Source of the DNA: Paraflavitalea pollutisoli
GTDB taxonomy: Bacteria; Bacteroidota; Bacteroidia; Chitinophagales; Chitinophagaceae
Assembly (NCBI RefSeq): GCF_029360705.1
Contig: NZ_JARKMX010000008.1
Location: 558,001 to 622,000 of the forward strand
DNA: 64,000 nucleotides
Reading direction: 5' to 3'
Shown here: positions 1-64,000 of the stretch, piece by piece
Position numbering within the stretch: the stretch's first letter is position 1
How the letters are laid out: every line of letters begins with the position of its first letter
Position numbers and translations under genes: made by a program
Notes under the pieces: model-generated
What the model was told of the DNA's origin: nothing
Databases searched by the model: none
What the model saw: the letters and a program-made list of their open reading frames with translations, nothing else

Positions 1-591
1 GAGCGACGTGTGAAGAGAGATATTTAGAGAGGTCAGGTTGTTTTTCACGACAGACAGGACGCCCAGCTTGGGGCAGTTGGATAAGTCGATCGTCTGGACC
101 GCGTTGCCCGCCAGGGTTAAGTATCCCAATAAAGGATTCTTCGTTACGTCTAACTGAGTCAACTTGTTTCTGTCCAACATCAAACCCGATAGATAAGCGT
201 TGCGCGTTACGTCAATAGCCGTCAGCTGACCGTCGGTGCATTGAAAAGATACGAGTGATGGGTTTTCCCGCACATCGATTTCGGTAAGGCTACCGGAAAA
301 GATATGGAATCTGTTAATGTCAGTTCCTGTTATGGTAACCTGATATTCCCTGGGCGATGTGAAAGTGTGCGATATGTTCTGTTGGTCTGCCGAAACGATC
401 TCCGTTTTCTCTCCGTCTCCCCAGTTGATCAAAAGATTTTTGCCGGAAATGAAAAAAGATTCCGTACTGGAGGTTTTTAATTTCAGGCTCATTTTACCAA
501 TGAGGCCTGCGGGTGGGCGAGTTGGGTCTTCTTTTCCTTTGGAGCAGGCGGTCAGTACGATGGTCGTCAGGGCGAATAGGTATATCTTCAT
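1..591 (-). CDS. PKD/leucine-rich-repeat surface lipoprotein, C-terminus beyond window edge
   Basis: An open frame on the minus strand starts with ATG at 589-591 and runs uninterrupted off the left edge (197 codons seen). It begins with a lipoprotein signal, MKIYLFALTTIVLTAC, so Cys16 is the likely lipidated residue. Residues about 45-85 look like a PKD-type beta-sandwich (INWGDGEKTEI, then HTFTSPREYQVTITG). From about residue 100 there are tandem leucine-rich repeats of roughly 21 residues with the pattern L-x-x-[IL]-D-[VL]-x-x-N-x-x-L, for example LTEIDVRENPSL and LTQLDVTKNPLL. Such proteins in Bacteroidota are anchored in the outer membrane and thought to bind other molecules; the partner is unknown. 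The gene diverges from the MFS transporter at 657. Length, C-terminal domains and function cannot be judged from the part seen. Confidence 0.8.
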   Translation of the reverse strand, partial: MKIYLFALTTIVLTACSKGKEDPTRPPAGLIGKMSLKLKTSSTESFFISGKNLLINWGDGEKTEIVSADQQNISHTFTSPREYQVTITGTDINRFHIFSGSLTEIDVRENPSLVSFQCTDGQLTAIDVTRNAYLSGLMLDRNKLTQLDVTKNPLLGYLTLAGNAVQTIDLSNCPKLGVLSVVKNNLTSLNISLHTSL

Positions 592-608
592 ATTATCGTG
601 CGATGCTG

Positions 609-641
609 TTTTAGGCAAGGTATGAAATTTATGTACCTTTC
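609..641 (+). promoter_or_regulatory. Possible Bacteroidota-type promoter for the MFS gene
   Basis: TTTT at 609-612, then 21 bases, then TACCTTTC at 634-641. This fits the Bacteroidota housekeeping pattern (TTTG about 19-21 bases before TAnnTTTG) with one mismatch in each box. It lies 16 bases before the ATG at 657. Short AT-rich motifs arise by chance, so this is only a candidate. Confidence 0.25.
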
Positions 642-656
642 AGGCAACCAACGCGT

Positions 657-2117
657 ATGGCACCAAATACAGATCAAGCAGTGGAAAATAGTTCGTTGGC
701 GGCGGTCCCCAACAGATCCCTTGTTTTGGTCACGCTGATGATCGGAACCTCGATGGCGGCCATCGACAGTAGTATCGTGAATGTATCGCTGCCGGTGATA
801 CAGCGGCAGTTTGATGTGCAGCTGGATGCGGTAGCCCTGGTGGTAACTACCTATATGATCACCTATACCCTGTTCATTCCACTGACGAGCTGGCTGAAGA
901 ACCGGATTGGCTACTACAAACTCTATATGGGCAGTATCGCCCTGTTTACGATCGGCTCCGGTTTGTGTAGCCTGGCAGATAGTTTGACTTTTCTCATACT
1001 GGCGCGGGTGGTGCAGGCGATTGGTGGTGGTGCCATTGCGCCGACCTCGCTGGCGATTCTCAGCGAAACCTTTCCGAAGGAGAAACGGGGCAGTGCGATT
1101 GGTTGGTGGGGAATCGGCAACGTGATGGGCCCTGCTTTAGGGCCAACGCTGGGCGGGATACTTACGCAATACCTGGGTTGGGAATCGATCTTTTATGTCA
1201 ATTTGCCCATTGGGATACTCACTATTGCCATGGCGATAAAGCACCTGCGTTTTCTGAAGTCTATGCCGGTCTTTAAGCCGCCTTTCGATATCAGGGGGTA
1301 TGTTTTATTAGCTGGATTCATCTTGTTGCTGCAGGCTACCATTATTCCATTTGCGTCCCGTTATGGCCTGTTGTCTTGGCAGTTCCTCTCCGGACTGACG
1401 ATCACCTCACTGGTTTTCTATGGCTATCTCCGTTCTTCCCGCCGGCCGGATGCCTTGCTGGATCTGTCGGTATTTAAGATTTCCGCCTTTACCCGGCCTT
1501 TCATCATTGTAGGTATTCGGTCGATAGCCTTGTTTGGCGGCATGTTCTTCCTCCCCTTTTTGTTGCAGGGATACCTGGGTTATTCTGAAATGGAGAGTGC
1601 CCTGTTGTTACTGCCCAATGCGCTAATCATGCTGGTTACCCGTCCGGTCTCCGGCAAGTTGGCGGATCAGGGACTGATCCGGAATATCTCCTTGTTTGGC
1701 ATCGTGTGTTTGTCGGTGTCTTTTATGTTGTTTGCGCGCATCGATGTCGGTACATCTTCGGCGTGGATTGTGGGTTGTATGATCCTGCGGGGGCTGGGTA
1801 TCAGTTTCCTGATCGCCCCGGTTTCCACGGCTTTGCTCAATTCGGTGAATGCGGAGCAAACGCCTACGGCGACTTCATTGAATACGCTGATGCTGCAACT
1901 GGGCGGCTCTGTAGGCATTGCGGCCAGCAGTGCCGTACACACGCACCTGCTCGCGCATTTCGAGGCGAAGGTCGGCGATGGCCGCCTGGCGCAGCATTAT
2001 GCCTTGCAGGACGGTTTCCTGGTAACGGGGGGCATCATCTTGCTGGCGTTGATACCGGCGTTCAAATTGCCGCAGCGTACCAGGAAACGCCTGAAAGAAA
2101 AAGAGGTATTGGGATAA
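657..2117 (+). CDS. MFS transporter, DHA2 (EmrB/QacA-like) drug:proton antiporter family
   Basis: This 486-residue protein is very hydrophobic and has the length of the 14-helix DHA2 branch of the major facilitator superfamily, proton-driven exporters of drugs and other small toxic molecules in the inner membrane. Helix 1 carries the DHA2-typical acidic residue (AAIDSSIVNVSLP, Asp37). The loop after helix 2 has a motif-A-like SWLKNRIGYYKLY (78-90). Helix 5 has the antiporter motif C (GNVMGPALGPTLGG, about 154-167). There is a short hydrophilic N-terminus and a basic C-terminal tail. No EmrA-type partner gene is adjacent, so it probably acts alone. Its stop lies 3 bases from the stop of the convergent VOC gene. 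The family is clear; the substrate is unknown. Confidence 0.88.
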   Translation: MAPNTDQAVENSSLAAVPNRSLVLVTLMIGTSMAAIDSSIVNVSLPVIQRQFDVQLDAVALVVTTYMITYTLFIPLTSWLKNRIGYYKLYMGSIALFTIGSGLCSLADSLTFLILARVVQAIGGGAIAPTSLAILSETFPKEKRGSAIGWWGIGNVMGPALGPTLGGILTQYLGWESIFYVNLPIGILTIAMAIKHLRFLKSMPVFKPPFDIRGYVLLAGFILLLQATIIPFASRYGLLSWQFLSGLTITSLVFYGYLRSSRRPDALLDLSVFKISAFTRPFIIVGIRSIALFGGMFFLPFLLQGYLGYSEMESALLLLPNALIMLVTRPVSGKLADQGLIRNISLFGIVCLSVSFMLFARIDVGTSSAWIVGCMILRGLGISFLIAPVSTALLNSVNAEQTPTATSLNTLMLQLGGSVGIAASSAVHTHLLAHFEAKVGDGRLAQHYALQDGFLVTGGIILLALIPAFKLPQRTRKRLKEKEVLG

Positions 2118-2120
2118 TGC

Positions 2121-2963
2121 CTACGGGTTGCGCAGTTTTTCAATATCGATCTTCTTCATCTGCATCAGGGCTTGCTGCGATTTTTGTGGGTTGGATGATT
2201 TAAACAGCAGATCGGCGATGTTGTTGGGGATGACCTGCCAGCTTACGCCAAAGGGATCTTTGCACCAGCCGCACTGACTCTCGGCCCCATCTTTCGTAAA
2301 GGCATTCCAGTAGTAATCGATGCTTTCCTGGCTGTCACATTCCAGCACGATGGAGATACCCTCGTTGAAGGTATAGGATTGCGGTACACCGCTGTCCATG
2401 GCCATGAGCAGGTGACCATTAAGGGTAAACTGGGTGTGTTGTATCTGTCCTTTCATGTCTCCTTCTGGATAGTGCATGATGCCGTCACTCTTGAATTGCG
2501 GGAAGGTCTTTTGGTAGAAGTCGAGTGCCTGCTGGCATTGACCCTGGTGTGGGCCGCAATACATCAGGGTGGGAACGATCTTGTTGTACTTCCACTCGTC
2601 TGCGCCGAAATAAAGTTGCCAGCTGGCGCCAAAGCGGTCTTCTACCCAGCCATAGTATTCGCTCCACGGATAGCTGTCGAGCGGCATCAACACTTTACCT
2701 TCCTCGCTCAGTTGATCAAATTGCTGCTTCAGCAATGTTTTATCGGGCGATACGTACATGAAGGAGATGGCGGGGTTAGGCTTGAACATAGGACCTCCAT
2801 TGAGGCCCATGAATTCGGTACCGTCGAGTTTGGCTTTTAGTACCATGGGCGTATCGGCGGTGACAGCTGAATTGGGAAACAGGGAAGTGTACAGGTGGAA
2901 GGCTTCGCTGCCTTTACCATCGAACCAGATACAGGGATAGATGTTGGTATTTGTTGTTGACAT
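2121..2963 (-). CDS. VOC-superfamily protein with two PhnB-like domains
   Basis: I start this 280-residue protein at the ATG at 2961-2963 (MSTTNTNIYPCIWFDGKG). An upstream in-frame ATG at 3045-3047 lies inside the preceding gene and would add an unlikely 28 residues. Two homologous halves each end in the motif of the PhnB/3-demethylubiquinone-methyltransferase-like VOC group: GWVEDRFGASWQL (about 107-119) and GWCKDPFGVSWQV (about 231-243). VOC proteins bind metal or small ligands; members of this group are mostly uncharacterised, and the old methyltransferase name is misleading. The gene follows the RibD-like reductase after 34 bases on the same strand, so the two are probably co-transcribed. 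The fold is near certain; the function is not known. Confidence 0.85.
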   Translation of the reverse strand: MSTTNTNIYPCIWFDGKGSEAFHLYTSLFPNSAVTADTPMVLKAKLDGTEFMGLNGGPMFKPNPAISFMYVSPDKTLLKQQFDQLSEEGKVLMPLDSYPWSEYYGWVEDRFGASWQLYFGADEWKYNKIVPTLMYCGPHQGQCQQALDFYQKTFPQFKSDGIMHYPEGDMKGQIQHTQFTLNGHLLMAMDSGVPQSYTFNEGISIVLECDSQESIDYYWNAFTKDGAESQCGWCKDPFGVSWQVIPNNIADLLFKSSNPQKSQQALMQMKKIDIEKLRNP

Positions 2964-2997
2964 GGCTGAAACTATTATGTGATGAATGTATGTATGG

Positions 2998-3564
2998 TTA
3001 TTGTTTAGCGGTGTATTCGAGCAATAGGGTACCATTATCGAATACACGCGAATGCTTTAATTCAAATTCGTTGAGGGTACGTTGGTCACCGAAGATCCTG
3101 ATGCCGCCACCGATGGCAACAGGATAGAGCATGAGGTGTAATTCATCGACGAGCTGGTGTTGCAGCAGTGATTGAACCAGGGTGCCGCTGCCGTATACCA
3201 GGATGTCACCGCCATCGGTTTGTTTGAGGGCAGCTACTTCATGGGCGACGTCGCGCAGGATATGGCTGTTGTTCCAATCGGCTTTGTCGAGGCTGGTCGA
3301 TACGACGAATTTGGCGTATGTGTTGATACGGTCTGCAAAGCCGCCGCCTGACTGTGTAGGCCAGTATTTGGCGAACTGAATATAGGTGTTTTTGCCCAGC
3401 AGCAGGCTGTCCACGCTGGCGAGTTCGTCCACTTTGTATTGCCCGGCTTCCGGGTTTCTGAATTTGTTTTGCCAGCCACCATGTTGATGGTTGGTTTCAT
3501 CGCCGCCGGGCGCTTCGATGACGCCGTCGAGCGTGATGAATTCTGTAACGATAATCTTACGCAT
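2998..3564 (-). CDS. RibD C-terminal-domain / dihydrofolate-reductase-like protein
   Basis: The 188-residue product starts MRKIIVTEFITLDGVIEAPGG, the typical opening of small stand-alone proteins with the RibD C-terminal (DHFR-like) NAD(P)H-binding fold. It continues with LLLGKNTYIQFAKYWP and ILVYGSGTLVQSLLQHQLVDEL, the latter matching the dinucleotide-binding strand-turn-helix. A purine-rich AGGAG sits 5 bases before the ATG, unusually good for this organism. These proteins are usually called dihydrofolate reductase family, but they rarely replace folA and their substrates are unknown. It probably forms a two-gene operon with the VOC protein. Confidence 0.85.
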   Translation of the reverse strand: MRKIIVTEFITLDGVIEAPGGDETNHQHGGWQNKFRNPEAGQYKVDELASVDSLLLGKNTYIQFAKYWPTQSGGGFADRINTYAKFVVSTSLDKADWNNSHILRDVAHEVAALKQTDGGDILVYGSGTLVQSLLQHQLVDELHLMLYPVAIGGGIRIFGDQRTLNEFELKHSRVFDNGTLLLEYTAKQ

Positions 3565-3580
3565 GCTCCTGATATTTTTG

Positions 3581-3608
3581 TAAATCTACCGGTTATTGGC
3601 ATCCTCAA
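3581..3608 (-). promoter_or_regulatory. Possible promoter for the RibD-like/VOC operon
   Basis: On the minus strand TTG (3606-3608) is followed after 17 bases by TAGATTTA (3581-3588), a 7-of-8 match to the Bacteroidota -7 box TAnnTTTG. The spacing is somewhat short. It lies 16 bases before the ATG at 3564. Confidence 0.3.
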
Positions 3609-3753
3609 CAGGGGGCGGAAAAGACATTGTGCAGGGGTGAATGCGGTGGACGAGCAGGTACATCGTGGCTGATATCTGTAAAGGAGCATTGTTTCAGTAC
3701 AGCTATGGCAGCAAGAGCGTCTTTGATTTGGGGAATGTGTGGTTTCATACAGC

Positions 3754-4263
3754 CTACCATTGAGTTCTACCTTTATAGCGTTTTTGGTTTTCTATTTTCT
3801 CGTTCAATAGAGGAATATTCAACTCCGCGATCAGGCGCAGCTTCGCCCAGGATTCGTCGGTGTTGATGTCTCCCAGCGCATGTATACATTTCCTGGCCAG
3901 TGCGTAACTATCGTCATAGGATAAATAGAGTGGTTGTCTTATGGCCGTATAGTAAAGTGCTTCAATGCTGCTGGGTGATTTGGCTGACTGTAAAAGTAAT
4001 GCCATGTCTTCATGCTTACAGTGCCAGTCTTCTGCGATCAGTTGGTTTAGTACGCCGACAAAAGATTCGTCGAATATGTCCTGCACATACCCGAGCAGCA
4101 TCGCGTATTCGATAGTCGAACTGTCTTGCGTGGTCAGTCCCATTTCCAGCTGAGACGCCACATAGTCCGGGGCTGCCTTTTCCGGATATAGCTGGAAAAA
4201 ACTGTCCAGGTCCAGTGCGTTGACTGCGAGGTCTATTATATGTTGCATTTCCAGTTCTGTCAT
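3754..4263 (-). CDS. Helical hypothetical protein, 169 residues
   Basis: I do not recognise a family with certainty. The protein starts MTELEMQHIIDLAVNALDLD and appears all alpha-helical, with paired amphipathic helices (for example SIEALYYTAIRQPLYLS and ARKCIHALGDINTDESWAKL) resembling degenerate HEAT repeats. It has no signal peptide or membrane segment, so it is probably cytosolic. Small helical HEAT-like proteins of this size are often immunity proteins or adaptors, but no toxin gene is adjacent. It stands alone between the RibD-like operon and a palindrome-rich gap. An internal ATG five codons later is an alternative start. Confidence 0.6.
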   Translation of the reverse strand: MTELEMQHIIDLAVNALDLDSFFQLYPEKAAPDYVASQLEMGLTTQDSSTIEYAMLLGYVQDIFDESFVGVLNQLIAEDWHCKHEDMALLLQSAKSPSSIEALYYTAIRQPLYLSYDDSYALARKCIHALGDINTDESWAKLRLIAELNIPLLNEKIENQKRYKGRTQW

Positions 4264-4429
4264 GGTCGCGGTTACTCACGAATATATTATCGAATTGACT
4301 TTCTGTCAAATGATTGTGGGCGGTTGGCCCGGGTATGGCTATTCGTTGTGTTGAAAAAACATGGATAGTTCCTGGTAAATGATTGAAAAGCAATCTTGTG
4401 ATGACCGCGATGGAGCTGCCCGGCCATGA

Positions 4430-4527
4430 ATTGCCTACGTTACCCCCGCTTATTGCCTCCGGATTGCCTACGGATTGCCTGAGCGCTCTATGAAGCGGGG
4501 GCCATTTTACTAAGGAGCGTAGGCAAT
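4430..4527. repeat. Nested inverted repeat containing four copies of an ATTGCCT motif
   Basis: ATTGCCTACG (4430-4439) pairs with CGTAGGCAAT (4518-4527). Inside it, CCCCCGCTT (4443-4451) pairs with AAGCGGGGG (4493-4501). Three more ATTGCCT copies lie between the arms, starting at 4452, 4463 and 4474, followed by the perfect palindrome GAGCGCTC (4481-4488). The unit could form a long branched hairpin or cruciform. It lies in the 570-base gap (4264-4833) between two minus-strand genes, where I see no convincing coding frame. It may be a REP-like or MITE-like element; this is inferred from structure alone. Confidence 0.5.
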
Positions 4528-4675
4528 ATGCAGGCATATAGAAGACCATCAGGTGCCCCAAAATGGCCGGTGTGATGTCCGAAGCTGTGTTGATTAGTAA
4601 GGTTGTTACTGTTACCATATTTATGAATTTAGTAGCACAAAGCTGGGGTAATTCTAAATCAGTACCTATTGGTAG

Positions 4676-4692
4676 GGCATTTAGTAAATGCC
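4676..4692. other. Palindrome GGCATTTA-g-TAAATGCC
   Basis: A perfect 8-base inverted repeat with one central base, followed on the plus strand by ACATTATTTTTGC. It could be an operator or an AT-rich hairpin. A related split motif (TAAATGC then GCATTTA) occurs upstream of the GH130 gene at 21879-21900. Confidence 0.35.
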
Positions 4693-4715
4693 ACATTATT
4701 TTTGCAACAGGGCAT

Positions 4716-4740
4716 AAAAAAACGCCGGATATTCGGGCGT
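4716..4740 (-). terminator. Rho-independent terminator after the DUF892 gene
   Basis: On the minus strand a hairpin with ACGCC/GGCGT arms (4722-4726 and 4736-4740) is followed directly by seven T residues (complement of the A-run 4716-4722). It lies about 95 bases past the stop of the DUF892 gene at 4834 and is oriented to end its transcript. Confidence 0.65.
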
Positions 4741-4791
4741 ATTACAGGCATTTACGCAAGTTTTGATGTTTGGAGATGGTTTCGGCCCCCA

Positions 4792-4807
4792 ACCATTTAT
4801 AAATGGT
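4792..4807. other. 16-base perfect palindrome, possible operator
   Basis: ACCATTTATAAATGGT is a perfect 16-base palindrome located 27 bases downstream of the DUF892 stop codon. Its dyad symmetry and AT-rich centre suit either a protein-binding site or a weak hairpin; nothing in the sequence tells which. Confidence 0.3.
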
Positions 4808-4833
4808 ATTTACTTTTGGGGTTCATGATATGT

Positions 4834-5319
4834 TTATGCAGGAGGTTGTTGCAGCTTCTCCTCCATCTCTTTTTCTTCGATCAGGGTTTGTTGCAGTAGC
4901 TGTTCCGCATCCGGCAATCCCATCGCCTGGGCCAGTTGCACGAGGATGACGTAAGTGGCCATTTCATAATGTTCTACTTTCATTAAAGCGGCCCTTATGC
5001 CCAAATCACGCGAACGGGTCTTGCGCACCGTGTCGCCCAGGATCATACTCGTATCTTTAACAAGGCCCTGCATGGCTTCGCAGATCCGTTCAGTAACTGT
5101 TTCGCCCAGTATTTGGAGTACCTGTTCAAGGCGCAGGATATGATCGGCTGTTTGCGCCTGGTGTACTTCGATTGCCTTTTTGAGACTGTTGGCAAATGCT
5201 TCTCCCCGCATTTTATCCAATAACATGGCGGTCTGCTTTTCGGCCCAGTGTAGTCTTTTTATGGCATGTACAAAATAGGGCATCAGGTTGTTATCTTCCG
5301 TTCCGGAGTTGTGTGGCAT
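4834..5319 (-). CDS. DUF892 ferritin-like protein (YciE/YciF family)
   Basis: The 161-residue protein matches the YciE/YciF (DUF892) family of four-helix ferritin-like proteins, usually about 160-170 residues. It has the typical opening helix (MPYFVHAIKRLHWAEKQTAML), a conserved EVHQAQTADHILRLEQVL helix (about 60-80) and EHYEMATYVILVQLAQAMGL (about 125-145). Carboxylate and histidine residues (E-x2-H on the helices) are placed to hold a di-iron site. Members are linked with general stress and osmotic responses in several bacteria; the molecular role is not settled. The gene stands alone and ends at the terminator at 4716-4740. Confidence 0.85.
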   Translation of the reverse strand: MPHNSGTEDNNLMPYFVHAIKRLHWAEKQTAMLLDKMRGEAFANSLKKAIEVHQAQTADHILRLEQVLQILGETVTERICEAMQGLVKDTSMILGDTVRKTRSRDLGIRAALMKVEHYEMATYVILVQLAQAMGLPDAEQLLQQTLIEEKEMEEKLQQPPA

Positions 5320-5731
5320 AGCAATAAGTTTTAAGTGAGCAATAGCAGGCTAACTGTGGACGATGGTCCAACAGCAAGGTTAGATGGATAATACACGGTT
5401 AATTAGCGTGGAGGTAATACTAAGCTGGAAGGGAAATAGGTGGTGATGTAATGACTGGCTGCTGGCGGAGGTGCAACCGTATCGTGAAGATACGACGATT
5501 TCAGTAATGGTACATCCCGGCCCATTTCCCGTAGAACTACGCCTTGCTTTTGTTGTACATTTGGTGCGGCTTTATAGCGACCCTGGTAATCCCTCTCCCA
5601 TTCCGATAGCAGCATTTCTCCAACCAGCAGTTACACAGACTCGCTCCCCGTCCCTTGCGATCCAACCACCCGTTGCAGGCATCAATTCCGATTGAGGCGG
5701 TCTTTCTATTATCCATCATAAAACTTATGCT
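5320..5731. other. Intergenic region between divergent genes
   Basis: The 412 bases separate the DUF892 gene (minus) from the GMC oxidoreductase (plus) and should hold the promoters of both. I found no clear promoter match, RNA gene or convincing small frame. Open frames of about 70 codons exist on both strands but have no family resemblance and unnatural composition. Confidence 0.4.
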
Positions 5732-7999
5732 ATGGGCACATCTGCCAATCATCTTTCCGACACATCAGTCCTGCCAGGACCCGATGTGACCGTTGTCGAC
5801 GACAAGTTTGTCAAATCAACTTTCGACCAACTTTACACGCTTTGGTTTCCGATTTATGAGCTGCCCATCCCCGACCGGGTGCGCGGTGACATTACCCTGG
5901 TATCGCAGGTGGTGCAAAAGGAATTCTGGACGGCCATTGATGTTCCGGGAAATGCCTTTGGTGCTTTGCTGACTGGTATGACCTATGCCAGCCTGTTGCC
6001 TTTTTATGATGCGCTTAAAAAGTCGTCCGATCCGGCGGTACTCAAATTTATCAGCACACCCGGCGGTATCGGCAAATTAACCCTGTCTGAGGCTTCGCAG
6101 GTGCTGTCGGCATTCTTCACCCTCAGCGACCCGCGGGCGGCCCAAGCGGCTATGACCATTCGCGAGGCTTTCCTATCCACTATCTGGGATTTGCCGCTGG
6201 CTGTTCCCCTCACGGGTATTCAAAAGCCGGAGACTTTTGTCAGTAATCCGGACCTTTATTCGAAGATCAACTATCCCCAACTGCCTGCCAGTCAACTGGT
6301 ATATAACAATGGGGTGATCTCCCACAAAGGAGGAAGCATCGAGTACCTCGTGATCGGCAGTGGGCCGGCCGGTGCTACGATGGCCAGTGAACTGCAAAAA
6401 GCGGGTAAGCGTGTGGTATTGCTGGAGCAGGGACCCTGGGTGGTATGGGGCTCGATGGATACGATGAGTTATCCGCGCCTCATGCTGAACAATGACCGCA
6501 TGGCGACTGTCGACAATAGCATCATCCTGCGTAGCGGACAGGCCATGGGCGGTGGTTCGACGGTCAACATCGACCTGGCTTTTTCTCCCTTGGAAGCTAC
6601 CATTCAGGCGCGTATCGCCAACTGGATCGACAAGGGTTGGATTGATGGCAAATATTATTCGCAGGAGCGTATCGCAGCTGCCTACCAGTGGGTGCGAAAA
6701 GCCATCGGCACACGGGCTGTGACACAGTCCGAACTGAACAGGGACAACAAAGCGTTATGGGATGGGGCCAGTCAGTATGGTGTCGATCCTTCGCTGTACC
6801 ACCTCAACCGGTTTGATCAGTTGTTGTCTCCCTCCCCAGTTACCCAAAAACGGGATGCTGCGCTGCAACTGATCTTGCCGGCAGCTCAGGATGCCAAGAA
6901 TCCATTGAGCGTAATACCGGATGTGTCGGTACAACAAATACTGATGAGTGCACCGGATGCGCAAGGTAATGTAAAAGCGATCGGGGCTCAGTTGGTAGCC
7001 ATAGATCCCTGGACGCAATACCAAAACACCATCGTTGATCCGTGTAACCTGAAGTTGCCGCAGAAAGTACTGCTGACCATTCATGCCGACAACGTGATCC
7101 TGTCTGCTGGTACTATCGGTAGTGCGCGTATACTACAATCTACCGGGGCGAGTCAGCCCGCGGTGAACAACTCCCGGATCGGCAAAGGCATCATTCTGCA
7201 CCCTTCCTTCCCCTTGATCGGTGTGTTTAACGAACGCATCAATTTGCTGGAGGGGTTGGATAGTGCCACTTACCTCGAAGCTTTTGGTGTGACGCCCGGT
7301 TTCATTTTTGAAACGATGGGGGGCATGCCCGCTTATGGCGCGCTGTTGATTCCTGGTACGGGCAAACAAGTGTATGAGATGATCACGCAATTCAACCATT
7401 CGGTGGGTTTTGGCGTGATGCTGGTAGATACACCTTCTGATGATAACTATGTAAGTTTCCCCGGTGGCAATCTGGAGGTTCGCTATACGCTCACGGCCGA
7501 TGATAAGAAACGCTTTGCCAATGGCGTGGCAATCGCTATCCGGATGATGTTCCTGGCAGGGGCCAAACAGGTGATCATTCCTACCAATGAGAATGTATTG
7601 GACTTACCCAATTTTGATCCGATGGTAGGGGTTTACCTGACAGATATCAAGCAGGCCGACCTGGTGCAACAAAACCTGCAATTCATTCCCAACCGCACGG
7701 TGCTGACGTCGGCGCATCTGCAGGCTACGAATAAGATGGGTAAGGATGTGAAAAGCTCGGTGGCCTCTACCAACCAACGTATCTGGAATGTGCTCAACGG
7801 AAAAGAGATCCCTAATTTCTATCTCATGGATAGTAGTATGTTCCCCACTTCGGTAGGTGCCAACCCCATGCAGTCGTTGTATTCCTTCGCGAAGATCTTC
7901 AGTGAAAGATTGCTGGCAGGCATGACTGATGAGCCTGCGGATTATTGTTTTGAGGAGATACCGGCGTCCCAATTGAAGAAGGGGCCGGGAAGAGTGTGA
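5732..7999 (+). CDS. GMC-family FAD oxidoreductase with N-terminal extension
   Basis: The 755-residue protein has the FAD-binding Rossmann motif VIGSGPAGATMASEL (about 207-221) ending in an acidic turn (VVLLEQG). It also has the GMC signature-like SAGTIGSARILQ and a C-terminal block MDSSMFPTSVGANPMQSLYS (about 708-727). These define glucose-methanol-choline oxidoreductases, which oxidise alcohols or sugars with FAD. The roughly 200 residues before the FAD domain are unusual for simple GMC enzymes and recall the N-terminal part of long-chain alcohol oxidases or an in-line gluconate-dehydrogenase small-subunit-like helical region. No Tat or Sec signal is evident, so it is probably cytosolic. 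It is a single-gene unit ended by the terminator at 8021-8051. The substrate is unknown. Confidence 0.85.
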   Translation: MGTSANHLSDTSVLPGPDVTVVDDKFVKSTFDQLYTLWFPIYELPIPDRVRGDITLVSQVVQKEFWTAIDVPGNAFGALLTGMTYASLLPFYDALKKSSDPAVLKFISTPGGIGKLTLSEASQVLSAFFTLSDPRAAQAAMTIREAFLSTIWDLPLAVPLTGIQKPETFVSNPDLYSKINYPQLPASQLVYNNGVISHKGGSIEYLVIGSGPAGATMASELQKAGKRVVLLEQGPWVVWGSMDTMSYPRLMLNNDRMATVDNSIILRSGQAMGGGSTVNIDLAFSPLEATIQARIANWIDKGWIDGKYYSQERIAAAYQWVRKAIGTRAVTQSELNRDNKALWDGASQYGVDPSLYHLNRFDQLLSPSPVTQKRDAALQLILPAAQDAKNPLSVIPDVSVQQILMSAPDAQGNVKAIGAQLVAIDPWTQYQNTIVDPCNLKLPQKVLLTIHADNVILSAGTIGSARILQSTGASQPAVNNSRIGKGIILHPSFPLIGVFNERINLLEGLDSATYLEAFGVTPGFIFETMGGMPAYGALLIPGTGKQVYEMITQFNHSVGFGVMLVDTPSDDNYVSFPGGNLEVRYTLTADDKKRFANGVAIAIRMMFLAGAKQVIIPTNENVLDLPNFDPMVGVYLTDIKQADLVQQNLQFIPNRTVLTSAHLQATNKMGKDVKSSVASTNQRIWNVLNGKEIPNFYLMDSSMFPTSVGANPMQSLYSFAKIFSERLLAGMTDEPADYCFEEIPASQLKKGPGRV

Positions 8000-8020
8000 T
8001 TGAATATTGTCGTTGATAAA

Positions 8021-8051
8021 GCCCCGCACAATGGCGGGGCTCCGTTTTTTT
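8021..8051 (+). terminator. Rho-independent terminator after the GMC oxidoreductase gene
   Basis: GCCCCGC (8021-8027) pairs perfectly with GCGGGGC (8034-8040) across a six-base loop, followed by TCCG and seven T residues (8045-8051). It begins 21 bases after the stop at 7999. Confidence 0.9.
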
Positions 8052-8066
8052 GCTCCTTATCCGTCT

Positions 8067-9317
8067 TTATTGCAGCAATAATTTCATCATTTCCTCTGCG
8101 GCTACCCGCCCCTTCAGACGGAGCTGTTCGCGGGAGGTGTTGTCGCCAACCTCGTAGGTCAGGGCTTCGGCACCAAAGGCGCGGCTGAACCATCCTTTCG
8201 ATACGTTGCCACCATTACCCGATGGTTTGATATTGGGCTTGAAGCCCGGGATCGCCGCCTTCATCGCCGCCAGCCAGGCTTCGGTAAAGCCAGGCCGATT
8301 GGAGGCCAGCGGGTCCGTCAACTGGTTGATGTAGAAAATATCGTAATAAGTAGAATGGAAATCGAGCATAAACTCCACGTTGGCTTGTTGTTTCCGCACC
8401 AGACTTTCGACAGTCTCTTTTACGGCCCTCGTTTCCGGTTGTGCAAATAACTCCCAATCGCGGTTGAGGTCTACCCCACCCGCACTGTGCCGCCAGTTGC
8501 CTTCGTCTACCCCATCCGGATTGAGCAGGGGAAACAATACCAGTTCATATTGCTGGCGGAATCTTTGCGCCAACGCTCCAGGCCCGGTCACCGTGCGCAC
8601 AAACTCCTGCATCGCCATATAACCCGTCACTTCCGGCGGATGCTGCCGGCTTAATACCACTACCAGTTTCTTGCCATCACTACCGGTACTCGTCAACATC
8701 CGGATCGGCTTGCCCTGCCGGCTTTTACCCACCACCTGTTGGTTGATGTGCGGCAATACAGCTATACTGTCCATCCAGCGATTCCCATCAGCACTGCTGA
8801 TCAGTTCCTGCGCCGCGATCAGCAAGGTGTCTGGACCGGCATAGGCTGTGAAGGTCGCCTGCTTTTCGCCAGCGGCTACCTGCACGGGCTTGATGTCCTG
8901 CCAATGCAAACCATCGCTACTTTGCTTGGGATCATAGCGGTGTTTGGTCGAAGGATACTGCAGGGTGATGTATACCGGCTGCTGCTGAGCTGCCCATACT
9001 TTGAAGGCATACCAGGGGCTCGGATTGATCGGTTCATTTTCCGGCAGAATGGTAATGGTAAAACTGCTGTCGTTCTGCTGACGTACGGCGTTTAACCTGG
9101 CCCCGGCAAAGCGATTGCTGAAACCTATGCCATTGGCAAATACATAGTCCTTACGGACCTGCCATTGAATCAGCGTATCGACTGCCCCGGGTGCTGCCTG
9201 AACTGTTTTCCTGGCCGTATTGCAGGCCAGAAAAACAGGTGGCATCATCATCATCGTGGCCAGTATAAAAAGGGACTGCCGGAGGCGCAGTCCCTGACAA
9301 CTAATGGATCTAAGCAT
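8067..9317 (-). CDS. M14-family zinc carboxypeptidase, lipoprotein
   Basis: The 416-residue protein has a lipoprotein signal ending LPPVFLAC-like (MMMMPPVFLAC, lipidated Cys32). The M14 metallocarboxypeptidase ligands are visible: H-P-P-E at 226-229 (first His and Glu), a third His at 321 in DFHSTYYD, substrate-binding NPDGVDEGN and VDLNRDW, and catalytic Glu389 in ALTYEVGDN. The about 190 residues before the catalytic domain resemble the beta-sandwich of cytosolic-carboxypeptidase-like M14 members. It follows the SusD gene by 9 bases, suggesting it trims peptides for the SusCD importer at the cell surface. A terminator-like hairpin (9267-9295) overlaps the codons for the start of the signal peptide, which may limit its expression relative to susCD. 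I see no better downstream start that keeps a signal peptide. Confidence 0.88.
   Translation of the reverse strand: MLRSISCQGLRLRQSLFILATMMMMPPVFLACNTARKTVQAAPGAVDTLIQWQVRKDYVFANGIGFSNRFAGARLNAVRQQNDSSFTITILPENEPINPSPWYAFKVWAAQQQPVYITLQYPSTKHRYDPKQSSDGLHWQDIKPVQVAAGEKQATFTAYAGPDTLLIAAQELISSADGNRWMDSIAVLPHINQQVVGKSRQGKPIRMLTSTGSDGKKLVVVLSRQHPPEVTGYMAMQEFVRTVTGPGALAQRFRQQYELVLFPLLNPDGVDEGNWRHSAGGVDLNRDWELFAQPETRAVKETVESLVRKQQANVEFMLDFHSTYYDIFYINQLTDPLASNRPGFTEAWLAAMKAAIPGFKPNIKPSGNGGNVSKGWFSRAFGAEALTYEVGDNTSREQLRLKGRVAAEEMMKLLLQ
9267..9295 (-). terminator. Terminator-like hairpin inside the 5' end of the M14 gene
   Basis: On the minus strand AGGGACTGC and GCAGTCCCT (9287-9295 and 9271-9279) form a perfect 9-base stem with a 7-base loop, followed by a T-tract (complement of 9267-9271). 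This is the form of a rho-independent terminator, placed 30 bases after the SusD stop but 22 bases inside the M14 reading frame. Ribosomes translating the M14 gene would disrupt it, so it may act as a partial terminator or attenuator. Confidence 0.65.
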
Positions 9318-9326
9318 GAAAAGTCT

Positions 9327-10829
9327 TTATGGATTCTGATCGGCTGGTTCTATCGCCGGGTTGCTGTTGATCTCGTCCTGCGGTATCAGCCACTGCCAGG
9401 CTGGGTCACCGGCGGGTACATACAGGATATTCGCTACATCTACCTTGTGGTTGGTGCCGCGACGGTCCATGTCCGCATTGGTACGTTTCATATCGAGGAA
9501 ACGGAACCCTTCGCCCCACAATTCCACCCGACGCTGTATCATGATCTCGGCAATCAGGTCGTCGCCGGTCTTCGTGGATTGTACATAAGCTGCATCTCGG
9601 TTCTTGGCCAATGGCAACAAGGCTTGCTGTGCCCCGGTATTGTTGCCCGAACGTGCCTGTGCTTCTGCCTCGATCAGGTACATTTCTGCGATACGCATGT
9701 ACGGGATATCGCCTGCACGCGTACCTACATCGGGCACCTGAAACTTGCGGTGCATGTAGATCACTTTCGTTTGCCCCGAAATGGTGGGGAAATTATTGCG
9801 GTCGGCGGTAGTACCGTCCCACCACAACTTTTTGCGGATATCGGTGGTGGGTATCTTGGCATACAGCAGGTTGTTGATCAACTTGGGATTGACCCGTGTG
9901 AAGGCCGAGTTGAAATTGGCCGACATATACGAATAGAACGAACCATAAGTAGGTACCTGGTCAGCAGGCTGTATAATGCCCCACATCCATTCGGTATTGT
10001 TGATGTCGGTAAAGCCAGCCGTATACTGGGCATTGGTCATCAGGTTGTCAATGCCTGCTCTGGCTTCTTTGGCATACTGGATGGCTTTGGGCCAGTCCTG
10101 CATCACCAGGGCTACGCGCGCTTTGAATCCTTTGGCTACATTGACGTTGATATGCGTCTTGGCACTGCCCGAACGGGCTGCCGGTGTGCTGCTCAGGTTC
10201 GCAATGGCGTCATCGAGGTCTTTGTTGATCTGCTCATACACCGCTTCCACCGTTGCCCGGGGCTGTCCTTCGGTACTGCTGGTGATCACGATGGGGATAC
10301 CGGGTTGGTTGTTGGGTTTGGCATTGGCGTCATACCGTTTGCCATAGAGCTGTACCAGCTGCAGGTGCGCCCAGGCGCGCAGGGCCAGCGCTTCTCCTTT
10401 TACTACGGCTTTCTTGTCGGCATCGGCTTCGATCGCATCGATCTTTTCGATGATCACATTGGCATTGGAGATCACAATGTAATAGAAGTAATACGCAAAG
10501 CCGTTCACGTTGACGTCAGTCGCATCGCGGTGCGCGATCCAGCGATAAGAGCCATAATGGTATACGTACGAGGCATTGGTGCGCACGTAGTCCTCTCCCA
10601 TCGCATCGAGGTTGATCATGACGGCACCATGTCCATCGCGGTGCTGGTTGGTATACTGGGTATACAGGATACGGTAAATACCATTGAGGGCTTTTTGCGC
10701 ATTGTCGAGCGATACGAAGGCCGTTTCGTCCGAGATACCACTCGTGGGGTTGGTATTCAATACGTCCTTGGTACAGGAGGCTGTCAGCAGGACGATCGTA
10801 TATGCTATCAGTAGTTTGTAATGTTTCAT
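9327..10829 (-). CDS. SusD/RagB-family nutrient-binding outer-membrane lipoprotein
   Basis: About 500 residues, with a lipoprotein signal MKHYKLLIAYTIVLLTASC followed by TKDVLNTNPTSGISDETAF, a typical SusD opening. The body has the TPR-like helices of the family (AQKALNGIYRILYTQYTN, GEALALRAWAHLQLVQLYG) and the late conserved stretch PYMRIAEMYLIEAEAQARSG, then RRVELWGEGFRFLDMKR. SusD proteins cap the SusC barrel on the cell surface and capture the ligand. The gene follows SusC directly. I chose the ATG at 10827-10829; another ATG 9 bases upstream, overlapping the end of SusC, is also possible. The substrate is not readable from SusD, but the adjacent M14 peptidase suggests peptides. Confidence 0.93.
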   Translation of the reverse strand: MKHYKLLIAYTIVLLTASCTKDVLNTNPTSGISDETAFVSLDNAQKALNGIYRILYTQYTNQHRDGHGAVMINLDAMGEDYVRTNASYVYHYGSYRWIAHRDATDVNVNGFAYYFYYIVISNANVIIEKIDAIEADADKKAVVKGEALALRAWAHLQLVQLYGKRYDANAKPNNQPGIPIVITSSTEGQPRATVEAVYEQINKDLDDAIANLSSTPAARSGSAKTHINVNVAKGFKARVALVMQDWPKAIQYAKEARAGIDNLMTNAQYTAGFTDINNTEWMWGIIQPADQVPTYGSFYSYMSANFNSAFTRVNPKLINNLLYAKIPTTDIRKKLWWDGTTADRNNFPTISGQTKVIYMHRKFQVPDVGTRAGDIPYMRIAEMYLIEAEAQARSGNNTGAQQALLPLAKNRDAAYVQSTKTGDDLIAEIMIQRRVELWGEGFRFLDMKRTNADMDRRGTNHKVDVANILYVPAGDPAWQWLIPQDEINSNPAIEPADQNP

Positions 10830-10839
10830 AGCTGTCATT

Positions 10840-13800
10840 TTACAAAACGATGTTAACGCCTAAGGTGATGATCCTGGTGGGTGCATAGGCATAGGAAGAT
10901 ACCCCGGTAAACGACTGGGTAGGATCCAGGCCTTTGCGTTTGGACAGGATGAACAGGTTTTCCCCGGTCAGGAAGGCCTGTGCCCGGTTGATACCGATCT
11001 TCGACACGAAGGAGGCGGGCAGTGAATAGGTCAGCGAAGCTGTCCGCAGACTTACCGCAGATGCGTCGATCAACCAGCGATCACTGTCATACATCACGGT
11101 ACCAGTATTGCGTACAGGCACATCAGTGATGTCGCCTGCTTTTTGCCAGCGCTTCAGGGCGTCCACATGCAGGGCGCGGCCATACGTACCGTTGTACATC
11201 AGTGACTGGTAGTCGCTGTCGAATGCTTTGCCGCCCACCTGGTACATCAGCAGTACGTTGAGCGAAAAATTCTTGTAGGTAAAGGTGTTGCCCACGCTGC
11301 CGTAAAAGTCGGGAATGGCAGTGCCTACATATTTGTACAGGGCCGCATTGGCATTGCTGGTCACACGGTCGCCCTTGTCGTTGGTGAAGGCATTGGCGTC
11401 GGTGGTGATGGCAGGGTCTGCTGCATACAATTCCAACCCGGTTGTGGGATCTACGCCATACCAGTCGCGCAGCCAGTAGTCGTAAATGGAATGACCCACC
11501 ATACGGTTTTTGGTGCCGCTGATGATCGACTCCTGTCCTTCGGGCAGTTTGGTGATGTTGTTCTTGAGTTTGGTCCAGTTGAGCACCACATTCCAGCTGA
11601 AGTCTTTGCCGCGTACCGGATCGCCGGTCAGTTGTACTTCAAATCCCTTGTTGTACATGCTGCCGATATTTGTGGGGATGGTAGTACGGCCACTCGATTG
11701 TGGCAGGGGTACGTTGAAGAGCAGGTCCCTGGAACCACGGTCGAAGTATTCGATCGAGCCGCCAATGCGGCGGTTGAACAGGGAAAACTCGACAGCCACG
11801 TCGAAGCTTTGGCTGACTTCCCATTTCAGGTCTTCGCCACCACCTACGGTGCGGCTTTGCGTCATTCCTGGCTCGGAGTTGTTGTTGTTGCCAATGTTGT
11901 AGAAGGACTGGTAAGGATAAAGACCGATCTGGTTGGAACCTACTTCGCCATAAGAAGCGCGGAGCTTCAATTGATCGATCCACGTCAGCGTCTTCATGAA
12001 ATTCTCGTTGTGCAGCTGCCAGCCACCGCCTACCGACCAGAAGGTGCCCCAGCGGGAGTTGGGCGCAAAACGGGAAGAGGCATCTCTTCTCAGTGAACCG
12101 CTGATGAAATAGCGGTTATCGTATCCGTATTGGAAACGGGAAAAGATACTTTCCAGTTTGTCTTCATTGATATAAGAGTCCACTACGGCCGGATTGGCGT
12201 AGTTGTCCAGCTCTACGGGACCATCCACTACCTGGTTGTCGCGCCGTGCGGTAAGGTAGGTATAGCGCTCATAGTAATACTCATGACCCAGTAAGCCGTC
12301 TACACTGTGTACCCCAAAGGTACGGTTGTAGTTCAGCAACTGGTTGATGGTGATGTTTTGTGTTTTGCTGGCGGTACGGGAGGTGCGACCGTTCACGCTT
12401 ACCCCATCACCAATATCGGGGTTACGGTAAAACAGGTATTCGTAATTGTTCACGTCTACGGCGAGGTTACCGGTCAGTTTCAATCCTTTCAGGAAGGTGA
12501 TTTCACCGTACGTACGGCCGCCGAGTGCATTGCGTTTGTTGTACAACTGGTTGTACATGGTTTCGGCGAGAATGTTGCGGCCGGTAAAGATGGGACGGGT
12601 ATCGCCGTTGTCATACGCTTTGTTGCCCGCGGCATCATAGATATAATTGCCTTGTGCATCGTGCCGGTAGACGGGATAGATGGGCGCCATTAGAAGGTCC
12701 ACGTAGAATGGGTTCTCGTTGATGCCGGCATCTTCATTGGCCAATTGTGTTTTGGAAATGGTGGCAGACACGTTAACGCCGGCTTTGAACCATTTCTTGG
12801 GAGCGAGGTCGATCTTGGCACGGCCGGTGATCCGGTTGAAGTCGCTGCCCTTGCTGTATCCTTTGTCATCGAGGTAGTCGACCGAAGCATAATAGCTCGA
12901 CTTGTCGGTACCACCGCGGATGCCCAATGAATAGTTCTGGCGGATGCCGGTACGCTCCATCGCGTCGCGGAAGCTCAGGTCTTCGGGGTACAGGAGCTTG
13001 GCATCGGGGTTGATGGTGCCATCGGTCCGAACGATCTGGTTGTCGGGTACATTGAACGGGTTATAGACCAACTGTGTTTTGATATTGTCGGTCGCCAGTT
13101 GATTGGCTTGCTCGAGGGTATTGCCATTGACGAGGTACTGGTTGCGCATCGACTCCCATAGCATGGGGTAATACTGAAAGGCATTCAGCTTTTCGTAATT
13201 GGCCAGTCCGCGGGAAGTTACCCCACCGGTTACCCGCGCTTCGATGATGTCTTTGTTTTTTGCGCCCGATTTGGTGGTAATGATCACCACGCCGTTGGCA
13301 GCGCGGGATCCGTACAGTGCCGTTGCGGAGGCGTCTTTCAATATCGAGATGCTTTCAATATCGTTGGGGTTGATGCTGTTGATGACGCCGCCATAGGGGG
13401 CACCATCCACTACATACAGGATATCGGTACCGGCATTCACCGAACCAAAACCACGGATGCTGACACCTACTCCTGATCCGGGCTGACCGCTGCCTGTGGT
13501 GGTTTGAATACCCGGGGCGGCACCGGCGAGGGCGGTGGTTAGGCTGGTGAGGGGACGTTTCTCGATCTCCTTACCACTGATGGTGGCTACCGAGTTGGTC
13601 AGTGCACCGCGTTTGGCGGTGCCGTAAGCCTGAACCACGACTTCTTCCAGCTGGTTATTGCCGGGCACCAGTTTTACGTCGAGGGTATTGCTGTTGCCCA
13701 CGCGTACTTCGCGGGTCGTAAAGCTGATATAGGTAAATACCAACACCTGGCTGCCACTGCGGAGGTTGACGGAGTAACGGCCATTGTCATCGGTGGATAC

Positions 13801-14301
13801 GCCAGCCTCCTGGCCTTTTACCGTTACGGATACACCCTGGAGTGGTTCATTGTCGACGGAAGAGGTGACCACACCGGTGATCACACGGTCTTGTGCTTCC
13901 GTCAAGGTGGGTTTTACTTTAACGATGATCGTCTGGCCGCTGATCTCATAATGGAGCGGTTGCAGGGCGAAGATGCTGTTTAGGGCTACTTCGAGCGATT
14001 CGTTTTTGATATCGACCGTTACCGGTTTTGATCTTTCCAACACCTCATTGGTGTACAGGAAGTCGTGCCCCGTTTGTTTACGTATTTCTTTAAATACGTC
14101 TTTGAGGGTTGCATTGGTACGGATGAGGGTGAGCTTTTGTGCATATCCTACAGCACTGGCCTGTAGGGTAAGCACGAGTAGAAAGGCGGCGATACATTTG
14201 GCCACCCGGATCGCTTTGCTGCCCGCGGTGTACCAACGTTGACCGATGCGGGAGCCAGCTGGTGGTGTGGTTCCCGTTGCAAGGGTGCGTTCATTCATCA
14301 T
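10840..14301 (-). CDS. SusC/RagA-family TonB-dependent transporter with STN signalling domain
   Basis: The 1153-residue protein has, in order: an unusual basic N-terminus and export signal ending near residue 55 (AFLLVLTLQASAVGYAQ); an STN (secretin/TonB short N-terminal) domain at about 60-128; a carboxypeptidase-like beta-sandwich (RVITGVVTSSVDNEPLQGVSVTVKG, about 138-215); a TonB plug containing the SusC box EVVVQAYGTAKR and the typical VLKDASATALYGSRAANGVV; then a long beta-barrel ending with aromatic/hydrophobic residues. The STN domain fits the upstream FecR and sigma factor: ligand binding outside is passed through STN to FecR in the periplasm, releasing the sigma factor. Transport needs TonB/ExbBD encoded elsewhere. 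Confidence 0.95.
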   Translation of the reverse strand: MMNERTLATGTTPPAGSRIGQRWYTAGSKAIRVAKCIAAFLLVLTLQASAVGYAQKLTLIRTNATLKDVFKEIRKQTGHDFLYTNEVLERSKPVTVDIKNESLEVALNSIFALQPLHYEISGQTIIVKVKPTLTEAQDRVITGVVTSSVDNEPLQGVSVTVKGQEAGVSTDDNGRYSVNLRSGSQVLVFTYISFTTREVRVGNSNTLDVKLVPGNNQLEEVVVQAYGTAKRGALTNSVATISGKEIEKRPLTSLTTALAGAAPGIQTTTGSGQPGSGVGVSIRGFGSVNAGTDILYVVDGAPYGGVINSINPNDIESISILKDASATALYGSRAANGVVIITTKSGAKNKDIIEARVTGGVTSRGLANYEKLNAFQYYPMLWESMRNQYLVNGNTLEQANQLATDNIKTQLVYNPFNVPDNQIVRTDGTINPDAKLLYPEDLSFRDAMERTGIRQNYSLGIRGGTDKSSYYASVDYLDDKGYSKGSDFNRITGRAKIDLAPKKWFKAGVNVSATISKTQLANEDAGINENPFYVDLLMAPIYPVYRHDAQGNYIYDAAGNKAYDNGDTRPIFTGRNILAETMYNQLYNKRNALGGRTYGEITFLKGLKLTGNLAVDVNNYEYLFYRNPDIGDGVSVNGRTSRTASKTQNITINQLLNYNRTFGVHSVDGLLGHEYYYERYTYLTARRDNQVVDGPVELDNYANPAVVDSYINEDKLESIFSRFQYGYDNRYFISGSLRRDASSRFAPNSRWGTFWSVGGGWQLHNENFMKTLTWIDQLKLRASYGEVGSNQIGLYPYQSFYNIGNNNNSEPGMTQSRTVGGGEDLKWEVSQSFDVAVEFSLFNRRIGGSIEYFDRGSRDLLFNVPLPQSSGRTTIPTNIGSMYNKGFEVQLTGDPVRGKDFSWNVVLNWTKLKNNITKLPEGQESIISGTKNRMVGHSIYDYWLRDWYGVDPTTGLELYAADPAITTDANAFTNDKGDRVTSNANAALYKYVGTAIPDFYGSVGNTFTYKNFSLNVLLMYQVGGKAFDSDYQSLMYNGTYGRALHVDALKRWQKAGDITDVPVRNTGTVMYDSDRWLIDASAVSLRTASLTYSLPASFVSKIGINRAQAFLTGENLFILSKRKGLDPTQSFTGVSSYAYAPTRIITLGVNIVL

Positions 14302-14424
14302 AAGAGAGCGTTTTGGGATTAATGAATAGGGTTCAGATGGCGGACAAGGTTCAAGTGATTCGGTGCCTGGGCGTACAGACGCCGGCTAAACAGGTAGTTT
14401 TGGTTACAGTGAGTCATCGGAGCG

Positions 14425-15621
14425 CTATTTGTGTTTTACAATAACCTGGTTGTTGCTGATCTCGAACTGGGCGCCACCGGTGGTGCGGAGCAGGTCGAGC
14501 AGTCTGGACAGTTTTTCGTGCCGGGCGATCATACCGGTAAACTTCACGGAAGGCTTTGCGCCTTCGTATACCACTTCGATATTGTACCAGCGGCGGATCT
14601 TGTTCATGACCTGTTCGATGCCGGCATTGTCGAAATGGAAATAGCCGTTCTTCCAGTCGATGGCTTCTTCCACATCGATGGATCGAATGGCGATCTTGTC
14701 TTCCTGCTGGCGGAAGCTGGCTTGTTCACCAGGTTTCAACACCGAGCTGCGATCGCCAACGGTCAGTTGTACGGCGCCTTCACACAGGGTTACTGCATGC
14801 AGCTGATCGTCGGCATAGGCCGATACGTTGAAATGGGTGCCCAATACTTTTACTGCCGATCGATCGCTCTTCACGATGAACGGGTGGGCTTTATCACGGG
14901 CTATTTCAAAATAAGCTTCACCTGACAGGGTAACTTCCCGCTGCGGACCGGTAAAGGCGGTGGCATAGGTCAGCGAGGAATTGGCATTGAGCCACACCTT
15001 GCTGCTGTCGGGCAACATGAGCATGAATTTACCCCCAGCTGGTACCCGGAGGGTATTGATGAGCGGTGCTGCTGTCGGGTCGGTAGCTTTCGCGGTCTCG
15101 TAACTCAGTTGACCACCTTGCTGGTTTACCACCGTGTTGCCTTGGGTAGCGAGCGTACCGCGGCCGTTTTGATCGATTTCGATGGTGCTGCCGTCGGCGA
15201 GGTGCAAGGTGGCTTTGTCGGTACCAGGTGCGATATCATGAGCAACCGGCTGCACCTGGGCCACGGGTTGCGTGGCCGGGGTTGCTGGGGTTTGTGATTG
15301 GTTGATCCACCACCAGCCGCCAGCTGCGGCGATCAGGAGGATGGCGGCTGCCGCCGCGACACGGCGTATGGGCAGTCGTCTCACCGGGGTGCGGGGCGCC
15401 TGGGTTTGCTGTGTTATTTTACTGTAAATAGCTTCCCAATCGACTTGGGGTTGAGGGGTTTCCGGAGTGGCCAATTGTTGCTCCTGCATACGTTGCTGTA
15501 GGATGGCATCGTAGGCCGGGTTGCGGATATAGGCAAAAAGCTCGGCAAACTCTTCCCGTGTGCACGCTTTGGCGAGATAGCGGTCGACGAGCTCGTTGAA
15601 TCTTTCGTGATGGATGTCCAT
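14425..15621 (-). CDS. FecR-family anti-sigma factor
   Basis: The 398-residue protein has a cytosolic N-terminal helical part (about 1-80, binding the sigma factor), one transmembrane helix (RVAAAAAILLIAAAGGWWW, about 87-106), a periplasmic FecR domain (about 175-290, with ATLHLADGSTIEIDQNGRG, ALIN-type strands and ERR-like VTLSGEAYFEIARD) and a C-terminal DUF4974-type domain (about 315-398, IEQVMNKIRRWYNIEVVYEG). It sits between the sigma factor gene (74 bases upstream) and susC (123 bases downstream), the usual Bacteroidota order. Role: holds the sigma factor until the STN domain of SusC signals that substrate is bound. Confidence 0.94.
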   Translation of the reverse strand: MDIHHERFNELVDRYLAKACTREEFAELFAYIRNPAYDAILQQRMQEQQLATPETPQPQVDWEAIYSKITQQTQAPRTPVRRLPIRRVAAAAAILLIAAAGGWWWINQSQTPATPATQPVAQVQPVAHDIAPGTDKATLHLADGSTIEIDQNGRGTLATQGNTVVNQQGGQLSYETAKATDPTAAPLINTLRVPAGGKFMLMLPDSSKVWLNANSSLTYATAFTGPQREVTLSGEAYFEIARDKAHPFIVKSDRSAVKVLGTHFNVSAYADDQLHAVTLCEGAVQLTVGDRSSVLKPGEQASFRQQEDKIAIRSIDVEEAIDWKNGYFHFDNAGIEQVMNKIRRWYNIEVVYEGAKPSVKFTGMIARHEKLSRLLDLLRTTGGAQFEISNNQVIVKHK

Positions 15622-15695
15622 GCAGTTGCTTGGTTATGGTGCAACTGATAGAGAGTCGGAATCAAAAGGCAAGGACCGTCGAAAACTTATATTTA

Positions 15696-16286
15696 TTATT
15701 TTTCTATAAATGACGTGATGGCGATCACGGCGCCGGCGGCATGTTCGAGGTGGGCTTTGAGGTAGTTGAGTACTTCAACGATGATGTTTTTGACACGGCT
15801 TTTGGAGAGGCCGGTGGCGGCGGCGATCTGGTCATGGCTGAGGCCTTCCTGGCGGCTCATACTAAAGATGCGTTGCTTTTGTTCGGAGAGCTGGCTGAGG
15901 GCGTTGTCGATGAGGCTTTGGCTGTCGCGCAGGTGCAGCAGGTCGTCCGCAGAGCTGCCGGCTTGCTGCAGATTGGTCCACAGTTCGTGTTGCAGGCTGG
16001 TGGTTTTGGCTACCTGCTTCAGGAGTTGGAAGGTCTTGTTGCGGACGATGGTGTATATATAATTGCGCGGGTGGTCGACCTGTGCCAGCAGGTGCCGGTG
16101 TTGCCAGAGGGTGATGAAGGTTTCCTGGAGGATCTCTTCGGCGTCGGCGGTGGAATGGGTAAACGCTACGACGAAGCTGTACACTTTGGACTTGTACAGT
16201 TCAAAAAGCTGCCGGAAAGCGGGTTCGCTGTGGTCAGCGATCTGCGCGAGCAGGGCTTTCTCGCCTATGAGGTCATAAGTAGCCAT
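15696..16286 (-). CDS. ECF RNA polymerase sigma-70 factor (Bacteroidota FecI-like)
   Basis: The 196-residue protein has sigma region 2 (PAFRQLFELYKSKVYSFVVAF and the promoter -10 recognition helix AEEILQETFITLWQHR, about 25-75) and sigma region 4 (LSEQKQRIFSMSRQEGLSHDQIAAATGLSKSRVKNII, about 130-170). This is the short ECF type that pairs with FecR proteins in Bacteroidota. It is the first gene of the signalling unit sigma-FecR-SusC-SusD-M14. It probably directs polymerase to the susC promoter and perhaps its own. A weak hairpin, GCCGGTT (16324-16330) with AACCGGC (16337-16343), lies upstream without a T-tract. Confidence 0.94.
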   Translation of the reverse strand: MATYDLIGEKALLAQIADHSEPAFRQLFELYKSKVYSFVVAFTHSTADAEEILQETFITLWQHRHLLAQVDHPRNYIYTIVRNKTFQLLKQVAKTTSLQHELWTNLQQAGSSADDLLHLRDSQSLIDNALSQLSEQKQRIFSMSRQEGLSHDQIAAATGLSKSRVKNIIVEVLNYLKAHLEHAAGAVIAITSFIEK

Positions 16287-16442
16287 TGGTCAGGTGCGTG
16301 ATGCGCTTTTATAGGGTAATGAAGCCGGTTTTATCGAACCGGCCTTGCAATTTAACCAAAGCGTAATAAAACAGCCCTATAAAATGTCGGAATGGTGGGG
16401 CCAGGTGCCGGTGATTGGACCCTGGGGTCTGGGATGAGCTTA

Positions 16443-16884
16443 TTATTTGTTGACAGCGGCGCTGGTCCACGGGTGCAAGGTGTTACACTGGGAAAAAGCG
16501 GGATCGATCATCACATACCAGGATGGGCGTTTGGCGGCGAGCCAGTTTTCCAGGGCCTGCTGTTTTTTGATGGCGAGGGCTTCTTCGGCGATGCGGTCGT
16601 AGTCATCCCGCAGGTTTTGACGGTGCGGTTGCGTACGTGTTTTTAAATAGAGGACTTTGACGGCCGCTGTGCCGTTTGCATCGGTAAAGGAAACAGGCAT
16701 GGAATATTGTCCGGGTTGCAGGCGGGCCTGGTCGAGTTGAAGGACGGTGTTTTTGTCGAGTTGAGATACGTCCAGTTGTGTATGGCCGGCTTCGTTTTGG
16801 TAAAAGCCGCCGGTCGATTGCGCAGTCTTTCCTTCGCTGTATTGGGCGATGGCGGCAGGTAGTAAGTGTAATAAATAATTTCAT
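16443..16884 (-). pseudogene. SurA-type parvulin remnant (C-terminal part, broken start)
   Basis: A minus-strand frame is open from 16880 to the stop at 16443-16445 (145 codons) but has no start codon until Met60. Read through, it gives AAIAQYSEGKTAQSTGGFY, LQPGQYSMPVSFTD, VKVLYLKTRTQPHRQNLRDD and WYVMIDPAFSQCNTLHPW. This is the second half of a parvulin PPIase domain and the C-terminal tail of Bacteroidota SurA/PpiC chaperones. The first half of the parvulin fold and the SurA N-terminus are missing. An ATG at 16882-16884 opens the next frame with MKLFITLT, a plausible signal-peptide start. A single-base shift near 16860-16870 would join it to LLPAAIAQ, giving a small exported protein of about 147 residues. 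Either a frameshifted small gene or a decaying fragment; the SurA resemblance is from memory of the family. Confidence 0.6.
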
Positions 16885-17227
16885 AACTGTCCCGTGTGCC
16901 CTAAAAATAGGGACAGCCCGTCAATGATCCGATAGGCGTGGTGCCAATTAACAAAACTTTTAACGTCAAGTTGGATGAGGCTTTTGCTTACTTAGTTCCC
17001 CACTGTCGGTTAGCATTATATTTAATAGTTACTATCACATATTAAGGTTACCTTTAAATGCTTTCGGAGATCTTTTCTGCTAAATATTACATCTGCACAC
17101 CGATTTGTAAACTTTCTTTTAGGGTCTTATCTATTGTTCGGCCATAGCGCTGCCGGAATTTTTTTTTATTGCGAAATGGCAGGTACGATTTGTTCTGCCT
17201 CTTTTTTATGTCTTAAATATATTAAGT
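16885..17227. other. AT-rich intergenic region before the glycosyltransferase operon
   Basis: These 343 bases between the parvulin remnant and the GT4 gene hold no convincing frame. A hairpin CTGTCCC (16887-16893)/GGGACAG (16910-16916) lies at its left end, enclosing a second small stem (CCCTA/TAGGG in the complementary reading). The right half (about 17020-17225) is clearly more AT-rich than its surroundings and should contain the promoter of the operon starting at 17228, but I cannot fix the boxes. Confidence 0.4.
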
Positions 17228-18439
17228 ATGACGGAAACTATGGGACAACCATCGAAGGTCCTGTTCATCAGCACCTATCCCCCTGTAAAATGTGGCATTG
17301 CCAGTTTTACGCAGGACCTGGTGCAAGGGATTGAGCGGGAATTGGCGAAAGATATAGGCATCAGTGTTTGTGCGTTGGGGTCGAAGGATAGTGCAGTGGC
17401 TTATAAGCACCCCGTATCTATGGTGATGGACAGTCATCAACTGGAATCCTGTATTGAAACGGCTCAGGCAATTAATAGCGATGCCTCTATTAAAATGGTG
17501 TGCATAGAACACGAGTTTGGTCTCTACGGTGGTGAAATGGGGGCTTTCCTGCTAGGATTTCTTGCACTGATGGAGAAACCTTTTATCATCCGTTTCCATA
17601 CCGTATTGGGTAATCCAGACCCTAAAAGGCGAGTGCTTGTGCAAAAAATCAGTGACCTGGCTGATAAAGTCGTTGTTATGACACAGCATTCTTTTACCGT
17701 ATTACAGTCTGACTATAAAATAGCTGCTGATAAGATCTTGATCATACCACATGGTACCCATTCGAATAGCGATAAACCAGTAAAAGAGCTTAAGCTGAAA
17801 CGTCAGTTGGAAAACAGGCAGGTGCTTTGCACGTTTGGGCTATTGAGCCCTAATAAGGGTATTGAAAAAGGTATTCTTGCGATGAAACGGATCAGTGAAC
17901 GATTCCCTGACTCCATTTATGTTGTAGTAGGTCAAACGCATCCCAACCTGATCGCTCAGGAGGGAGAGCAATACCGCAATTACCTGCAGCAGTTGATCGT
18001 TGATCATCAACTTGAACGTCATGTTCGACTTATCAATGATTACGTTCCTACTGATAAACTCATGGAATATCTTGCCCTTACAGATGTGTATTTATTCACA
18101 TCCCGTGATCCTCATCAGGCAGTAAGTGGTACGTTCCTGTATGCGATGAGTGCTGGCTGTGCCATTATCTCTAATTCATTTGTGCTGGCCAGTGAAATGC
18201 TCACCGATGATACCGGTATCATATTGAAGACCGATGAGGTTGATGAGCTGGCCGATAATGGAATTGCTTTGTTGGAGAATAATGCAATGCGCAAAAGGAT
18301 GGGCCGGGCCGCCTTCCTAAAGATGCGCGAGACATCCTGGCAAAAGGTTGCTCAAAAGCACGCAGCGCTTTTGAGCGATCTAATGCCTCAAAAGTATGTC
18401 CCCGTGACAAGCCTTCATTCAGCGATTCAACTTAAATAA
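17228..18439 (+). CDS. GT4-like glycosyltransferase lacking the EX7E motif
   Basis: The 403-residue protein has the GT-B architecture: an N-terminal Rossmann half starting KVLFISTYPPVKCGIASFTQ (about 10-29) and a second half with LCTFGLLSPNKGIEKGI (about 200-216). At the donor-binding position where GT4 enzymes have E-x7-E it instead reads DPHQAVSGTFLYAMSAGCAI, so both acidic residues are absent. A known GT4-like group carries the pattern P-x-Q-x-x-S-G-T-L-x-Y-A there and often has a C-terminal helical domain; here that domain is the next gene, 7 bases on. It is probably cytosolic and transfers a sugar from a nucleotide sugar. The neighbouring GH130 and second GT4 point to mannose-containing glycan metabolism, an inference only. 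Confidence 0.8.
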   Translation: MTETMGQPSKVLFISTYPPVKCGIASFTQDLVQGIERELAKDIGISVCALGSKDSAVAYKHPVSMVMDSHQLESCIETAQAINSDASIKMVCIEHEFGLYGGEMGAFLLGFLALMEKPFIIRFHTVLGNPDPKRRVLVQKISDLADKVVVMTQHSFTVLQSDYKIAADKILIIPHGTHSNSDKPVKELKLKRQLENRQVLCTFGLLSPNKGIEKGILAMKRISERFPDSIYVVVGQTHPNLIAQEGEQYRNYLQQLIVDHQLERHVRLINDYVPTDKLMEYLALTDVYLFTSRDPHQAVSGTFLYAMSAGCAIISNSFVLASEMLTDDTGIILKTDEVDELADNGIALLENNAMRKRMGRAAFLKMRETSWQKVAQKHAALLSDLMPQKYVPVTSLHSAIQLK

Positions 18440-18446
18440 TAAATCT

Positions 18447-19532
18447 ATGTCATTTCAAACAGATACGATCGAATTGCAGGCCAGTGCTTTTACCGCTAAA
18501 AACCTGCCGGATTTTAATTTTAACCATATCCAAAACCTGACGGACGATACGGGTATGTTACAGCATGCTTTGTTCGATCTGCCCAATCGTAAAGAAGGCT
18601 ATTGCATTGATGATAATGCCCGTGCTTTGTTACTAATGGTTTGGGCGGGAGCCTATAAATCGGTGGAAACGCCACGCCGATTATTGCCCATATACCTGAG
18701 CTACATTCACTACATGCAAACCAAAGATGGCTTTTTTCGCAACTTCATGAATTACGACAAGCATATAGAGGAAGACCGTGGTTCAGAAGATTCGTTTGGC
18801 AGAACGATCATGGCACTTGGTTTCCTGGTCAATGATTCAAAAAGTACGAATTTGGTGCGCACAGGCGCCGATCTTTTCAATAAGGCCTATCCACATATCA
18901 AGCATCTGCGCTCCTTGCGTGGGATGGCCAATGCTGTCGTTGGTCTTTGCCAATATGTGAAATACAATTACCCCGACGATCAGAAAGTAGCCCTTATTTG
19001 CCAACTTGCGGATAAGCTGACAGGCGCCTATGAAGACCACCAGGCTGCCGACTGGCATTGGTTTGAACCTACGTTGACTTATGACAATGCCATACTGCCA
19101 TTGGCGCTGCTGAACGCTTATGAGATCACGCAGTATGAGGTATATAAAGAGGTTGCGTTTGAATCGATGGAATTCCTGGAGTCGATTGTTGTGCGGGACG
19201 GTGTTTTGTCTCCGGTCGGTAATCAGGGCTGGTGTAGCCGGGACAAAGAGGCGGCACGATTCGATCAACAGGGGATTGATGTGATGGCTATGGTGCTGTT
19301 TTATCAGCAGGCTTTTCGCCTGACGCGGGAAAAATCTTTCCTGCATGCCATGTACAACAGTTATCAGTGGTTCCTGGGTCGTAATGACCTTGCTACGCCG
19401 CTGTATGATCCAACAACCGGTGGTTGTGCTGATGGGTTGCATAGTGAGGGAGTGAACCTGAACCAGGGAGCAGAGAGCACGCTGGCTTACTGGATCTCGC
19501 ATGTGGTGGTGGAGCGTGCCCTGGCAGAATGA
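18447..19532 (+). CDS. (alpha/alpha)6-barrel-like protein of glycosyltransferase clusters
   Basis: This 361-residue protein has a conserved acidic motif in GYCIDDNARALLLMVWAG (about 51-68), GSEDSFGRTIMALGFL (about 112-127) and DWHWFEPTLTYDNAILPLAL (about 200-219). The spacing of helices and Asp/Glu/Trp residues resembles the (alpha/alpha)6 toroids of glycoside-processing enzymes. Such domains are found, as I recall, fused to the C-terminus of GT4-like proteins of the type encoded just upstream, so this looks like a split version of that two-domain protein. It overlaps the next gene by 4 bases (ATGA), indicating translational coupling. No signal peptide. Catalytic activity is not established; it may hydrolyse, isomerise or bind a sugar. 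Confidence 0.7.
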   Translation: MSFQTDTIELQASAFTAKNLPDFNFNHIQNLTDDTGMLQHALFDLPNRKEGYCIDDNARALLLMVWAGAYKSVETPRRLLPIYLSYIHYMQTKDGFFRNFMNYDKHIEEDRGSEDSFGRTIMALGFLVNDSKSTNLVRTGADLFNKAYPHIKHLRSLRGMANAVVGLCQYVKYNYPDDQKVALICQLADKLTGAYEDHQAADWHWFEPTLTYDNAILPLALLNAYEITQYEVYKEVAFESMEFLESIVVRDGVLSPVGNQGWCSRDKEAARFDQQGIDVMAMVLFYQQAFRLTREKSFLHAMYNSYQWFLGRNDLATPLYDPTTGGCADGLHSEGVNLNQGAESTLAYWISHVVVERALAE

Positions 19533-20563
19533 AAAAATCAAGTATGAAAGTAGCCATATTGTCGCCGGTGACCTGGCGAACACCGCCCCGGAAGTACGGC
19601 CCCTGGGAGCAGGTGGTGTCTGTACTTACAGAGTCGTTGGTAAATAGCGGCATCGATGTTACCCTGTTTGCCACGGGAGATTCCATTACGCGCTCGAAGC
19701 TCCAGTCGGTTTGTAGCCATCCCATAGGTGAATTTCCTGCAGACGCCAAGGTGTCGGAATGCCTTCATATCTCACATGTCATGGAGCAGGCGGCGACCTA
19801 CGATATCATTCACAATCATTTTGATTTCCTCCCCCTCACCTATTCGCGGCTGATCAATACGCCGGTTATTACTACCATTCACGGCTTTTCTTCAGAAGAC
19901 ATTGTGCCGGTGTATAAGAAATACAACGGTCATTCTTACTATGTTTCTATTAGCAACAGCAACCGCCATCGCGATCTCGATTACCTCGATACGGTGTACA
20001 ATGGCATTGACGAAGCATTGTACTCCTACGGTAGCGGCATGGGAGATTACCTGTTGTATTTCGGCAGGATCCACCCGGATAAGGGAACGGCGGAGGCCAT
20101 TCAGATAGCACGTCAAGCAGGCAAAAAGTTGATCATGTGCGGCCTGGTACAGGATCAATCTTATTATGATAAGGAAATTATGCCCCATGTGGATGGCCAC
20201 AACATCCAATACCTTGGCAATGTGGGCCCCGAGAAGCGTAACGCATTGATGGGAGATGCGTTGGCGCTGTTGCATCCGATCAGCTTTGAGGAGCCGTTTG
20301 GACTCAGTGTGGTAGAGTCCATGATGTGTGGTACCCCGGTAATCGCCTTTGACCGCGGTTCCATGAAGGAGTTGATCGTGGAAAACAAGACGGGTTTTCT
20401 CGTCCGTAATTGCCAGGACGCTGCCGAGGCCGTTCATTCGGTACAGCACATCGATAGGCGTATTTGCCGGCAACATGCCATTGATCTCTACAGCAGCCGT
20501 GTAATGGCTGGTCATTATCTACGGTTGTACGAAAAGGTGGCGCGCCGGCGTGGCAGCTTATAA
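19529..20563 (+). CDS. Glycosyltransferase family 4
   Basis: The 344-residue GT-B protein begins MKVAILSPVTWRTPPRKYGPWE (after a short MKKSS lead; an in-frame ATG at 19544 is an alternative start). It has TTIHGFSSEDIVP in the acceptor half, LLYFGRIHPDKGTAEAI starting the donor half, and the canonical E-x7-E in EPFGLSVVESMMCGTPVIAF (about 252-271). It is a retaining sugar transferase and is the last gene of the three-gene unit. Its stop lies 3 bases from the stop of the convergent GH130 gene. Donor and acceptor are unknown; the GH130 neighbour suggests mannosides. Confidence 0.88.
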   Translation: MKKSSMKVAILSPVTWRTPPRKYGPWEQVVSVLTESLVNSGIDVTLFATGDSITRSKLQSVCSHPIGEFPADAKVSECLHISHVMEQAATYDIIHNHFDFLPLTYSRLINTPVITTIHGFSSEDIVPVYKKYNGHSYYVSISNSNRHRDLDYLDTVYNGIDEALYSYGSGMGDYLLYFGRIHPDKGTAEAIQIARQAGKKLIMCGLVQDQSYYDKEIMPHVDGHNIQYLGNVGPEKRNALMGDALALLHPISFEEPFGLSVVESMMCGTPVIAFDRGSMKELIVENKTGFLVRNCQDAAEAVHSVQHIDRRICRQHAIDLYSSRVMAGHYLRLYEKVARRRGSL

Positions 20564-20566
20564 AGG

Positions 20567-21829
20567 TTATTGAACCCGTAATATATCATTTAGCAGTTCC
20601 TGCAAAACCACGGTGGCGAATGACGTAGCGTAGTCTGAGACGGCATAGGGTATAAAAAGCTGGTCTCTGTGCACCAGCGCACCGCAGGAATATACCACGT
20701 TAGGGACATAGCCATGCCTCTCATCTTCTTCAGGCATGAGCAGTGGTTCCTGCAACCTGCCCAACTCTATGGACGGATCCTGCAGGTCGAATAAACTGGC
20801 GCCGAGGCAATACTTACGCATGGGACCCACACCATGTGTGATCACCAACCAACCTTTGTCTGTTTCGATTGGCGGACCTGCATTCCCGATCTGAACATAT
20901 TCCCACGGATACTGTGGCGTTTGCAATACAGCTGCCGTATCCCAGTGATAAAGATCTTCCGAATACATGATGTAATTATTAAAACCATCGATCCTGCCGA
21001 TCATCGCGTACTGGCCGTTGACCTTTCTGGGAAACAAGGCCAGGTTTTTATTGATGGCCACCTTGCCGGACAGTTGTGTCATCCGGAACCGGATAAAATC
21101 GGTCGTTTCTACCAGGTGCGGACGTATTGTAGATCCATCATAAGCAGTATAGGTGCCAATATACGTGACGGTGCCGTCATCATGTGTGAAACGGGTGAAC
21201 CGTGCATCTTCGATGCCATTTTTTTCAGTAGGTACAACGGGAAAGATAATTCGTTCGGATAAGGTAGACGCTGGTGGGAACTGGAGTTCGTAACCTGTCT
21301 CGTGCAAGGTAACAGCCCCTTCGTACAGGTATTGGCTGGTAGGTGCAAAGTGAATACGCGCGTTATTGTCTAGTTTGGCGGCTTTGAACACCAGAGAAGA
21401 AATATGTCCTTCACCAGTAGCCCGAAAGCTGAGTATAACATTCAACTCGTTTGTTGCTGTGTTTGATTGATCAGGGGCTACAACGATGGAGGGATTGAAG
21501 AGTGCCGCGTGTTCGAGGGAGTATTCCATCGTGAAATAGGCTCCTATGAGTAATCTTTTGTCTACTGAAATTTTAGGCTCATCTCCAATTGGTACTAAGT
21601 GGGCAACCTCCCGTCCATGTTTTTCGAAAATGGCAACGAGGTCATGGTATTTATTGCCAAATTCATCGCGCACTTGCTGCAGTAGAGCCGATGCTTGTAT
21701 GTCGGGTAATTGCAGAACACGGTGTATCAGTAAACCTGCCCGTTCATCACCTGTATTGAAAAATCTCGGTATTACTTTTTTAACGTCTGGTTTCAAGCGG
21801 ATATTGAGGCGGTTGACCTGTAATTTCAT
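20567..21829 (-). CDS. GH130-family beta-mannoside phosphorylase/hydrolase
   Basis: The 420-residue protein has GH130 features of a five-bladed beta-propeller: FNPSIV (about 111-116), NGIEDARFTRF with the catalytic-position Asp (about 207-217), IGTYTAYDGS, INKNLALFPRKVNGQYAMIGR (read in parts), and WEYVQIGNAGPPIETDKGW (about 313-331). GH130 enzymes mostly phosphorolyse beta-mannosides to mannose-1-phosphate; some subfamilies hydrolyse them. I cannot assign the subfamily. No signal peptide, so it is cytosolic. It converges with the GT4 operon, and together they suggest turnover and building of one mannose-containing oligosaccharide. A TAAATGC/GCATTTA inverted repeat lies 50 bases upstream. Confidence 0.85.
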   Translation of the reverse strand: MKLQVNRLNIRLKPDVKKVIPRFFNTGDERAGLLIHRVLQLPDIQASALLQQVRDEFGNKYHDLVAIFEKHGREVAHLVPIGDEPKISVDKRLLIGAYFTMEYSLEHAALFNPSIVVAPDQSNTATNELNVILSFRATGEGHISSLVFKAAKLDNNARIHFAPTSQYLYEGAVTLHETGYELQFPPASTLSERIIFPVVPTEKNGIEDARFTRFTHDDGTVTYIGTYTAYDGSTIRPHLVETTDFIRFRMTQLSGKVAINKNLALFPRKVNGQYAMIGRIDGFNNYIMYSEDLYHWDTAAVLQTPQYPWEYVQIGNAGPPIETDKGWLVITHGVGPMRKYCLGASLFDLQDPSIELGRLQEPLLMPEEDERHGYVPNVVYSCGALVHRDQLFIPYAVSDYATSFATVVLQELLNDILRVQ

Positions 21830-21878
21830 AGTTTGGGGTATGTGTAAACTTTCACGATACGGACTGAAGGTAGTTGAT

Positions 21879-21900
21879 TAAATGCAGGTTATGGCATTTA
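21879..21900. promoter_or_regulatory. Inverted repeat upstream of the GH130 gene
   Basis: TAAATGC (21879-21885) and GCATTTA (21894-21900) form a perfect 7-base dyad with 8 bases between arms, 50 bases before the GH130 start and 44 bases past the SulP stop. It may be an operator. The same arms, closer together, occur at 4676-4692. No binding protein can be named. Confidence 0.3.
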
Positions 21901-21943
21901 CTTTAAATAAAGGGTATGCGCATGACCAGTATCGCCTCATTCA

Positions 21944-23476
21944 TCAATCCTTCATCACAGAATAGCCTGGATCGTCGATCACGTTGACGTCGATGATGGA
22001 GCCTGCATTGTTGAGCAGGCGGCGGCAATCGGCGCTGAGGTGGCGCAGGTGCAATTTCTTCCCTGCTTTGTGGTAGCGCTCGGTAAGTTTGTTGAGCGCA
22101 TCGATGGCGCTCATGTCGGTCACGCGGCTTTCGCGGAAATCGATCACCACTTCCGTAGGATCATTGTTGACATCAAACTTGTCGAGGAATAGGTTGACGG
22201 AACCAAAGAACAACGGCCCATAGATCTCATAGTGCTTCACGCCATAGCTATCCATGTATTTGCGGGCGCGGATGCGCTTGGCACTTTCCCAGGCGAATAC
22301 GAGTGCGGAGATGATCACGCCGATCAGGACGGCCAGCGCCAGGTTATGCAGCCAAACGGTAATGCCGGCCACGAGGATACCAACAATAATGTCGGACTTG
22401 GGCATCTTACCTACGATCCGCAAACTGATCCATTCGAAGGTGCCGATAGCCACCATGATCATTACGCCTATCAGGGCCGCCATGGGGACACGTTCTATAA
22501 CGGGTGCGCCCACCAGTATAATAATCAGGATGGTGAGGGAAGCGATGATGGCGGAGAGACGGGCTCGGGATCCGGCGGAGAGGTTGACGAATGTTTGGGC
22601 GATCATGGCGCAGCCCCCCATACCGGTGAAGAATCCATTGACCACATTGGCAGTGCCTTGGGCCACACATTCTTTGTTGCCCCGGCCGCGGGTACCGGTG
22701 ATCTCATCCACCACGTTGAGGGTAAGCAGGCTTTCGATGAGCCCCACCCCTGCCATGACCAGCGCATACGGGAAAATGATCTGCAGTGTATCGAAATTAA
22801 AAGGGATGGCTGGTATATGAAAGGGCGGAAAACTGCCGCTGATGGAAGCTATGTCTTTCACGGTTTTGGTATCGATACCGAATCCCATGACCACGGCAAA
22901 TACCACGATGATCGCTACCAATGAGGCTGGGATGGCTTTGGTGATTTTCGGAAATATCAGCACGACGAGTACGGTGAGTAGTACCAATCCCAGCATCGTC
23001 CAAAGTGGAGTGCCGGCGATCCAGGAAATTCCTTCGGGCGTGACGACCTTAAATTGCTGTATCTGCGCCATGAAAATGATGATGGCGAGACCATTCACAA
23101 ATCCGTACATGACGGATTGTGGTACGAGGCGGATGAATTTGCCGAGTTTGAAGAGGCCGACAGCTATTTGTAAGAGGCCTGCCAGGGCAACGGCGGCAAA
23201 GACATATTCCACCCCATGCGATTGCATGAGGGCGATGAGTACAACGACCGTGGCGCCGGCTCCGCCAGACACCATGCCCGGGCGTCCGCCGAGTACGGCC
23301 GTGATGAGGCCCATCAGGAAAGCGGCATAGAGACCGGTGAGCGGTGATAATCCCGCCAGGATGGCGAAGGACAATGATTCGGGGATCATGGTCATGGCGA
23401 CGGTGAGACCGGCGAGGACTTCTGTTTTGTAATCTACTTTTTGTTTAAAATCAAACAGGTTGAGGTAAGACTTCAT
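21944..23476 (-). CDS. SulP-family inorganic anion transporter with STAS domain
   Basis: The 510-residue protein begins with a soluble helix and the SulP signature region LAGLTVAMTMIPESLSFAILAGLSPLTGLYAAF (read about 22-54, spanning the first two segments). It has 10-12 further hydrophobic segments and the conserved GGCAMIAQTFVNLSAGSRARLS region (about 282-303). The C-terminal about 100 residues form a STAS domain with VVIDFRESRVTDMSAIDAL (about 437-455). SulP proteins carry sulfate, bicarbonate or other anions across the inner membrane, usually with a cation. No carbonic anhydrase or sulfur-assimilation gene is adjacent, so the substrate is open. Confidence 0.92.
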   Translation of the reverse strand: MKSYLNLFDFKQKVDYKTEVLAGLTVAMTMIPESLSFAILAGLSPLTGLYAAFLMGLITAVLGGRPGMVSGGAGATVVVLIALMQSHGVEYVFAAVALAGLLQIAVGLFKLGKFIRLVPQSVMYGFVNGLAIIIFMAQIQQFKVVTPEGISWIAGTPLWTMLGLVLLTVLVVLIFPKITKAIPASLVAIIVVFAVVMGFGIDTKTVKDIASISGSFPPFHIPAIPFNFDTLQIIFPYALVMAGVGLIESLLTLNVVDEITGTRGRGNKECVAQGTANVVNGFFTGMGGCAMIAQTFVNLSAGSRARLSAIIASLTILIIILVGAPVIERVPMAALIGVMIMVAIGTFEWISLRIVGKMPKSDIIVGILVAGITVWLHNLALAVLIGVIISALVFAWESAKRIRARKYMDSYGVKHYEIYGPLFFGSVNLFLDKFDVNNDPTEVVIDFRESRVTDMSAIDALNKLTERYHKAGKKLHLRHLSADCRRLLNNAGSIIDVNVIDDPGYSVMKD

Positions 23477-23686
23477 CGATCTGGATTGTGGCTGAAATGG
23501 CAGTGGTAATTATGTCGTGATGGCGGCGGTTGGAATACGGGCGGCCTTGTTTATGGTGGCGTGGCAACGCCGGCTATACTGTTGTGGTTCATTGGGCGCG
23601 AAAGTAGGGAAAAACCGTGGTGGGGCAAAAGTCCACGGGGCTTGGTTTTCAGGCTTATTGAAATTCCCCAGATTGGGGAATTATTG

Positions 23687-24547
23687 TCAGGTGGTGGGCA
23701 ATAGAAATTTGGCTCTGTAGCCTGATGGAGACTCTCCGGTCTTAAGGAGAAATTGGCGGCTGAAGTAGGCCGGGTCTTCATAGCCGAGTTCGTAAGCAAT
23801 CTCTTTTGCGGTTAAAGAAGTATGGACGAGAAGCCGTTTGGCTTCGAGGATGATGCGGTTTTTGATGACCTCGTTGGGTTGCGGCAGGTTCAGCCGTTTG
23901 AATTTGTGGGTGATGGTCTTGGCCGCCATGGCCAGTAAGTCGGCATAGTCGGCAACGGAATGTCTGGCCTTGTAGTGGGCATCTACCAGTTGGGTGAACT
24001 TGCGGAAGAATTCCAGGTCGGTGGGTTGTTGGACGAGGGTTTTATCGAGGTGTTGTTTTTTCCAGATCCTGGTGGAGCGGATGAACAGCTGCTTCAGGTA
24101 GGTGCGGATCATTTCTTCCTGGGAGGCATCGTTGAGTTCAAACTCATCCAGCATCTGGGCAAAAATGGGGTCGATGAGGGCAGCTTCGTCTTGGGTAAGT
24201 ACCGTCATCGGCATATTGTGGATGTTGTTGAAGAGCAGGCCATCGCAGGCGACTTCTTCATCGTGGATCTGGATACAGTAAAAGTCGCGGTTGTAGTAGA
24301 TGAGTTGGCCAGGTTGTTTGCCCAGGGTTTCCAGTTGCAGGTATTGATTGGGGCCGATAAAGAACAGGGTGGGCTGTTCAGTGGCATAGGCGGCAAAGTC
24401 AACGGTGATCTTGTATCCTTTGTGCAGGTAGAGCACTTTGATATAGGCCTTGTAATCACCCTGGTTGATGGCGGCTTCGCTTTCCTTGTTGACGGAGAGC
24501 AGGCCGAGCGTTTTGAGGCTGCTTTGAAAACGATGTTGCTGGTTCAT
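23687..24547 (-). CDS. AraC-family transcriptional regulator
   Basis: The 286-residue protein has an N-terminal cupin-like sensor part (about 20-150) and a C-terminal double helix-turn-helix of the AraC/XylS type (about 185-286). The second recognition region reads TAKEIAYELGYEDPAYFSRQFLLKTGESPSGYR (in two adjoining stretches), which is canonical. It lies 86 bases downstream of the alpha/beta hydrolase gene on the same strand, so the hydrolase may be co-transcribed or a target. The inducer is unknown. Confidence 0.92.
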   Translation of the reverse strand: MNQQHRFQSSLKTLGLLSVNKESEAAINQGDYKAYIKVLYLHKGYKITVDFAAYATEQPTLFFIGPNQYLQLETLGKQPGQLIYYNRDFYCIQIHDEEVACDGLLFNNIHNMPMTVLTQDEAALIDPIFAQMLDEFELNDASQEEMIRTYLKQLFIRSTRIWKKQHLDKTLVQQPTDLEFFRKFTQLVDAHYKARHSVADYADLLAMAAKTITHKFKRLNLPQPNEVIKNRIILEAKRLLVHTSLTAKEIAYELGYEDPAYFSRQFLLKTGESPSGYRAKFLLPTT

Positions 24548-24633
24548 AGCTATGAGGTGTAAATATCCGGCAGGAAAATGGAAAATGTGCAGGTGACCTG
24601 CACATTCCTTTTGATGATTGCTTTAGTGACCCA

Positions 24634-25542
24634 TTATTGGCGGGCAAATTTCTCCAGTTCGGTGTTGAACTTGTCCATTTCTTCTACGAAGAGGGCGTGG
24701 CCGCTGTTCTCAAACTTTACGACATAAGCGTTTTTGATGCCCTGGTGTAGTTGTTCGGCGAAACCAAAGGGGCACAATTTGTCTTTCACGCCGTGGAAGA
24801 TAGCGACCGGGATCTTGATCTTGCTGAGGGTTGGGCGCAGGTCGAGGTCGAGCAGGGCGCTGATGGATTGGATGGTGGCATAGGGCGAGGCGTCGGCGTT
24901 GATGTTGGCGAGCCATTGTGTGGTGGCGGGTGAAAGGGCGTTTTCGCTGGCGGCGAAGTCTTTGCCAAAGTTCTGGATCAGTTGCTGGCGGTCGGTAAGG
25001 GTGAGCTTGATGAGGCCTGCAGCACCTTCTTCACTGATGCCGTAGGGCGCACCGGGTCTTTGTTTCCAGGAGGGAGCAGCGGCGGCAAAGAGGGCGAGTT
25101 TGCTGACGTGGGCGCTGTTGTATTTGTTGATGTAGTGCAGCACTACTGCACCACCCATGGAGAAGCCGCCGAGTACGGCATTGTCGATCTTGAGGGTTTC
25201 CAGTACTACTTTGATGTCGTCGGAGAAGACGTCGAAGTCGTAGCGGCCATAGGGACGGTCGGACTTACCAAAGCCGCGGAGCGAGATACCGATGACGCGG
25301 AAGCCTTTGCGAACTAGGTATTGGTACTGGTATTCGTACATGGCGTCGTTGAGGGGCCAGCCGTGAATGAGTACGATGGGTTGGCCTTCGCCGAGGTCGG
25401 TGACATGCAGGCGGACGTTTTTCTCCACTTCGATGTATTCTGCCCGGCCGGCGGAGGCTGGTACTCTTTTCCCCTGGGCGAAGGAAATGCTGGACAAAGT
25501 GGTCAGGGCGATGAACTGGAGGGCAAAAAAGAACGATTTCAT
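24634..25542 (-). CDS. Exported alpha/beta hydrolase
   Basis: A 302-residue protein with a Sec signal peptide (MKSFFFALQFIALTTLSSIS, cut near FAQ-GK). It has the oxyanion motif IVLIHGWPLN (about 56-65), the nucleophile elbow GGFSMGGAV with Ser128, Asp254 in the GVKDKLCPFG stretch and His282 in ENSGHALFVEE, which complete a catalytic triad. The overall pattern (GISLRGFGKSDRP) resembles the non-haem chloroperoxidase/esterase branch. It is periplasmic, hydrolysing an unknown ester or similar bond. An AraC regulator follows on the same strand. Confidence 0.88.
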   Translation of the reverse strand: MKSFFFALQFIALTTLSSISFAQGKRVPASAGRAEYIEVEKNVRLHVTDLGEGQPIVLIHGWPLNDAMYEYQYQYLVRKGFRVIGISLRGFGKSDRPYGRYDFDVFSDDIKVVLETLKIDNAVLGGFSMGGAVVLHYINKYNSAHVSKLALFAAAAPSWKQRPGAPYGISEEGAAGLIKLTLTDRQQLIQNFGKDFAASENALSPATTQWLANINADASPYATIQSISALLDLDLRPTLSKIKIPVAIFHGVKDKLCPFGFAEQLHQGIKNAYVVKFENSGHALFVEEMDKFNTELEKFARQ

Positions 25543-25688
25543 TGTGTTGTATTTTTAATTTGTATTTGATTGCTGATAACAACACAAAGGTGCGCCGGAA
25601 CACGCATCCGGAGAATGGACGATGTTCGAAGATGCTTGTACTTTTTTCCTTGGGGTGGAAATGGGGGGGATTGGTGCGGTACGATTTA

Positions 25689-26012
25689 TTAGATTAAAGA
25701 AAGAATCTCGCCAAATCCTAATGTTCTATTGGCTTCGTTTATGTACCACTTCTGTCCTATTTTCATGTATTGAGCAATTGTGGACATATTGAGGAATCGT
25801 ACGGTCACAACTTTAGTTTCGCCGGGTTCTACGAGCAGCTGGTCGTCGAACTGTATGTCGCCAGCGTAAGTAGTTAAAGTGTCACCATTTTCAGGGATCT
25901 CAAAAACATGATTGGGCCTATAGCCGGATGCAAACCCGAACTTTCGACCTCCTTCATCAGTCTTCTTCATGTGTATCCTTGCAGTGACTATAATTAGGTC
26001 GTTTGTGCTCAT
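25689..26012 (-). CDS. Small stand-alone protein resembling EF-Tu domain III
   Basis: I start at the ATG at 26010-26012 (MSTNDLIIVTARIHMKKTDE, 107 residues); an upstream ATG at 26073-26075 would add a Cys-rich lead of 21 residues that looks non-native. The sequence follows the C-terminal beta-barrel (domain III) of elongation factor EF-Tu: an ARIHMKKTDEGGRKFGFASG segment, YRPNHVFE, a VEPGETKVVTVRFL segment in place of the EF-Tu MVMPGDN strand, and WYINEANRTLGFGEILSL in place of FAIREGGRTVGAGVV. No GTPase domain is present. Function unknown; it may bind tRNA, EF-Ts-like partners or simply reuse the fold. Last gene of the 28504-25689 operon. Confidence 0.65.
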   Translation of the reverse strand: MSTNDLIIVTARIHMKKTDEGGRKFGFASGYRPNHVFEIPENGDTLTTYAGDIQFDDQLLVEPGETKVVTVRFLNMSTIAQYMKIGQKWYINEANRTLGFGEILSLI

Positions 26013-26078
26013 TAGTGCAAGATATGAAATGCAAAGACTACCGCAAACGCACCTCCCACCTCCTACCCTTGTCATCGG

Positions 26079-26480
26079 TCAATTTGGCGAAGCCGCGATT
26101 GTCGAGGGCTGTGGCGGAATATGGTCTTCATCGAGCCAGCCGCCGTTCGGGAAATCTATACGGACTACAGCGCAGTTGATAATGTGTACTTTCAGGTCAT
26201 CGTATGTGGCGGTGTGTCCTGTTTTGGGGTTGAAATATCCAACAGCCGCTGCATGAATGCCGTTCTTGAAGTCGCAACCAGACTTTTCCTTTAGTTCCTG
26301 GTTAACCTTGATCTTCTGAGGCACTTCTTCCTGGGACGGCTGAGTCGAAGGCTGTTGGCCGTAAGCAAAGGGTTTCGGCTCCTCCTTGTTAACAGGCCGA
26401 TGGTCTGCCGATGTTGAATCGGCAGACTGGCATGCTACAGTGATTGAAAGAATGGTCAGCCAAATGAGCAACCTGGCCAT
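26079..26480 (-). CDS. Small lipoprotein of unknown function
   Basis: I choose the ATG at 26478-26480, which gives MARLLIWLTILSITVAC, a standard lipoprotein signal with lipidated Cys17 (133 residues total). After a Pro/Gln/Glu-rich linker (about 20-60), a compact domain contains two more Cys residues (KEKSGCDFKNG and HIINCAVVRIDFPNGGW) and the pattern AAAVGYFNPKTGHTATYDDL, suggesting a small disulfide-bonded periplasmic fold. I do not recognise the family. It sits 38 bases after the DUF4407-like gene in the same operon. Confidence 0.65.
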   Translation of the reverse strand: MARLLIWLTILSITVACQSADSTSADHRPVNKEEPKPFAYGQQPSTQPSQEEVPQKIKVNQELKEKSGCDFKNGIHAAAVGYFNPKTGHTATYDDLKVHIINCAVVRIDFPNGGWLDEDHIPPQPSTIAASPN

Positions 26481-26518
26481 ATGGAATGGTTTGGAGGTAA
26501 AAAGGGGGCGTGTCAAGT

Positions 26519-27517
26519 TCAGGCTGGCGATGCCGATTTGGCAAGGGCTTCCAATCGTTGTACGCGCAAGTTCATGTGGTGCAAGACCGCTTTCTCATAA
26601 TCGCTGGCTTTGTCGCCTTGCTTGCTTACCAGCACTAGCATCTCGATAAACAGGAAGAAAAGTATCCATAACAACCAGAAGCTAAGCGCTACGTAAGAGT
26701 TGGAAATCAGTCGCACCATTACTTTTAACTCGTCAAGAAATCCGGTGTTGGCTTTGAGTTCCTGTTCGAGGGCGGGTCTGATGTGCAGGAGGTCATTTTC
26801 TTTTGCAGCTTTACGCTGATGCATCGAGCCAATAGCTGAATCCAATGGCTTTAATAAGGCCATTTTCGGATTGGGTAAAAAGGTTTTTGAAATTGAGGTC
26901 TTCTTTCTGGGAGTTTCAACTGTTGAATCGCCTCCTGAAGCATTCTTATATTTCGTGCGCTCCGTTGTATGCTCGGTTTGCGACTCGATAATAGGAATGG
27001 TTGGGTTTTTCCCAATGTCGGCAATGTAAGCCAGCTTTTCTTGCTCTTTTCTTGTGATACTGGTGTCCAACGCGAATATTTGATCCTTCAGTTCAGCTGT
27101 TTTAGAAGGTAATACTTTGTCCACTCTTTCTGATATATAAGTCACCTTCTCCAATTCAATATCCTTCTCCAACAATATTTGGTCGATGATCACCGCCCCT
27201 AATATGGACATCATGAGCGCCAGGCAAAACCTGAATACCAGCAAAAGTTTGCCCGGGTTCAGTGATAGTATGATTTGGCGCTCTACCTGCACAATGATAA
27301 TCACGGCAATCACGCCAGCGACAATACTGCCGGTTAAGTTGGATGTCAGGTAGCGCTGTGCAAACGTGACGCCAATGAAGAACCACAATATACAAATGAT
27401 CAGCATGGCTGCTGTGTACTTTTTGACAGCTTTGAAGGCTGCCTCACTGCAACCCCTTAGTATGTTGTAGTTGTATCCCGTCAGGAAACAACCAAAGCGA
27501 ACCCATAGATTTTTCAT
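26519..27517 (-). CDS. DUF4407-like membrane protein with coiled-coil insert
   Basis: The 332-residue protein has three N-terminal transmembrane helices (about 34-54, 62-79, 91-114). A long charged, probably coiled-coil cytosolic or periplasmic segment (about 118-265; ERVDKVLPSKTAELKDQIF, EQELKANTGFLDELK) follows, then a fourth hydrophobic helix (about 278-300). This arrangement, with a basic residue after helix 2 and acidic EKDIE after helix 3, matches DUF4407 proteins as I know them. Their function is not established. The gene lies 9 bases after the 188-residue helical protein, implying a functional pair. Confidence 0.65.
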   Translation of the reverse strand: MKNLWVRFGCFLTGYNYNILRGCSEAAFKAVKKYTAAMLIICILWFFIGVTFAQRYLTSNLTGSIVAGVIAVIIIVQVERQIILSLNPGKLLLVFRFCLALMMSILGAVIIDQILLEKDIELEKVTYISERVDKVLPSKTAELKDQIFALDTSITRKEQEKLAYIADIGKNPTIPIIESQTEHTTERTKYKNASGGDSTVETPRKKTSISKTFLPNPKMALLKPLDSAIGSMHQRKAAKENDLLHIRPALEQELKANTGFLDELKVMVRLISNSYVALSFWLLWILFFLFIEMLVLVSKQGDKASDYEKAVLHHMNLRVQRLEALAKSASPA

Positions 27518-27526
27518 GCGATACCG

Positions 27527-28093
27527 TTAAAAGTGTTTGTTAAGGATCATCTGTCCAGAGATGGCCGCCAGGCCGTTCCGAAAGCCGCGGGTATAACTGA
27601 TAATGATGCCATGCCCTACCCCTTCATTCTGCCTGGCTTGTTCCTCGATCTCGATGACCTGTTTGATATGGCTTTCGGCGATCTCCTTTTTTACCACCAG
27701 TTCTTCCACCATATCGACCATGCCGCTGCGGCTCCTGCTAACGATGTGGAAGTTGATCTGACGAATGAAGTCCTCGTAAAAGGTTTTTGTTTTGCGGATG
27801 GAGCGCTCCAGGTCGTTTTTAAGGGCGATAATGGTCTGGTCCAGGTGCGTCATGTCAGGATTGATCAAAGCGTCATTGTATCCCTTTGATTCATGGTTTT
27901 TGTCGAGGAATTCATACAGCAATTGAATGCCTGCAAACAAGGGCGCTGCTGGCGGCTCGTTGTTGGTCTGGTTAGCTGGCTGCTCCTTTTCGATGAAGGT
28001 TTCTTCGGGAATGTCGCCGACTGCGTTTGCAAATGACAAATCATGGTCATGACCGTTTTTGTGTTGACGGTTGAAGAGGTTAAATAATCCCAT
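27527..28093 (-). CDS. Cytosolic helical hypothetical protein, 188 residues
   Basis: I do not recognise this family. The N-terminal about 50 residues are hydrophilic and His/Asn-rich (NRQHKNGHDHDL, QPANQTNNEPPAAP), probably disordered. The rest is helical, with heptad-like charged stretches (IIALKNDLERSIRKTKTFYE, MVDMVEELVVKKEIAESHIK) and a Gly-containing C-terminus (GIIISYTRGFRNGLAAISGQ). No signal or membrane segment. It is 9 bases from the genes on both sides (HNH nuclease upstream, DUF4407-like downstream), so it probably works with the membrane protein. Confidence 0.6.
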   Translation of the reverse strand: MGLFNLFNRQHKNGHDHDLSFANAVGDIPEETFIEKEQPANQTNNEPPAAPLFAGIQLLYEFLDKNHESKGYNDALINPDMTHLDQTIIALKNDLERSIRKTKTFYEDFIRQINFHIVSRSRSGMVDMVEELVVKKEIAESHIKQVIEIEEQARQNEGVGHGIIISYTRGFRNGLAAISGQMILNKHF

Positions 28094-28102
28094 AACGTGG
28101 TT

Positions 28103-28504
28103 TTATTGAATGGTGATGATTGGTACTTTGTATTTATTGTGACCGCGGCTATGACAACGCTCGCAGAGTGTGATCAGCAGGTGATCGGAGTAGTCCCAGG
28201 GATCACGAAATTGGTTTTGACTGGCCACAAAATGGTATTGCCGGTGATGTACCTGCAGGTCGTTGTCATTTTTACAATGTATACATCGGTGCCGGTCCCG
28301 TGCCAGGATGGCTTTTCTGCGCGCCTTCCACTTTGGGTGTAGTAGTTTGCCGCCATAGGACCCATGGACGGGTGTGTTGGTGTCCGGTGCGTCACCATTG
28401 GTGGCTTTCGGAGCGTTCTTAGGTTTATCCACCTCTACATACCGTCGGTACGGTGATTCATCTTTAAAAGCCAGGTAGCGGTGATGGTAAGTAGCTTCAG
28501 GCAT
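28103..28504 (-). CDS. HNH endonuclease-like protein
   Basis: In 133 residues there is a complete HNH (beta-beta-alpha-metal) module: KWKARRKAILARDRHRC with the first C-x2-C (CIHC, about 75-78), the LQVHHRQY His-His strand (about 85-92), a WDYSDHLLITLCERCH helix with the second C-x2-C and terminal His (about 105-120). The two CxxC pairs form the usual structural zinc site and the His pair the nuclease centre. The about 60 residues before it are hydrophilic and unassigned. It is the first gene of the tight operon running to 25689. It may be a nicking or cleaving nuclease of an accessory or defence function, or a housekeeping member of this very broad family. Confidence 0.8.
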   Translation of the reverse strand: MPEATYHHRYLAFKDESPYRRYVEVDKPKNAPKATNGDAPDTNTPVHGSYGGKLLHPKWKARRKAILARDRHRCIHCKNDNDLQVHHRQYHFVASQNQFRDPWDYSDHLLITLCERCHSRGHNKYKVPIITIQ

Positions 28505-28635
28505 AGACTTGTTAGTTTAAGGTAAAGCAATTCTTGTAGATGCGAGTCGAAGGATACTCGTAAGAAAACGAAGTGATAAGGTGTGTATTGTGGTTAGGAT
28601 ATTTGATCAGGTATTATTTGACATATGTCGACTGG

Positions 28636-28737
28636 TCACTTTCGGGTATTCCTATTTCGTACAAGGTATACTACTGAAAGTATAAAGAGTATGAGTAGTA
28701 TGACGATCAACGGGTAGAAACTCGTTTCGTTTTTCAT
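28636..28737 (-). CDS. Possible 33-residue single-helix membrane protein
   Basis: The frame from the ATG at 28735-28737 to the TGA at 28636-28638 encodes a short polar start (MKNETSFYP), one strong hydrophobic helix (LIVILLILFILSVVYLV) and a basic tail (RNRNTRK), the classic layout of a small bitopic membrane protein with the tail inside. No homologue comes to mind and there is no clear ribosome site, so it is suggested by composition only. It lies between the HNH operon and a small lipoprotein. Confidence 0.4.
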   Translation of the reverse strand: MKNETSFYPLIVILLILFILSVVYLVRNRNTRK

Positions 28738-28791
28738 AGTAGATAGTTGACAGGGAGTATAATGGGAGACCGGTACTGATGATTGCTAATG

Positions 28792-28998
28792 CTATTGTTC
28801 CCATTTGCAAAGGGTTCTGCCTCGGTCTTGTGCTACCTCCAGGCTTACGCGTACGATGGCGTGTCGGCAATTGCTTAGCCCACGACAGCGGGCTTTGTAG
28901 TGATAGCGATTGGCCGATTGACTATCACAGATGTATACGTCATGTTGACTGCTTGCGACGCATCCGGTCAGCAATAAGGACAATAGCAATGTTTTCAA
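28792..28998 (-). CDS. Small Cys-containing lipoprotein, 68 residues
   Basis: It starts with TTG at 28996-28998 (no in-frame ATG before the upstream stop) and has a short lipoprotein signal, MKTLLLSLLLTGC. The mature part, VYICDSQSANRYHYKARC then GLSNCRHAIVRVSLEVAQDR and GRTLCKWE, matches a small widespread Bacteroidota family with the pattern C-x-S-x-x-A-x-x-Y-H-x-x-x-x-C-x-G-L-x-x-C, seen in my memory mostly as stand-alone or phage/plasmid-associated proteins. The four Cys residues after the lipid Cys could form disulfides or bind metal. Function unknown. Confidence 0.65.
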   Translation of the reverse strand: MKTLLLSLLLTGCVASSQHDVYICDSQSANRYHYKARCRGLSNCRHAIVRVSLEVAQDRGRTLCKWEQ

Positions 28999-29048
28999 GG
29001 AAGGTTTGGTTTAGTGGTACAGCGGTATAAAGGGTCGAAATGGTACGG

Positions 29049-29258
29049 TCAGCTTGTGTGACAAGGTTGTACACAGTGGATGCAACCATTTGACTGTGTG
29101 TAGAATTTCTTGGCTTCCCGGACTGCTTCCAGGCAGGTGTCGAAGGCGCCCAGGTACAGCCGGTTTTCTGGTTTAGGAAACTTAGGACAGGCTTCCAGGT
29201 GTACCTCATGGTCTCCATTGTATTGAGCCACTTTGTTTACGTAATAACTCTTCTTCAT
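29049..29258 (-). CDS. Small conserved Cys/His protein, 69 residues
   Basis: The product starts MKKSYYVNKVAQYNGDHEVH and contains EACPKFPKPENRLYLGAF, then CLEAVREAKKFY and GCIHCVQPCHTS. This is a recurrent small Bacteroidota protein: an H-x3-C (HLEAC) near residue 24 and a C-terminal C-x2-C-x3-C-H cluster that could bind zinc. It is cytosolic with no signal. A perfect -7 box (TACTTTTG, complement of 29282-29289) lies 24 bases upstream. Function is unknown. Confidence 0.7.
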   Translation of the reverse strand: MKKSYYVNKVAQYNGDHEVHLEACPKFPKPENRLYLGAFDTCLEAVREAKKFYTQSNGCIHCVQPCHTS

Positions 29259-29281
29259 ATGACTGGTGTTTAATTATGTAT

Positions 29282-29289
29282 CAAAAGTA
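29282..29289 (-). promoter_or_regulatory. Bacteroidota -7 box upstream of the 69-residue protein gene
   Basis: On the minus strand TACTTTTG fits TAnnTTTG exactly and ends 24 bases before the ATG at 29258. No TTTG is present at the expected -33 distance, so this is a partial match. Confidence 0.4.
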
Positions 29290-29357
29290 GCGCGGGAAGA
29301 GAAGGTTTTTTTATGGGAAACCGTAAATGATCATTATGGACAAATAAAGTTCAGGGC

Positions 29358-30023
29358 TTAGATAATGCCGTTGTCTTTGCAAAAGGCTACCAGTTGCTCG
29401 TTGGTCGCAACGTTGAGCACTTGCTTTAGCTGATTCAGCTTCTTCTCTACGCTGCTTAATCCGGATGGTTTGATCTGTAGTTCCTGCAGTCTTGTGGGAA
29501 TGTCTTTCTGCATGGTTCCCGCGGCTAAGAGCTTGACAATGGCTGATTCGAATGTCGAGAACTCATATCCATTCTTACCATTGATCAGGTCCATGATGGG
29601 CCTTGGCAGATAGCGGCGGTGCATTCCCAGATCTTTAATCGCCTGCTTAATCTCCTGGGCATCGTGCCGGGCTTTCCGGATATAGCCTTCGATGTCCAGT
29701 TTGTTATACAGCATCTGGATGGTGGAGGTGGTGAAGTCGGCAGAGAATACCAGGATCTTCAGGTCTGGCTGTACTTCACGCACTGCGGTTATTAGGTCAA
29801 TCCCATTGGTGATACTTACTTTACGATCATCGGGTTCAAAATGCAGGTCGGTGATCATCAGGTCGTACGACCTGTCCGTTTTGGCTGTTTGCTTAACCAT
29901 TTCGAGCGCGTCATCGCAATAGTAGGCGTGTTGAAAATCAGTGATGCCCAGGTCTTCCAATGTTTTCTGGACTGAGATGTTGGCGCTTTCGTGATCTTCG
30001 GCGATGAGAACTTTTTTAATCAT
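29358..30023 (-). CDS. Response regulator with receiver domain and C-terminal helical domain
   Basis: The 221-residue protein has an N-terminal receiver domain (MIKKVLIAEDHESANIS) with the phosphoacceptor Asp59 in LMITDLHF, the conserved Ser/Thr in ILVFSAD and Lys in YIRKA. The C-terminal about 70 residues (about 150-221: FESAIVKLLAAGTMQKDIPT, SVEKKLNQLKQVLNVATNEQ) are helical and resemble a diverged LuxR-type helix-turn-helix. It overlaps the stop of the upstream histidine kinase by 4 bases (ATGA), so the two are translated together. It is the likely output partner of that kinase. Confidence 0.82.
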   Translation of the reverse strand: MIKKVLIAEDHESANISVQKTLEDLGITDFQHAYYCDDALEMVKQTAKTDRSYDLMITDLHFEPDDRKVSITNGIDLITAVREVQPDLKILVFSADFTTSTIQMLYNKLDIEGYIRKARHDAQEIKQAIKDLGMHRRYLPRPIMDLINGKNGYEFSTFESAIVKLLAAGTMQKDIPTRLQELQIKPSGLSSVEKKLNQLKQVLNVATNEQLVAFCKDNGII

Positions 30024-31663
30024 GGTGTTTGGTCTGATGGAATGGAAATGCGGATCTTCAATCCTTTGGTTGTGGGTTCAAATGTATATTCGCCACCGAT
30101 AGTTTTTATCCGGGTTCCCGTATTGTGGAGTCCATTCCCTTGTTTGAAGTCGGCCGGGAGGCCAACACCATTGTCTACATAATATATAAGGAGGTGATTT
30201 TCTTGGCGCTCAAAGCGCAGGCCGACATTGGTGGCTTGGCTATGTTTTTTCATATTGACCAGCAGTTCTTCGAGAATCTTCTCTACCTGGTTTCTTTTGG
30301 TGGTGGATAAGTAATCCCACAATTGTTGGTTATTGCCGGTAACGTATATATTGGTGTTGCCATTGCGGTATGAATCTGTTAGGGAAGAAACTACTTGTTC
30401 AAAGTCATGATTGATCGCTTGCGGGTGTTCGTAGGAAATATCCCGGGACTGTTTGTAGAGGTTGTCGATCTTGTCCAGCAGGATTTCCTTTTCCAGGGCC
30501 TCATTATGCTCAACTTCGGTCATAATACGGTATAAGCCATTGGCTACCACGTCATGCACTTTTTGGGAGGTTTTGAGTTGGTTGTCGCGGATGGCGATAT
30601 CTGCCGCTGCCTGGATCTTTTGTCGACGCTTGCGGTTGTATATAAATCCAATGACAGCAACCGAAATAACCAATCCGATGATAAGTTGAAGTTGTACATT
30701 ATCTCTGACAAGTTCCAGGTTGTCTGCTTTGCTTTTCTCTGTTTCATACCGGATAAGTGCAAATTGATTCTTGGCCTTGTTGCGAGCAGTTTGTAGGCTA
30801 TCGTCTATGGCTTGATAACTAGAGAAATAGGGACGTAAGTCTTCAGGGGGGCTTAATTCTATGACTTTGTCCAAAGCTTCTAGTTCATCATCTGGGCTTT
30901 TAAGTGATTTTAATAGCGAAAGCCTCCTTTGTGCGTATAGCAATCCCGAGTCAGGGTTCTTGGCTGTGTAGTAATCGGCGAGATGTGAGTAGCTGGCATT
31001 CATTCCCATTTGGTCTTTTAATGAATCGCGGATTGATAATGCCCGTAAGAGATCAGGTGCGGCGTTATAGGATGGTTGTTGCAACCATTTGGTTCTGGCG
31101 CTGTTGGAAAGGACGCGGGCATACTCTTTTGGATTTGCCTTTGCTAAATCAATGATTGAGTTGTATAGACTGTCAGCACTTTTGTAATCCCCAATCTTTT
31201 GAAAGGCTAGCGCTTTGCTGTTCAAGGCAATTAGCCTGAAATTGGTATCTGAAAGATATGGCAAGGCTTTGTCGAAGTAGTAAATCGCGTCTTTGTAGTT
31301 TTTGAGTTGTAAGCTGATATCACCAAGCTGGTAGTAATTTGACTGCAAACAATAACGGTCATCCTCCTTACGTTCATCCAAAAGCGACATGGAATTTAAC
31401 AAGCTTTCCTGCCCGCCATAATAGTCTCCTTCACGTGCCTGAAGTATAGCCATGAATGAATACGCAGTAGCTTTTTTCAGGCTGTCGTTTGAGTTGGAAG
31501 CGATCTCAGCGAAGTAATAAAAAGCGGAATCATTGTTGGATCGAAAAAGGGAATCTGCATAGTCGAATCCGGAAACCCGTAAAGGTGGGGAAAGTACAGT
31601 CGTATTTTTGCAGGCAAATAAGCAGACAAGAAGAATTGGTAGATAAATTTGGTAGGCTCTCAC
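30020..31663 (-). CDS. TPR sensor histidine kinase with lipoprotein-like N-terminus
   Basis: The frame opens with GTG at 31661-31663. The N-terminus MRAYQIYLPILLVCLFAC fits a lipoprotein signal (Cys18), unusual for a kinase. Residues about 45-290 are TPR-like helices (for example YYQLGDISLQLKNYKDAIYY), then a transmembrane helix (LQLIIGLVISVAVIGFIYNR, about 326-345), a dimerisation helix with candidate phosphoacceptor His370 (KVHDVVANGLYRI) and a C-terminal ATPase domain (ILEELLVNMKKHS and YYVDNGVGL with the N/G1 boxes). Translationally coupled to the response regulator. TPRs probably sense a periplasmic ligand or partner. The phosphoacceptor region is diverged from HisKA_3. Confidence 0.8.
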   Translation of the reverse strand: MRAYQIYLPILLVCLFACKNTTVLSPPLRVSGFDYADSLFRSNNDSAFYYFAEIASNSNDSLKKATAYSFMAILQAREGDYYGGQESLLNSMSLLDERKEDDRYCLQSNYYQLGDISLQLKNYKDAIYYFDKALPYLSDTNFRLIALNSKALAFQKIGDYKSADSLYNSIIDLAKANPKEYARVLSNSARTKWLQQPSYNAAPDLLRALSIRDSLKDQMGMNASYSHLADYYTAKNPDSGLLYAQRRLSLLKSLKSPDDELEALDKVIELSPPEDLRPYFSSYQAIDDSLQTARNKAKNQFALIRYETEKSKADNLELVRDNVQLQLIIGLVISVAVIGFIYNRKRRQKIQAAADIAIRDNQLKTSQKVHDVVANGLYRIMTEVEHNEALEKEILLDKIDNLYKQSRDISYEHPQAINHDFEQVVSSLTDSYRNGNTNIYVTGNNQQLWDYLSTTKRNQVEKILEELLVNMKKHSQATNVGLRFERQENHLLIYYVDNGVGLPADFKQGNGLHNTGTRIKTIGGEYTFEPTTKGLKIRISIPSDQTP

Positions 31664-31732
31664 TAACGGCTATTTGACTTAAATATAAATAATTCATGGT
31701 TGAATTTTGTTGATCGCCGTTAAGAAATAAGT

Positions 31733-31754
31733 AAGGCGAGCCGAAGCTCGCCTT
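31733..31754 (-). terminator. Terminator-like hairpin with UUCG loop after the 61-residue gene
   Basis: AAGGCGAGC (31733-31741) pairs perfectly with GCTCGCCTT (31746-31754); on the minus strand the loop is UUCG closed by C-G, a very stable tetraloop. It is 12 bases past the stop of the small gene at 31766 and is followed by ACTTATTTCTT, a weak T-tract. Confidence 0.6.
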
Positions 31755-31765
31755 GTTAAAGGATA

Positions 31766-31951
31766 TTATGGTTTAGGTGGCTTAGGAGGCAACGGCGGTA
31801 TGGTGCCAGTTTCGCCTCCGGTATCGCCTCCATCCCCGGGATCTCCATCGTCGTCCATCGTGGTGATTTGGCCGGTATTGGGATTACTGTTTACGTTGCT
31901 ATGGTGCGGATTCATTAATGCCCAAATCAGGGCGAGAATATACGGTAACAT
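31766..31951 (-). CDS. Small Asp/Gly- and Pro-rich protein, 61 residues
   Basis: It starts MLPYILALIWALMNPHHSN, a hydrophobic N-terminal helix that may be a membrane anchor or short signal. A strongly acidic Gly-rich stretch (MDDDGDPGDGGDTGGETG) and a proline tail (PPLPPKPPKP) follow. Similar tiny anchored proteins occur next to other small genes in Bacteroidota, but I cannot name a family. The stable hairpin 12 bases downstream supports it as a transcribed single gene. Function unknown. Confidence 0.5.
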   Translation of the reverse strand: MLPYILALIWALMNPHHSNVNSNPNTGQITTMDDDGDPGDGGDTGGETGTIPPLPPKPPKP

Positions 31952-32314
31952 TGATTTTTAAATTTTGAATGTTGTGAAAATGGCAGCCGGACACAGAGCA
32001 CCCGGCTGCGTGGATGCACGAGAGATGAAGCGCTTCTTGCTTGTTGGGGAAGTGTTGAGCGGGGATGGCGGAGGATCGTTGGGCGCTTCCCGAGCCGCTT
32101 GCCGGCCCTCCGTTTTCTTTGCTCGCTGTGAGATCAGTTCTGTACAGTTACCTCTTAGCTATTGAGGTGTTTGGCTGATGACAGAATAAAAGTAGGATGG
32201 TGTAAAGGGTTGATTTGCATGCAATTCCTATTCTGACGTTATTGCCTGATATTCCGGTTGGGATTCCAAGAATTCCAGTGCATTTTCCAATTATTCCGAC
32301 TAATACAATTGTTT
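31952..32314. other. Intergenic region with GC-rich hairpin
   Basis: The 363 bases between the small acidic protein gene (minus) and the bitopic membrane protein gene (plus) hold a perfect 8-base stem, GCAGCCGG (31983-31990) with CCGGCTGC (32002-32009), and a GC-rich middle part (about 32040-32110). The last 100 bases are AT-rich and should contain the promoter for the gene at 32315. I see no RNA gene or credible small frame. Confidence 0.4.
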
Positions 32315-33361
32315 ATGCGAACAGTGTTTTCTGACTACGAAAAGCTGGTTTTTGATGAATATCTCCGGAAGAAGGAGATGAATGAGCTTGCCCCAAGGCT
32401 AACTATATTGTCGCCTGCAGAATTACGGGATGAATGTGAGCGGATATGCTCTGAAAGGTTTGAAAAAAGAGACGAAGCAGTTTTAAGAGATTTCTTTGGA
32501 AAAGCCAGCGATCAGAAGACTTGCTTGCAAGCTATTCGAGGTTTCAAGGTTACAAAGTTTAAGTCTCTGATTACATATTTGAATAAAAAGGGGCTATCAA
32601 AAACCAGCCCTAAAAATGTTCAGTTATTGGCTTGGTTGATTGATTATCCCGAACGTCCCTATGATTATTCCCGTAATTATGTGATCAAGACCGATGTCAA
32701 TTTGGTTGGAAGACCGGCAGAAAAGGGGGGTGAAGAAGGAACCCTTGAGTTGAAAAAAATCAAAGAATCTGGTGGAAAAGAAGTAGATCCAGAAGATGGC
32801 TTGGCGGATTCAGGTAGCGAGGTCGAAAATAGCCAAAATGGGAGTCGGCTTAATTTTGATGACATGCCAGGGCAGACAGATACGGGAATAGAATCGGATG
32901 GAGTTAAGCGAAAAGTTGAGAATCTATCAGCTACGATTAAAGAAAAGGAGGTTAAATCGAAAGCCCCCTCTAAAAAGGTCGTATTTGTTGGGGTGTTGAT
33001 ATTCGTATTAGGCGGTGGTGCTTATTCAATAAAGGAGATATTTATACCTCCTCCTCCTCCATCATCTGGAAGTTGTATGTATTGGAATAAGGATCACTAC
33101 GAGCAGGTTCCCTGTAGCCAAAAGATTTCTGATGTGCTCGTATTGGCGCTTGATACTAGCAGACTAAATAATTTTAGAATGCTTACCCACAAGGATTCTG
33201 TGATAAGACGCGGAAAGGGTTTTGTCTGGTATTCTAAAATTGACAACGATGTTCAGTTTTACACAGCTGACGGTAGGCATCCGATATTTTACAGCAAGAG
33301 GTTGAAGCCGGCGACTCAGTATATAATCGACAAATATGCCGCCCTAATTAAGCTACCCTAG
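32315..33361 (+). CDS. Bitopic membrane protein with DNA-binding-like N-terminus, unknown function
   Basis: I start at the ATG at 32315 (MRTVFSDYEKLVFDEYLRKK, 348 residues); an ATG 57 bases earlier gives an unconvincing hydrophobic lead. The N-terminal about 110 residues are helical (LSPAELRDECERICSERFEK; KFKSLITYLNKKGLS; NVQLLAWLIDYPERPYDYS). A long acidic Gly/Ser-rich linker (about 130-215), one transmembrane helix (VVFVGVLIFVLGGGAYSI, about 226-243), a PPPPP spacer and an extracytoplasmic domain of about 95 residues with a Cys pair (CMYWNKDHYEQVPC) follow. I recall related proteins in Sphingobacteriales and Chitinophagales without assigned function. The topology suggests transfer of a signal across the inner membrane. 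Confidence 0.65.
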   Translation: MRTVFSDYEKLVFDEYLRKKEMNELAPRLTILSPAELRDECERICSERFEKRDEAVLRDFFGKASDQKTCLQAIRGFKVTKFKSLITYLNKKGLSKTSPKNVQLLAWLIDYPERPYDYSRNYVIKTDVNLVGRPAEKGGEEGTLELKKIKESGGKEVDPEDGLADSGSEVENSQNGSRLNFDDMPGQTDTGIESDGVKRKVENLSATIKEKEVKSKAPSKKVVFVGVLIFVLGGGAYSIKEIFIPPPPPSSGSCMYWNKDHYEQVPCSQKISDVLVLALDTSRLNNFRMLTHKDSVIRRGKGFVWYSKIDNDVQFYTADGRHPIFYSKRLKPATQYIIDKYAALIKLP

Positions 33362-33488
33362 TTGTAAATTCATTTCCCTATGCTATATGCTTATGACAAG
33401 ACGGTCTGTTACCAAAACGAATTTTGTTTTCGTATTCCACAGGCAAAATGTATTACTTACCAAATCGGGCCTGGCCTGACTGCCTATA

Positions 33489-34160
33489 ATGAATAATACC
33501 TCTACGAACTCCGGAGAAAGGCTTGGCTTTCTCAATCTGTTGATACTTGTGCTTTCAGTATATGTACTGTTAGCCTTGATGTTCGATACCTTCCTGAAAC
33601 TTCCGCCGGAAGTATCCAGGGTGTTGTTGATCACCGACAATATCATCTGTGGTATCTTCCTGATCGATTTTATCAAACGATACTACCAGGCAGACAATAA
33701 ACTCAGGTTCATTCGCTGGGGCTGGATTGATCTGGTGTCCAGCATTCCCATGTTCGACTTCATGCGCGTAGGGCGTGCTTTCCGGTTGATCCGGTTATTC
33801 AGGATCCTGCGGGCGTTTCGATCCACCCGCCGCCTCATTCAGCATATATTTCAACAACGTACGAAAGGTACTTTGACTGCAGCGGCCATCATCGCAGTAC
33901 TGATGGTCATTTTCTCATCCATCGCCATCCTCCAGGTAGAGACTGATCCCAATAGCAATATCAAGACGGCGGAAGACGCCATCTGGTGGGCCTACACCAC
34001 CATCACCACCGTTGGATATGGAGATAGGTATCCCGTCACGACGGAGGGGCGCATCATCGCTACCCTGCTGATGACGGTTGGTGTGGGATTGTTCGGAACT
34101 TTCACCGCATACCTGGCGTCGTGGTTTGTGGGAGAAAAGAAGAATGAGGGAAATTCCTAA
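33489..34160 (+). CDS. Voltage-gated-type potassium channel
   Basis: The 223-residue protein has the six-segment voltage-gated cation channel layout. Four helices in about 12-120 include an arginine-rich S4 (RVGRAFRLIRLFRILRAFRS, about 93-112). A pore domain has an outer helix (GTLTAAAIIAVLMVIFSSIAI), the selectivity filter TTVGYGD (about 173-179) and an inner helix (GRIIATLLMTVGVGLFGTFT). TVGYGD identifies potassium selectivity. There is no cytosolic RCK/TrkA domain; the C-terminus ends with a short basic tail. It acts in the inner membrane in potassium flux or membrane potential. It stands alone. Confidence 0.92.
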   Translation: MNNTSTNSGERLGFLNLLILVLSVYVLLALMFDTFLKLPPEVSRVLLITDNIICGIFLIDFIKRYYQADNKLRFIRWGWIDLVSSIPMFDFMRVGRAFRLIRLFRILRAFRSTRRLIQHIFQQRTKGTLTAAAIIAVLMVIFSSIAILQVETDPNSNIKTAEDAIWWAYTTITTVGYGDRYPVTTEGRIIATLLMTVGVGLFGTFTAYLASWFVGEKKNEGNS

Positions 34161-34221
34161 ACTGCCCATGCTAGCCGCAGTGCCTGATGTTTCGGAATTT
34201 TAGGAATTGTAGTAGCAATAG

Positions 34222-34713
34222 TTAGTTACCATTCAGTCGTTTGGTTAGTAATTCTTCATCGATAAGTCCTACACGGTGCATCGCCATCGTCAAATAAGGC
34301 TCTAATTGCTTGCTGTCTGCTGCGCTTTCCAAGCGCTGAAGAAATGAAGGGAGGTCTGCGTTTTCTTTAAACAGGTGGATACGCTTCAGTGCGGCAAATC
34401 GTATCGTTTTGTCAGGATCCGACTCCGCACTTTGTTTGATGAGTTCATAATATTTTGATTGCCCACTTTCGGCCAGGTAGATAATTAGCCCCAGGCGGTC
34501 TTGTAGACTAAAAGTTGAATATTGTGCTATTTGTTCATCGACGTTAAGTCGGGTGGGATGCGTAGATGTGCTAGCCGTATTGTTTGATGTCTTGAACCAG
34601 GATTTAATAGTTGACCATTCATAGAAATCGGAAAGTAGGAAATCTATGTCAAAGTTTGGAGCGTCAAGGAAAAGTCCGATAAGTGGCTGTTTGGGACCAC
34701 CATTAACCCATTT
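34222..34713 (-). pseudogene. Open frame without start codon, HEAT-like C-terminal fragment
   Basis: A minus-strand frame is open for 163 codons between a stop at 34714-34716 and the stop at 34222-34224, but no ATG, GTG or TTG occurs near its 5' end. It reads PLIGLFLDAPNFDIDFLLSD, then STIKSWFK, an STFSLQDRLGLIIYLAE helix, DPDKTIRFAALKRIHLFKEN and MAMHRVGLIDEELLTKRLNG. The composition is protein-like and the last 100 residues resemble HEAT-type helix pairs. It looks like the C-terminal end of a gene whose 5' part was lost. I cannot name the family. It occupies most of the otherwise empty stretch 34161-34784. Confidence 0.45.
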
Positions 34714-34717
34714 TTAA

Positions 34718-34747
34718 CCCTTCACGGCCTTTTGGGGGCGTGAAGGG
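34718..34747. other. Hairpin CCCTTCACG/CGTGAAGGG
   Basis: A perfect 9-base inverted repeat (34718-34726 and 34739-34747) with a 12-base spacer, at the boundary of the broken frame at 34222-34713 and 37 bases before the gene at 34785. There is no T-tract on either side, so it is not a standard terminator; it could be a recombination scar or a leader structure. Confidence 0.4.
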
Positions 34748-34784
34748 GCTACCTATGAATAGGAAAATGCCGTAACTTCCCCCC

Positions 34785-35336
34785 ATGAAACGCTTGATCC
34801 TTTTTGTGGCAGTGGTGATGTTGGGCCTGGCGGCCAAGGCGCAGGTACCTGTGTCTATGGGTGGTATGTATGGCCAGCAGCGCAGTTTCCGGAATTTCGG
34901 CCATGCGCTGGACTCCAATACCCTGCAGAAGAAGTGGTTCGTCACCAAATACGCCAGCCTGTCGGCCGGCTTTGTTGGCTTTAGCGGCGGTAGCGCCAGT
35001 TTCATCTCGGCTCCTGTAGGCGTCCAACTGAACAGACAGTTGACGAATACTTTGTATGCTTTCGCCGGACTCGAGATCGCTCCTACCTATCTCCACATGA
35101 ACAATGCTTTTATGCAGCCCGGCATTATCGGTAAGAACAATGCCTTTATGGGTGGCTCCAATAACCTCAGCATCAATCCCGCCGCCCGGGTCGGACTAAT
35201 GTACGTCAACCCCGATAGAACGTTCTCCATCTCCGGCAGTATCGGCGTCAGCAGAAATAGCTACAATGGGTACAACGGCTACCCGCCTGTTTACGGACCC
35301 GCTTACAATCCTGCCTTCAAAGATTCCCGGTTTTAA
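34785..35336 (+). CDS. Exported beta-rich hypothetical protein, 183 residues
   Basis: A clear signal peptide (MKRLILFVAVVMLGLAAKAQ, cleaved after the AKA/Q site) is followed by alternating hydrophobic/polar stretches with many Gly, Asn and Ser residues (YASLSAGFVGFSGGSASFIS; LTNTLYAFAGLEIAPTYL; PAARVGLMYVNPDRTFSISG) and a Tyr/Pro/Asn-rich tail. This looks like a small outer-membrane barrel or a secreted beta-sandwich. The gene precedes the MG2 protein by 185 bases on the same strand. I do not recognise the family. Confidence 0.65.
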   Translation: MKRLILFVAVVMLGLAAKAQVPVSMGGMYGQQRSFRNFGHALDSNTLQKKWFVTKYASLSAGFVGFSGGSASFISAPVGVQLNRQLTNTLYAFAGLEIAPTYLHMNNAFMQPGIIGKNNAFMGGSNNLSINPAARVGLMYVNPDRTFSISGSIGVSRNSYNGYNGYPPVYGPAYNPAFKDSRF

Positions 35337-35521
35337 ACATATAGCCATGCTGGTTTATCAAGTTTCATAAGGCCCATGCCTGTGATGCCTGCTCGTATGC
35401 ATGCTTCTTTTCATTTGTCGATTACAGCCTACTCCCTCCATGCTTTACTGATGGTTATCGTGTTTTAACCGCTTGCCAATAGCCTGTCGCATCTCCTTCA
35501 AAATGCCTTATCTTCACTCCC

Positions 35522-37771
35522 ATGTTAGCCATGTCGCGTTTGCTCATCCTTGCCCTTTCCTTGCTGCTCTTTACTACCACGCATGCCCAGCGCACGCAAA
35601 GCCTGGTAGATAGTCTAGCCAGCCGGCTCCAGGCCGCTACTTCACAGCCAGCCACCACCATTTACCTGCGCACCCATAAAGACATCTACGTGGCCGGGGA
35701 AGACTGCTGGTTCAATGCCTTTGTGCTCGACGGCCACACTGCCACGCTTTCTTCACTTGATAAGATACTGTTCGTGCAACTCGTCAACCCACAAAATGAC
35801 AGCATCGTGTGGAAGGAAATCTACCCCATCGAAAACGGCATTTCCGGCGGACATGTATTCCTGCCCCACACCCTCCCCCCGGGACCATTCTTATTTAAAG
35901 CTTATTCGGCCCACTCTTTTTATACCCATCAACCTAATTTCACTGCGGCTACGCCCATTCAAGTAGTGAACGATCCCCGGGCCATCAAAAGAATCGGACG
36001 ACTAGCCGCGACCGCCCCTTACGCCAAGGGCCGTCCGATCAACTGGCAACTCTCCCCTACCGGCGGGCAACTGATTGCCGGTATTCGCAACACAGTAGCC
36101 TTCCGGGCTACCAATGCCCAGGGAGTTCCCATTTCTGTTCAGGGAATGTTGTTTCGCAACGACGTGGCCCTGCAAACCATTCAGTCCGGACACGCGGGCA
36201 TTGGTCACTTTGACCTGACGCCGCAATCCGGCGCCAGTTATCGCATCGTGCTGGGCGGTGGACCTGACACTATGTTCCACCTGCCCGCCGTGAAAACGGC
36301 TGGCATCCAGTTACAAATTAATACCCAACCCGATAGCCTGCTTTGTAACATCCAAGCCGCCCAATTACCCGCACAAACAGTACTGATCAGTCTGCACGCA
36401 CGCGGTGAATTGCAAGCCATCGCCGCCGGTAAATTGTTGGATAGTTTGCTGGTGAGGTTTCCCCAGGCCGACCTGCCCCCCGGTGTCGCCGTGGTAACCG
36501 TGTACAACGAACAGCTGCAACCGCTGTGCAGCCAGCCCGTCTTTATCCAACCGCAAAGGCTGCAGGTATCCTTCAGTGAGATCAAACCGCAATATGGTGC
36601 TAAAGAAATGGTCACTGTCAGGATCAAGACGACCGACGCCAGCGGCCAGCCTGTGCCCGCCATGCTCAGTCTGCGGGTGCATGATCAACTGTTTGCCGAC
36701 CGCAAAAATGCACAGGACCTGCGCACCCACTATACGCTGTCTACCCAGTTATACGAAACCCTCTACGACCCTGCCTGGTATTTCGATAACCTGCCCGATA
36801 AACGTACCGAAGCCGTCAACCTGCTCTTGCAATTGGCCGCCCCGCCAAGATTACCACTGGCTGCGAGCCATCCGGTAGTGTCCGATTCCCTGGCTGCTAC
36901 CATCTTGCCAGCCGCTAAACAAGCGAAGCCACAAGGGCCCGTGTCGTTACTGGTATTCAACTATAATAAAACGCAGTCGCAACTCATCGCTTCCGATAGC
37001 AAGGGGCAATTTTACCTGACCCCCGATCTGCTGGCTACCGGTCGGCGGTTCTTCGTCAAGTACCTGGCCGAGAAGGAACATACCTTTTCCATCACCGATC
37101 CTTTTTCGCTGATCCACCTGGCAGAAAGCAAACACAAAGCGCCTTTCTGCGCCGCGGTACTGACCGTTGATGCGACCGATAAGCCGGTAACCGATACCGG
37201 TACGTTCCAATACGGCCATTTGTTGGAAGAAGTGGTGGTAAAAGCCAAAGGACGTGGCTATGGCGATCGCTTCCTGGGTTACCTCGATAGCATTGCGAAG
37301 TTTGAAGGCAATACTGACTTTGTAGGTCAATGTGGCTGGTTGAATTGTCCCGCCTGTGGCAGTGGTACGAAACCTAAAGAAGGGGTCAGGTATACGGAGC
37401 TGACTGATAAGAAAAGGAACGAGGTCACCAGCCATCCGTTTTCCTTTGGTCAGGGTGATACACGCCAGGTTGTCTATAAATATCCCACCTATACGGAAGC
37501 AGAACTACTTAAAAAATTCAAGATGGTCATGACACGTGGGTTTTACCAGGACCGACTTTATCAATCACCCGACTATGCCCTGGAAGATAAAAGCGCCAAC
37601 GATATGCGTAATTCCCTGTACTGGTCACCGCTCATCGTGACCAATGAACAAGGGGAAGCCACCATCCACTTTTATACTTCGGATATCCGGAGTAGTTTTA
37701 TTGGCGTGGTGGAAGGCGTCAGCGGCCATGGCGCATTGGGTGTTGGGCGTTTCAACTTCAGCGTACTTTGA
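35522..37771 (+). CDS. MG2-like macroglobulin-domain surface protein
   Basis: The 749-residue protein has a signal peptide (MLAMSRLLILALSLLLFTTTHAQ). Directly after it is the MG2-type segment found in Bacteroidota relatives of alpha-2-macroglobulin: TIYLRTHKDIYVAGEDCWFN (about 43-62), ISGGHVFLPHTLPPGPFLFK, then several further beta-sandwich modules. Larger relatives usually carry a TonB-plug-like domain near the C-terminus; I do not see that plug here. A Cys cluster (GQCGWLNCPACGSG, about 601-614) and the closing block TIHFYTSDIRSSFIGVVEGV are typical of the group. It is an outer-membrane or periplasmic protein, role unknown. It converges with the gene at 37786 across 14 bases. Confidence 0.8.
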   Translation: MLAMSRLLILALSLLLFTTTHAQRTQSLVDSLASRLQAATSQPATTIYLRTHKDIYVAGEDCWFNAFVLDGHTATLSSLDKILFVQLVNPQNDSIVWKEIYPIENGISGGHVFLPHTLPPGPFLFKAYSAHSFYTHQPNFTAATPIQVVNDPRAIKRIGRLAATAPYAKGRPINWQLSPTGGQLIAGIRNTVAFRATNAQGVPISVQGMLFRNDVALQTIQSGHAGIGHFDLTPQSGASYRIVLGGGPDTMFHLPAVKTAGIQLQINTQPDSLLCNIQAAQLPAQTVLISLHARGELQAIAAGKLLDSLLVRFPQADLPPGVAVVTVYNEQLQPLCSQPVFIQPQRLQVSFSEIKPQYGAKEMVTVRIKTTDASGQPVPAMLSLRVHDQLFADRKNAQDLRTHYTLSTQLYETLYDPAWYFDNLPDKRTEAVNLLLQLAAPPRLPLAASHPVVSDSLAATILPAAKQAKPQGPVSLLVFNYNKTQSQLIASDSKGQFYLTPDLLATGRRFFVKYLAEKEHTFSITDPFSLIHLAESKHKAPFCAAVLTVDATDKPVTDTGTFQYGHLLEEVVVKAKGRGYGDRFLGYLDSIAKFEGNTDFVGQCGWLNCPACGSGTKPKEGVRYTELTDKKRNEVTSHPFSFGQGDTRQVVYKYPTYTEAELLKKFKMVMTRGFYQDRLYQSPDYALEDKSANDMRNSLYWSPLIVTNEQGEATIHFYTSDIRSSFIGVVEGVSGHGALGVGRFNFSVL

Positions 37772-37785
37772 TGGCGGGCGTAAGA

Positions 37786-39249
37786 TTATTTCTTTTTCCC
37801 AAAGCCGGTAAACACGCCCGATCCTGGATGTTCGGCGTCATTCATGAACAATACCCGGTCATTTTTGATGGCCACAAAGTAGACATCATATAACCTGGCA
37901 TTGCCACCGATATCCGGAAACTTCAACTGCCAGTTGTTGACAGATTTGAATATGCCCTTGCCTTTGGCTTGTGCAAACTTCGTGGTCCCCATGCCCGAGT
38001 TGGCCGCCGCCAATTGCCAGGTATAGCTATGGTTGGCGCCAAATTCAAACCATTGGGAGGAGGAGTAGGTACTCATGCCGGCACTGGCGCCGGTATAGGT
38101 ATTGTAGTAGAATGTATTGCTGGCAAAATTTGCATCCCATTTGCCGGTGTTATTCAGGTCGTTCGCCGCTACGGCAAACCGGTTGTAACTGCTCATGTGA
38201 TCCAGTTGCTTGAAAATCTCCGGCTCGAGCTCGATCGTTTTGCCTTCCCGGTTGTCGACGACATCTCCGCCCATATACTCGGTGATTTTGGCCCAGCGGA
38301 TGGTCATGGGGTCAAAGCCATATTCCTGGGCAAAAGCCGTGACGTCGGGGGCAATGATCTCCACCCAGCCGTGTTCCCGGCGATACAATACCACCAACAC
38401 CCGCTGTCCGCTTTGCTGATCGGTAGCCAGCGCCATGCCCAGGTAGGGCCGGTGGTAGCTACTGACAGAAGCGGTTTTGTAATGTTGTACATCTTTATAG
38501 CGGGGAGCCACCAGGATATTCCACGCGGCATTGATGAGTGGCTCGGGATCTGCCGCAATGACGGTACCGTCTTTGGGATAATGGAGCAACACTTTGATCG
38601 GGCCTTTGGTAACGTCTACCCAGTCGGGCTGTACCACCGCTTTCCAACCGTCGTCGAAATTGGTTTCGTTGAATTGGTAGCCTGTGTTCATGGGTTGCGG
38701 TGATACTGCCGCAGCAGGCTGTTGGCCTTGCGCTGTAACCTGTGCGGCCACTGTACCGTCGGGTGTGCCACTCACGGCACCTGGAAGGTCCAATCCAGCA
38801 ATGAACTTTTTGTAATCGTCCAGGTAAGGTTTGGCGGTGGCATGGCACAATACGCTGATGCAAACCTGACTATTACTATACGTGGTCAGGATAGTGGCTA
38901 CATTACTACCCTCCCGCTGCCATACGCCCGAGCCACTCATCACCGCCCAACCATCTGCAGTACCAGGTTCAGCTTTCTCGGACGGGGCTGCCAGGTTGTA
39001 CGGGGTTGCCACCAGCGCTTTCCATTCCTTTTCGAAATCAGCCTGTATATCGCCCGATGAATGGGTGTGCTGGTAAATAGCTATCTGCGCCCAACTGCCG
39101 CCGTCTACCCGCGCGTAAACAATATGGGTGTTACCCTTCTCTTCTTTCCAATTGGCAGGAGGGGTATAGTTGACGATGTCATACGTCTGCTGCTGACCAA
39201 ACAACTGACCGGTAGCCAGGCAGCTCAAAAGGATCAGGGTTGCTTTCAT
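37786..39249 (-). CDS. Exported hypothetical protein, 487 residues
   Basis: I choose the ATG at 39247-39249, which gives a good signal peptide (MKATLILLSCLATGQLFGQ). Two related halves may be present: an N-terminal domain (about 22-140) with DIVNYTPPANWKEEKGNTHI and a second (about 190-310) with WKAVVQPDWVDVTKGPIKVL, both followed by amphipathic strands, suggesting a duplicated beta/alpha fold like those in DUF4252/PsbP-like or stress-type lipocalins, which I cannot confirm. The C-terminal third is beta-rich (SSQWFEFGANHSYTWQLAAA). It starts 1 base before the end of the upstream gene, so it belongs to the 43631-37786 operon. Confidence 0.65.
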   Translation of the reverse strand: MKATLILLSCLATGQLFGQQQTYDIVNYTPPANWKEEKGNTHIVYARVDGGSWAQIAIYQHTHSSGDIQADFEKEWKALVATPYNLAAPSEKAEPGTADGWAVMSGSGVWQREGSNVATILTTYSNSQVCISVLCHATAKPYLDDYKKFIAGLDLPGAVSGTPDGTVAAQVTAQGQQPAAAVSPQPMNTGYQFNETNFDDGWKAVVQPDWVDVTKGPIKVLLHYPKDGTVIAADPEPLINAAWNILVAPRYKDVQHYKTASVSSYHRPYLGMALATDQQSGQRVLVVLYRREHGWVEIIAPDVTAFAQEYGFDPMTIRWAKITEYMGGDVVDNREGKTIELEPEIFKQLDHMSSYNRFAVAANDLNNTGKWDANFASNTFYYNTYTGASAGMSTYSSSQWFEFGANHSYTWQLAAANSGMGTTKFAQAKGKGIFKSVNNWQLKFPDIGGNARLYDVYFVAIKNDRVLFMNDAEHPGSGVFTGFGKKK

Positions 39250-39250
39250 G

Positions 39251-41167
39251 TTATATTTTTTTGACCTGTACATTGCTCAGGTGGAACACATTTTTTTCGT
39301 TCACATAGAAATTGAATCCCTTCAGGTTCATGCCCGCCACAAATACTTTGGCGCAGTCGTACACTTTATTACCATTGCAGAGGACCGTTAGCCCCTCTCC
39401 TTTTTTACGGAAGCTCATGCTCACTTTATTGATGGGTTTGCTGCCGGTAAAGGAGGGCATGGAATAATAGTTCTCCATCTTGCAGTCGGTTTTGCCGACG
39501 TTGAGCATGAGCCAGCCTGCTGCGTCCACCCGGTTCATATCACCCGGGCTAACATTCATTGTGTATTTCTTATCACCCTGCGCCGTGTTGAATGTCAGTT
39601 CTGCTTCGATACCAGGTGTACCCCAGGGCACATCTCCCTTCTGTACCAACAGGTCGAAGCTCAACTCAACATCTCCGCTAACGGGTTGCGTTAATGTTTT
39701 CGGGGACGCATTTCTTTTCAGCTTCAGCCATTTGCCGTCCGCGCCTTTCACTTCTACCACGGCAATTTTATCTCCGGTGATCTCACTGCGTTGGGTGTTC
39801 CAGGCCGTAGGAGTCGTGCCGGTGGACACCGTGGAGAAATCGTCATAAAAAACGACAGCCGGATCACTGCTTTTGCTTTTGGCGACCGATGATTGCCGGG
39901 CGGGCTCAGCAGTGGCCACAACTGTCGTTCCATTGGCCACAGGCAGCGGTTTATAGGGCTGGATCACTTTGTCTTTGCCAAAGAAATAATCGTATACGTA
40001 TTGGTAATTGAATCCCTGCAAAAAGGCATCCATCCTATGGATCTCCCCCTCGTTGGCGGGCGAGCCGCCATTGTCGAGTCTGCACACGATCCATTGCGGA
40101 TCGCCGTTGGCCAATGCCTCCTTCACCCCTTTGCGCAGCCGCAGCAAGGGAAAATAAGTTTGCCCATCGTTCAGGGCTTTGGTGCGTAGCCAATACGGTC
40201 TGTTACCGGCAGAGAGATTGAATAGATCGATGATGTCTATCTGGTGGTAACGCATGTAAGCAAATTCCTGTAATTCATTTTTGTACATATCACGCAGGTA
40301 CTGCAGGCCGCGACGCCCTCCTTCCTGTAGGTTTTGCAGTTTGCTGCCACCCTTGATGGCCAGTTTGTACATCATTGGCAGCTGGGCTTCAATTCTGTTG
40401 AACAATTCATTGACCGTCACCTGGTCGAAGGGCAAGGGCCGTTTGTCTTTGGTGAGCAGTACCACGTATTTCTCGCTGCCCGGGTCGATCTGCTTTGCCG
40501 GGATCATGTAGTGTTCGAACGGCTGCAATTGTGGGCTATTGGTAAAATTGCGGTAGTTGGATGCCTGCTCGAACCACTCCTTTTCAAATTCTCCTTTCAT
40601 ATCACTGCGGTATTTGGGCATGAGGCAATAGTAGGTATCGGCAGAGGAGATGGTGATAAGCTGCTGACTGATGAGCTCTACATTATTGGCCATCACGTAC
40701 CAGGTGTCGAAATTTGCCATGCCGTTGATGGGCCAAAACTTCCTTTCCGGTGTCTTCATCAGCAGCATGTACAGCTTGCCATAAGCGCCGTAGGTATTGG
40801 GTAGCGCATTCCGGTTGTTCTTCTCCGCATCATTGTAATCGTAGTCTTTGCTGTCGGGTTGATACGCCGGTTCTGGTGCCAGTAATGACAATTTCATTTC
40901 CCCCAGGTATCCCCTGGGCGTGTAGGTCTGGTGCAGCCAGGTGGCGAACTGTTGGGTAATGCCGGTTTGCTTGGCGGTGTAGCTCCAGCCGTGCTGGGCA
41001 AAGGGCTTGGCTGGTTCCTTAAATTGCAGCACTTTGATCCAACCAATGTCTACGTTTTGAATATCGTCCCGTTCGTACCAGCCCCTGCTGCTGGTAGGCT
41101 GTGCAGGCAGTGATCTGGTAAGTAAGCTGGTGGCAGCTATGATCACGGATGTTTTTATGATGTTCAT
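39251..41167 (-). CDS. Exported protein with C-terminal concanavalin-like domain
   Basis: The 638-residue protein has a signal peptide (MNIIKTSVIIAATSLLTRSLPAQ). The first about 400 residues are rich in aromatic and charged residues (RGWYERDDIQNVDIGWIKVL; FWPINGMANFDTWYVMANNV) with no fold I can name. After a Thr/Ala/Ser linker (about 410-435), the C-terminal about 205 residues (VVFYDDFSTVSTGTTPTAWN, VELSFDLLVQKGDVPWGTPG, VSMSFRKKGEGLTVLCNGNK, VFHLSNVQVKKI) look like a LamG/concanavalin-type carbohydrate- or protein-binding sandwich. It is the middle gene of the three-gene operon, 7 bases after the TPR protein. Function unknown. Confidence 0.68.
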   Translation of the reverse strand: MNIIKTSVIIAATSLLTRSLPAQPTSSRGWYERDDIQNVDIGWIKVLQFKEPAKPFAQHGWSYTAKQTGITQQFATWLHQTYTPRGYLGEMKLSLLAPEPAYQPDSKDYDYNDAEKNNRNALPNTYGAYGKLYMLLMKTPERKFWPINGMANFDTWYVMANNVELISQQLITISSADTYYCLMPKYRSDMKGEFEKEWFEQASNYRNFTNSPQLQPFEHYMIPAKQIDPGSEKYVVLLTKDKRPLPFDQVTVNELFNRIEAQLPMMYKLAIKGGSKLQNLQEGGRRGLQYLRDMYKNELQEFAYMRYHQIDIIDLFNLSAGNRPYWLRTKALNDGQTYFPLLRLRKGVKEALANGDPQWIVCRLDNGGSPANEGEIHRMDAFLQGFNYQYVYDYFFGKDKVIQPYKPLPVANGTTVVATAEPARQSSVAKSKSSDPAVVFYDDFSTVSTGTTPTAWNTQRSEITGDKIAVVEVKGADGKWLKLKRNASPKTLTQPVSGDVELSFDLLVQKGDVPWGTPGIEAELTFNTAQGDKKYTMNVSPGDMNRVDAAGWLMLNVGKTDCKMENYYSMPSFTGSKPINKVSMSFRKKGEGLTVLCNGNKVYDCAKVFVAGMNLKGFNFYVNEKNVFHLSNVQVKKI

Positions 41168-41174
41168 GTTGTTG

Positions 41175-43631
41175 TTATTGGAATAGTCCTTTGTTGGCGG
41201 TGATCGTACCGGGTAACTGCAGGCTGCTGCTGATGGTAGGTTGTAGTCCTTCCGTGAGCGCTTGTTTTACTTCTGCGATGATCCGTTGGTATTCGGGGTT
41301 GGTGGTGGGCTTGGGTGTGAAACTACTTTTTCCTGGTTTGCCACCTTCTCCTACCGGCAACAGTTCCACCTCTCCCATGTGCACTTCAAATACAGGTTCG
41401 ATCTGCACCTCGCCCATTTTTACGGTAAAGGGTTCTTCGATCTTCACGTCTCCCATTTTTACAGTGAAAGGTTCTTCGATCTTTACTTCACCCATGCCCA
41501 CGGTAAAGCCATCTTCGAGGGTGATGCGCGTCACGTCGCGGGTGGCTTTCAGGGTCAGCTTTTTCTTTACAGGTTTACCGCAGGAGGCAGACATCATTTT
41601 ATTCAGCAGCTGCCTGGCCAGCTGGGCCCTCCGGTAGTCTGCCACACGCGCCGGATCGCGCTCTTTGCTGGTATTGGGTTGCTTTGCTTCGCTTTTGTCG
41701 TGTAGCGTTGGTATTGGCGCCATTTCTCCGGGATGGATAGCGGGAATAGGCGCCAGGTATTCCAGCGGCCCCTGCGATCCGTCTTCGTTAACGGGCAACG
41801 GTGTCACGCTGCCATTGCCGGTCTTTACGGAGGGGTGGCTGCCTGCCTGTGCGATCGAGCCGCTGAAGCCATAGCTGATCAGCATATTCGGAACGGCATT
41901 CGCCTCTTTTTTGAGGAGGGTAGAAGCGTCGAAACTGGAGGCACTATTGCTGAGCTGTAACCATTCTTTGCCGCCGGGCAAGTTGACCACAGCGGGGCAG
42001 CTGAAGTTGGGCATATCCGGTACGGGTACCTGCTTCGTCACCTTGGCGGGCGGCGCCACGCAATGGGGCGGCTGAAATTCCATCATTTCCACCACCTGGC
42101 GATATGTGGCGGCCAGGTATTCGGCCGACTGAATGGCCTGTGTCTGCATCACGTTGAGCGGATTACCCGCCAGGTACCAGCTCCAGGTAATATAGGCATT
42201 CAGCCATTGGCGGTGCAGATCGGCATTGCTGTGCAGGAAATTGCGGAACCGGCCATTGACTGTCCGCATATAGGCATTCTCGATGGAGTCGAGTACGACT
42301 TTAAATTGCTTGCAGGTGGCGCCTTTGGTTTTCTCCATCCTGGTCAATACCTGGTTGATGGCTGCGTCGCGCGTTTTCTTCAGCATGGCTTTCCAGGGAA
42401 GAAACTTTTTGATGGAATCGGCGGTAGCGTTCTGCCGTTGCATTTCGTAGGTCACCAGTACTTTGGTCACCTCGGCAGCGGGTTGGCTCATCCAGCTTTG
42501 ACCTTTAAGTGCACTGCTGGCCATGGCTTGCACAAAGGCGTCGTCGCCCTGGTCCACCAGTTTGTCCAGCTCCTTGTTGGTTTGTTCGGTCATCGCTTCG
42601 ATATTTTCTTCCAGCTGGCGGGTCATCTTTTCAAAGGCAGTTTGCCAGGCCAGGTTTACTTCAAAGGAGTCGACATGGTCCAGCAGTTTGGGCACCGTGA
42701 TCCAGTTTTTTGGGAAGTATTCGTAGATGGCAATGTTGCGGCGGATCTTGTTCCAGTCGAGCGGCGATTGTTTTTTGCTGTGGTTGTTCCTTACCTGTTG
42801 GGTGAATGGATTGGGTGCCAATGATTGGGCGTCTGTGTAGCGATCACCTGCTTTGATGGGGTCTCCGATCAATTCTTCAATGATGCCGCCGCAAAGCTGG
42901 GCCTCCGGGTTGGCCGGATTTTGAGCCATGGCCTGCACGTTATAGACCCTGGCGCTGTCGATCTCACCAAGCCCCAGCCAGGCATAAGCGAGGTTGTTGA
43001 ACACTGTGCTGTTGGAGGGCCGTGTTTGTGCCAAGTGTTTCAGCAGTGGCAGGGCATGTTCGGCATATCCGTAATTGGTCAACAGGGCCGCGGCATTGTT
43101 TTGCCAGTTGCTATTGGCCGGGTCGGTGGCTACGGCTTTTAGGGCGAGGGCCATAGCAGCCTGCGGGTGTCCTTGCAGGGAGGCGGTGACGGCTGCATGG
43201 GCGAGCGCGCTTGCCTGGGGCGATTGCGCGATGACCTTTTTGACGAGCGCCATTTCAGTCGCGCTGCCTTTCGCCAGCAGTTTATTGTACAGGCCGCTGG
43301 CATAGCCGCCGATCGTACCTTGCGTCAGGTTGGTTTTAATAGCGATGGCTTTTTTACCGGCCTCTTTGGCGGGGATCAGACTTTTGTTGCTGGTAAAGGC
43401 CGCGTAGTCGGCCGCGGTGGCGTTTTGCTTTTCCAGCTCGGGCATCACGCCCTTCATCATTCGCTTCATGTCCTCCTGCTCTGCGGCACTGAGGCCTTCT
43501 TTGTCCATCGCTTCCTTGAGCAGTTTGTCCATGTCGGGCTGACCGGCAGGTTTGGTGGTCGTTTTCTTTTGTGCCGTCGCCTGCTGTACGAGCAGCAACA
43601 GCAGCAAAACCGGTAAGCAATGCATTTTCAT
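41175..43631 (-). CDS. Exported TPR protein with four-fold 13-residue repeat
   Basis: The 818-residue protein has a signal peptide (MKMHCLPVLLLLLLVQQATAQ). Charged helices (about 25-80) and TPR-like repeats (about 110-270; for example SNSTVFNNLAYAWLGLGEID) follow, then a long helical region (about 290-520; QLEENIEAMTEQTNKELDKL) and a Pro-rich part. Four 13-residue tandem repeats lie at 706-757: EDGFTVGMGEVKI, EEPFTVKMGDVKI, EEPFTVKMGEVQI, EPVFEVHMGEVEL. A short basic/helical tail ends the protein. It is the first gene of the operon and faces the divergent histidine kinase gene across 173 bases. The role is unknown; TPRs and repeats point to binding of other periplasmic or surface proteins. 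Confidence 0.7.
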   Translation of the reverse strand: MKMHCLPVLLLLLLVQQATAQKKTTTKPAGQPDMDKLLKEAMDKEGLSAAEQEDMKRMMKGVMPELEKQNATAADYAAFTSNKSLIPAKEAGKKAIAIKTNLTQGTIGGYASGLYNKLLAKGSATEMALVKKVIAQSPQASALAHAAVTASLQGHPQAAMALALKAVATDPANSNWQNNAAALLTNYGYAEHALPLLKHLAQTRPSNSTVFNNLAYAWLGLGEIDSARVYNVQAMAQNPANPEAQLCGGIIEELIGDPIKAGDRYTDAQSLAPNPFTQQVRNNHSKKQSPLDWNKIRRNIAIYEYFPKNWITVPKLLDHVDSFEVNLAWQTAFEKMTRQLEENIEAMTEQTNKELDKLVDQGDDAFVQAMASSALKGQSWMSQPAAEVTKVLVTYEMQRQNATADSIKKFLPWKAMLKKTRDAAINQVLTRMEKTKGATCKQFKVVLDSIENAYMRTVNGRFRNFLHSNADLHRQWLNAYITWSWYLAGNPLNVMQTQAIQSAEYLAATYRQVVEMMEFQPPHCVAPPAKVTKQVPVPDMPNFSCPAVVNLPGGKEWLQLSNSASSFDASTLLKKEANAVPNMLISYGFSGSIAQAGSHPSVKTGNGSVTPLPVNEDGSQGPLEYLAPIPAIHPGEMAPIPTLHDKSEAKQPNTSKERDPARVADYRRAQLARQLLNKMMSASCGKPVKKKLTLKATRDVTRITLEDGFTVGMGEVKIEEPFTVKMGDVKIEEPFTVKMGEVQIEPVFEVHMGEVELLPVGEGGKPGKSSFTPKPTTNPEYQRIIAEVKQALTEGLQPTISSSLQLPGTITANKGLFQ
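41361..41516 (-). repeat. Four 39-base tandem repeats inside the TPR protein gene
   Basis: Four in-frame 39-base units encode the pattern E-[DEP]-x-F-[TE]-V-x-M-G-[ED]-V-x-[IL]. Units 2 and 3 are almost identical at DNA level, units 1 and 4 more diverged, consistent with stepwise duplication. Alternating hydrophobic residues suggest each unit is a beta-hairpin rung. Confidence 0.85.
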
Positions 43632-43641
43632 ACAATAGGTG

Positions 43642-43693
43642 TTTTGTTACGCCGTCAATTGGCGGGTTTCTATTATCTTTCGTGGTAACAAAA
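43642..43693. promoter_or_regulatory. Long-spaced inverted repeat in the divergent promoter region
   Basis: TTTTGTTAC (43642-43650) and GTAACAAAA (43685-43693) form a perfect 9-base dyad with 34 bases between arms, in the 173-base region between the TPR operon (minus) and the histidine kinase gene (plus). A smaller dyad AACAA/TTGTT lies at about 43687-43698. It is a candidate binding site for the adjacent LuxR-type regulator. Confidence 0.4.
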
Positions 43694-43804
43694 TTGTTGT
43701 GTAGCAGCGGCTGAACCTATACTTGGAATCTAGGATTTTTGAGGCCGTGAGAATCACCTGAAAGGGGGATGGCGTATTTGTCACCGTTAAAATAACTTTA
43801 GGTT

Positions 43805-45817
43805 ATGAAGTTTTCTGTCGCGGGTTGTTTGATCCTCCTCTCCTCTTTGTTGCGTCCGGTATTTGCCCAGCCGGGTAACGACAGCCTGCCACAACGGTTG
43901 TCGGCGATCCGGCAACGGCCATTGGATACCGCGCATGTCAATAGCCTGCGCAGGCTGGCCGGAACAGTCACGGACAGCGACAGCAGTCTGGCCCGGCAAC
44001 TGTTTGAGGAGGCCTTGTCCAAAAGTCTACAACTGGGCGATGTCAATACCATTACCGATTGTTACCGTTTGCTGGGTGTATACCACAGTGCTTTTAACCG
44101 GCGCGACGAAGCACTGCGCTATTACCGGTTATCGGCCGGATCGGCGCAGCAGAACAAGAATTTGTACCTGTTGGCCGGTGTGCAGTACAATATGGGGAAT
44201 ATCTATTACTGGAAAGGGATGTACGACAGCTGTATTCATTACTACCAGCTGGCGGCTGCTGTTTTTGAAGCCCCTGCGGTATTGCAGCAGCAGGGCGTGA
44301 CCGAGAAACAGGTTGACCGGCGCAAGAGTGATCTGTACGGTAGTATGAGTGAAGTGTTCACGACACTCAAAAACCTGGAGAAGGCCGATGTCTACATCGA
44401 TAAAGCGATTGCCATCGCCCGCAAATACAATTCCCCCGCAGCCGCCGATGCCCTGGCGATGTACATGCAAACGAAGGCGGGCAACCATGCCGCCAATGGA
44501 CAAACCGAAGCGGCCCTGCGAATTCGACTGGCCTTTCTGCCGCAAATGGAGCAGGGACAAAATGCGCCCATTTACCGGCAAATGGCTTACCAGCATATCT
44601 CGCAGGAATACCTGCAGCTGAACAAGATCGACTCGGCAGCGTTGTTTGCCAACAAAAGTCTTGCACTGGCCAGTTCTATCAAGGTGCCCAATGCCATCGC
44701 CGCTGCCAACTGGCAGTTGGGGTGTATCGCGCTGCGGCAGCATCAATATCCTCTGGCGGAGCAATACCTGACTGCCGCGAAAGCGCATTACGAAAGCACT
44801 GAAGATCCCGAAGAGCAGCAAAGTTATTACGAGGCGATGCGGGAACTGGCGTACAAGACGGGTAATTATAAGGCGGCTTACGACTATGCAGAAAAGTACC
44901 AGACCATCAGCGATAGTATTGTGCAAAGTGCCCGTGCCAGGGAATTTGCCGAGCGGGAGATGCGGTATGAAACTGAGAAGAAGGAAACGCAGATCAAGTA
45001 CCAGCAAAGCCAGCTGGAGCAACACCGGCTGATCAATTACGGGCTGATCGGCGGATTGCTGGCCCTGGGTGTCATTTTGTTCCTCACCTGGCGCAACTAC
45101 AAAAACCGGCGGCTGCTACAGCAGCAGCGGATACATGAACTGGAAACGGAGAAACAATTATCTGCCACACAATACCTGCTGAAGGGGCAGGAAGATGAAC
45201 GCAATCGCCTGGCCAAAGACCTGCACGATGGTTTGGGCGGACTGCTGAGTGGTGTTAAATTACAACTGGGTGCTATGAAAGGAAATTTGATCCTGAGCGA
45301 AGAAAATGGCCGGTCATTCAACCTGGCCTTGCAAAAACTGGACGAGTCGATCAGCGAGATGCGTCGCGTGGCGCACAACATGATGCCGGAGGCGCTGTTG
45401 AATATGGGCTTGCAGCAGGCCTTGCAGGATTATTGCGATGGTTTGTCCGAAGGGCAGGCATTTGTGATCCACCGGGAGTTTCATGGCCTGGGCGAACGTA
45501 TGGCGGCATCGGTAGAAGTCGTATTGTACAGGATCGTGCAGGAGTTGCTCAACAATGCGGTGCGGCATTCGGGTGCTTCGCGCATCGTGGCGCAGGTGAT
45601 CCGTCAGGACAAAGAAGTGTCGATAACGATTGAAGACAATGGCATTGGGTTCAATACGGCTGCGCAGTCTGCCTTTCGTGGTGTAGGCTTGCGCAATATA
45701 CAATCACGGGTCAATTACCTGCATGGCCAACTGGATATACAATCCACGCCTGGTAAGGGTACTTCTATTCATATTGACTGTTTAATAGAACATGATGAGC
45801 ACAACGGAAAAGATTAG
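43805..45817 (+). CDS. TPR sensor histidine kinase (NarX/LytS-like HisKA_3 type)
   Basis: The 670-residue protein has a signal peptide (MKFSVAGCLILLSSLLRPVFA) and periplasmic TPR repeats (about 60-370). A coiled stretch and one transmembrane helix (LIGGLLALGVILFLTWRN, about 416-433) follow, then a HisKA_3 dimerisation helix with phosphoacceptor His474 (ERNRLAKDLHDGLGGLLSG). The HATPase_c domain has EVVLYRIVQELLNNAVRHSG and ITIEDNGIGF (about 575-625). Its last 26 bases overlap the LuxR-type regulator gene, its cognate partner. Together they probably control the divergent three-gene operon and respond to a periplasmic cue read by the TPRs. Confidence 0.9.
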   Translation: MKFSVAGCLILLSSLLRPVFAQPGNDSLPQRLSAIRQRPLDTAHVNSLRRLAGTVTDSDSSLARQLFEEALSKSLQLGDVNTITDCYRLLGVYHSAFNRRDEALRYYRLSAGSAQQNKNLYLLAGVQYNMGNIYYWKGMYDSCIHYYQLAAAVFEAPAVLQQQGVTEKQVDRRKSDLYGSMSEVFTTLKNLEKADVYIDKAIAIARKYNSPAAADALAMYMQTKAGNHAANGQTEAALRIRLAFLPQMEQGQNAPIYRQMAYQHISQEYLQLNKIDSAALFANKSLALASSIKVPNAIAAANWQLGCIALRQHQYPLAEQYLTAAKAHYESTEDPEEQQSYYEAMRELAYKTGNYKAAYDYAEKYQTISDSIVQSARAREFAEREMRYETEKKETQIKYQQSQLEQHRLINYGLIGGLLALGVILFLTWRNYKNRRLLQQQRIHELETEKQLSATQYLLKGQEDERNRLAKDLHDGLGGLLSGVKLQLGAMKGNLILSEENGRSFNLALQKLDESISEMRRVAHNMMPEALLNMGLQQALQDYCDGLSEGQAFVIHREFHGLGERMAASVEVVLYRIVQELLNNAVRHSGASRIVAQVIRQDKEVSITIEDNGIGFNTAAQSAFRGVGLRNIQSRVNYLHGQLDIQSTPGKGTSIHIDCLIEHDEHNGKD

Positions 45818-46427
45818 TTTGCTGGTGGTCGACGATCACCCGATGGTATTGGAGGGGATGCGGTCGATGCTGGCCCAGTTTGGTTATGTACACCTGACGG
45901 GGCTGGCGAGCAATGCCTGGGAAGCGATGGACTTGATCAAACAAGAGCGGCCGCATATTGTGCTGACGGATATCAATATGCCCGAAGTGAGCGGTATCGA
46001 GCTGGCGGAAAAGATCCGCCGGGAGTTTCCCGGTGTGAAGGTAATTGCGATGAGTACGTTTAAAGAAAGAAGCTATATCGCCCAAATGATACAGCATGGC
46101 GCAGTAGGTTACCTGTTGAAAAGCGCTTCACGCGAAGAGATCGAAGAAGCCCTGCTGCGCGTGTATGAAGGGTATATGTATATGAGTCATCACCTGCACA
46201 TGACGGAACCCGAGCAGCAAGAAACGAAGCAACTGCCGGTGCTGACCTCCCGCGAAAAAGAGGTGTTGCAACTGATCTCCGACGGCTGTACCAATCCTGA
46301 GATCGCGAAGCGGTTGTTCATCAGTCTGCATACGGTGGATACGCACCGGAAAAACCTGCTGACGAAATTCAATGTCAACAATACGGCACTGTTGATCAAG
46401 ATCGCCACGAAGGCGGCGTTGTTGTAA
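45792..46427 (+). CDS. LuxR/NarL-family response regulator
   Basis: The 211-residue protein has a receiver domain (SLLVVDDHPMVLEGMRSML) with phosphoacceptor Asp60 (VLTDINMPEVSG) and Lys in YLLKSAS. The C-terminal GerE/LuxR helix-turn-helix reads LTSREKEVLQLISDGCTNPE then IAKRLFISLHTVDTHRKNLL. The start overlaps the end of the kinase gene by 26 bases; the second Met codon, 3 bases on, is equally possible. It activates or represses target promoters when phosphorylated by the kinase upstream. Confidence 0.92.
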   Translation: MMSTTEKISLLVVDDHPMVLEGMRSMLAQFGYVHLTGLASNAWEAMDLIKQERPHIVLTDINMPEVSGIELAEKIRREFPGVKVIAMSTFKERSYIAQMIQHGAVGYLLKSASREEIEEALLRVYEGYMYMSHHLHMTEPEQQETKQLPVLTSREKEVLQLISDGCTNPEIAKRLFISLHTVDTHRKNLLTKFNVNNTALLIKIATKAALL

Positions 46428-46461
46428 TTTTTTGACTATTTTAGGGCATCAACCTGCTTGT

Positions 46462-47556
46462 ATGTTCAAGTTCCCCGTTTTCATTGTCCTGCTCTTGTTG
46501 TCATTCACTGGTTTTGCCAACTCCTCGTTGCAGATTTCCGTCGACCTCGAAAGTGCCCGCGCGAACGTAGCTGTGCTGGGTAAAAAGTCGGTCAGCGACC
46601 AGGCGCTGAACCAGCTCGCCGATCTCTACGGCAATCAGCAACTGATCCGGAAAGTGAAGGGCTATAGCGGCGCCGGGCGGGAGGTGTTCATCAGTACTTT
46701 GAAGGAACTGGTGACGACCGGCGCCATCAAGGGCAATGATCCGTATGATTGGCGCAGCGTACAAAAAGCGGCGGCGGACATCAAAGCATTGATCACCCGG
46801 ATCGATGCGGATACAGCAGGCTTTCTGCGCGATATCAAAGCCATGATTGCCCCGTATGCTCCGGCAGGATTAGATATTACCGTAAAGGCCTGTTTTCTCG
46901 CTGGTGGCGGCGCGCTGGGATTTACCTGGGGCGGTGAACCGACGTTCAACGTGGCCATGCACAAGCTGCACAATGATCTGCCGGGCACCAAGCTATTGGT
47001 GGCGCATGAGCTCTATCATATCGTACAGTATGCTGGTCAGGCCAAGCTGCCGTGGCCGGCGAAGGATGAACGCCCCCAGTACCTGCAGGCAACTGAAGGC
47101 TTACTGGAAAATTTATGGTCGGAAGGAACCGCCAACCTGGTAGGCGATTTTACGGGTGTTACTGGCGGCAGTGATTTCGCCAGGGAACAAATTACCGAGT
47201 TCACCAAAAACAGCGATCGTCGCCGGGAAAATTTCGCGCTCTTCGAAGCGATCCTGTACAAGAGTTACTGGGATACTGCTTCGCATCGATATGAGCAACA
47301 TTACAATATTTGCTTTTCTACCGCTTTCGATGAAACGGCTTATTTCACGGGTTATGAGATGGCCAAGGCCATTCAGCAGTATCATGGTAAGGAAGCCGTG
47401 GCAGCACAGGTGCTGGCCCATCCGCTTTTGTTTATCGACAGCTATATCAAACTGTACAAAGAAGTGACAGATAAAAAGCTTATCCGGTTCGATGCCTCGA
47501 CGGAGAAGATTGTGGAGGAGCTGATGGCGCTGCGCAAGCAAGCGGCAGGTCAGTAG
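46462..47556 (+). CDS. Exported HExxH zinc metallopeptidase (DUF5700/DUF2268-like)
   Basis: I start at the ATG at 46462 so that the protein opens with a signal peptide (MFKFPVFIVLLLLSFTGFAN, 364 residues); an ATG 30 bases earlier adds a non-native lead. The zinc-binding helix is VAHELYHIVQY with His182, Glu183 and His186. About 35 residues later, NLWSEGTANLVGD holds Glu221, positioned as the third ligand of a gluzincin. The rest is helical. The layout fits the DUF5700 or DUF2268 group of putative secreted peptidases. It lies 34 bases past the regulator gene and might be co-transcribed. Substrate unknown. Confidence 0.78.
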   Translation: MFKFPVFIVLLLLSFTGFANSSLQISVDLESARANVAVLGKKSVSDQALNQLADLYGNQQLIRKVKGYSGAGREVFISTLKELVTTGAIKGNDPYDWRSVQKAAADIKALITRIDADTAGFLRDIKAMIAPYAPAGLDITVKACFLAGGGALGFTWGGEPTFNVAMHKLHNDLPGTKLLVAHELYHIVQYAGQAKLPWPAKDERPQYLQATEGLLENLWSEGTANLVGDFTGVTGGSDFAREQITEFTKNSDRRRENFALFEAILYKSYWDTASHRYEQHYNICFSTAFDETAYFTGYEMAKAIQQYHGKEAVAAQVLAHPLLFIDSYIKLYKEVTDKKLIRFDASTEKIVEELMALRKQAAGQ

Positions 47557-47559
47557 CCC

Positions 47560-49092
47560 CTACTTACCCAACTCCTGCAACCGCTTTTGCGCATTTCCAT
47601 TCTGTGGGTCCAGTTCCAGTGATCGTTTAAAATGTTGAGTGGCTGCTGCCTTGTCTTTTACAAACAGGAAAGCCTCCCCCAGACTATCATACAAGTTGGC
47701 AGAGCTGGGATATAGCTGGATGGCCAGTTGCAATACGGCAATGCCCTTGCGGGAGCTGCCAGGAGTAAAGGTCAATTGCAGTCCGAGGTTGTTGAGCTTG
47801 CCCTCATTGAGCTGAAAGGAGGGGTGTTGTTGCACGATGGACTGGTGCAAAGCTGTCAGGTGATTGTAATCCTGCGCCGCGGCCCGTTCATTAAAATCCT
47901 CGAAGCTGAATGCCTTTTGTACTGCCTGCTTTCTTGCTATGGTCAGCGCTTCCAAGGGTATGCCATTGTCAATGGGTTCTCTTTGCAGGAATTGTACAGC
48001 TTGCTGATCGTTTTTAAGACAAGCGTTGAGGAAGTTCAAGGTATACGATGTTACCCACTGGTACGATTGCATGATCTCGTCATCGGGTTTGTCTTGCCGT
48101 GCGTCCCTATCCTGTAACAGAATACTGGCGGCACTGAAATAAGCATGCGTTAGCTGATGAAACTGCAACCGGTAAGCCTGGCTGTTCACGAGACTGTCAT
48201 AAAAATCAAACCGCGTATTCAGGCTGCTGTCCAGTTTGTCTTCCCGCAACACGGCTTCCGGAATGGCTTTTTGTGCCATATGTATAAAAGGAACGTTCAC
48301 TTTCCGGATGTCGTAGAAGGGGGATTGCTGCAAAGTCTTATACTGATACTTCACGCTGCCATCCAGGCTTACGATCGCTTTGATACGGCTGTTCCTGGTT
48401 TGCGCCAGTACATTGGACAAGCCGCCGAAACTATACCCCATGGTGGCAATTTTATCGGCATCCACCTGCCTGTTGCCCAGCGCGGCCTTTACCAGAAATT
48501 CAATATCCCGGGCCTGTGTTTCCAGGTCCGACACCGTAGCCCCTTCCATATACCGGGTTTCAAATCCCCGGGAAGGGCTGGCGATCACGATGTACCCATG
48601 GCTGGCGAGGAACTCGCACAACACGAAATTTTCGATGGAAGCCCCCTGCAACCCGGGCGCATATACCACTGCTGGAAATTTACCATCGGCAGGCTTTAAT
48701 TGGGCAATAGCCCGCGTCTTTTCTTTCAACCGCTGTTGGTGTTCCGGCGTATTGGTATAGGAGAACCAATTCAGTAGCTGGTCATCGGGCAGGTGCTCCC
48801 ATTCTTCTTCAGCTTTCAGGATGCGCAGGTAATCCAAAACCGTTAAAGAGGTTTTGCCATCCACCTTATCCCTTGAAGGATACCAGATGCTGATCGGTAT
48901 CGGCCGGGCGATATGCTGGTTGTTCCACTCGAAAATTCTTCGGTAGGTTCTGCTGCTATCGGTGGATGTGTAATGTTTGAATCCTACTGCATATTTCCCA
49001 TAGGCGGGAGATAGCTTTTTCAAAGAGACCTGCGCCATTACAGTATAGGAAAGGCTGCTGAATAATACCAGGAGAAGAATAAACAGTCGCAT
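47560..49092 (-). CDS. Exported alpha/beta hydrolase with C-terminal TPR segment
   Basis: The 510-residue protein has a signal peptide (MRLFILLLVLFSSLSYTVMAQ). A dienelactone-hydrolase/PAF-acetylhydrolase-like catalytic domain (about 60-330) carries the oxyanion region AVVYAPGLQGASIE, nucleophile Ser221 in ATMGYSFGGLSN, an Asp at about 240 (VSLDGS) and His at about 316 (QLTHAYFSA). The C-terminal about 100 residues contain a TPR pair (LYDSLGEAFLFVKDKAAATQ; HFKRSLELDPQNGNAQ). This fusion occurs in Bacteroidota. It is probably periplasmic; substrate unknown. It converges with the metallopeptidase gene across 3 bases. Confidence 0.82.
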   Translation of the reverse strand: MRLFILLLVLFSSLSYTVMAQVSLKKLSPAYGKYAVGFKHYTSTDSSRTYRRIFEWNNQHIARPIPISIWYPSRDKVDGKTSLTVLDYLRILKAEEEWEHLPDDQLLNWFSYTNTPEHQQRLKEKTRAIAQLKPADGKFPAVVYAPGLQGASIENFVLCEFLASHGYIVIASPSRGFETRYMEGATVSDLETQARDIEFLVKAALGNRQVDADKIATMGYSFGGLSNVLAQTRNSRIKAIVSLDGSVKYQYKTLQQSPFYDIRKVNVPFIHMAQKAIPEAVLREDKLDSSLNTRFDFYDSLVNSQAYRLQFHQLTHAYFSAASILLQDRDARQDKPDDEIMQSYQWVTSYTLNFLNACLKNDQQAVQFLQREPIDNGIPLEALTIARKQAVQKAFSFEDFNERAAAQDYNHLTALHQSIVQQHPSFQLNEGKLNNLGLQLTFTPGSSRKGIAVLQLAIQLYPSSANLYDSLGEAFLFVKDKAAATQHFKRSLELDPQNGNAQKRLQELGK

Positions 49093-49204
49093 CGAATGGT
49101 TTTAGTGTAGGGAAATTACTGCATTCATCGCGAATACCCTCGGGCCGTTGTGTTTGTCCAGCGTAATTAACAGATCATTGGTCTTTTATTGGGGCAGCCA
49201 ATTG

Positions 49205-49242
49205 AAAAAAGCCGCCCCTGGTGTAGATACACGGAGGCGGCT
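49205..49242 (-). terminator. Rho-independent terminator closing the surface-protein cluster
   Basis: On the minus strand AGCCGCC (49236-49242 complement) and GGCGGCT (49210-49216 complement) form the stem, with an inner GTGTA/TACAC pairing, followed by six T residues (complement of 49205-49210). It lies 35 bases past the stop of the last collagen-like gene at 49278. Confidence 0.88.
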
Positions 49243-49277
49243 ATTGTGTTCAGCCTGCTATTATTATAGAATCACCC

Positions 49278-49949
49278 TTACTCCATCGTTTTGAAATCGG
49301 ACTCCTTCAGCTGGTAACGTTCCATGACTTGCTCCAGCGATAATGCTTTGAGGTCGATTGCACGGCTTCCGCCTCCTATTTGTACCTGGCCGGAGGGGAT
49401 AACGATCACCTTCAAGCCAGAGGCACTATAAGACGGCGCTTTCTGTGCAGCCGGGCTGGTCTGTTGTATATCGGCAACGATACGTACTGACAGGTAATCG
49501 TTGTTGCCTGTCTGATCGCGGTAATTCATCCAGGCTTCATAATTCTCTTCGCCGGTACTGTTGTTGCCCCCGATAAAGGGCATGGCTACCCAGGGAGCCT
49601 CCTGCGTGCTGGTGTTTTTTTTCATTTTTACATATACCAGCACCACCCCTTCCGGAATTGCACCGTCGCGGTCATCTACATAAAACCCGTCGTCATAATT
49701 GACAGAGCTTGCACTACTTGCCCGCTCCAACGTATAACCGGTGGTCAAAAAGGCATTCTTTTTCCAGCGGAATACATGGGCGGCCTGTGAGGTGTAGGCC
49801 TTCACGGCCCCATTACCGGTACCACCACTGCTGCCGGGCGGACCAGGGTTGCCTTGTGGCCCTTCGGGGCCTGCCGGTCCATCGGGTCCCTGTTTGTTGC
49901 AAGCTGTCAATACGGCGATCAGCAGCACATAGTAAAGTATCTTTTGCAT
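49278..49949 (-). CDS. Collagen-like stalk lipoprotein, third of three
   Basis: I use the ATG at 49947-49949, which yields MQKILYYVLLIAVLTAC, a lipoprotein signal with Cys17 (223 residues). Four residues later begins a run of about nine Gly-X-Y triplets (GPDGPAGPEGPQGNPGPPG, then GSSGGTGNG), the longest of the three paralogues. A domain of about 175 residues follows (AHVFRWKKNAFLTTGYTLER; LVYVKMKKNTSTQEAPWVAM; LSVRIVADIQQ), beta-rich in pattern and alignable in outline with the other two. It is the last gene before the terminator at 49205. I infer a lipid-anchored collagen-like rod holding a globular head at the outer-membrane surface; partner unknown. Confidence 0.78.
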   Translation of the reverse strand: MQKILYYVLLIAVLTACNKQGPDGPAGPEGPQGNPGPPGSSGGTGNGAVKAYTSQAAHVFRWKKNAFLTTGYTLERASSASSVNYDDGFYVDDRDGAIPEGVVLVYVKMKKNTSTQEAPWVAMPFIGGNNSTGEENYEAWMNYRDQTGNNDYLSVRIVADIQQTSPAAQKAPSYSASGLKVIVIPSGQVQIGGGSRAIDLKALSLEQVMERYQLKESDFKTME

Positions 49950-49975
49950 GTGAGTTGTTTTAATTGGTATTGATA

Positions 49976-50542
49976 TCAGCCCCATCCCAGCTGGTCGCTG
50001 CCGGTGGAGGGTATGATCACGAACTTTAAAAAGTCAATGGGCATCGGCTTGGGCGCATCGCGGTTGCCCCAGTCCTCCATCTCGGCCAGCACCGTGATCA
50101 CATAGCGGCCGGCAATTTTTTCTACCTGGTAGCTATAGGTGCGCAGGTCGTAAAAGTCAATGGGAATATTGGCCAATTGGAACACCCCTTTTCCATTGTA
50201 GCTCCTGTCGGTCCCCACTCCATAAATCAACAAAGCGCCATCGTCTATTTTGGTGGTGAGTGAATCGGGCAACCGGAAGGTATTGCCGGTGGCTGTACCC
50301 GATCTCCAGTTGAGCCGGTAAATGGCCTTGGTGGTCGTGCGGGCAGTCTCTACCCAGTTATAGGTTCCAGCGGACGCTGGTGTCAATACGGAAATGATGT
50401 TGGTGGCAATACCGCCACTCCCTGTGCCGGGTGCTCCTGCCGGGCCTTCCGGACCTTCTGGTCCCTGGGGACCGACCAGTCCTTCTTTGGTGCAAGCCAC
50501 CAGGCTGCAGCTGCAAAGCAATAATACGAGGTATCGTTTCAT
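49976..50542 (-). CDS. Collagen-like stalk lipoprotein, second of three
   Basis: The ATG at 50540-50542 gives MKRYLVLLLCSCSLVAC, a lipoprotein signal (Cys17; 188 residues). After TKE come about seven Gly-X-Y triplets (GLVGPQGPEGPEGPAGAPG), then a Gly/Ser hinge and a head domain of about 145 residues (TYNWVETARTTTKAIYRLNW; LPDSLTTKIDDGALLIYGVG; IDFLKFVIIPSTGSDQLGWG). Phrases such as LPDSL...IDDGALLIYG parallel LPDSL...IEKGLAVVYVG in the first paralogue, so the heads are homologous. It is 23 bases from the preceding gene. Known facts end at the signal and triplets; the rest is inference. Confidence 0.78.
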   Translation of the reverse strand: MKRYLVLLLCSCSLVACTKEGLVGPQGPEGPEGPAGAPGTGSGGIATNIISVLTPASAGTYNWVETARTTTKAIYRLNWRSGTATGNTFRLPDSLTTKIDDGALLIYGVGTDRSYNGKGVFQLANIPIDFYDLRTYSYQVEKIAGRYVITVLAEMEDWGNRDAPKPMPIDFLKFVIIPSTGSDQLGWG

Positions 50543-50565
50543 ACAAATAGTATTGGTGGTTTGGA

Positions 50566-51096
50566 TCAATTATTCAGGTTGAGGGTGTAGGTCTTCGCTG
50601 CACTGGCGATCACTACTTTAATCTTCGTTACGGCAATGGGGTCTTTGTCTTCCCCGTTAACCCCTTCTTTGATCTTGGCATAGATACCGAGGTTGAGTCC
50701 TTGAAAAGTGGCTTCGTAGATCTCGTCTTTCGCCGCGCCCCGAACCCAGGGCAGTTGGTACCAATCGTCTTCCGGGCCACCCACGTAAACGACCGCCAGG
50801 CCTTTTTCTATCACGTCCCGTAAACTGTCGGGCAGGTATATATTTCCGCCTTCCAGCCCAAAAACGCCATAACCACCCCATCCATCCGACAATTCCCACT
50901 TTAATTTGTCGGCGGGATCGTTTACAAAGGTGACCACGCTGCTACCGCCTTCTCCCCCACCCGCATTTTCGCCAGGTGGTCCGTCCGGTCCCTGCGGGCC
51001 TTCTGCGCCCATGGGGCCTTCCCGTTCGCAGGCTGCCAGCAGCAACCCCAGGCTGATGAGCAGGATGCCTGCAAACCGTTGTGTGCTTGTTTTCAT
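50566..51096 (-). CDS. Collagen-like stalk lipoprotein, first of three
   Basis: The ATG at 51094-51096 gives a lipoprotein signal ending GLLLAAC (Cys23; 176 residues). Earlier in-frame ATGs would add a Pro/Ser-rich lead copied from the end of the upstream gene in another frame and are rejected. After ERE, about six Gly-X-Y triplets follow (GPMGAEGPQGPDGPPGEN), then a Gly-rich hinge (AGGGEGG) and a head of about 125 residues (LPDSLRDVIEKGLAVVYVGG; DPIAVTKIKVVIASAAKTYT). It starts 37 bases after the fibronectin-III gene. The stalk is too short for a long fibre but enough to form a homotrimer or heterotrimer with its two paralogues. Confidence 0.78.
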   Translation of the reverse strand: MKTSTQRFAGILLISLGLLLAACEREGPMGAEGPQGPDGPPGENAGGGEGGSSVVTFVNDPADKLKWELSDGWGGYGVFGLEGGNIYLPDSLRDVIEKGLAVVYVGGPEDDWYQLPWVRGAAKDEIYEATFQGLNLGIYAKIKEGVNGEDKDPIAVTKIKVVIASAAKTYTLNLNN

Positions 51097-51133
51097 TGTT
51101 CTTGTTTTTATGGTTAATGATGTTGGTTCGTTT

Positions 51134-53110
51134 TCAATACCGGATGGTGGCCTCGTTGCTCCGGTCGCTTTCGGTGTTGTCGCTGGTGATGGCCCGGATG
51201 AAATAGAAATACTGGTGTCCTTTGGTGGCGGCCTTATCGGTGAAGGCATCGCCGGTTACGGTACCGGCCTTTACCGGATCCTGGCCACGTTCGTAACGGT
51301 ACACGGTATATTGTAGTGATTCACTTCCGGCGGGTGCTTCCCAATTCAACTGTATTCCGGTACCTACTTTGTTGGCGACTAACGATGCGGGCGCTGCGGG
51401 TTTATTGCCCGTGATGCTGACCGTTGCCCAGGTAGCGGGTACACTTTGTACACCGAGCAAGGATTGGGTGATCACACTGTAGCGGTACGATACGTTAGGT
51501 TGTACCAGTGTATCTGCAAATTGGTTGCTGCTGCAATAAATAGTGTCGGTGGTGTAGGTGCTTGTCCCTGTTGCCTTTTTACCGCGCAGCAGCTTATAGC
51601 CCGATACATTGGCGTCGTAATTACCTACGGCATCCCAGCCCACATATATACGGCCATCTTCGGCATAAGCGGTTACCCGCATGGGTGGTTTGGGGATGGG
51701 TAGGTTCTTCAACGGCCTGGCCACGGCGGTATCGGAAAAAGAACTTTCCACCTGACTGGTCGAGTAGGCTTTCAGGGCGTAGTTATACATTCGGTCGCCC
51801 CGTAGGCTGCTGTCGGTGTCGGTCCAGGTATACTGTTGTACGGTGTCGAGGGCAGGGATCATGGTGCGGATCAGTTGCAGGGGCTGTCCGCGTTCGGCCC
51901 GGTACAGCCAGAAACCGGTGGTGTTATCGGCGGGATGCTCCCAGGTGAGTACAACACCTTCTTTGTTGCCGGTCGCTTCGAGTTGCCGTGGCGGTGCCGG
52001 TAAGCGGGTATCCATGAAGCTGGCAGCAAAGGAGGTACTGCGTTTGGGTTTGAACTGCGTTTTGTACTCCACTTCAAAGTAGTAGAAATAAGGGGTGGCA
52101 GGCTTCACCTGCTGATCGAGGTAGTTGGTGTCGGTGGCTGAGAGGTCGGCAATGCGCTGAAAGCGGTTGAGTGAATTGGTGCTACGGTACAACGTCAGTG
52201 TCTTGATGAAAGCTGCCTCGGGCAATTGCCAGTTGATGTTGATGCCTTGTGCGGCACTATCTGCCAGGGCTTTTACGCGTTGCGGCATGGGCATTTGCAG
52301 TGGGTCGAGAGAGGCGATGGTGATGGTATCCGACACGGGGGCCGCATTACCCAGCACATCAAAAGCTTTTACAAAGTAGCGGTACAGGTGACCCGCTTTG
52401 GCGGAGGTGTCTTTCACCAGGTATTGTACCGAATCCTTGCCCGGCAGGTAACCTACGATGGCCGGCACTTTGGTAAAGACGCCATTGTCTTCGCTGCGCC
52501 AGGTTTCGATATGGTCGGGCTTATCCTGGAAGGTCGTGCGCCAGTACAACTGCAAATGACGTTGTGGTTTGTTGAAGACGGCCTGCTGGTACAAGGGAGT
52601 CGCCACGGACAAATTGTTGAAACGTACAGGTAAGGACAGTGCTGTATAATTAGTGCCGGTAGCCGTGACGCGGTATTGGTACGATTGGCCGGCCTTTACT
52701 TTTTCATCGAGCCAGATCATGTTGAAGCCAGCCAACACCGGTGTGCTGTAGCCGAGTACCCGCAGGGCAGATAGCGAGCCGGCTGCCTTACCCCGGTGCC
52801 AGATGGAATCGAGGCGCAGGTTGGATAGATCCTGTTGGTAAGGCAACAGGTTATTGGAGGCCAGGGCGCGTTGTTTGAAATCAGCAACGTTGGTAACTGC
52901 CGGTAACGTGGCTATAATCGTATAGTCGTTCTCGTTCGCGGCTTTGCGTTCGATCTTGTAGGCGGTAACAGGACCTTTGACATCGCTGATCACTTCACCG
53001 GTCAATACGAAGATGCCCTTGGCGCCGGGCCGAGCCAAGCCGGCCAGCAAATCCTGGGCTTGTGTCCGGAGGGCGGTGATGATGAGGAAGAAAAGAATGT
53101 ATTGCTTCAT
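51134..53110 (-). CDS. Exported protein with multiple fibronectin-III domains
   Basis: The 658-residue protein has a signal peptide (MKQYILFFLIITALRTQAQ) and then about four to five Fn3 modules. They are recognisable by repeated W-x-x-P/L turns and late YRYxV strands: YQYRVTATGTNYTALSLPV, LYRYFVKAFDVLGNAAPVSD, PYFYYFEVEYKTQFKPKRS, MYNYALKAYSTSQVESSFSD, SYRYSVITQSLLGVQSVPAT and YFYFIRAITSDNTESDRSNE. Fn3 arrays in secreted bacterial proteins act as spacers or binding modules. It lies 24 bases after the giant gene and 37 before the first collagen-like gene, on the same strand. There is no T9SS C-terminal sorting domain that I can see, so it is probably periplasmic or handled by the barrel of this cluster. 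Confidence 0.85.
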   Translation of the reverse strand: MKQYILFFLIITALRTQAQDLLAGLARPGAKGIFVLTGEVISDVKGPVTAYKIERKAANENDYTIIATLPAVTNVADFKQRALASNNLLPYQQDLSNLRLDSIWHRGKAAGSLSALRVLGYSTPVLAGFNMIWLDEKVKAGQSYQYRVTATGTNYTALSLPVRFNNLSVATPLYQQAVFNKPQRHLQLYWRTTFQDKPDHIETWRSEDNGVFTKVPAIVGYLPGKDSVQYLVKDTSAKAGHLYRYFVKAFDVLGNAAPVSDTITIASLDPLQMPMPQRVKALADSAAQGININWQLPEAAFIKTLTLYRSTNSLNRFQRIADLSATDTNYLDQQVKPATPYFYYFEVEYKTQFKPKRSTSFAASFMDTRLPAPPRQLEATGNKEGVVLTWEHPADNTTGFWLYRAERGQPLQLIRTMIPALDTVQQYTWTDTDSSLRGDRMYNYALKAYSTSQVESSFSDTAVARPLKNLPIPKPPMRVTAYAEDGRIYVGWDAVGNYDANVSGYKLLRGKKATGTSTYTTDTIYCSSNQFADTLVQPNVSYRYSVITQSLLGVQSVPATWATVSITGNKPAAPASLVANKVGTGIQLNWEAPAGSESLQYTVYRYERGQDPVKAGTVTGDAFTDKAATKGHQYFYFIRAITSDNTESDRSNEATIRY

Positions 53111-53134
53111 GATCGGGTGGTTATGTAGTGGGTG

Positions 53135-56100
53135 CTATTGTTTTTTACTGTTTGATTGGGGGAACGTGCTGCTGCCGCTGGATACCTCGAGGCGGAAACT
53201 GGAGTCATCCTGCGTGATGGTGCCCACGGCATTGAAGCCTATCGAGCCATAGGCCTCGCTCATCACACAGGCGCCTTCACATTTGCTGGTGCATACCAGG
53301 CCGCCACCGGCGTAAACGCGACCTTCCAGTCGTATATAACCCGTCACGGCCAAATTGTAGTTGCCATTGGTATTGTAGGTGCCATCGGCATCTACCCCCG
53401 CCCGCACGCCTACTTCTACCCCGGCGCAGGCATGGATGGCAGATACGCCGAGCCTGAAATAAGCGTTCACGAATATGCCCATGCCCATATTGTAGGTGGT
53501 GGTAGAGCCGAAGTTGATACCGAGGCGCACATCGCCACCCACTGTCACTTCCAGCGCGGCATCGACGAGCCCCAGGTCGATGTCGAAGTTGGGCACACCG
53601 GGGACTGGTATTTCGGCGCCTGCTTCAAAAAAGAAGCCGTCGAGTTGCTGCAATTGCGTATAGCCACGGGGCATTTCGTTGAGTTGCCGGAAATAATAGC
53701 TGTACTCTTTCAGCATGTCTTCGATGGCTGACTGCCGGTCGCTGGAGAGGTGCTTGTAGTTGCCGAAGAGCAGGAAGGCGCTGCCCCTTACGGAGGGGTT
53801 GCTCATGTCCATCGCACCGCCCGACATAAAGTAGTAACCATAGCGGTCCACTACCAGTTCGGCATCACCACTGATTGCCATGCTGCCTGCCTTGTTGTCG
53901 AAGGAGAGATTGCCCATGAGGCGGTGGTTGGCCATATCATAGCTCATGTTAAGCCCTTCGATGGGCGCCTCCATTTTCTTGAGCTTAACTTTTTGGTTAT
54001 TGACCTGTAAGGCACCCAGTACATCGAAGCGCATGCGCTTGCCATCAGCTGTAAAACCCATGCTTTCGGGCATGTCGCCGGTGATGTACAGGTTGTTCCA
54101 TTGGTTGTTGGTCACCCACATGCGGCCCTCGATGTTGGAGAGGAGGATCGGACTGTTGCCAGAGCCGCCCAGCCGTACCGACTGCTTTTGGGGTGTTTCA
54201 TCCAGTACCAGTTGGGTCTCCTGGCTGGTTTTGGTGAGGGTGAATGCTACATTCTTGAATACATCCGGATTCTCATCGCTCACGCGGCCCTTGATGATCA
54301 TTTGTCCGTTGGTGAAACTGATGGCAGTACTGTTGTTGCCATTGAAGGCCATATCGATTCCCTTCACGCGCACATTGTTCATGGCGAAGGGGCGTAAGGT
54401 CATGTTCGATATCGTATTCGCGCCGGTCTTTTCATAGAGCAGGCCGGTGGCATATACCGGGAAGGCTGGTATGGTGGGATCGAGTTGGCCACTCAGCGTG
54501 AGCAGCGTATTCGACAGGAATACATTCTGCAACGTGAAGTTGGCAATATTGTGCACTTTGTACACCGGCAGGCTGTTGCGCAGGTTCACCACCTGTTCGC
54601 CATTGCTGTAGAACCAGATATCGGTAAAGGGTATGACCGCATTGGCCGCCAGTCCACTCAGGTGCTGACCGCTGATCTCTGCGGCTGCCTGGTCATTGCT
54701 CTGGCTGGTAATGGCCAGGTACCAGGCGGGTGCAGCGAGGGTGGCATCGTAGCCAAAGGTGGCCCCGGTGCGCACGGTGACCGGTATGGCATTCAATAGT
54801 TTTACGTTGTTGGTTTGCAGGGAGCCGGGTGCAATCCAGAACTCCGTAGGATACAGGTCGGCGTTGTTGACCGGCATCTGCATGCCGGCTGCGTTGAGGG
54901 TGCCGTCGAAGCGAACGCCCTGCGCCCCGATGAAGACCCGCTGCCATTGCATGCTGAACGTACCGCCCAGTGCCGTGGTATGGTTGACGGCGCGGTTGAT
55001 GTCGTCCAGTTCGCGGTCTTTGTTGATGCGCACCTTGCCGATGGGCAGGTTGAGGTTGGGCTGGGAAACGTGTTCCAGGTTGGTCTGCAGCCTTGTGTCA
55101 AGTGTAAGGGAGTCTTTGTACAGGCGGGAGGAGCCTTTCGCGGCGATGGCGTTGAACGCGTGCAGACGGTAGGTGAGGTCGTTGCCATTGGCATTGCCCA
55201 CACCGATGCCCTGGCTGGTATTGACCACCGATGGGCCGTTGGCCGTGAATACCGGAAACTGCAGGGCACTGGCACCACTGCCGTTGACGAGGTTAATGGT
55301 TTGCCCGGCATCGAGGCCAATGCTGTTGCTGGTGAAGGAAGTGAGCTCGATCCTTACCCGCCCTTGCGCCACGCCTTGCTGCTGGTTGCCCACACCGTAG
55401 TTGTTGAGCGTAACACCATTGGTATTGTCGTGTAAGGTGGCTTCGTAGAAGTTGAACACGGTAATCGTCTGTTCGTTGATGTCTGTTTGCATGGGCAGCG
55501 TGCGCGGCCGGCAGTAAGGCTTCAGCGAATCATTGCGGATGTTGTCGGCTACCACAAACAGGTCCGAAAATTCGATGGTGCTGAGGCGCTTGCCACTGGC
55601 GGTAGAGCCGCCCATTTTAAAGACGGTATTGGCCGAGTCGCTGATGTTGACGATTCCGGAGATCTTAACCGAGGTGTTTACGGCTGTGTTGACGGCCGAT
55701 CCGGTTTGTCCTGCACCTCCGGCTGCTTGTCCTACACCTCCTTGTCCTAAGCCCGGACGGGCAGGATTTGCTGTGTTTTCGACGAGCTCTGTTACTTCCA
55801 GCGGGAAGCCCAACAGGCGGCTGAGGTCAAGGTTTTCATAGATGCGCAACTTGAAGTTGATGGTCGTGGTGGTGGTCGTGTTGCCGCCGCCGAGGGTATG
55901 GGCATAGACGATCAATCCGTAAGCAGTTTGGGTACTGGATTGCCCTTCGGTGAATTCCAATCCCTGGTGGCCTACTTTGGACGCTGTGAACGTCAGTATC
56001 GTATCCGCTGGCACGCCCTGCAGGGTGTACTCTCCGTTATTGTTGGTGAAGGTTTCGATGAGGGGGGAGGATCCTTTTACGCGTACCCGGGCATTGGCCA

Positions 56101-59100
56101 CCGGCATTTGACCGAAGGTGACTTTGCCTTTTACGATACGTGCCCGCTTAAGCAATACATCTACCCTTTTCCAGGTTTTGCCGGCTGTACTGTTGACCTG
56201 CTTATCGGTTACCACATAGCTGGTTCCATCGGGACCGGTAATGCGGAATTTGAAACTGGTGCCGGCATTGAGGAAGGCGAAGTCCACGCCGCCCCCGTTG
56301 TTCGTCAACTTCTGATAGGGCCCCAGGATGGGCGGCAGGTTGTTGCCTTGCCCGATGATCACATTGGTATTGTTCTGATTGTTGTTGTTATTGTTGTTGC
56401 CGGGTAGTTCAACGGGTGTGTTGGGCATATTGGATTGTGCGCCTTCGTACAACCAGGGGCTTTGCAGGCCGGTATACATCTCTGCGGCATTGCCGTTTTC
56501 CAACAACAATTCTACGCGGGCTTTGTCGAGCCGTTGTGGCGACTGCTGCCCTATGGCTCCTTTGATGTTGAAGTAGATGCGGTGCAGTTTGTATTTGATC
56601 ACAACGGCTTTGGTCAGTTCTTCGTCTGCCGGAACAGATAGGGTGATCGTATCTTTTTCGTACAGGTCATGGTTGGTCGGGTGGATCACGATCTTCCGGT
56701 TGCTGCCCGAGGGTAGCTGGATGGTGACGATGTGCTGGTTGTGGTCGTCGGGGTCCAGGGTGGAACGGTGGGTGATGCCTTCTACGCCTGTTGCAGGATC
56801 GTAATAGTGTACATCGGCAGCGGCCTTGGTGCCTTTTTCGTTTTTCAGGGTGAGGGTCACAGTGCCTTTGGGTTCCAGCCAGAGGGTGCCGGCATTGAAG
56901 GCCATACCTGTTTTCAGGATGCCTACATCGCCGCCTTCATTGCCATTCCAGGTGGTGAGGTAGTTGATGGCCTTGTAGGCGCTTTTGAAGCCGCGTTTAT
57001 CTACCTGCAGTATGTAATAGTAGCCAATGCTGTTGTTGAAGTAACCTTCGTAAGGCAGTAGTTCTTCGTTGACCCGTCCGTCGACGCCGGTCACGTCGGT
57101 ACGTTCCATTACCATGGGCGTGCCCTTGTGCTCCAGCCCTGCCTTGAGGAGTGTGAAGCCCGCCTCCTGCCCTTCATTCACCAGCAGCCCCCAGCGACCG
57201 TTGGCTGCTATTTGCCGGGCATTGAGCATGGCTGCGCGGCTGAGTTTCCACAGGTACCAGCGCGCTTCGGGTTGGTTGGCGCCGAGGTCATCGGTATTGC
57301 CGGCTGCCCGGTTTTTTACCTGGGCGTACACGCGCGGTTTCTGTTTATAAGTGCCTTGTATATGGTAATATTCTACCCACGAACCCAGTCGGCCGGGTAC
57401 GGAATATTGCTGTGTATTGAGCATACCCAGGCAGTTGCCTTCGGCACAGTCGCTGTTGATGTAGTGGCCGCCATTGGTGAGGCAACTGCTGCCTGCCTGC
57501 CATTGTGCTTTGGTGCCGTAGGCCAGGCGGTAATCATAATGCCCGATCGCCTGATCGGTCTGGTTGGGATTGGCAATACGGCTGATGATATAGTATGGCG
57601 TTTTATAGTCTGTACAAGCTTCCAGTACCAGGTGCTCGATCACGGCTTCGCCATTGGCATTGGAGATGCCTCTGCCGATCACTTCGTAGTCAAATGATCC
57701 CTCCCAGTGGATGGTATTGTCGCTGAAAATACCGGGACTGCCTTCGTCTTTGGGTATCATGCTTTTGCGGGCCGTACGCCGGCATACCATCACTTCCATG
57801 CCTTCTTTTACCAGGCTATGGTCATCTGCCTCTGCTACCAGTACGCGCAATCGGAATGTTTTGACCTGGGCGTACAGGGTGCCCATATCCTTGCTGGACG
57901 GAATACCATACAGGTATTGAATGGGGTTGGCATAATAAGAAGATCCCTGTGCAGCGAGCCTGACCATCAGCACCGTCTGGTGCCCACCGGAGATACTCCA
58001 GCCACCGGCATCGCCCCCACTGTTGTACTCGACCGGCGTATTCTTGATGGCGAAACTGATATCGTCTATGTCTGGTACGTTGAAGGTAAAGCTGCCATCG
58101 GCTGTCGTCGTTGCGGTGGCCAGTACGGTATTGCCAGGTAGTATATTCCCTTCGATCAAAGTGGGAGCACTGCCGGATGGCTGTGGGTTGATGAAGCGGG
58201 TCGCTTTGATGAGTTGCACCGTCATGCCGGCCAGTGGGCTGTTTTGGTAGCCGGAAAAACCACTCGTATTGCCAATAACGGAGAGGCCCTGCGCAACACC
58301 AATGTTCATACCGTTTACGGTACTGTTATTTTGGTTGTTTTGATTGCCCTGGCTGTTTTGTCCGCCCTGGTTTTGACCATTGGCGGCAACTGTGTTGCCG
58401 AAATTGTTTCTGTTGGAGGCGTAGCCACCCATCAGCCAGTAATAGCGCAGTTTGCCTTTCAGTTGGGTGTTGTTGAAGGTAGGGCCGGTGTATTCGCTGA
58501 TGGGTATATCGTTGACAGCCCCCTGGATAGCGGTACCTAACTGGAAGGTGACGATCTCGCTCCGGCCGAGGTTGTTGAGCAATACTTTCTCATTGCGGTC
58601 GCGGGCGATCACCTGCATGGCGTAGGTCTGCCCCTTTTCAAAAGGCAGGTCGAAGGGTTGGGTCACATAACTCTGTCCCAAGGCTTTTCGTTTGTTCACA
58701 ACCGGGTTACCGGCGCCGAAGTCGCGGGCGGCAGCAATGGCATCGTTGGGATTTTGTCCGGGTTGCACCTTTACCACGATCTGGTCGTATTCGATCAGTG
58801 AGCCCGCGAGGTTGCCCAATGGCGGCGTCCAGCTGAAGTTGAGGTTGTTCTGTTCTGCCGGGTAAGTATGGTTGTTTTGTGGATAGGTAATAACGGGAGG
58901 ATCGAGGCGGCTGAGGTTGAAATGGAAGCAACCGACGGAGGGATCCGATACCAGCTTACCCGTACGGTATTCGTAAGCGTTGATACAAACCTGGTAATTG
59001 CCTTCGGGCAACAGGCCCGTCTGGATGATATTGGCCAGCATGGCATCGTTGGCGTTGGTGGCGATGTTGTTTTGGTCGAAGAAGCGCATCAGGTCGGGGT

Positions 59101-59425
59101 TGGCCGTGAGCACTGTGGTGGCGCCGGGCCCCAGGCTGATGGGCATGGATGGCATAAAGTCTTTGTTGGTGCGGATGTACACGCCGCGGGATTCGTTGCT
59201 GATGCTGCCGCCCAGTTTGATGTCGACTGCCGTGCGGGAGGTATTCGTCAGTACGATCACCGCTTTATTCTCCAGGTGGTAATAGTCTTTGATATAAGCC
59301 GAATAAGGCGCGCGCAGGGTAAACGAAATGTTTACCTGTGCAGCAGCCGTGATGGAAGCAAAGGCCAGCAGGATGAGCAGGGTTCGCATCCCGTATTGTT
59401 TGGCAGTAAGTGGTATATTTTTCAT
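53135..59425 (-). CDS. Giant exported multi-domain protein, 2096 residues
   Basis: Begins MKNIPLTAKQYGMRTLLILL with a signal ending AAAQ; an ATG 12 bases earlier is possible. Order of parts: an N-terminal beta-sandwich (about 30-300) with LPEGNYQVCINAYEYRTGKL and WTPPLG; an Asn/Gln/Gly-rich linker (347-369); carboxypeptidase-regulatory-like modules; a poly-Asn linker (about 1007-1027); another regulatory-like domain (KGKVTFGQMPVANARVRVKG, about 1093-1112); a Gly/Ala linker (about 1222-1245); long beta-rich repeats (1250-1900); and a C-terminal region with a Cys cluster (CTSKCEGACV, about 2045-2054) and EAGAEIPVPGVPNFDIDLGL. The N-terminus may be of the TANFOR type, from memory and unchecked. 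I infer a surface or periplasm-spanning scaffold. It lies between the barrel and Fn3 genes, 26 and 24 bases apart. Confidence 0.8.
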   Translation of the reverse strand: MKNIPLTAKQYGMRTLLILLAFASITAAAQVNISFTLRAPYSAYIKDYYHLENKAVIVLTNTSRTAVDIKLGGSISNESRGVYIRTNKDFMPSMPISLGPGATTVLTANPDLMRFFDQNNIATNANDAMLANIIQTGLLPEGNYQVCINAYEYRTGKLVSDPSVGCFHFNLSRLDPPVITYPQNNHTYPAEQNNLNFSWTPPLGNLAGSLIEYDQIVVKVQPGQNPNDAIAAARDFGAGNPVVNKRKALGQSYVTQPFDLPFEKGQTYAMQVIARDRNEKVLLNNLGRSEIVTFQLGTAIQGAVNDIPISEYTGPTFNNTQLKGKLRYYWLMGGYASNRNNFGNTVAANGQNQGGQNSQGNQNNQNNSTVNGMNIGVAQGLSVIGNTSGFSGYQNSPLAGMTVQLIKATRFINPQPSGSAPTLIEGNILPGNTVLATATTTADGSFTFNVPDIDDISFAIKNTPVEYNSGGDAGGWSISGGHQTVLMVRLAAQGSSYYANPIQYLYGIPSSKDMGTLYAQVKTFRLRVLVAEADDHSLVKEGMEVMVCRRTARKSMIPKDEGSPGIFSDNTIHWEGSFDYEVIGRGISNANGEAVIEHLVLEACTDYKTPYYIISRIANPNQTDQAIGHYDYRLAYGTKAQWQAGSSCLTNGGHYINSDCAEGNCLGMLNTQQYSVPGRLGSWVEYYHIQGTYKQKPRVYAQVKNRAAGNTDDLGANQPEARWYLWKLSRAAMLNARQIAANGRWGLLVNEGQEAGFTLLKAGLEHKGTPMVMERTDVTGVDGRVNEELLPYEGYFNNSIGYYYILQVDKRGFKSAYKAINYLTTWNGNEGGDVGILKTGMAFNAGTLWLEPKGTVTLTLKNEKGTKAAADVHYYDPATGVEGITHRSTLDPDDHNQHIVTIQLPSGSNRKIVIHPTNHDLYEKDTITLSVPADEELTKAVVIKYKLHRIYFNIKGAIGQQSPQRLDKARVELLLENGNAAEMYTGLQSPWLYEGAQSNMPNTPVELPGNNNNNNNQNNTNVIIGQGNNLPPILGPYQKLTNNGGGVDFAFLNAGTSFKFRITGPDGTSYVVTDKQVNSTAGKTWKRVDVLLKRARIVKGKVTFGQMPVANARVRVKGSSPLIETFTNNNGEYTLQGVPADTILTFTASKVGHQGLEFTEGQSSTQTAYGLIVYAHTLGGGNTTTTTTINFKLRIYENLDLSRLLGFPLEVTELVENTANPARPGLGQGGVGQAAGGAGQTGSAVNTAVNTSVKISGIVNISDSANTVFKMGGSTASGKRLSTIEFSDLFVVADNIRNDSLKPYCRPRTLPMQTDINEQTITVFNFYEATLHDNTNGVTLNNYGVGNQQQGVAQGRVRIELTSFTSNSIGLDAGQTINLVNGSGASALQFPVFTANGPSVVNTSQGIGVGNANGNDLTYRLHAFNAIAAKGSSRLYKDSLTLDTRLQTNLEHVSQPNLNLPIGKVRINKDRELDDINRAVNHTTALGGTFSMQWQRVFIGAQGVRFDGTLNAAGMQMPVNNADLYPTEFWIAPGSLQTNNVKLLNAIPVTVRTGATFGYDATLAAPAWYLAITSQSNDQAAAEISGQHLSGLAANAVIPFTDIWFYSNGEQVVNLRNSLPVYKVHNIANFTLQNVFLSNTLLTLSGQLDPTIPAFPVYATGLLYEKTGANTISNMTLRPFAMNNVRVKGIDMAFNGNNSTAISFTNGQMIIKGRVSDENPDVFKNVAFTLTKTSQETQLVLDETPQKQSVRLGGSGNSPILLSNIEGRMWVTNNQWNNLYITGDMPESMGFTADGKRMRFDVLGALQVNNQKVKLKKMEAPIEGLNMSYDMANHRLMGNLSFDNKAGSMAISGDAELVVDRYGYYFMSGGAMDMSNPSVRGSAFLLFGNYKHLSSDRQSAIEDMLKEYSYYFRQLNEMPRGYTQLQQLDGFFFEAGAEIPVPGVPNFDIDLGLVDAALEVTVGGDVRLGINFGSTTTYNMGMGIFVNAYFRLGVSAIHACAGVEVGVRAGVDADGTYNTNGNYNLAVTGYIRLEGRVYAGGGLVCTSKCEGACVMSEAYGSIGFNAVGTITQDDSSFRLEVSSGSSTFPQSNSKKQ

Positions 59426-59463
59426 GTGTGCTGTCACTAAAGGTTATTGATGGAGGGTGGCGG

Positions 59464-61170
59464 TTAGAAAGTGATGCCGTAGCCGACGCGGAATGTTTTT
59501 TCATCGAAACTTTTGACCACGGTTTGGTCTTTGGCTTCGTTCTTCAGGTAATTGAAGAGCAGCTGTACGCTGTTTTGTTTGATGAGGCGGAAGCGTAAGC
59601 CCACGTCGGCATTGAGGGTATAACCATTTTGGGTACCGTCGAATTTGTTGCTGTTGTAGGTGGCGTTGGTGGTGAAGGCCAGTTTTTGCTTGAAGACCGG
59701 CAGCGTAGCGCCTACACCGGCGCCTACCGAGCCGATATCACCCGTGGTGAGACTGGTATTGTTGTAATTGGCAGAAGCATTGAAGGACAGTCCTGTTTTC
59801 AACAAGGTGTGGCTGTATACCAGGGTCGAGAACAGGGTGCGTTGATCGGCGACGGCGTTGATGCTTTTGACGGGGCTGTTGAGTGACTGCAGGCTGGCTA
59901 CCAGTTGCAGGTTCTTCACCGTGTTTTCATTGACGAAGTTGAAGTAAGGCATCACGACGAAGCTGTTGGATACCTGTTTAAAGAGTTCATCATTGGGTGA
60001 AGTACGTAAGGGATTTTGGGTGATGCCGAAATTACTGTAATTGATGTTGAGGCCAAACCAGTTGACCGGCATATAGCTGATATTGCCATTGCCGGTGAAG
60101 CGTTTGGAGGTGGCCAGTTTCTGACGATAGATATTGTCTTCCTGCCAGCCCAGGCTGCCGTTGAGGAGCAGTTTGCCTTTGTTGAGACGCAGGGAGGGCA
60201 ACACGGAATATTGTTGTATATCGCTTTGAAAAAAATAAGCACCCATGGATTTGTAATCGGGGTCGATGCGCTTGTAGCTGACGCCAAGGCCGATGACCTT
60301 GCCGGCATAACTGAGCCTCGTTTCACCAGCAGTCAGTACCTGCGAGGAGATGCGGGAGTCGAAGAAGTCGGTCAGTTGGCGGAGAGTCTTCGGATCGGAG
60401 GAGTCCAGTTCGATTTTCGGGCTATAGATGTCATTGGTGTAATGGCTCAGCCCGATATCGGTTTGCCAGGTAAAGTGTTTGAAGAAGGTGAGCCGCCAGG
60501 ATAGACCAAGCACATGGTTCTCGGCGGGTGGTAGGGAGTCTCTGAATTTGGAGTCGACGGAGCCTTCTTTGTCCCACCCTTTGAGGTAGGAGAAGTCGAG
60601 GTAATTCTTCTCTGTCCCCACACCAATCTTCGCCGCATAGGCCATACGGGTATAGGCGGCCACGGGCCGAAAGGCCAGCGGATTGGCCATCTGTGCCGAG
60701 TCGATGGAGGCAGACCGGTTGAGGCGGCCATACATGAAGCCTAGGCGAAGCCCTTTGGGGTTGAGCTCTACCCCGCCGCCCAGCATGCGGTAGCCTGCCA
60801 GGGTGTAGGGCGAGAACTGGATGTTGCGGTAGCCGGCATGTACGGTGATCCATTTGTACCGGGGACTGATGCCGTATTGGTTGAAGGGTTGGTAGTACCG
60901 GTTCTCAAAATTACTCAGCAGGAAGGAGAACGGTACTTGTACACCGAGTACGGTGAGCGTGGGGGTGCCGGCAATCATCCAGGAGCTGGCCTGTTTGCGG
61001 TTTTCGATGCCGCTGGCGCCGTATTGTTCAAACTGGAAGTTGAGGGTGCCGCTGAAGCGAATGGGCTTTTTGAAGTTGATGTTTTCAATATCCTGTGCGA
61101 TGACCGGCCCTGTCAGCAGGACCAGTAGCAGCAGGATGGATAATTTGTTGGTGTATGGGTGATAGTGCAT
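59464..61170 (-). CDS. Outer-membrane beta-barrel protein, 568 residues
   Basis: A signal peptide (MHYHPYTNKLSILLLLVLLTGPVIA) is followed by DIENINFKKPIRFSGTLNFQ and then some 22-26 alternating amphipathic strands with aromatic girdles and short turns (for example YKWITVHAGYRNIQFSPYTL; NYLDFSYLKGWDKEGSVDS; GLNINYSNFGITQNPLRTS). The C-terminus ends FRVGYGITF with a terminal Phe, as barrels need for Bam-mediated insertion. No plug domain. It is first in the structural gene set, 26 bases before the giant gene, and preceded by direct repeats at 61211-61270. I infer that it exports or anchors the giant protein; a general porin is the alternative. Confidence 0.82.
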   Translation of the reverse strand: MHYHPYTNKLSILLLLVLLTGPVIAQDIENINFKKPIRFSGTLNFQFEQYGASGIENRKQASSWMIAGTPTLTVLGVQVPFSFLLSNFENRYYQPFNQYGISPRYKWITVHAGYRNIQFSPYTLAGYRMLGGGVELNPKGLRLGFMYGRLNRSASIDSAQMANPLAFRPVAAYTRMAYAAKIGVGTEKNYLDFSYLKGWDKEGSVDSKFRDSLPPAENHVLGLSWRLTFFKHFTWQTDIGLSHYTNDIYSPKIELDSSDPKTLRQLTDFFDSRISSQVLTAGETRLSYAGKVIGLGVSYKRIDPDYKSMGAYFFQSDIQQYSVLPSLRLNKGKLLLNGSLGWQEDNIYRQKLATSKRFTGNGNISYMPVNWFGLNINYSNFGITQNPLRTSPNDELFKQVSNSFVVMPYFNFVNENTVKNLQLVASLQSLNSPVKSINAVADQRTLFSTLVYSHTLLKTGLSFNASANYNNTSLTTGDIGSVGAGVGATLPVFKQKLAFTTNATYNSNKFDGTQNGYTLNADVGLRFRLIKQNSVQLLFNYLKNEAKDQTVVKSFDEKTFRVGYGITF

Positions 61171-61210
61171 GGAGCAGTTGTTTTACCACACAAAATTGGT
61201 TCATACACCA

Positions 61211-61270
61211 GGGTGAGACAATCGCGAGATCGGGTGAGAAAAGGGGGATGGGCGGTAGATTGGGGTGAAC
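61211..61270. promoter_or_regulatory. Three GGGTGA direct repeats upstream of the barrel gene
   Basis: GGGTGAGA occurs at 61211-61218 and 61232-61239, a spacing of 21 bases (two helical turns), and GGGTGAAC at 61263-61270, 31 bases further (about three turns). They lie 41-100 bases before the barrel start at 61170, in the gap after the LuxR-type regulator gene. Phased direct repeats suit binding of the regulator encoded at 61313-61957. Confidence 0.4.
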
Positions 61271-61312
61271 AGGTGGCGGGCTGGTTAGGGCGAACCCAGG
61301 TGGGATGGTTGC

Positions 61313-61957
61313 TTACACGAGTTTGTCGCGCAGGGCGCGGGCGACGGCTTCGGTGTTGGAGTTGACCTGCAACTTGAGGTAGATATTGCGGATATGTGTT
61401 TTGATCGTGTCGAGGGATAGGTCCATGGCGGCGGCGATCATCTTATAGCTTTTGCCGGTGACGAGTTGTTGCAATACGGCAGTCTCTTTGGCGGTGAGTT
61501 CCACTTTCTCTGTGGTTGGCCGTTCGGGCATATTGGCGCGGAACAGTTCCATCACGCGGCGGGCGATGCCGGGTGTCATGGGCGATCCGCCGCTGCTGAC
61601 GTTTTGCAGGGCTTCGATATAACCGGTGAGGGAGGTTGTTTTTAGTATGTATCCCGAAGCACCGGCGCAAATGGCGTCGAAGATATAGGCGTCTTCGGAG
61701 AACACCGTTTGTATCAGCACATGTACGTCCGGGAAACTGGCTTTGATGATGCGGGTGGCTTCGATGCCGTTCATGCCCGGCATTTCTATGTCCATCAGTA
61801 CGGTATCGGGTCTGTCTTTTTCGATGCGGTGCAGCAGGTCGCTGCAATTGTGGTAGGCGCCGGTACAGATAAATCCCGGCGTACCGTTGAGTACGATCTG
61901 CAGACTTTCCCGGAGGTGCTTGCTGTCTTCAAATATGACGATGCGGCTGTCTGGCAT
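61313..61957 (-). CDS. LuxR/NarL-family response regulator
   Basis: The 214-residue protein has a receiver domain (RIVIFEDSKHLRESLQIVL) with phosphoacceptor Asp56 (VLMDIEMPGMNG) and the conserved Lys in YILKTTS. The LuxR-type helix-turn-helix reads LTAKETAVLQQLVTGKSYKM then IAAAMDLSLDTIKTHIRNIY. It lies 128 bases after the TPR kinase gene and 142 before the barrel gene, all on the minus strand. It is the probable direct regulator of the barrel-giant-Fn3-collagen set. Confidence 0.92.
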   Translation of the reverse strand: MPDSRIVIFEDSKHLRESLQIVLNGTPGFICTGAYHNCSDLLHRIEKDRPDTVLMDIEMPGMNGIEATRIIKASFPDVHVLIQTVFSEDAYIFDAICAGASGYILKTTSLTGYIEALQNVSSGGSPMTPGIARRVMELFRANMPERPTTEKVELTAKETAVLQQLVTGKSYKMIAAAMDLSLDTIKTHIRNIYLKLQVNSNTEAVARALRDKLV

Positions 61958-62085
61958 AGGTGTGAAGCAAAAGAACGATTAAATTATGATATGACGCCTC
62001 GCGAATATGGGTGAGGTGGCTCCGCAGGCGGCTGAAAGGCAATCCCGACATTCGGCGGGACAGCGAGGAAATACATTATTCAGTA

Positions 62086-63969
62086 TTATACCGGGATCAG
62101 CAAATGCACTTCGGTGCCGTGGCCGGATTGGGAGTTGATGGCCAGTTCGCCTTTGAGTTCGCGGGCGCGGTTACGCATATTATCGAGCCCGTTGCCGCTG
62201 CCGGCGGCGGCTGTGTCGAACCCTTTGCCATCGTCGCGTACCTGCAAGCCCAGTTGTTTGTCGTGCAGCGTGATGGTAGCATGGATGCCAGATGCTGCGC
62301 TGTATTTGGCGGCATTGTTGATCGCTTCCTTAAAGACGAGGTAGAAGTTTTTTCGTTGCTGCATCGTCAGCTTCAGTTTGTGCAGCACTTCCGTTCCGTC
62401 GAGCGTACAGGTCATGTTCTGGGCGCCACAGATCTCGTACATGAATCGCTCCATACGTTGTATGAGGCTGGTGGCTTCGTCTTCGCCGGGTTTGATCATC
62501 CATACGATATCGCCCATGCGGTCCATGGTTTCGCGGGCATTGGTACTCACCTTTTCCAGGATCGCCGTCTGACCGGCATCCTGACCGTTTTGCAAGGCGG
62601 CTACCTGGCTTAGCATATGAATACTGCTGAGGGAGCTGCCTACCTCGTCGTGCAGGTCGGCGGCAATGCGGTTGCGTAATTCCAGTTCCTTCATGCGTTG
62701 CCGTAGCCGGTGGCGGCTGATGAGCAGGAAGATGCCTCCAACGGCCAGTGCGACCAGGATCACCGAGCCCCCCAGGTACAGGCGCTGGCTGCGGATCTCC
62801 TGTTGTTGCAGTTGTTTGTCTTTGTGCAGCAGGGCAATTTCCTTGTCCTTCTGGGCTACTTCAAAGTTCTTTTCCAGGGTGGCCGTTTCTGCATCGTATT
62901 GTTGTTTGTAGAGGCTGTCGCCCAGTTGCAGGGCGATCTTTGACTGTTCGAATGCTTTCTGGTGTTCGCCCAGTCCGGCATAGGCATCGGCGAGGGCGAC
63001 GGCAGCATCCCGCTTGAAAGTGTATTCGTTTTCCAGCGTTGCATAATGGTACGACTGCTGGCCTGCAGCCAGCGCTGCTGCATAGTTTTTGTCTTCGTTG
63101 TACAATTCAGCCATGCGGGCATAAGCGACGGTCATTTGTAGGTTGTTGCCCTGTTGCTGCCCCCACTCCAACGCTTTTTCGAAATAGGGCCTGGCCTCCC
63201 TGAATTTCTTTTGCAGGATATAGATACTACCAACTTCAGCGTGGTAGGTGGCGAGGTTTTTATGGTCTTCTGTCGATTTGCCCAGTTTCAGGGCGTGTTG
63301 ATGATAGACCAGGGCGCTGTCGTATTGCTCCTGTAGTCTGAACATATCGCCAAAATCGCTATAGATCTGCCCTTCCATCATGTAGTTGCTGTCTGCCTGG
63401 TAATATTGCAGCGCCCGGTGGTAGTTTTTAGTACATTGATCGTATTGTCGTTGCCGGCTGTATACGTCGCCGATAATGTGATAGATACGACCCAACCGGT
63501 CTTTGTCGTTCGCTTTTTCGGCATACACCAGGGCGGTATCGCAGTATACGAGTGCCTTCCGCGAATCGTGCAGGTTGAGGTAGTTATCGGCCCGATTGAG
63601 GTACACGAGCGCGAGGCGTGAGGGATCGCCGGTGAGTTGGCTATAATAGATGGCTGTATCGGAGTAGATAATGGAACTGTCGAGCTGGCCATTGAAAGAA
63701 TAGCCGGTGGCGATATTGATGTAGCAGCGGGCCAGGCCTTTGATAAAGTTGACGCGTTTGGCCAGGGCGGCGCCTTGTTTAAAATAGTTTACGGCGAGTT
63801 GTGGATCTTGGTGCACGTACAAGGCGCCGATATCGCGCAGCAGCATCACTTTGGCGCTGTCTTCTTTGGCGGTTGGTAATTTCTTGAGCAATGAGTCCAG
63901 CTTACTGCTTTGCGCCGAAGAAATGGCGCAGATGAGCAGCAGACAGCCGGTCAGGAGGCGATGATACAT
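62086..63969 (-). CDS. TPR sensor histidine kinase (HisKA_3 type)
   Basis: The 627-residue protein has a signal peptide (MYHRLLTGCLLLICAISSAQ). About eight to nine TPR repeats (about 40-340; ARCYINIATGYSFNGQLDSS, GDMFRLQEQYDSALVYHQHA) are followed by a coiled stretch (TLEKNFEVAQKDKEIALLHK) and one transmembrane helix (about 393-415, VILVALAVGGIFLLIS). The HisKA_3 helix carries His440 (RIAADLHDEVGSSLSSIHM), and the HATPase_c domain has VFKEAINNAAKYS and VRDDGKGFD. It forms a two-component system with the LuxR-type regulator downstream. By position it senses a periplasmic or cell-envelope state that governs the surface cluster. Confidence 0.92.
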   Translation of the reverse strand: MYHRLLTGCLLLICAISSAQSSKLDSLLKKLPTAKEDSAKVMLLRDIGALYVHQDPQLAVNYFKQGAALAKRVNFIKGLARCYINIATGYSFNGQLDSSIIYSDTAIYYSQLTGDPSRLALVYLNRADNYLNLHDSRKALVYCDTALVYAEKANDKDRLGRIYHIIGDVYSRQRQYDQCTKNYHRALQYYQADSNYMMEGQIYSDFGDMFRLQEQYDSALVYHQHALKLGKSTEDHKNLATYHAEVGSIYILQKKFREARPYFEKALEWGQQQGNNLQMTVAYARMAELYNEDKNYAAALAAGQQSYHYATLENEYTFKRDAAVALADAYAGLGEHQKAFEQSKIALQLGDSLYKQQYDAETATLEKNFEVAQKDKEIALLHKDKQLQQQEIRSQRLYLGGSVILVALAVGGIFLLISRHRLRQRMKELELRNRIAADLHDEVGSSLSSIHMLSQVAALQNGQDAGQTAILEKVSTNARETMDRMGDIVWMIKPGEDEATSLIQRMERFMYEICGAQNMTCTLDGTEVLHKLKLTMQQRKNFYLVFKEAINNAAKYSAASGIHATITLHDKQLGLQVRDDGKGFDTAAAGSGNGLDNMRNRARELKGELAINSQSGHGTEVHLLIPV

Positions 63970-64000
63970 GATGTAAAATAAGCAATTGTTGCCGTACCCC

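Follow-up and report, generated by a model that had tools for sequence, protein, structure and literature searches.

TANFOR-type proteins of Bacteroidota have been published as polymorphic toxins, many of them with C-termini of unknown kind (Jana, Salomon and Bosis, 2020, PMC7073777). These are very long exported proteins with a signal peptide and an N-terminal TANFOR domain, occurring in type IX-positive genomes, with exchange behind the N-terminus and with Fn3 genes nearby (its Table 1, COG3401 enriched); the paper leaves open how the proteins are exported, and the words barrel and collagen are absent from its text. A second precedent is the giant surface protein SprB, encoded beside its own outer-membrane barrel, SprF, and the pairing is described as cognate, as it is for type B substrates and PorP/SprF-like proteins (passages of PMC12618676 and PMC9143113). 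In bacteria, lipoproteins and adhesins of collagen-like type have G-X-Y repeats behind a lipid anchor, together with a knob. In two-partner secretion the constant part is N-terminal, and contact-dependent and two-partner systems combine a constant front, tied to an outer-membrane partner, with an exchangeable rear.

The locus that we compare with these systems lies in a 64,000-nucleotide stretch of the Paraflavitalea pollutisoli assembly GCF_029360705.1 (contig NZ_JARKMX010000008.1, positions 558,001 to 622,000; the window). We interpret it, with moderate confidence, as a TANFOR-type display locus in which a constant platform of barrel and giant front carries an exchangeable cargo, the barrel being the dedicated partner of the giant's front as SprF is of SprB. 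With the TANFOR toxins it has in common a very long, presumably exported protein with a TANFOR-like N-terminus and a putative signal peptide, a nearby Fn3 gene, a type IX-positive genome, and exchange behind the N-terminus; it differs from them in that the giant lacks a toxin domain and an immunity gene and matches TANFOR only below the curated cut-off, and in having a dedicated barrel, collagen-stub lipoproteins, and an Fn3 gene that is swapped along with the body of the giant in relatives.

Table. Features of the locus, with positions counted from the first nucleotide of the window.
Feature	Position	Strand	Basis or remark
TPR sensor histidine kinase, 627 aa	62086..63969	-	TPR, HisKA_3 and HATPase_c domains; same order in loci L105 and L106
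NarL/LuxR-type response regulator, 214 aa	61313..61957	-	Receiver and GerE domains
Predicted outer-membrane barrel, 568 aa	59464..61170	-	Signal peptide by eye, C-terminal F, weak matches
TANFOR-type giant, 2100 aa	53135..59437	-	ORF; weak TIGR02542 match
Constant N-terminal module of giant, residues ~34-301	58535..59338	-	TANFOR-like plus Ig/Fn3-like part; co-varies with barrel
N/Q-rich linker of giant, residues ~345-372	58322..58405	-	Just behind cargo-exchange boundary of relatives
Conserved C-terminal 'GC' region of giant, 806 aa	53135..55555	-	Beta-rich by eye; related regions in relatives
Fn3 protein, 658 aa	51134..53110	-	fn3 E 3.3e-10; signal peptide by eye; co-varies with giant body
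COL1 lipoprotein	50566..51096	-	6 G-X-Y triplets, knob domain; likely ATG start 51096
COL2 lipoprotein	49976..50542	-	7 G-X-Y triplets, knob domain; likely ATG start 50542
COL3 lipoprotein	49278..49949	-	9 G-X-Y triplets, knob, C-terminal tail; likely ATG start 49949
Intrinsic-terminator-like hairpin, cluster end	49204..49242	-	Folding

The sequence-only reading of this DNA had described eight same-strand genes with gaps of 23-142 bases, a 2096-residue protein among them, ending at one strong terminator, and this description holds up. Eight minus-strand ORFs are present in the ORF list, the gaps recomputed from their coordinates are, from kinase to COL3, 128, 142, 26, 24, 37, 23, and 26 bases, and the giant measures 2100 aa from a GTG start and 2096 aa from the next ATG (which would widen the barrel-giant gap from 26 to 38 bases). 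At the cluster end a hairpin with a U run folds at -24.5 kcal/mol over a 67-base stretch (z -3.15, equal or better folding in 2/200 shuffles); it is absent from the list of a consensus terminator scan, probably because of that scan's loop limit of 8. The same reading had proposed a barrel-anchored surface or periplasm-spanning structure, to be abandoned if homologues proved scattered and without order. We found the order barrel, giant, Fn3 gene kept in most related loci, in several Bacteroidota families, which rules out a chance gene run and supports one conserved multi-gene assembly. No family of the type IX core, gliding machinery, Sus, curli, or pili scored over its cut-off in Pfam and NCBIfam scans, excluding these systems, and among the papers listed in a literature search on collagen-like and Fn3 genes in Bacteroidetes none described such a locus. 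The further remark that the locus could not be matched to a named system needs correction: the front of the giant is similar to the TANFOR domain that defines a published class (PMC7073777), albeit with a match below the cut-off.

That match of TIGR02542 covers giant residues 33-165 (E 3.6e-4; score 20.5 bits, cut-off 67), and a search of the genome again placed the giant below cut-off, at E 3.2e-5. The curated model has matches in 9/296 genomes, none over its cut-off, and the "TANFOR module" of relatives was mostly called by an HMM built from these same loci. By eye, the giant begins with a hydrophobic stretch and an AQ cleavage-like site. A rough hydrophobicity scan found its C-terminal part rich in amphipathic stretches, at a resolution too coarse for counting strands.

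The protein encoded upstream is predicted to be a barrel from its signal peptide, its terminal F, and weak sub-threshold Pfam matches (DUF7840, E 0.0073; OMP_b-brl, E 0.12). Pfam and NCBIfam scans gave it no curated family over cut-off, and no relevant one among 56 family members. The front module of a giant lies directly downstream of the barrel in 77/79 loci selected by barrel, and in loci selected by giant the barrel is directly upstream in 17/20 and within the fetched stretch in 19/20; of 20 barrel loci drawn across the phylum, five lack a front module within the stretch that was fetched, and for two of the five one lies 6-7 kb away. This regular succession of a barrel without curated family and a TANFOR-type giant is new here.

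As with SprB and SprF, then, a giant protein is encoded beside its own predicted barrel; in the window, however, the barrel gene is upstream, the constant module lies at the N-terminus, and scans detected no sorting domain of type B. The barrel is also longer, 568 aa against ~300-390 for PorP-family frames, and has no PorP-family match: PorP/SprF and PorV models did not match it, no match of TIGR03519 (PorP/SprF) to the 56 barrels was listed at E 0.1, and it is not one of the five PorP-family matches in the genome. Profile comparison (10% against 12 PorP sequences, 0.5% against 10 PorV sequences) decides nothing, because it misses even PorP against PorV (1.4%). Sequence searches of solved structures with alignments of the barrel and of the giant's C-terminus returned nothing credible (best E 2.4 and 0.29).

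A second new observation, missed by the sequence-only reading, is that the locus consists of two co-varying, exchangeable blocks. Over 82 loci, Spearman correlations are 0.77 between barrel and front module (~301 residues) and 0.74 between the remainder of the giant (its body) and the Fn3 protein, whose gene is usually next after the giant in related loci; the four cross-block values are 0.15-0.18, small but non-zero (0 to 5 of 500 permutations as high). We compared 388 pairs of loci with barrel identity of at least 0.5, counting the Fn3 protein as kept at 0.3 or more. It was kept in 0/197 scorable pairs with unrelated bodies (201 pairs), 8/51 with intermediate bodies (52 pairs), and 110/110 with related bodies (135 pairs); 200 draws of non-overlapping pairs gave on average 14 unrelated pairs, with Fn3 kept in none, and 13 related pairs, with it kept in all. 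Adjusted Rand indices, at cluster thresholds of our own choosing, were 0.96 for front and barrel, 0.77 for body and Fn3, and 0.39 for body and barrel; at thresholds of 0.2-0.3 the barrels fall into a single cluster with few or no exceptions. Earlier class labels had drawn loci L162 and L175 into the main class through weak links, and the later clusters were used instead. A point against our interpretation is that body types are still clustered on the barrel tree (26 changes, shuffled mean 57); all 22 body labels require 37 changes and front-module labels 24, counts that are not comparable with each other.

Two sister species show the difference at the DNA level. Runella limosa and R. defluvii are 88% identical across 4.3 kb of DNA reaching to codon ~368 of the giant, and 93% identical in the last 60 bases before the junction; blastn then finds no match through the Fn3 gene, after which 94.7% identity resumes. 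The second block thus differs in its entirety, as a cassette whose edges are sharp. Similarity drops at the same front-module end in Spirosoma and Pedobacter pairs. Within the window's own clade (8 loci) we saw no block exchange, and body and barrel go together.

The three lipoproteins each have a lipobox (LAAC, LVAC, and LTAC by eye; COL3 also by an LPAM_1 match) followed by G-X-Y repeats. They had been read as carrying collagen-like stalks: the repeats are real (collagen Pfam match in COL3 only, E 0.007), but the longest runs of 6, 7, and 9 triplets rule out long-fibre stalks and form stubs at the lipid anchor before the knob, shorter than in the described collagen-like lipoproteins and adhesins. 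A third new observation is that in related loci collagen-like genes occur only directly before the barrel (position -1, 24/77) or behind the Fn3 gene (+3 to +5, 12/94), and at none of the remaining positions between -8 and +2 (0/682 genes); 6/36 fail a crude lipobox pattern. The -1 protein co-varies with the barrel (0.52) and not with the body (0.14; 25 loci). Knobs of both positions are homologous (hhalign 99%); those of the window have no Pfam or NCBIfam family, and the C-terminal tail of COL3 is present also in Pedobacter relatives. The knob is not exclusive to these loci: its model matches 24/296 genomes, in many cases by way of the repeat part, and knob proteins of ~170-190 aa stand alone elsewhere.

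The kinase and regulator, earlier taken as dedicated to the locus, remain so for its nearest relatives only: their order is as in the window at L105 and L106 and rearranged at L107 and L108, and in 46/79 loci the five genes upstream include no receiver gene. Receiver-domain genes are nonetheless over-represented just upstream of related loci (32/297 at positions -4 to -1 vs 6/260 at -9 to -5).

Under the display interpretation, all exported parts would reach the periplasm by Sec, and the barrel in the outer membrane would bind giant residues ~34-301 and hold the giant by its front end. The giant would cross the outer membrane, most likely via the type IX translocon; the barrel would take it over, as SprF does with SprB, and the giant would stay anchored there with its body outside. 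The cargo would comprise the remaining ~1800 residues of the giant (linkers, beta-sandwich-like domains, and the conserved C-terminal region) and also the Fn3 protein, a possible binder or chaperone of this body. The knob-bearing collagen-stub lipoproteins may be accessory outer-membrane parts, and the two-component pair may switch expression of the locus. The cargo encoded here is probably a surface or contact protein, and a small number of other genomes have nuclease toxins on a platform of this kind. Toxin-type families were seen in no more than two or three of the 38 giant C-termini outside the GC type, a point against the platform reading. On an Emticicia plasmid, which also has an SprB-repeat neighbour, a barrel-family gene is followed by a giant with the front module and a C-terminal WHH nuclease, and then by a SUKH immunity gene, and the giant of L195 carries a Col-Pyo DNase (E 3.9e-41), with a short 336-aa barrel ORF downstream.

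A type IX route would do without its usual signal, since sorting domains are missing from all giants and Fn3 partners scanned: TIGR04183 and TIGR04131 found none in the window's giant and Fn3 protein, and none appeared in the C-termini of giants from related loci (46 of GC type and 38 others, at least 4 of the 38 cut at contig ends) or in the 54 of 65 Fn3 partners scanned. Nor were SprB-repeat or sorting-domain neighbours found among the window proteins scanned (nine with Pfam, eight with NCBIfam); sorting-domain neighbours do occur at L047 and L194. The barrel might instead itself be the giant's secretion channel, independent of type IX, with the N-terminal module as targeting signal. The missing sorting domains, the co-variation of barrel and N-terminal module, and the N-terminal position of the constant part, as in two-partner secretion, all point this way, but Pfam detects no POTRA or other translocase domain in the barrel, and we consider this unlikely. 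The locus further departs from contact-dependent and two-partner systems in the size of the exchanged part, which comprises more than 1000 residues plus a second gene, and in that the majority of the cargos scanned have no toxin family. SprA is present in all 91 barrel genomes (within 228 SprA genomes, compared by eye), which weakly supports the type IX route and speaks against a type IX-independent channel but says little and proves no link, SprA being nearly universal by genus (135/140). A giant that stays in the periplasm, attached to the inner side of the barrel and serving as a bridge, lipid-transfer device, or envelope scaffold, would likewise account for the lack of sorting domains and for the long, amphipathic-rich C-terminal part of the rough scan. 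We regard it as improbable, because relatives that end in a nuclease and are encoded beside this barrel family would have to leave the cell, and because proteins that are exposed or antagonistic are the ones in which cargo is typically exchanged.

Could the giant be an unrecognised polymorphic toxin, its conserved C-terminal region a new toxin or delivery domain? The toxin-bearing relatives near barrels are in keeping with this, as is the published TANFOR class with its many unassigned C-termini (PMC7073777). The region is however ~800 aa long, has relatives in 57/77 giant-sized proteins at barrel loci (fragments counted), and is as conserved as the rest of the giant among close relatives. No toxin family was found in the window giant (Pfam, NCBIfam) or in 46 homologous GC regions (NCBIfam). 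Directly downstream come the Fn3 gene, the three lipoprotein genes, and the terminator, with no immunity gene; Fn3 and collagen-like genes also follow the giant at L105-L108, as far as the stretches reach. A toxin is thus distinctly unlikely to our minds. We give still less credence to a purely genetic account, in which a recombination hot spot lies inside the giant gene and the barrel and Fn3 protein are unconnected to the giant's work. Both blocks are contiguous, and linkage with such a hot spot could yield the same co-variation without protein contact; yet the break repeatedly falls at one and the same domain end, the Fn3 protein is kept in none of ~14 non-overlapping pairs with unrelated bodies, and gene order is maintained over several Bacteroidota families.

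For the display locus that we favor, the fixed front and swapped cassette offer a natural module boundary for study of the system, and the barrel is a concrete candidate for the outer-membrane partner, with a testable docking module, of TANFOR-type proteins, whose export is left open in PMC7073777. The constant pair and the swapped unit behind it point to a modular system by which widely differing proteins, toxins at times among them, may be placed on the cell surface. Toxin and non-toxin cargos appear to share one platform. More tentatively, and with less than even confidence, this may be a Bacteroidota-wide display and delivery platform apart from sorting-domain-dependent type IX secretion, in which a barrel family would take its client by an N-terminal TANFOR-type module and cargo cassettes, from nuclease weapons to non-toxic giants, would be plugged in by recombination, also on plasmids.

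The eight minus-strand genes of the sequence-only reading were recovered as ORFs with the gaps it had given (23-142 bases), and its terminator was borne out by a terminator-like hairpin at the cluster in a fold of the window sequence; the genome containing the window is 8.76 Mb. Its proposal of one conserved surface-type assembly held up in relatives, but its statement that the locus matches nothing named was wrong, as the locus appears to be a variant of the TANFOR kind. PMC7073777 presents TANFOR proteins as polymorphic toxins of Bacteroidetes and offers type IX export as a hypothesis; the only other paper from a TANFOR literature search that looks related, by its title, is a 2025 toxin-gene survey (PMC11796102).

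Coordinates of features in the window and at related loci
Feature	Sequence	Coordinates	Strand
Eight-gene cluster	Window	49204-63969	minus
Giant, 2100 aa	Window	53135-59437	minus
Barrel, 568 aa	Window	59464-61170	minus
LuxR-type regulator (211 aa) and 670-aa ORF	Window	43805-46427	opposite to cluster
Short front-region protein	G000:C15 (L003)	861327-861782	
Extra gene behind giant	L173	17967-19046	
Extra gene behind giant	L176	17662-18723	
Extra gene behind giant	L034	5689-6879	
Barrel with C-terminal extension, ~815 aa	L047	11547-13994	
Barrel with C-terminal extension, ~815 aa	L048	5197-7653	
Plasmid barrel-giant locus	NC_018743.1 (L275)		
Plasmid barrel-giant locus	NZ_CP031032.1 (L276)		

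The curated TANFOR model weakly matches residues 33-165 of the window giant and matches 9 of 296 genomes, including the barrel-linked giants of the window and of genomes G249 and G289, none above its cut-off. At all other loci the N-terminal part of the giant was called by our own HMM, built from barrel- and giant-linked loci that overlap partly in genomes with the loci counted; because this HMM is self-built, "front module" denotes homology to the front end of the window giant, not the curated label. The family draw contains many short proteins (~360-410 aa) that match part of this front region but have no long body, and a second such protein occurs in the genome of the window.

The barrel search over genome contigs examined 80 of 494 relatives, with the barrel called by a simple gene finder of our own in 79 (the exception being L132). 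In 77 of these 79 loci the next same-strand gene after the barrel carries the front module, at barrel-to-giant gaps of -100 to 79 bases, and the Fn3 protein lies immediately behind the giant in 58 and one gene further in 6; no Fn3 protein turned up in the remaining 15, many of them on short contigs. In the reverse direction, the barrel was directly upstream in 17 of 20 giant-chosen stretches, further off in 2 and absent in 1, these stretches being hand-picked, mostly for long frames, from a longer list of family-draw matches. A front-module gene was within the stretch at 15 of 20 phylum-draw barrel loci, and 6-7 kb away at two of the other five (L193, L194). Among the matches listed, the closest barrel comes from a Niastella MAG; it shares 90% identity, its locus has the same order of genes, and it points to a probable origin of the window in or near Niastella (Chitinophagaceae). 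The locus is patchy: 3 of 5 genus-draw genomes, the window's own counted, match the barrel, and of the other two only one does so closely (90%), the second having two barrels at about 30%. Among individual loci, the extension of the L047 barrel has a weak sub-threshold apolipoprotein match, and L120 and L121 are nearly identical in barrel and locus, with the giant in two frames in the former and whole in the latter.

Two co-varying blocks emerged from an all-pairs comparison of the barrel, giant residues 1-320, the giant from residue 450 on, and the Fn3 protein. Across 82 loci holding all four parts, Spearman correlations were 0.77 for barrel and front module and 0.74 for body and Fn3 protein, and only 0.15-0.18 for the four cross pairs; the picture was the same with 85 and 96 loci. 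Among 388 locus pairs whose barrel identity is 0.5 or higher, the Fn3 protein was retained in 0 of 197 scorable pairs with unrelated bodies (201 in all), in 110 of 110 with related bodies (135) and in 8 of 51 in between (52); these pairs share loci, and about 14 and 13 non-overlapping pairs with unrelated and related bodies, respectively, left the outcome unchanged. Clustering at thresholds that we chose gave adjusted Rand values of 0.96 (front-barrel), 0.77 (body-Fn3) and 0.39 (body-barrel), with a fourth of 0.37. Part of this co-variation could be mimicked by physical linkage, the main caveat. In a quick tree built from the barrels of 95 loci, at least 26 changes are needed to place the ten body types that have two or more members, a number between the minimum possible of 9 and a shuffled-label mean of 57, so that body type partly follows lineage yet has been repeatedly exchanged.

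The clearest exchange is between Runella limosa and R. defluvii, whose stretches contain no N. DNA identity is 88% across 4.3 kb, from regulator and barrel up to about giant codon 368, reaches 93% in the last 60-base steps ahead of the break, stops within 60 bases, and resumes at 94.7% behind the Fn3 gene. The break falls where the second N-terminal domain finishes (~window giant residue 301), and Spirosoma and Pedobacter pairs also lose similarity there. No exchange was seen in the window's own clade (8 loci). One Pedobacter foliorum contig carries two barrel loci ~30 kb apart (L160, L136) with different cargo types. In one cargo type the giant is followed by an additional gene (about 353-396 aa), for which no convincing family was found in the L176 and L034 copies.

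Conservation is even along the window giant; long pieces of its C-terminal half are 45-56% identical in three relatives, and no toxin family matched that half. At barrel loci, 57 of 77 giant-sized proteins (counting fragments) have a region related to the C-terminal 806 residues of the window giant; among the 296 phylum-draw genomes, such a region turned up at E 1e-10 in only 4, all with a barrel match. Among 38 C-termini of giants lacking this region, two or three match families of toxin type: Col-Pyo DNase, LHH and, weakly, TNT; the Col-Pyo DNase giant (L195) has a short 336-aa barrel ORF downstream. The barrel matched in 4 of 72,556 plasmid records, and on the two described next it is annotated as a hypothetical protein. 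Emticicia pEMTOL03 encodes a SprB-repeat protein, barrel, giant and SUKH-type immunity gene in that order, its giant joining a front module (own HMM, E 4.3e-70) to a C-terminal WHH nuclease, and Runella pSP2_2 has regulator and kinase on the other strand, then barrel, giant and Fn3. One of the two tabulated plasmid loci has a nuclease tip and an immunity gene.

At 24 of 77 loci, position -1 to the barrel is taken by a gene with a run of six or more G-X-Y triplets. Such genes also make up 12 of the 94 genes between +3 and +5, and none of the 459 between -8 and -2 or the 223 between 0 and +2; 30 of the 36 satisfy a crude lipobox pattern. Behind its G-X-Y stub, each of the three window lipoproteins carries a knob domain homologous to the knob of the -1 proteins in Pedobacter and relatives (hhalign 99%, E 4.9e-18). 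Over 25 loci the -1 collagen protein co-varies with the barrel (0.52) and does not follow the body (0.14). Positions -4 to -1 show an excess of receiver-domain genes (32 of 297, versus 6 of 260 at -9 to -5), with one within five genes at 33 of 79 loci and none there at 46. In L106 (and L085) the kinase is followed by another, shorter ORF of kinase type (416 aa), which gives the appearance of a duplicated or broken gene. The barrel-adjacent regulator is one of several paralogues, because a similar 211-aa LuxR-type regulator lies on the opposite strand of the window, near a 670-aa ORF that may be its kinase.

The constant pair is best read as a platform (barrel) with a docking module (front module), and the exchanged pair as cargo (body) with its partner (Fn3 protein). 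The nearest model is SprF and its relatives, where a giant surface protein likewise has its own barrel (PMC12618676, PMC9143113); unlike in that model, the constant part of the present giants is N-terminal. The type IX sorting domains TIGR04183 and TIGR04131 were not found in 84 giant C-termini scanned (four or more of them truncated where a contig stops) or in the 54 of 65 Fn3 partners scanned, and the barrel matched neither PorP nor PorV models. The giant may exit through SprA, which the genome has, or through the barrel. Relative to the known TANFOR kind, what is new is the barrel partner, the collagen-stub lipoproteins and, in relatives, the cassette-wise exchange of cargo.
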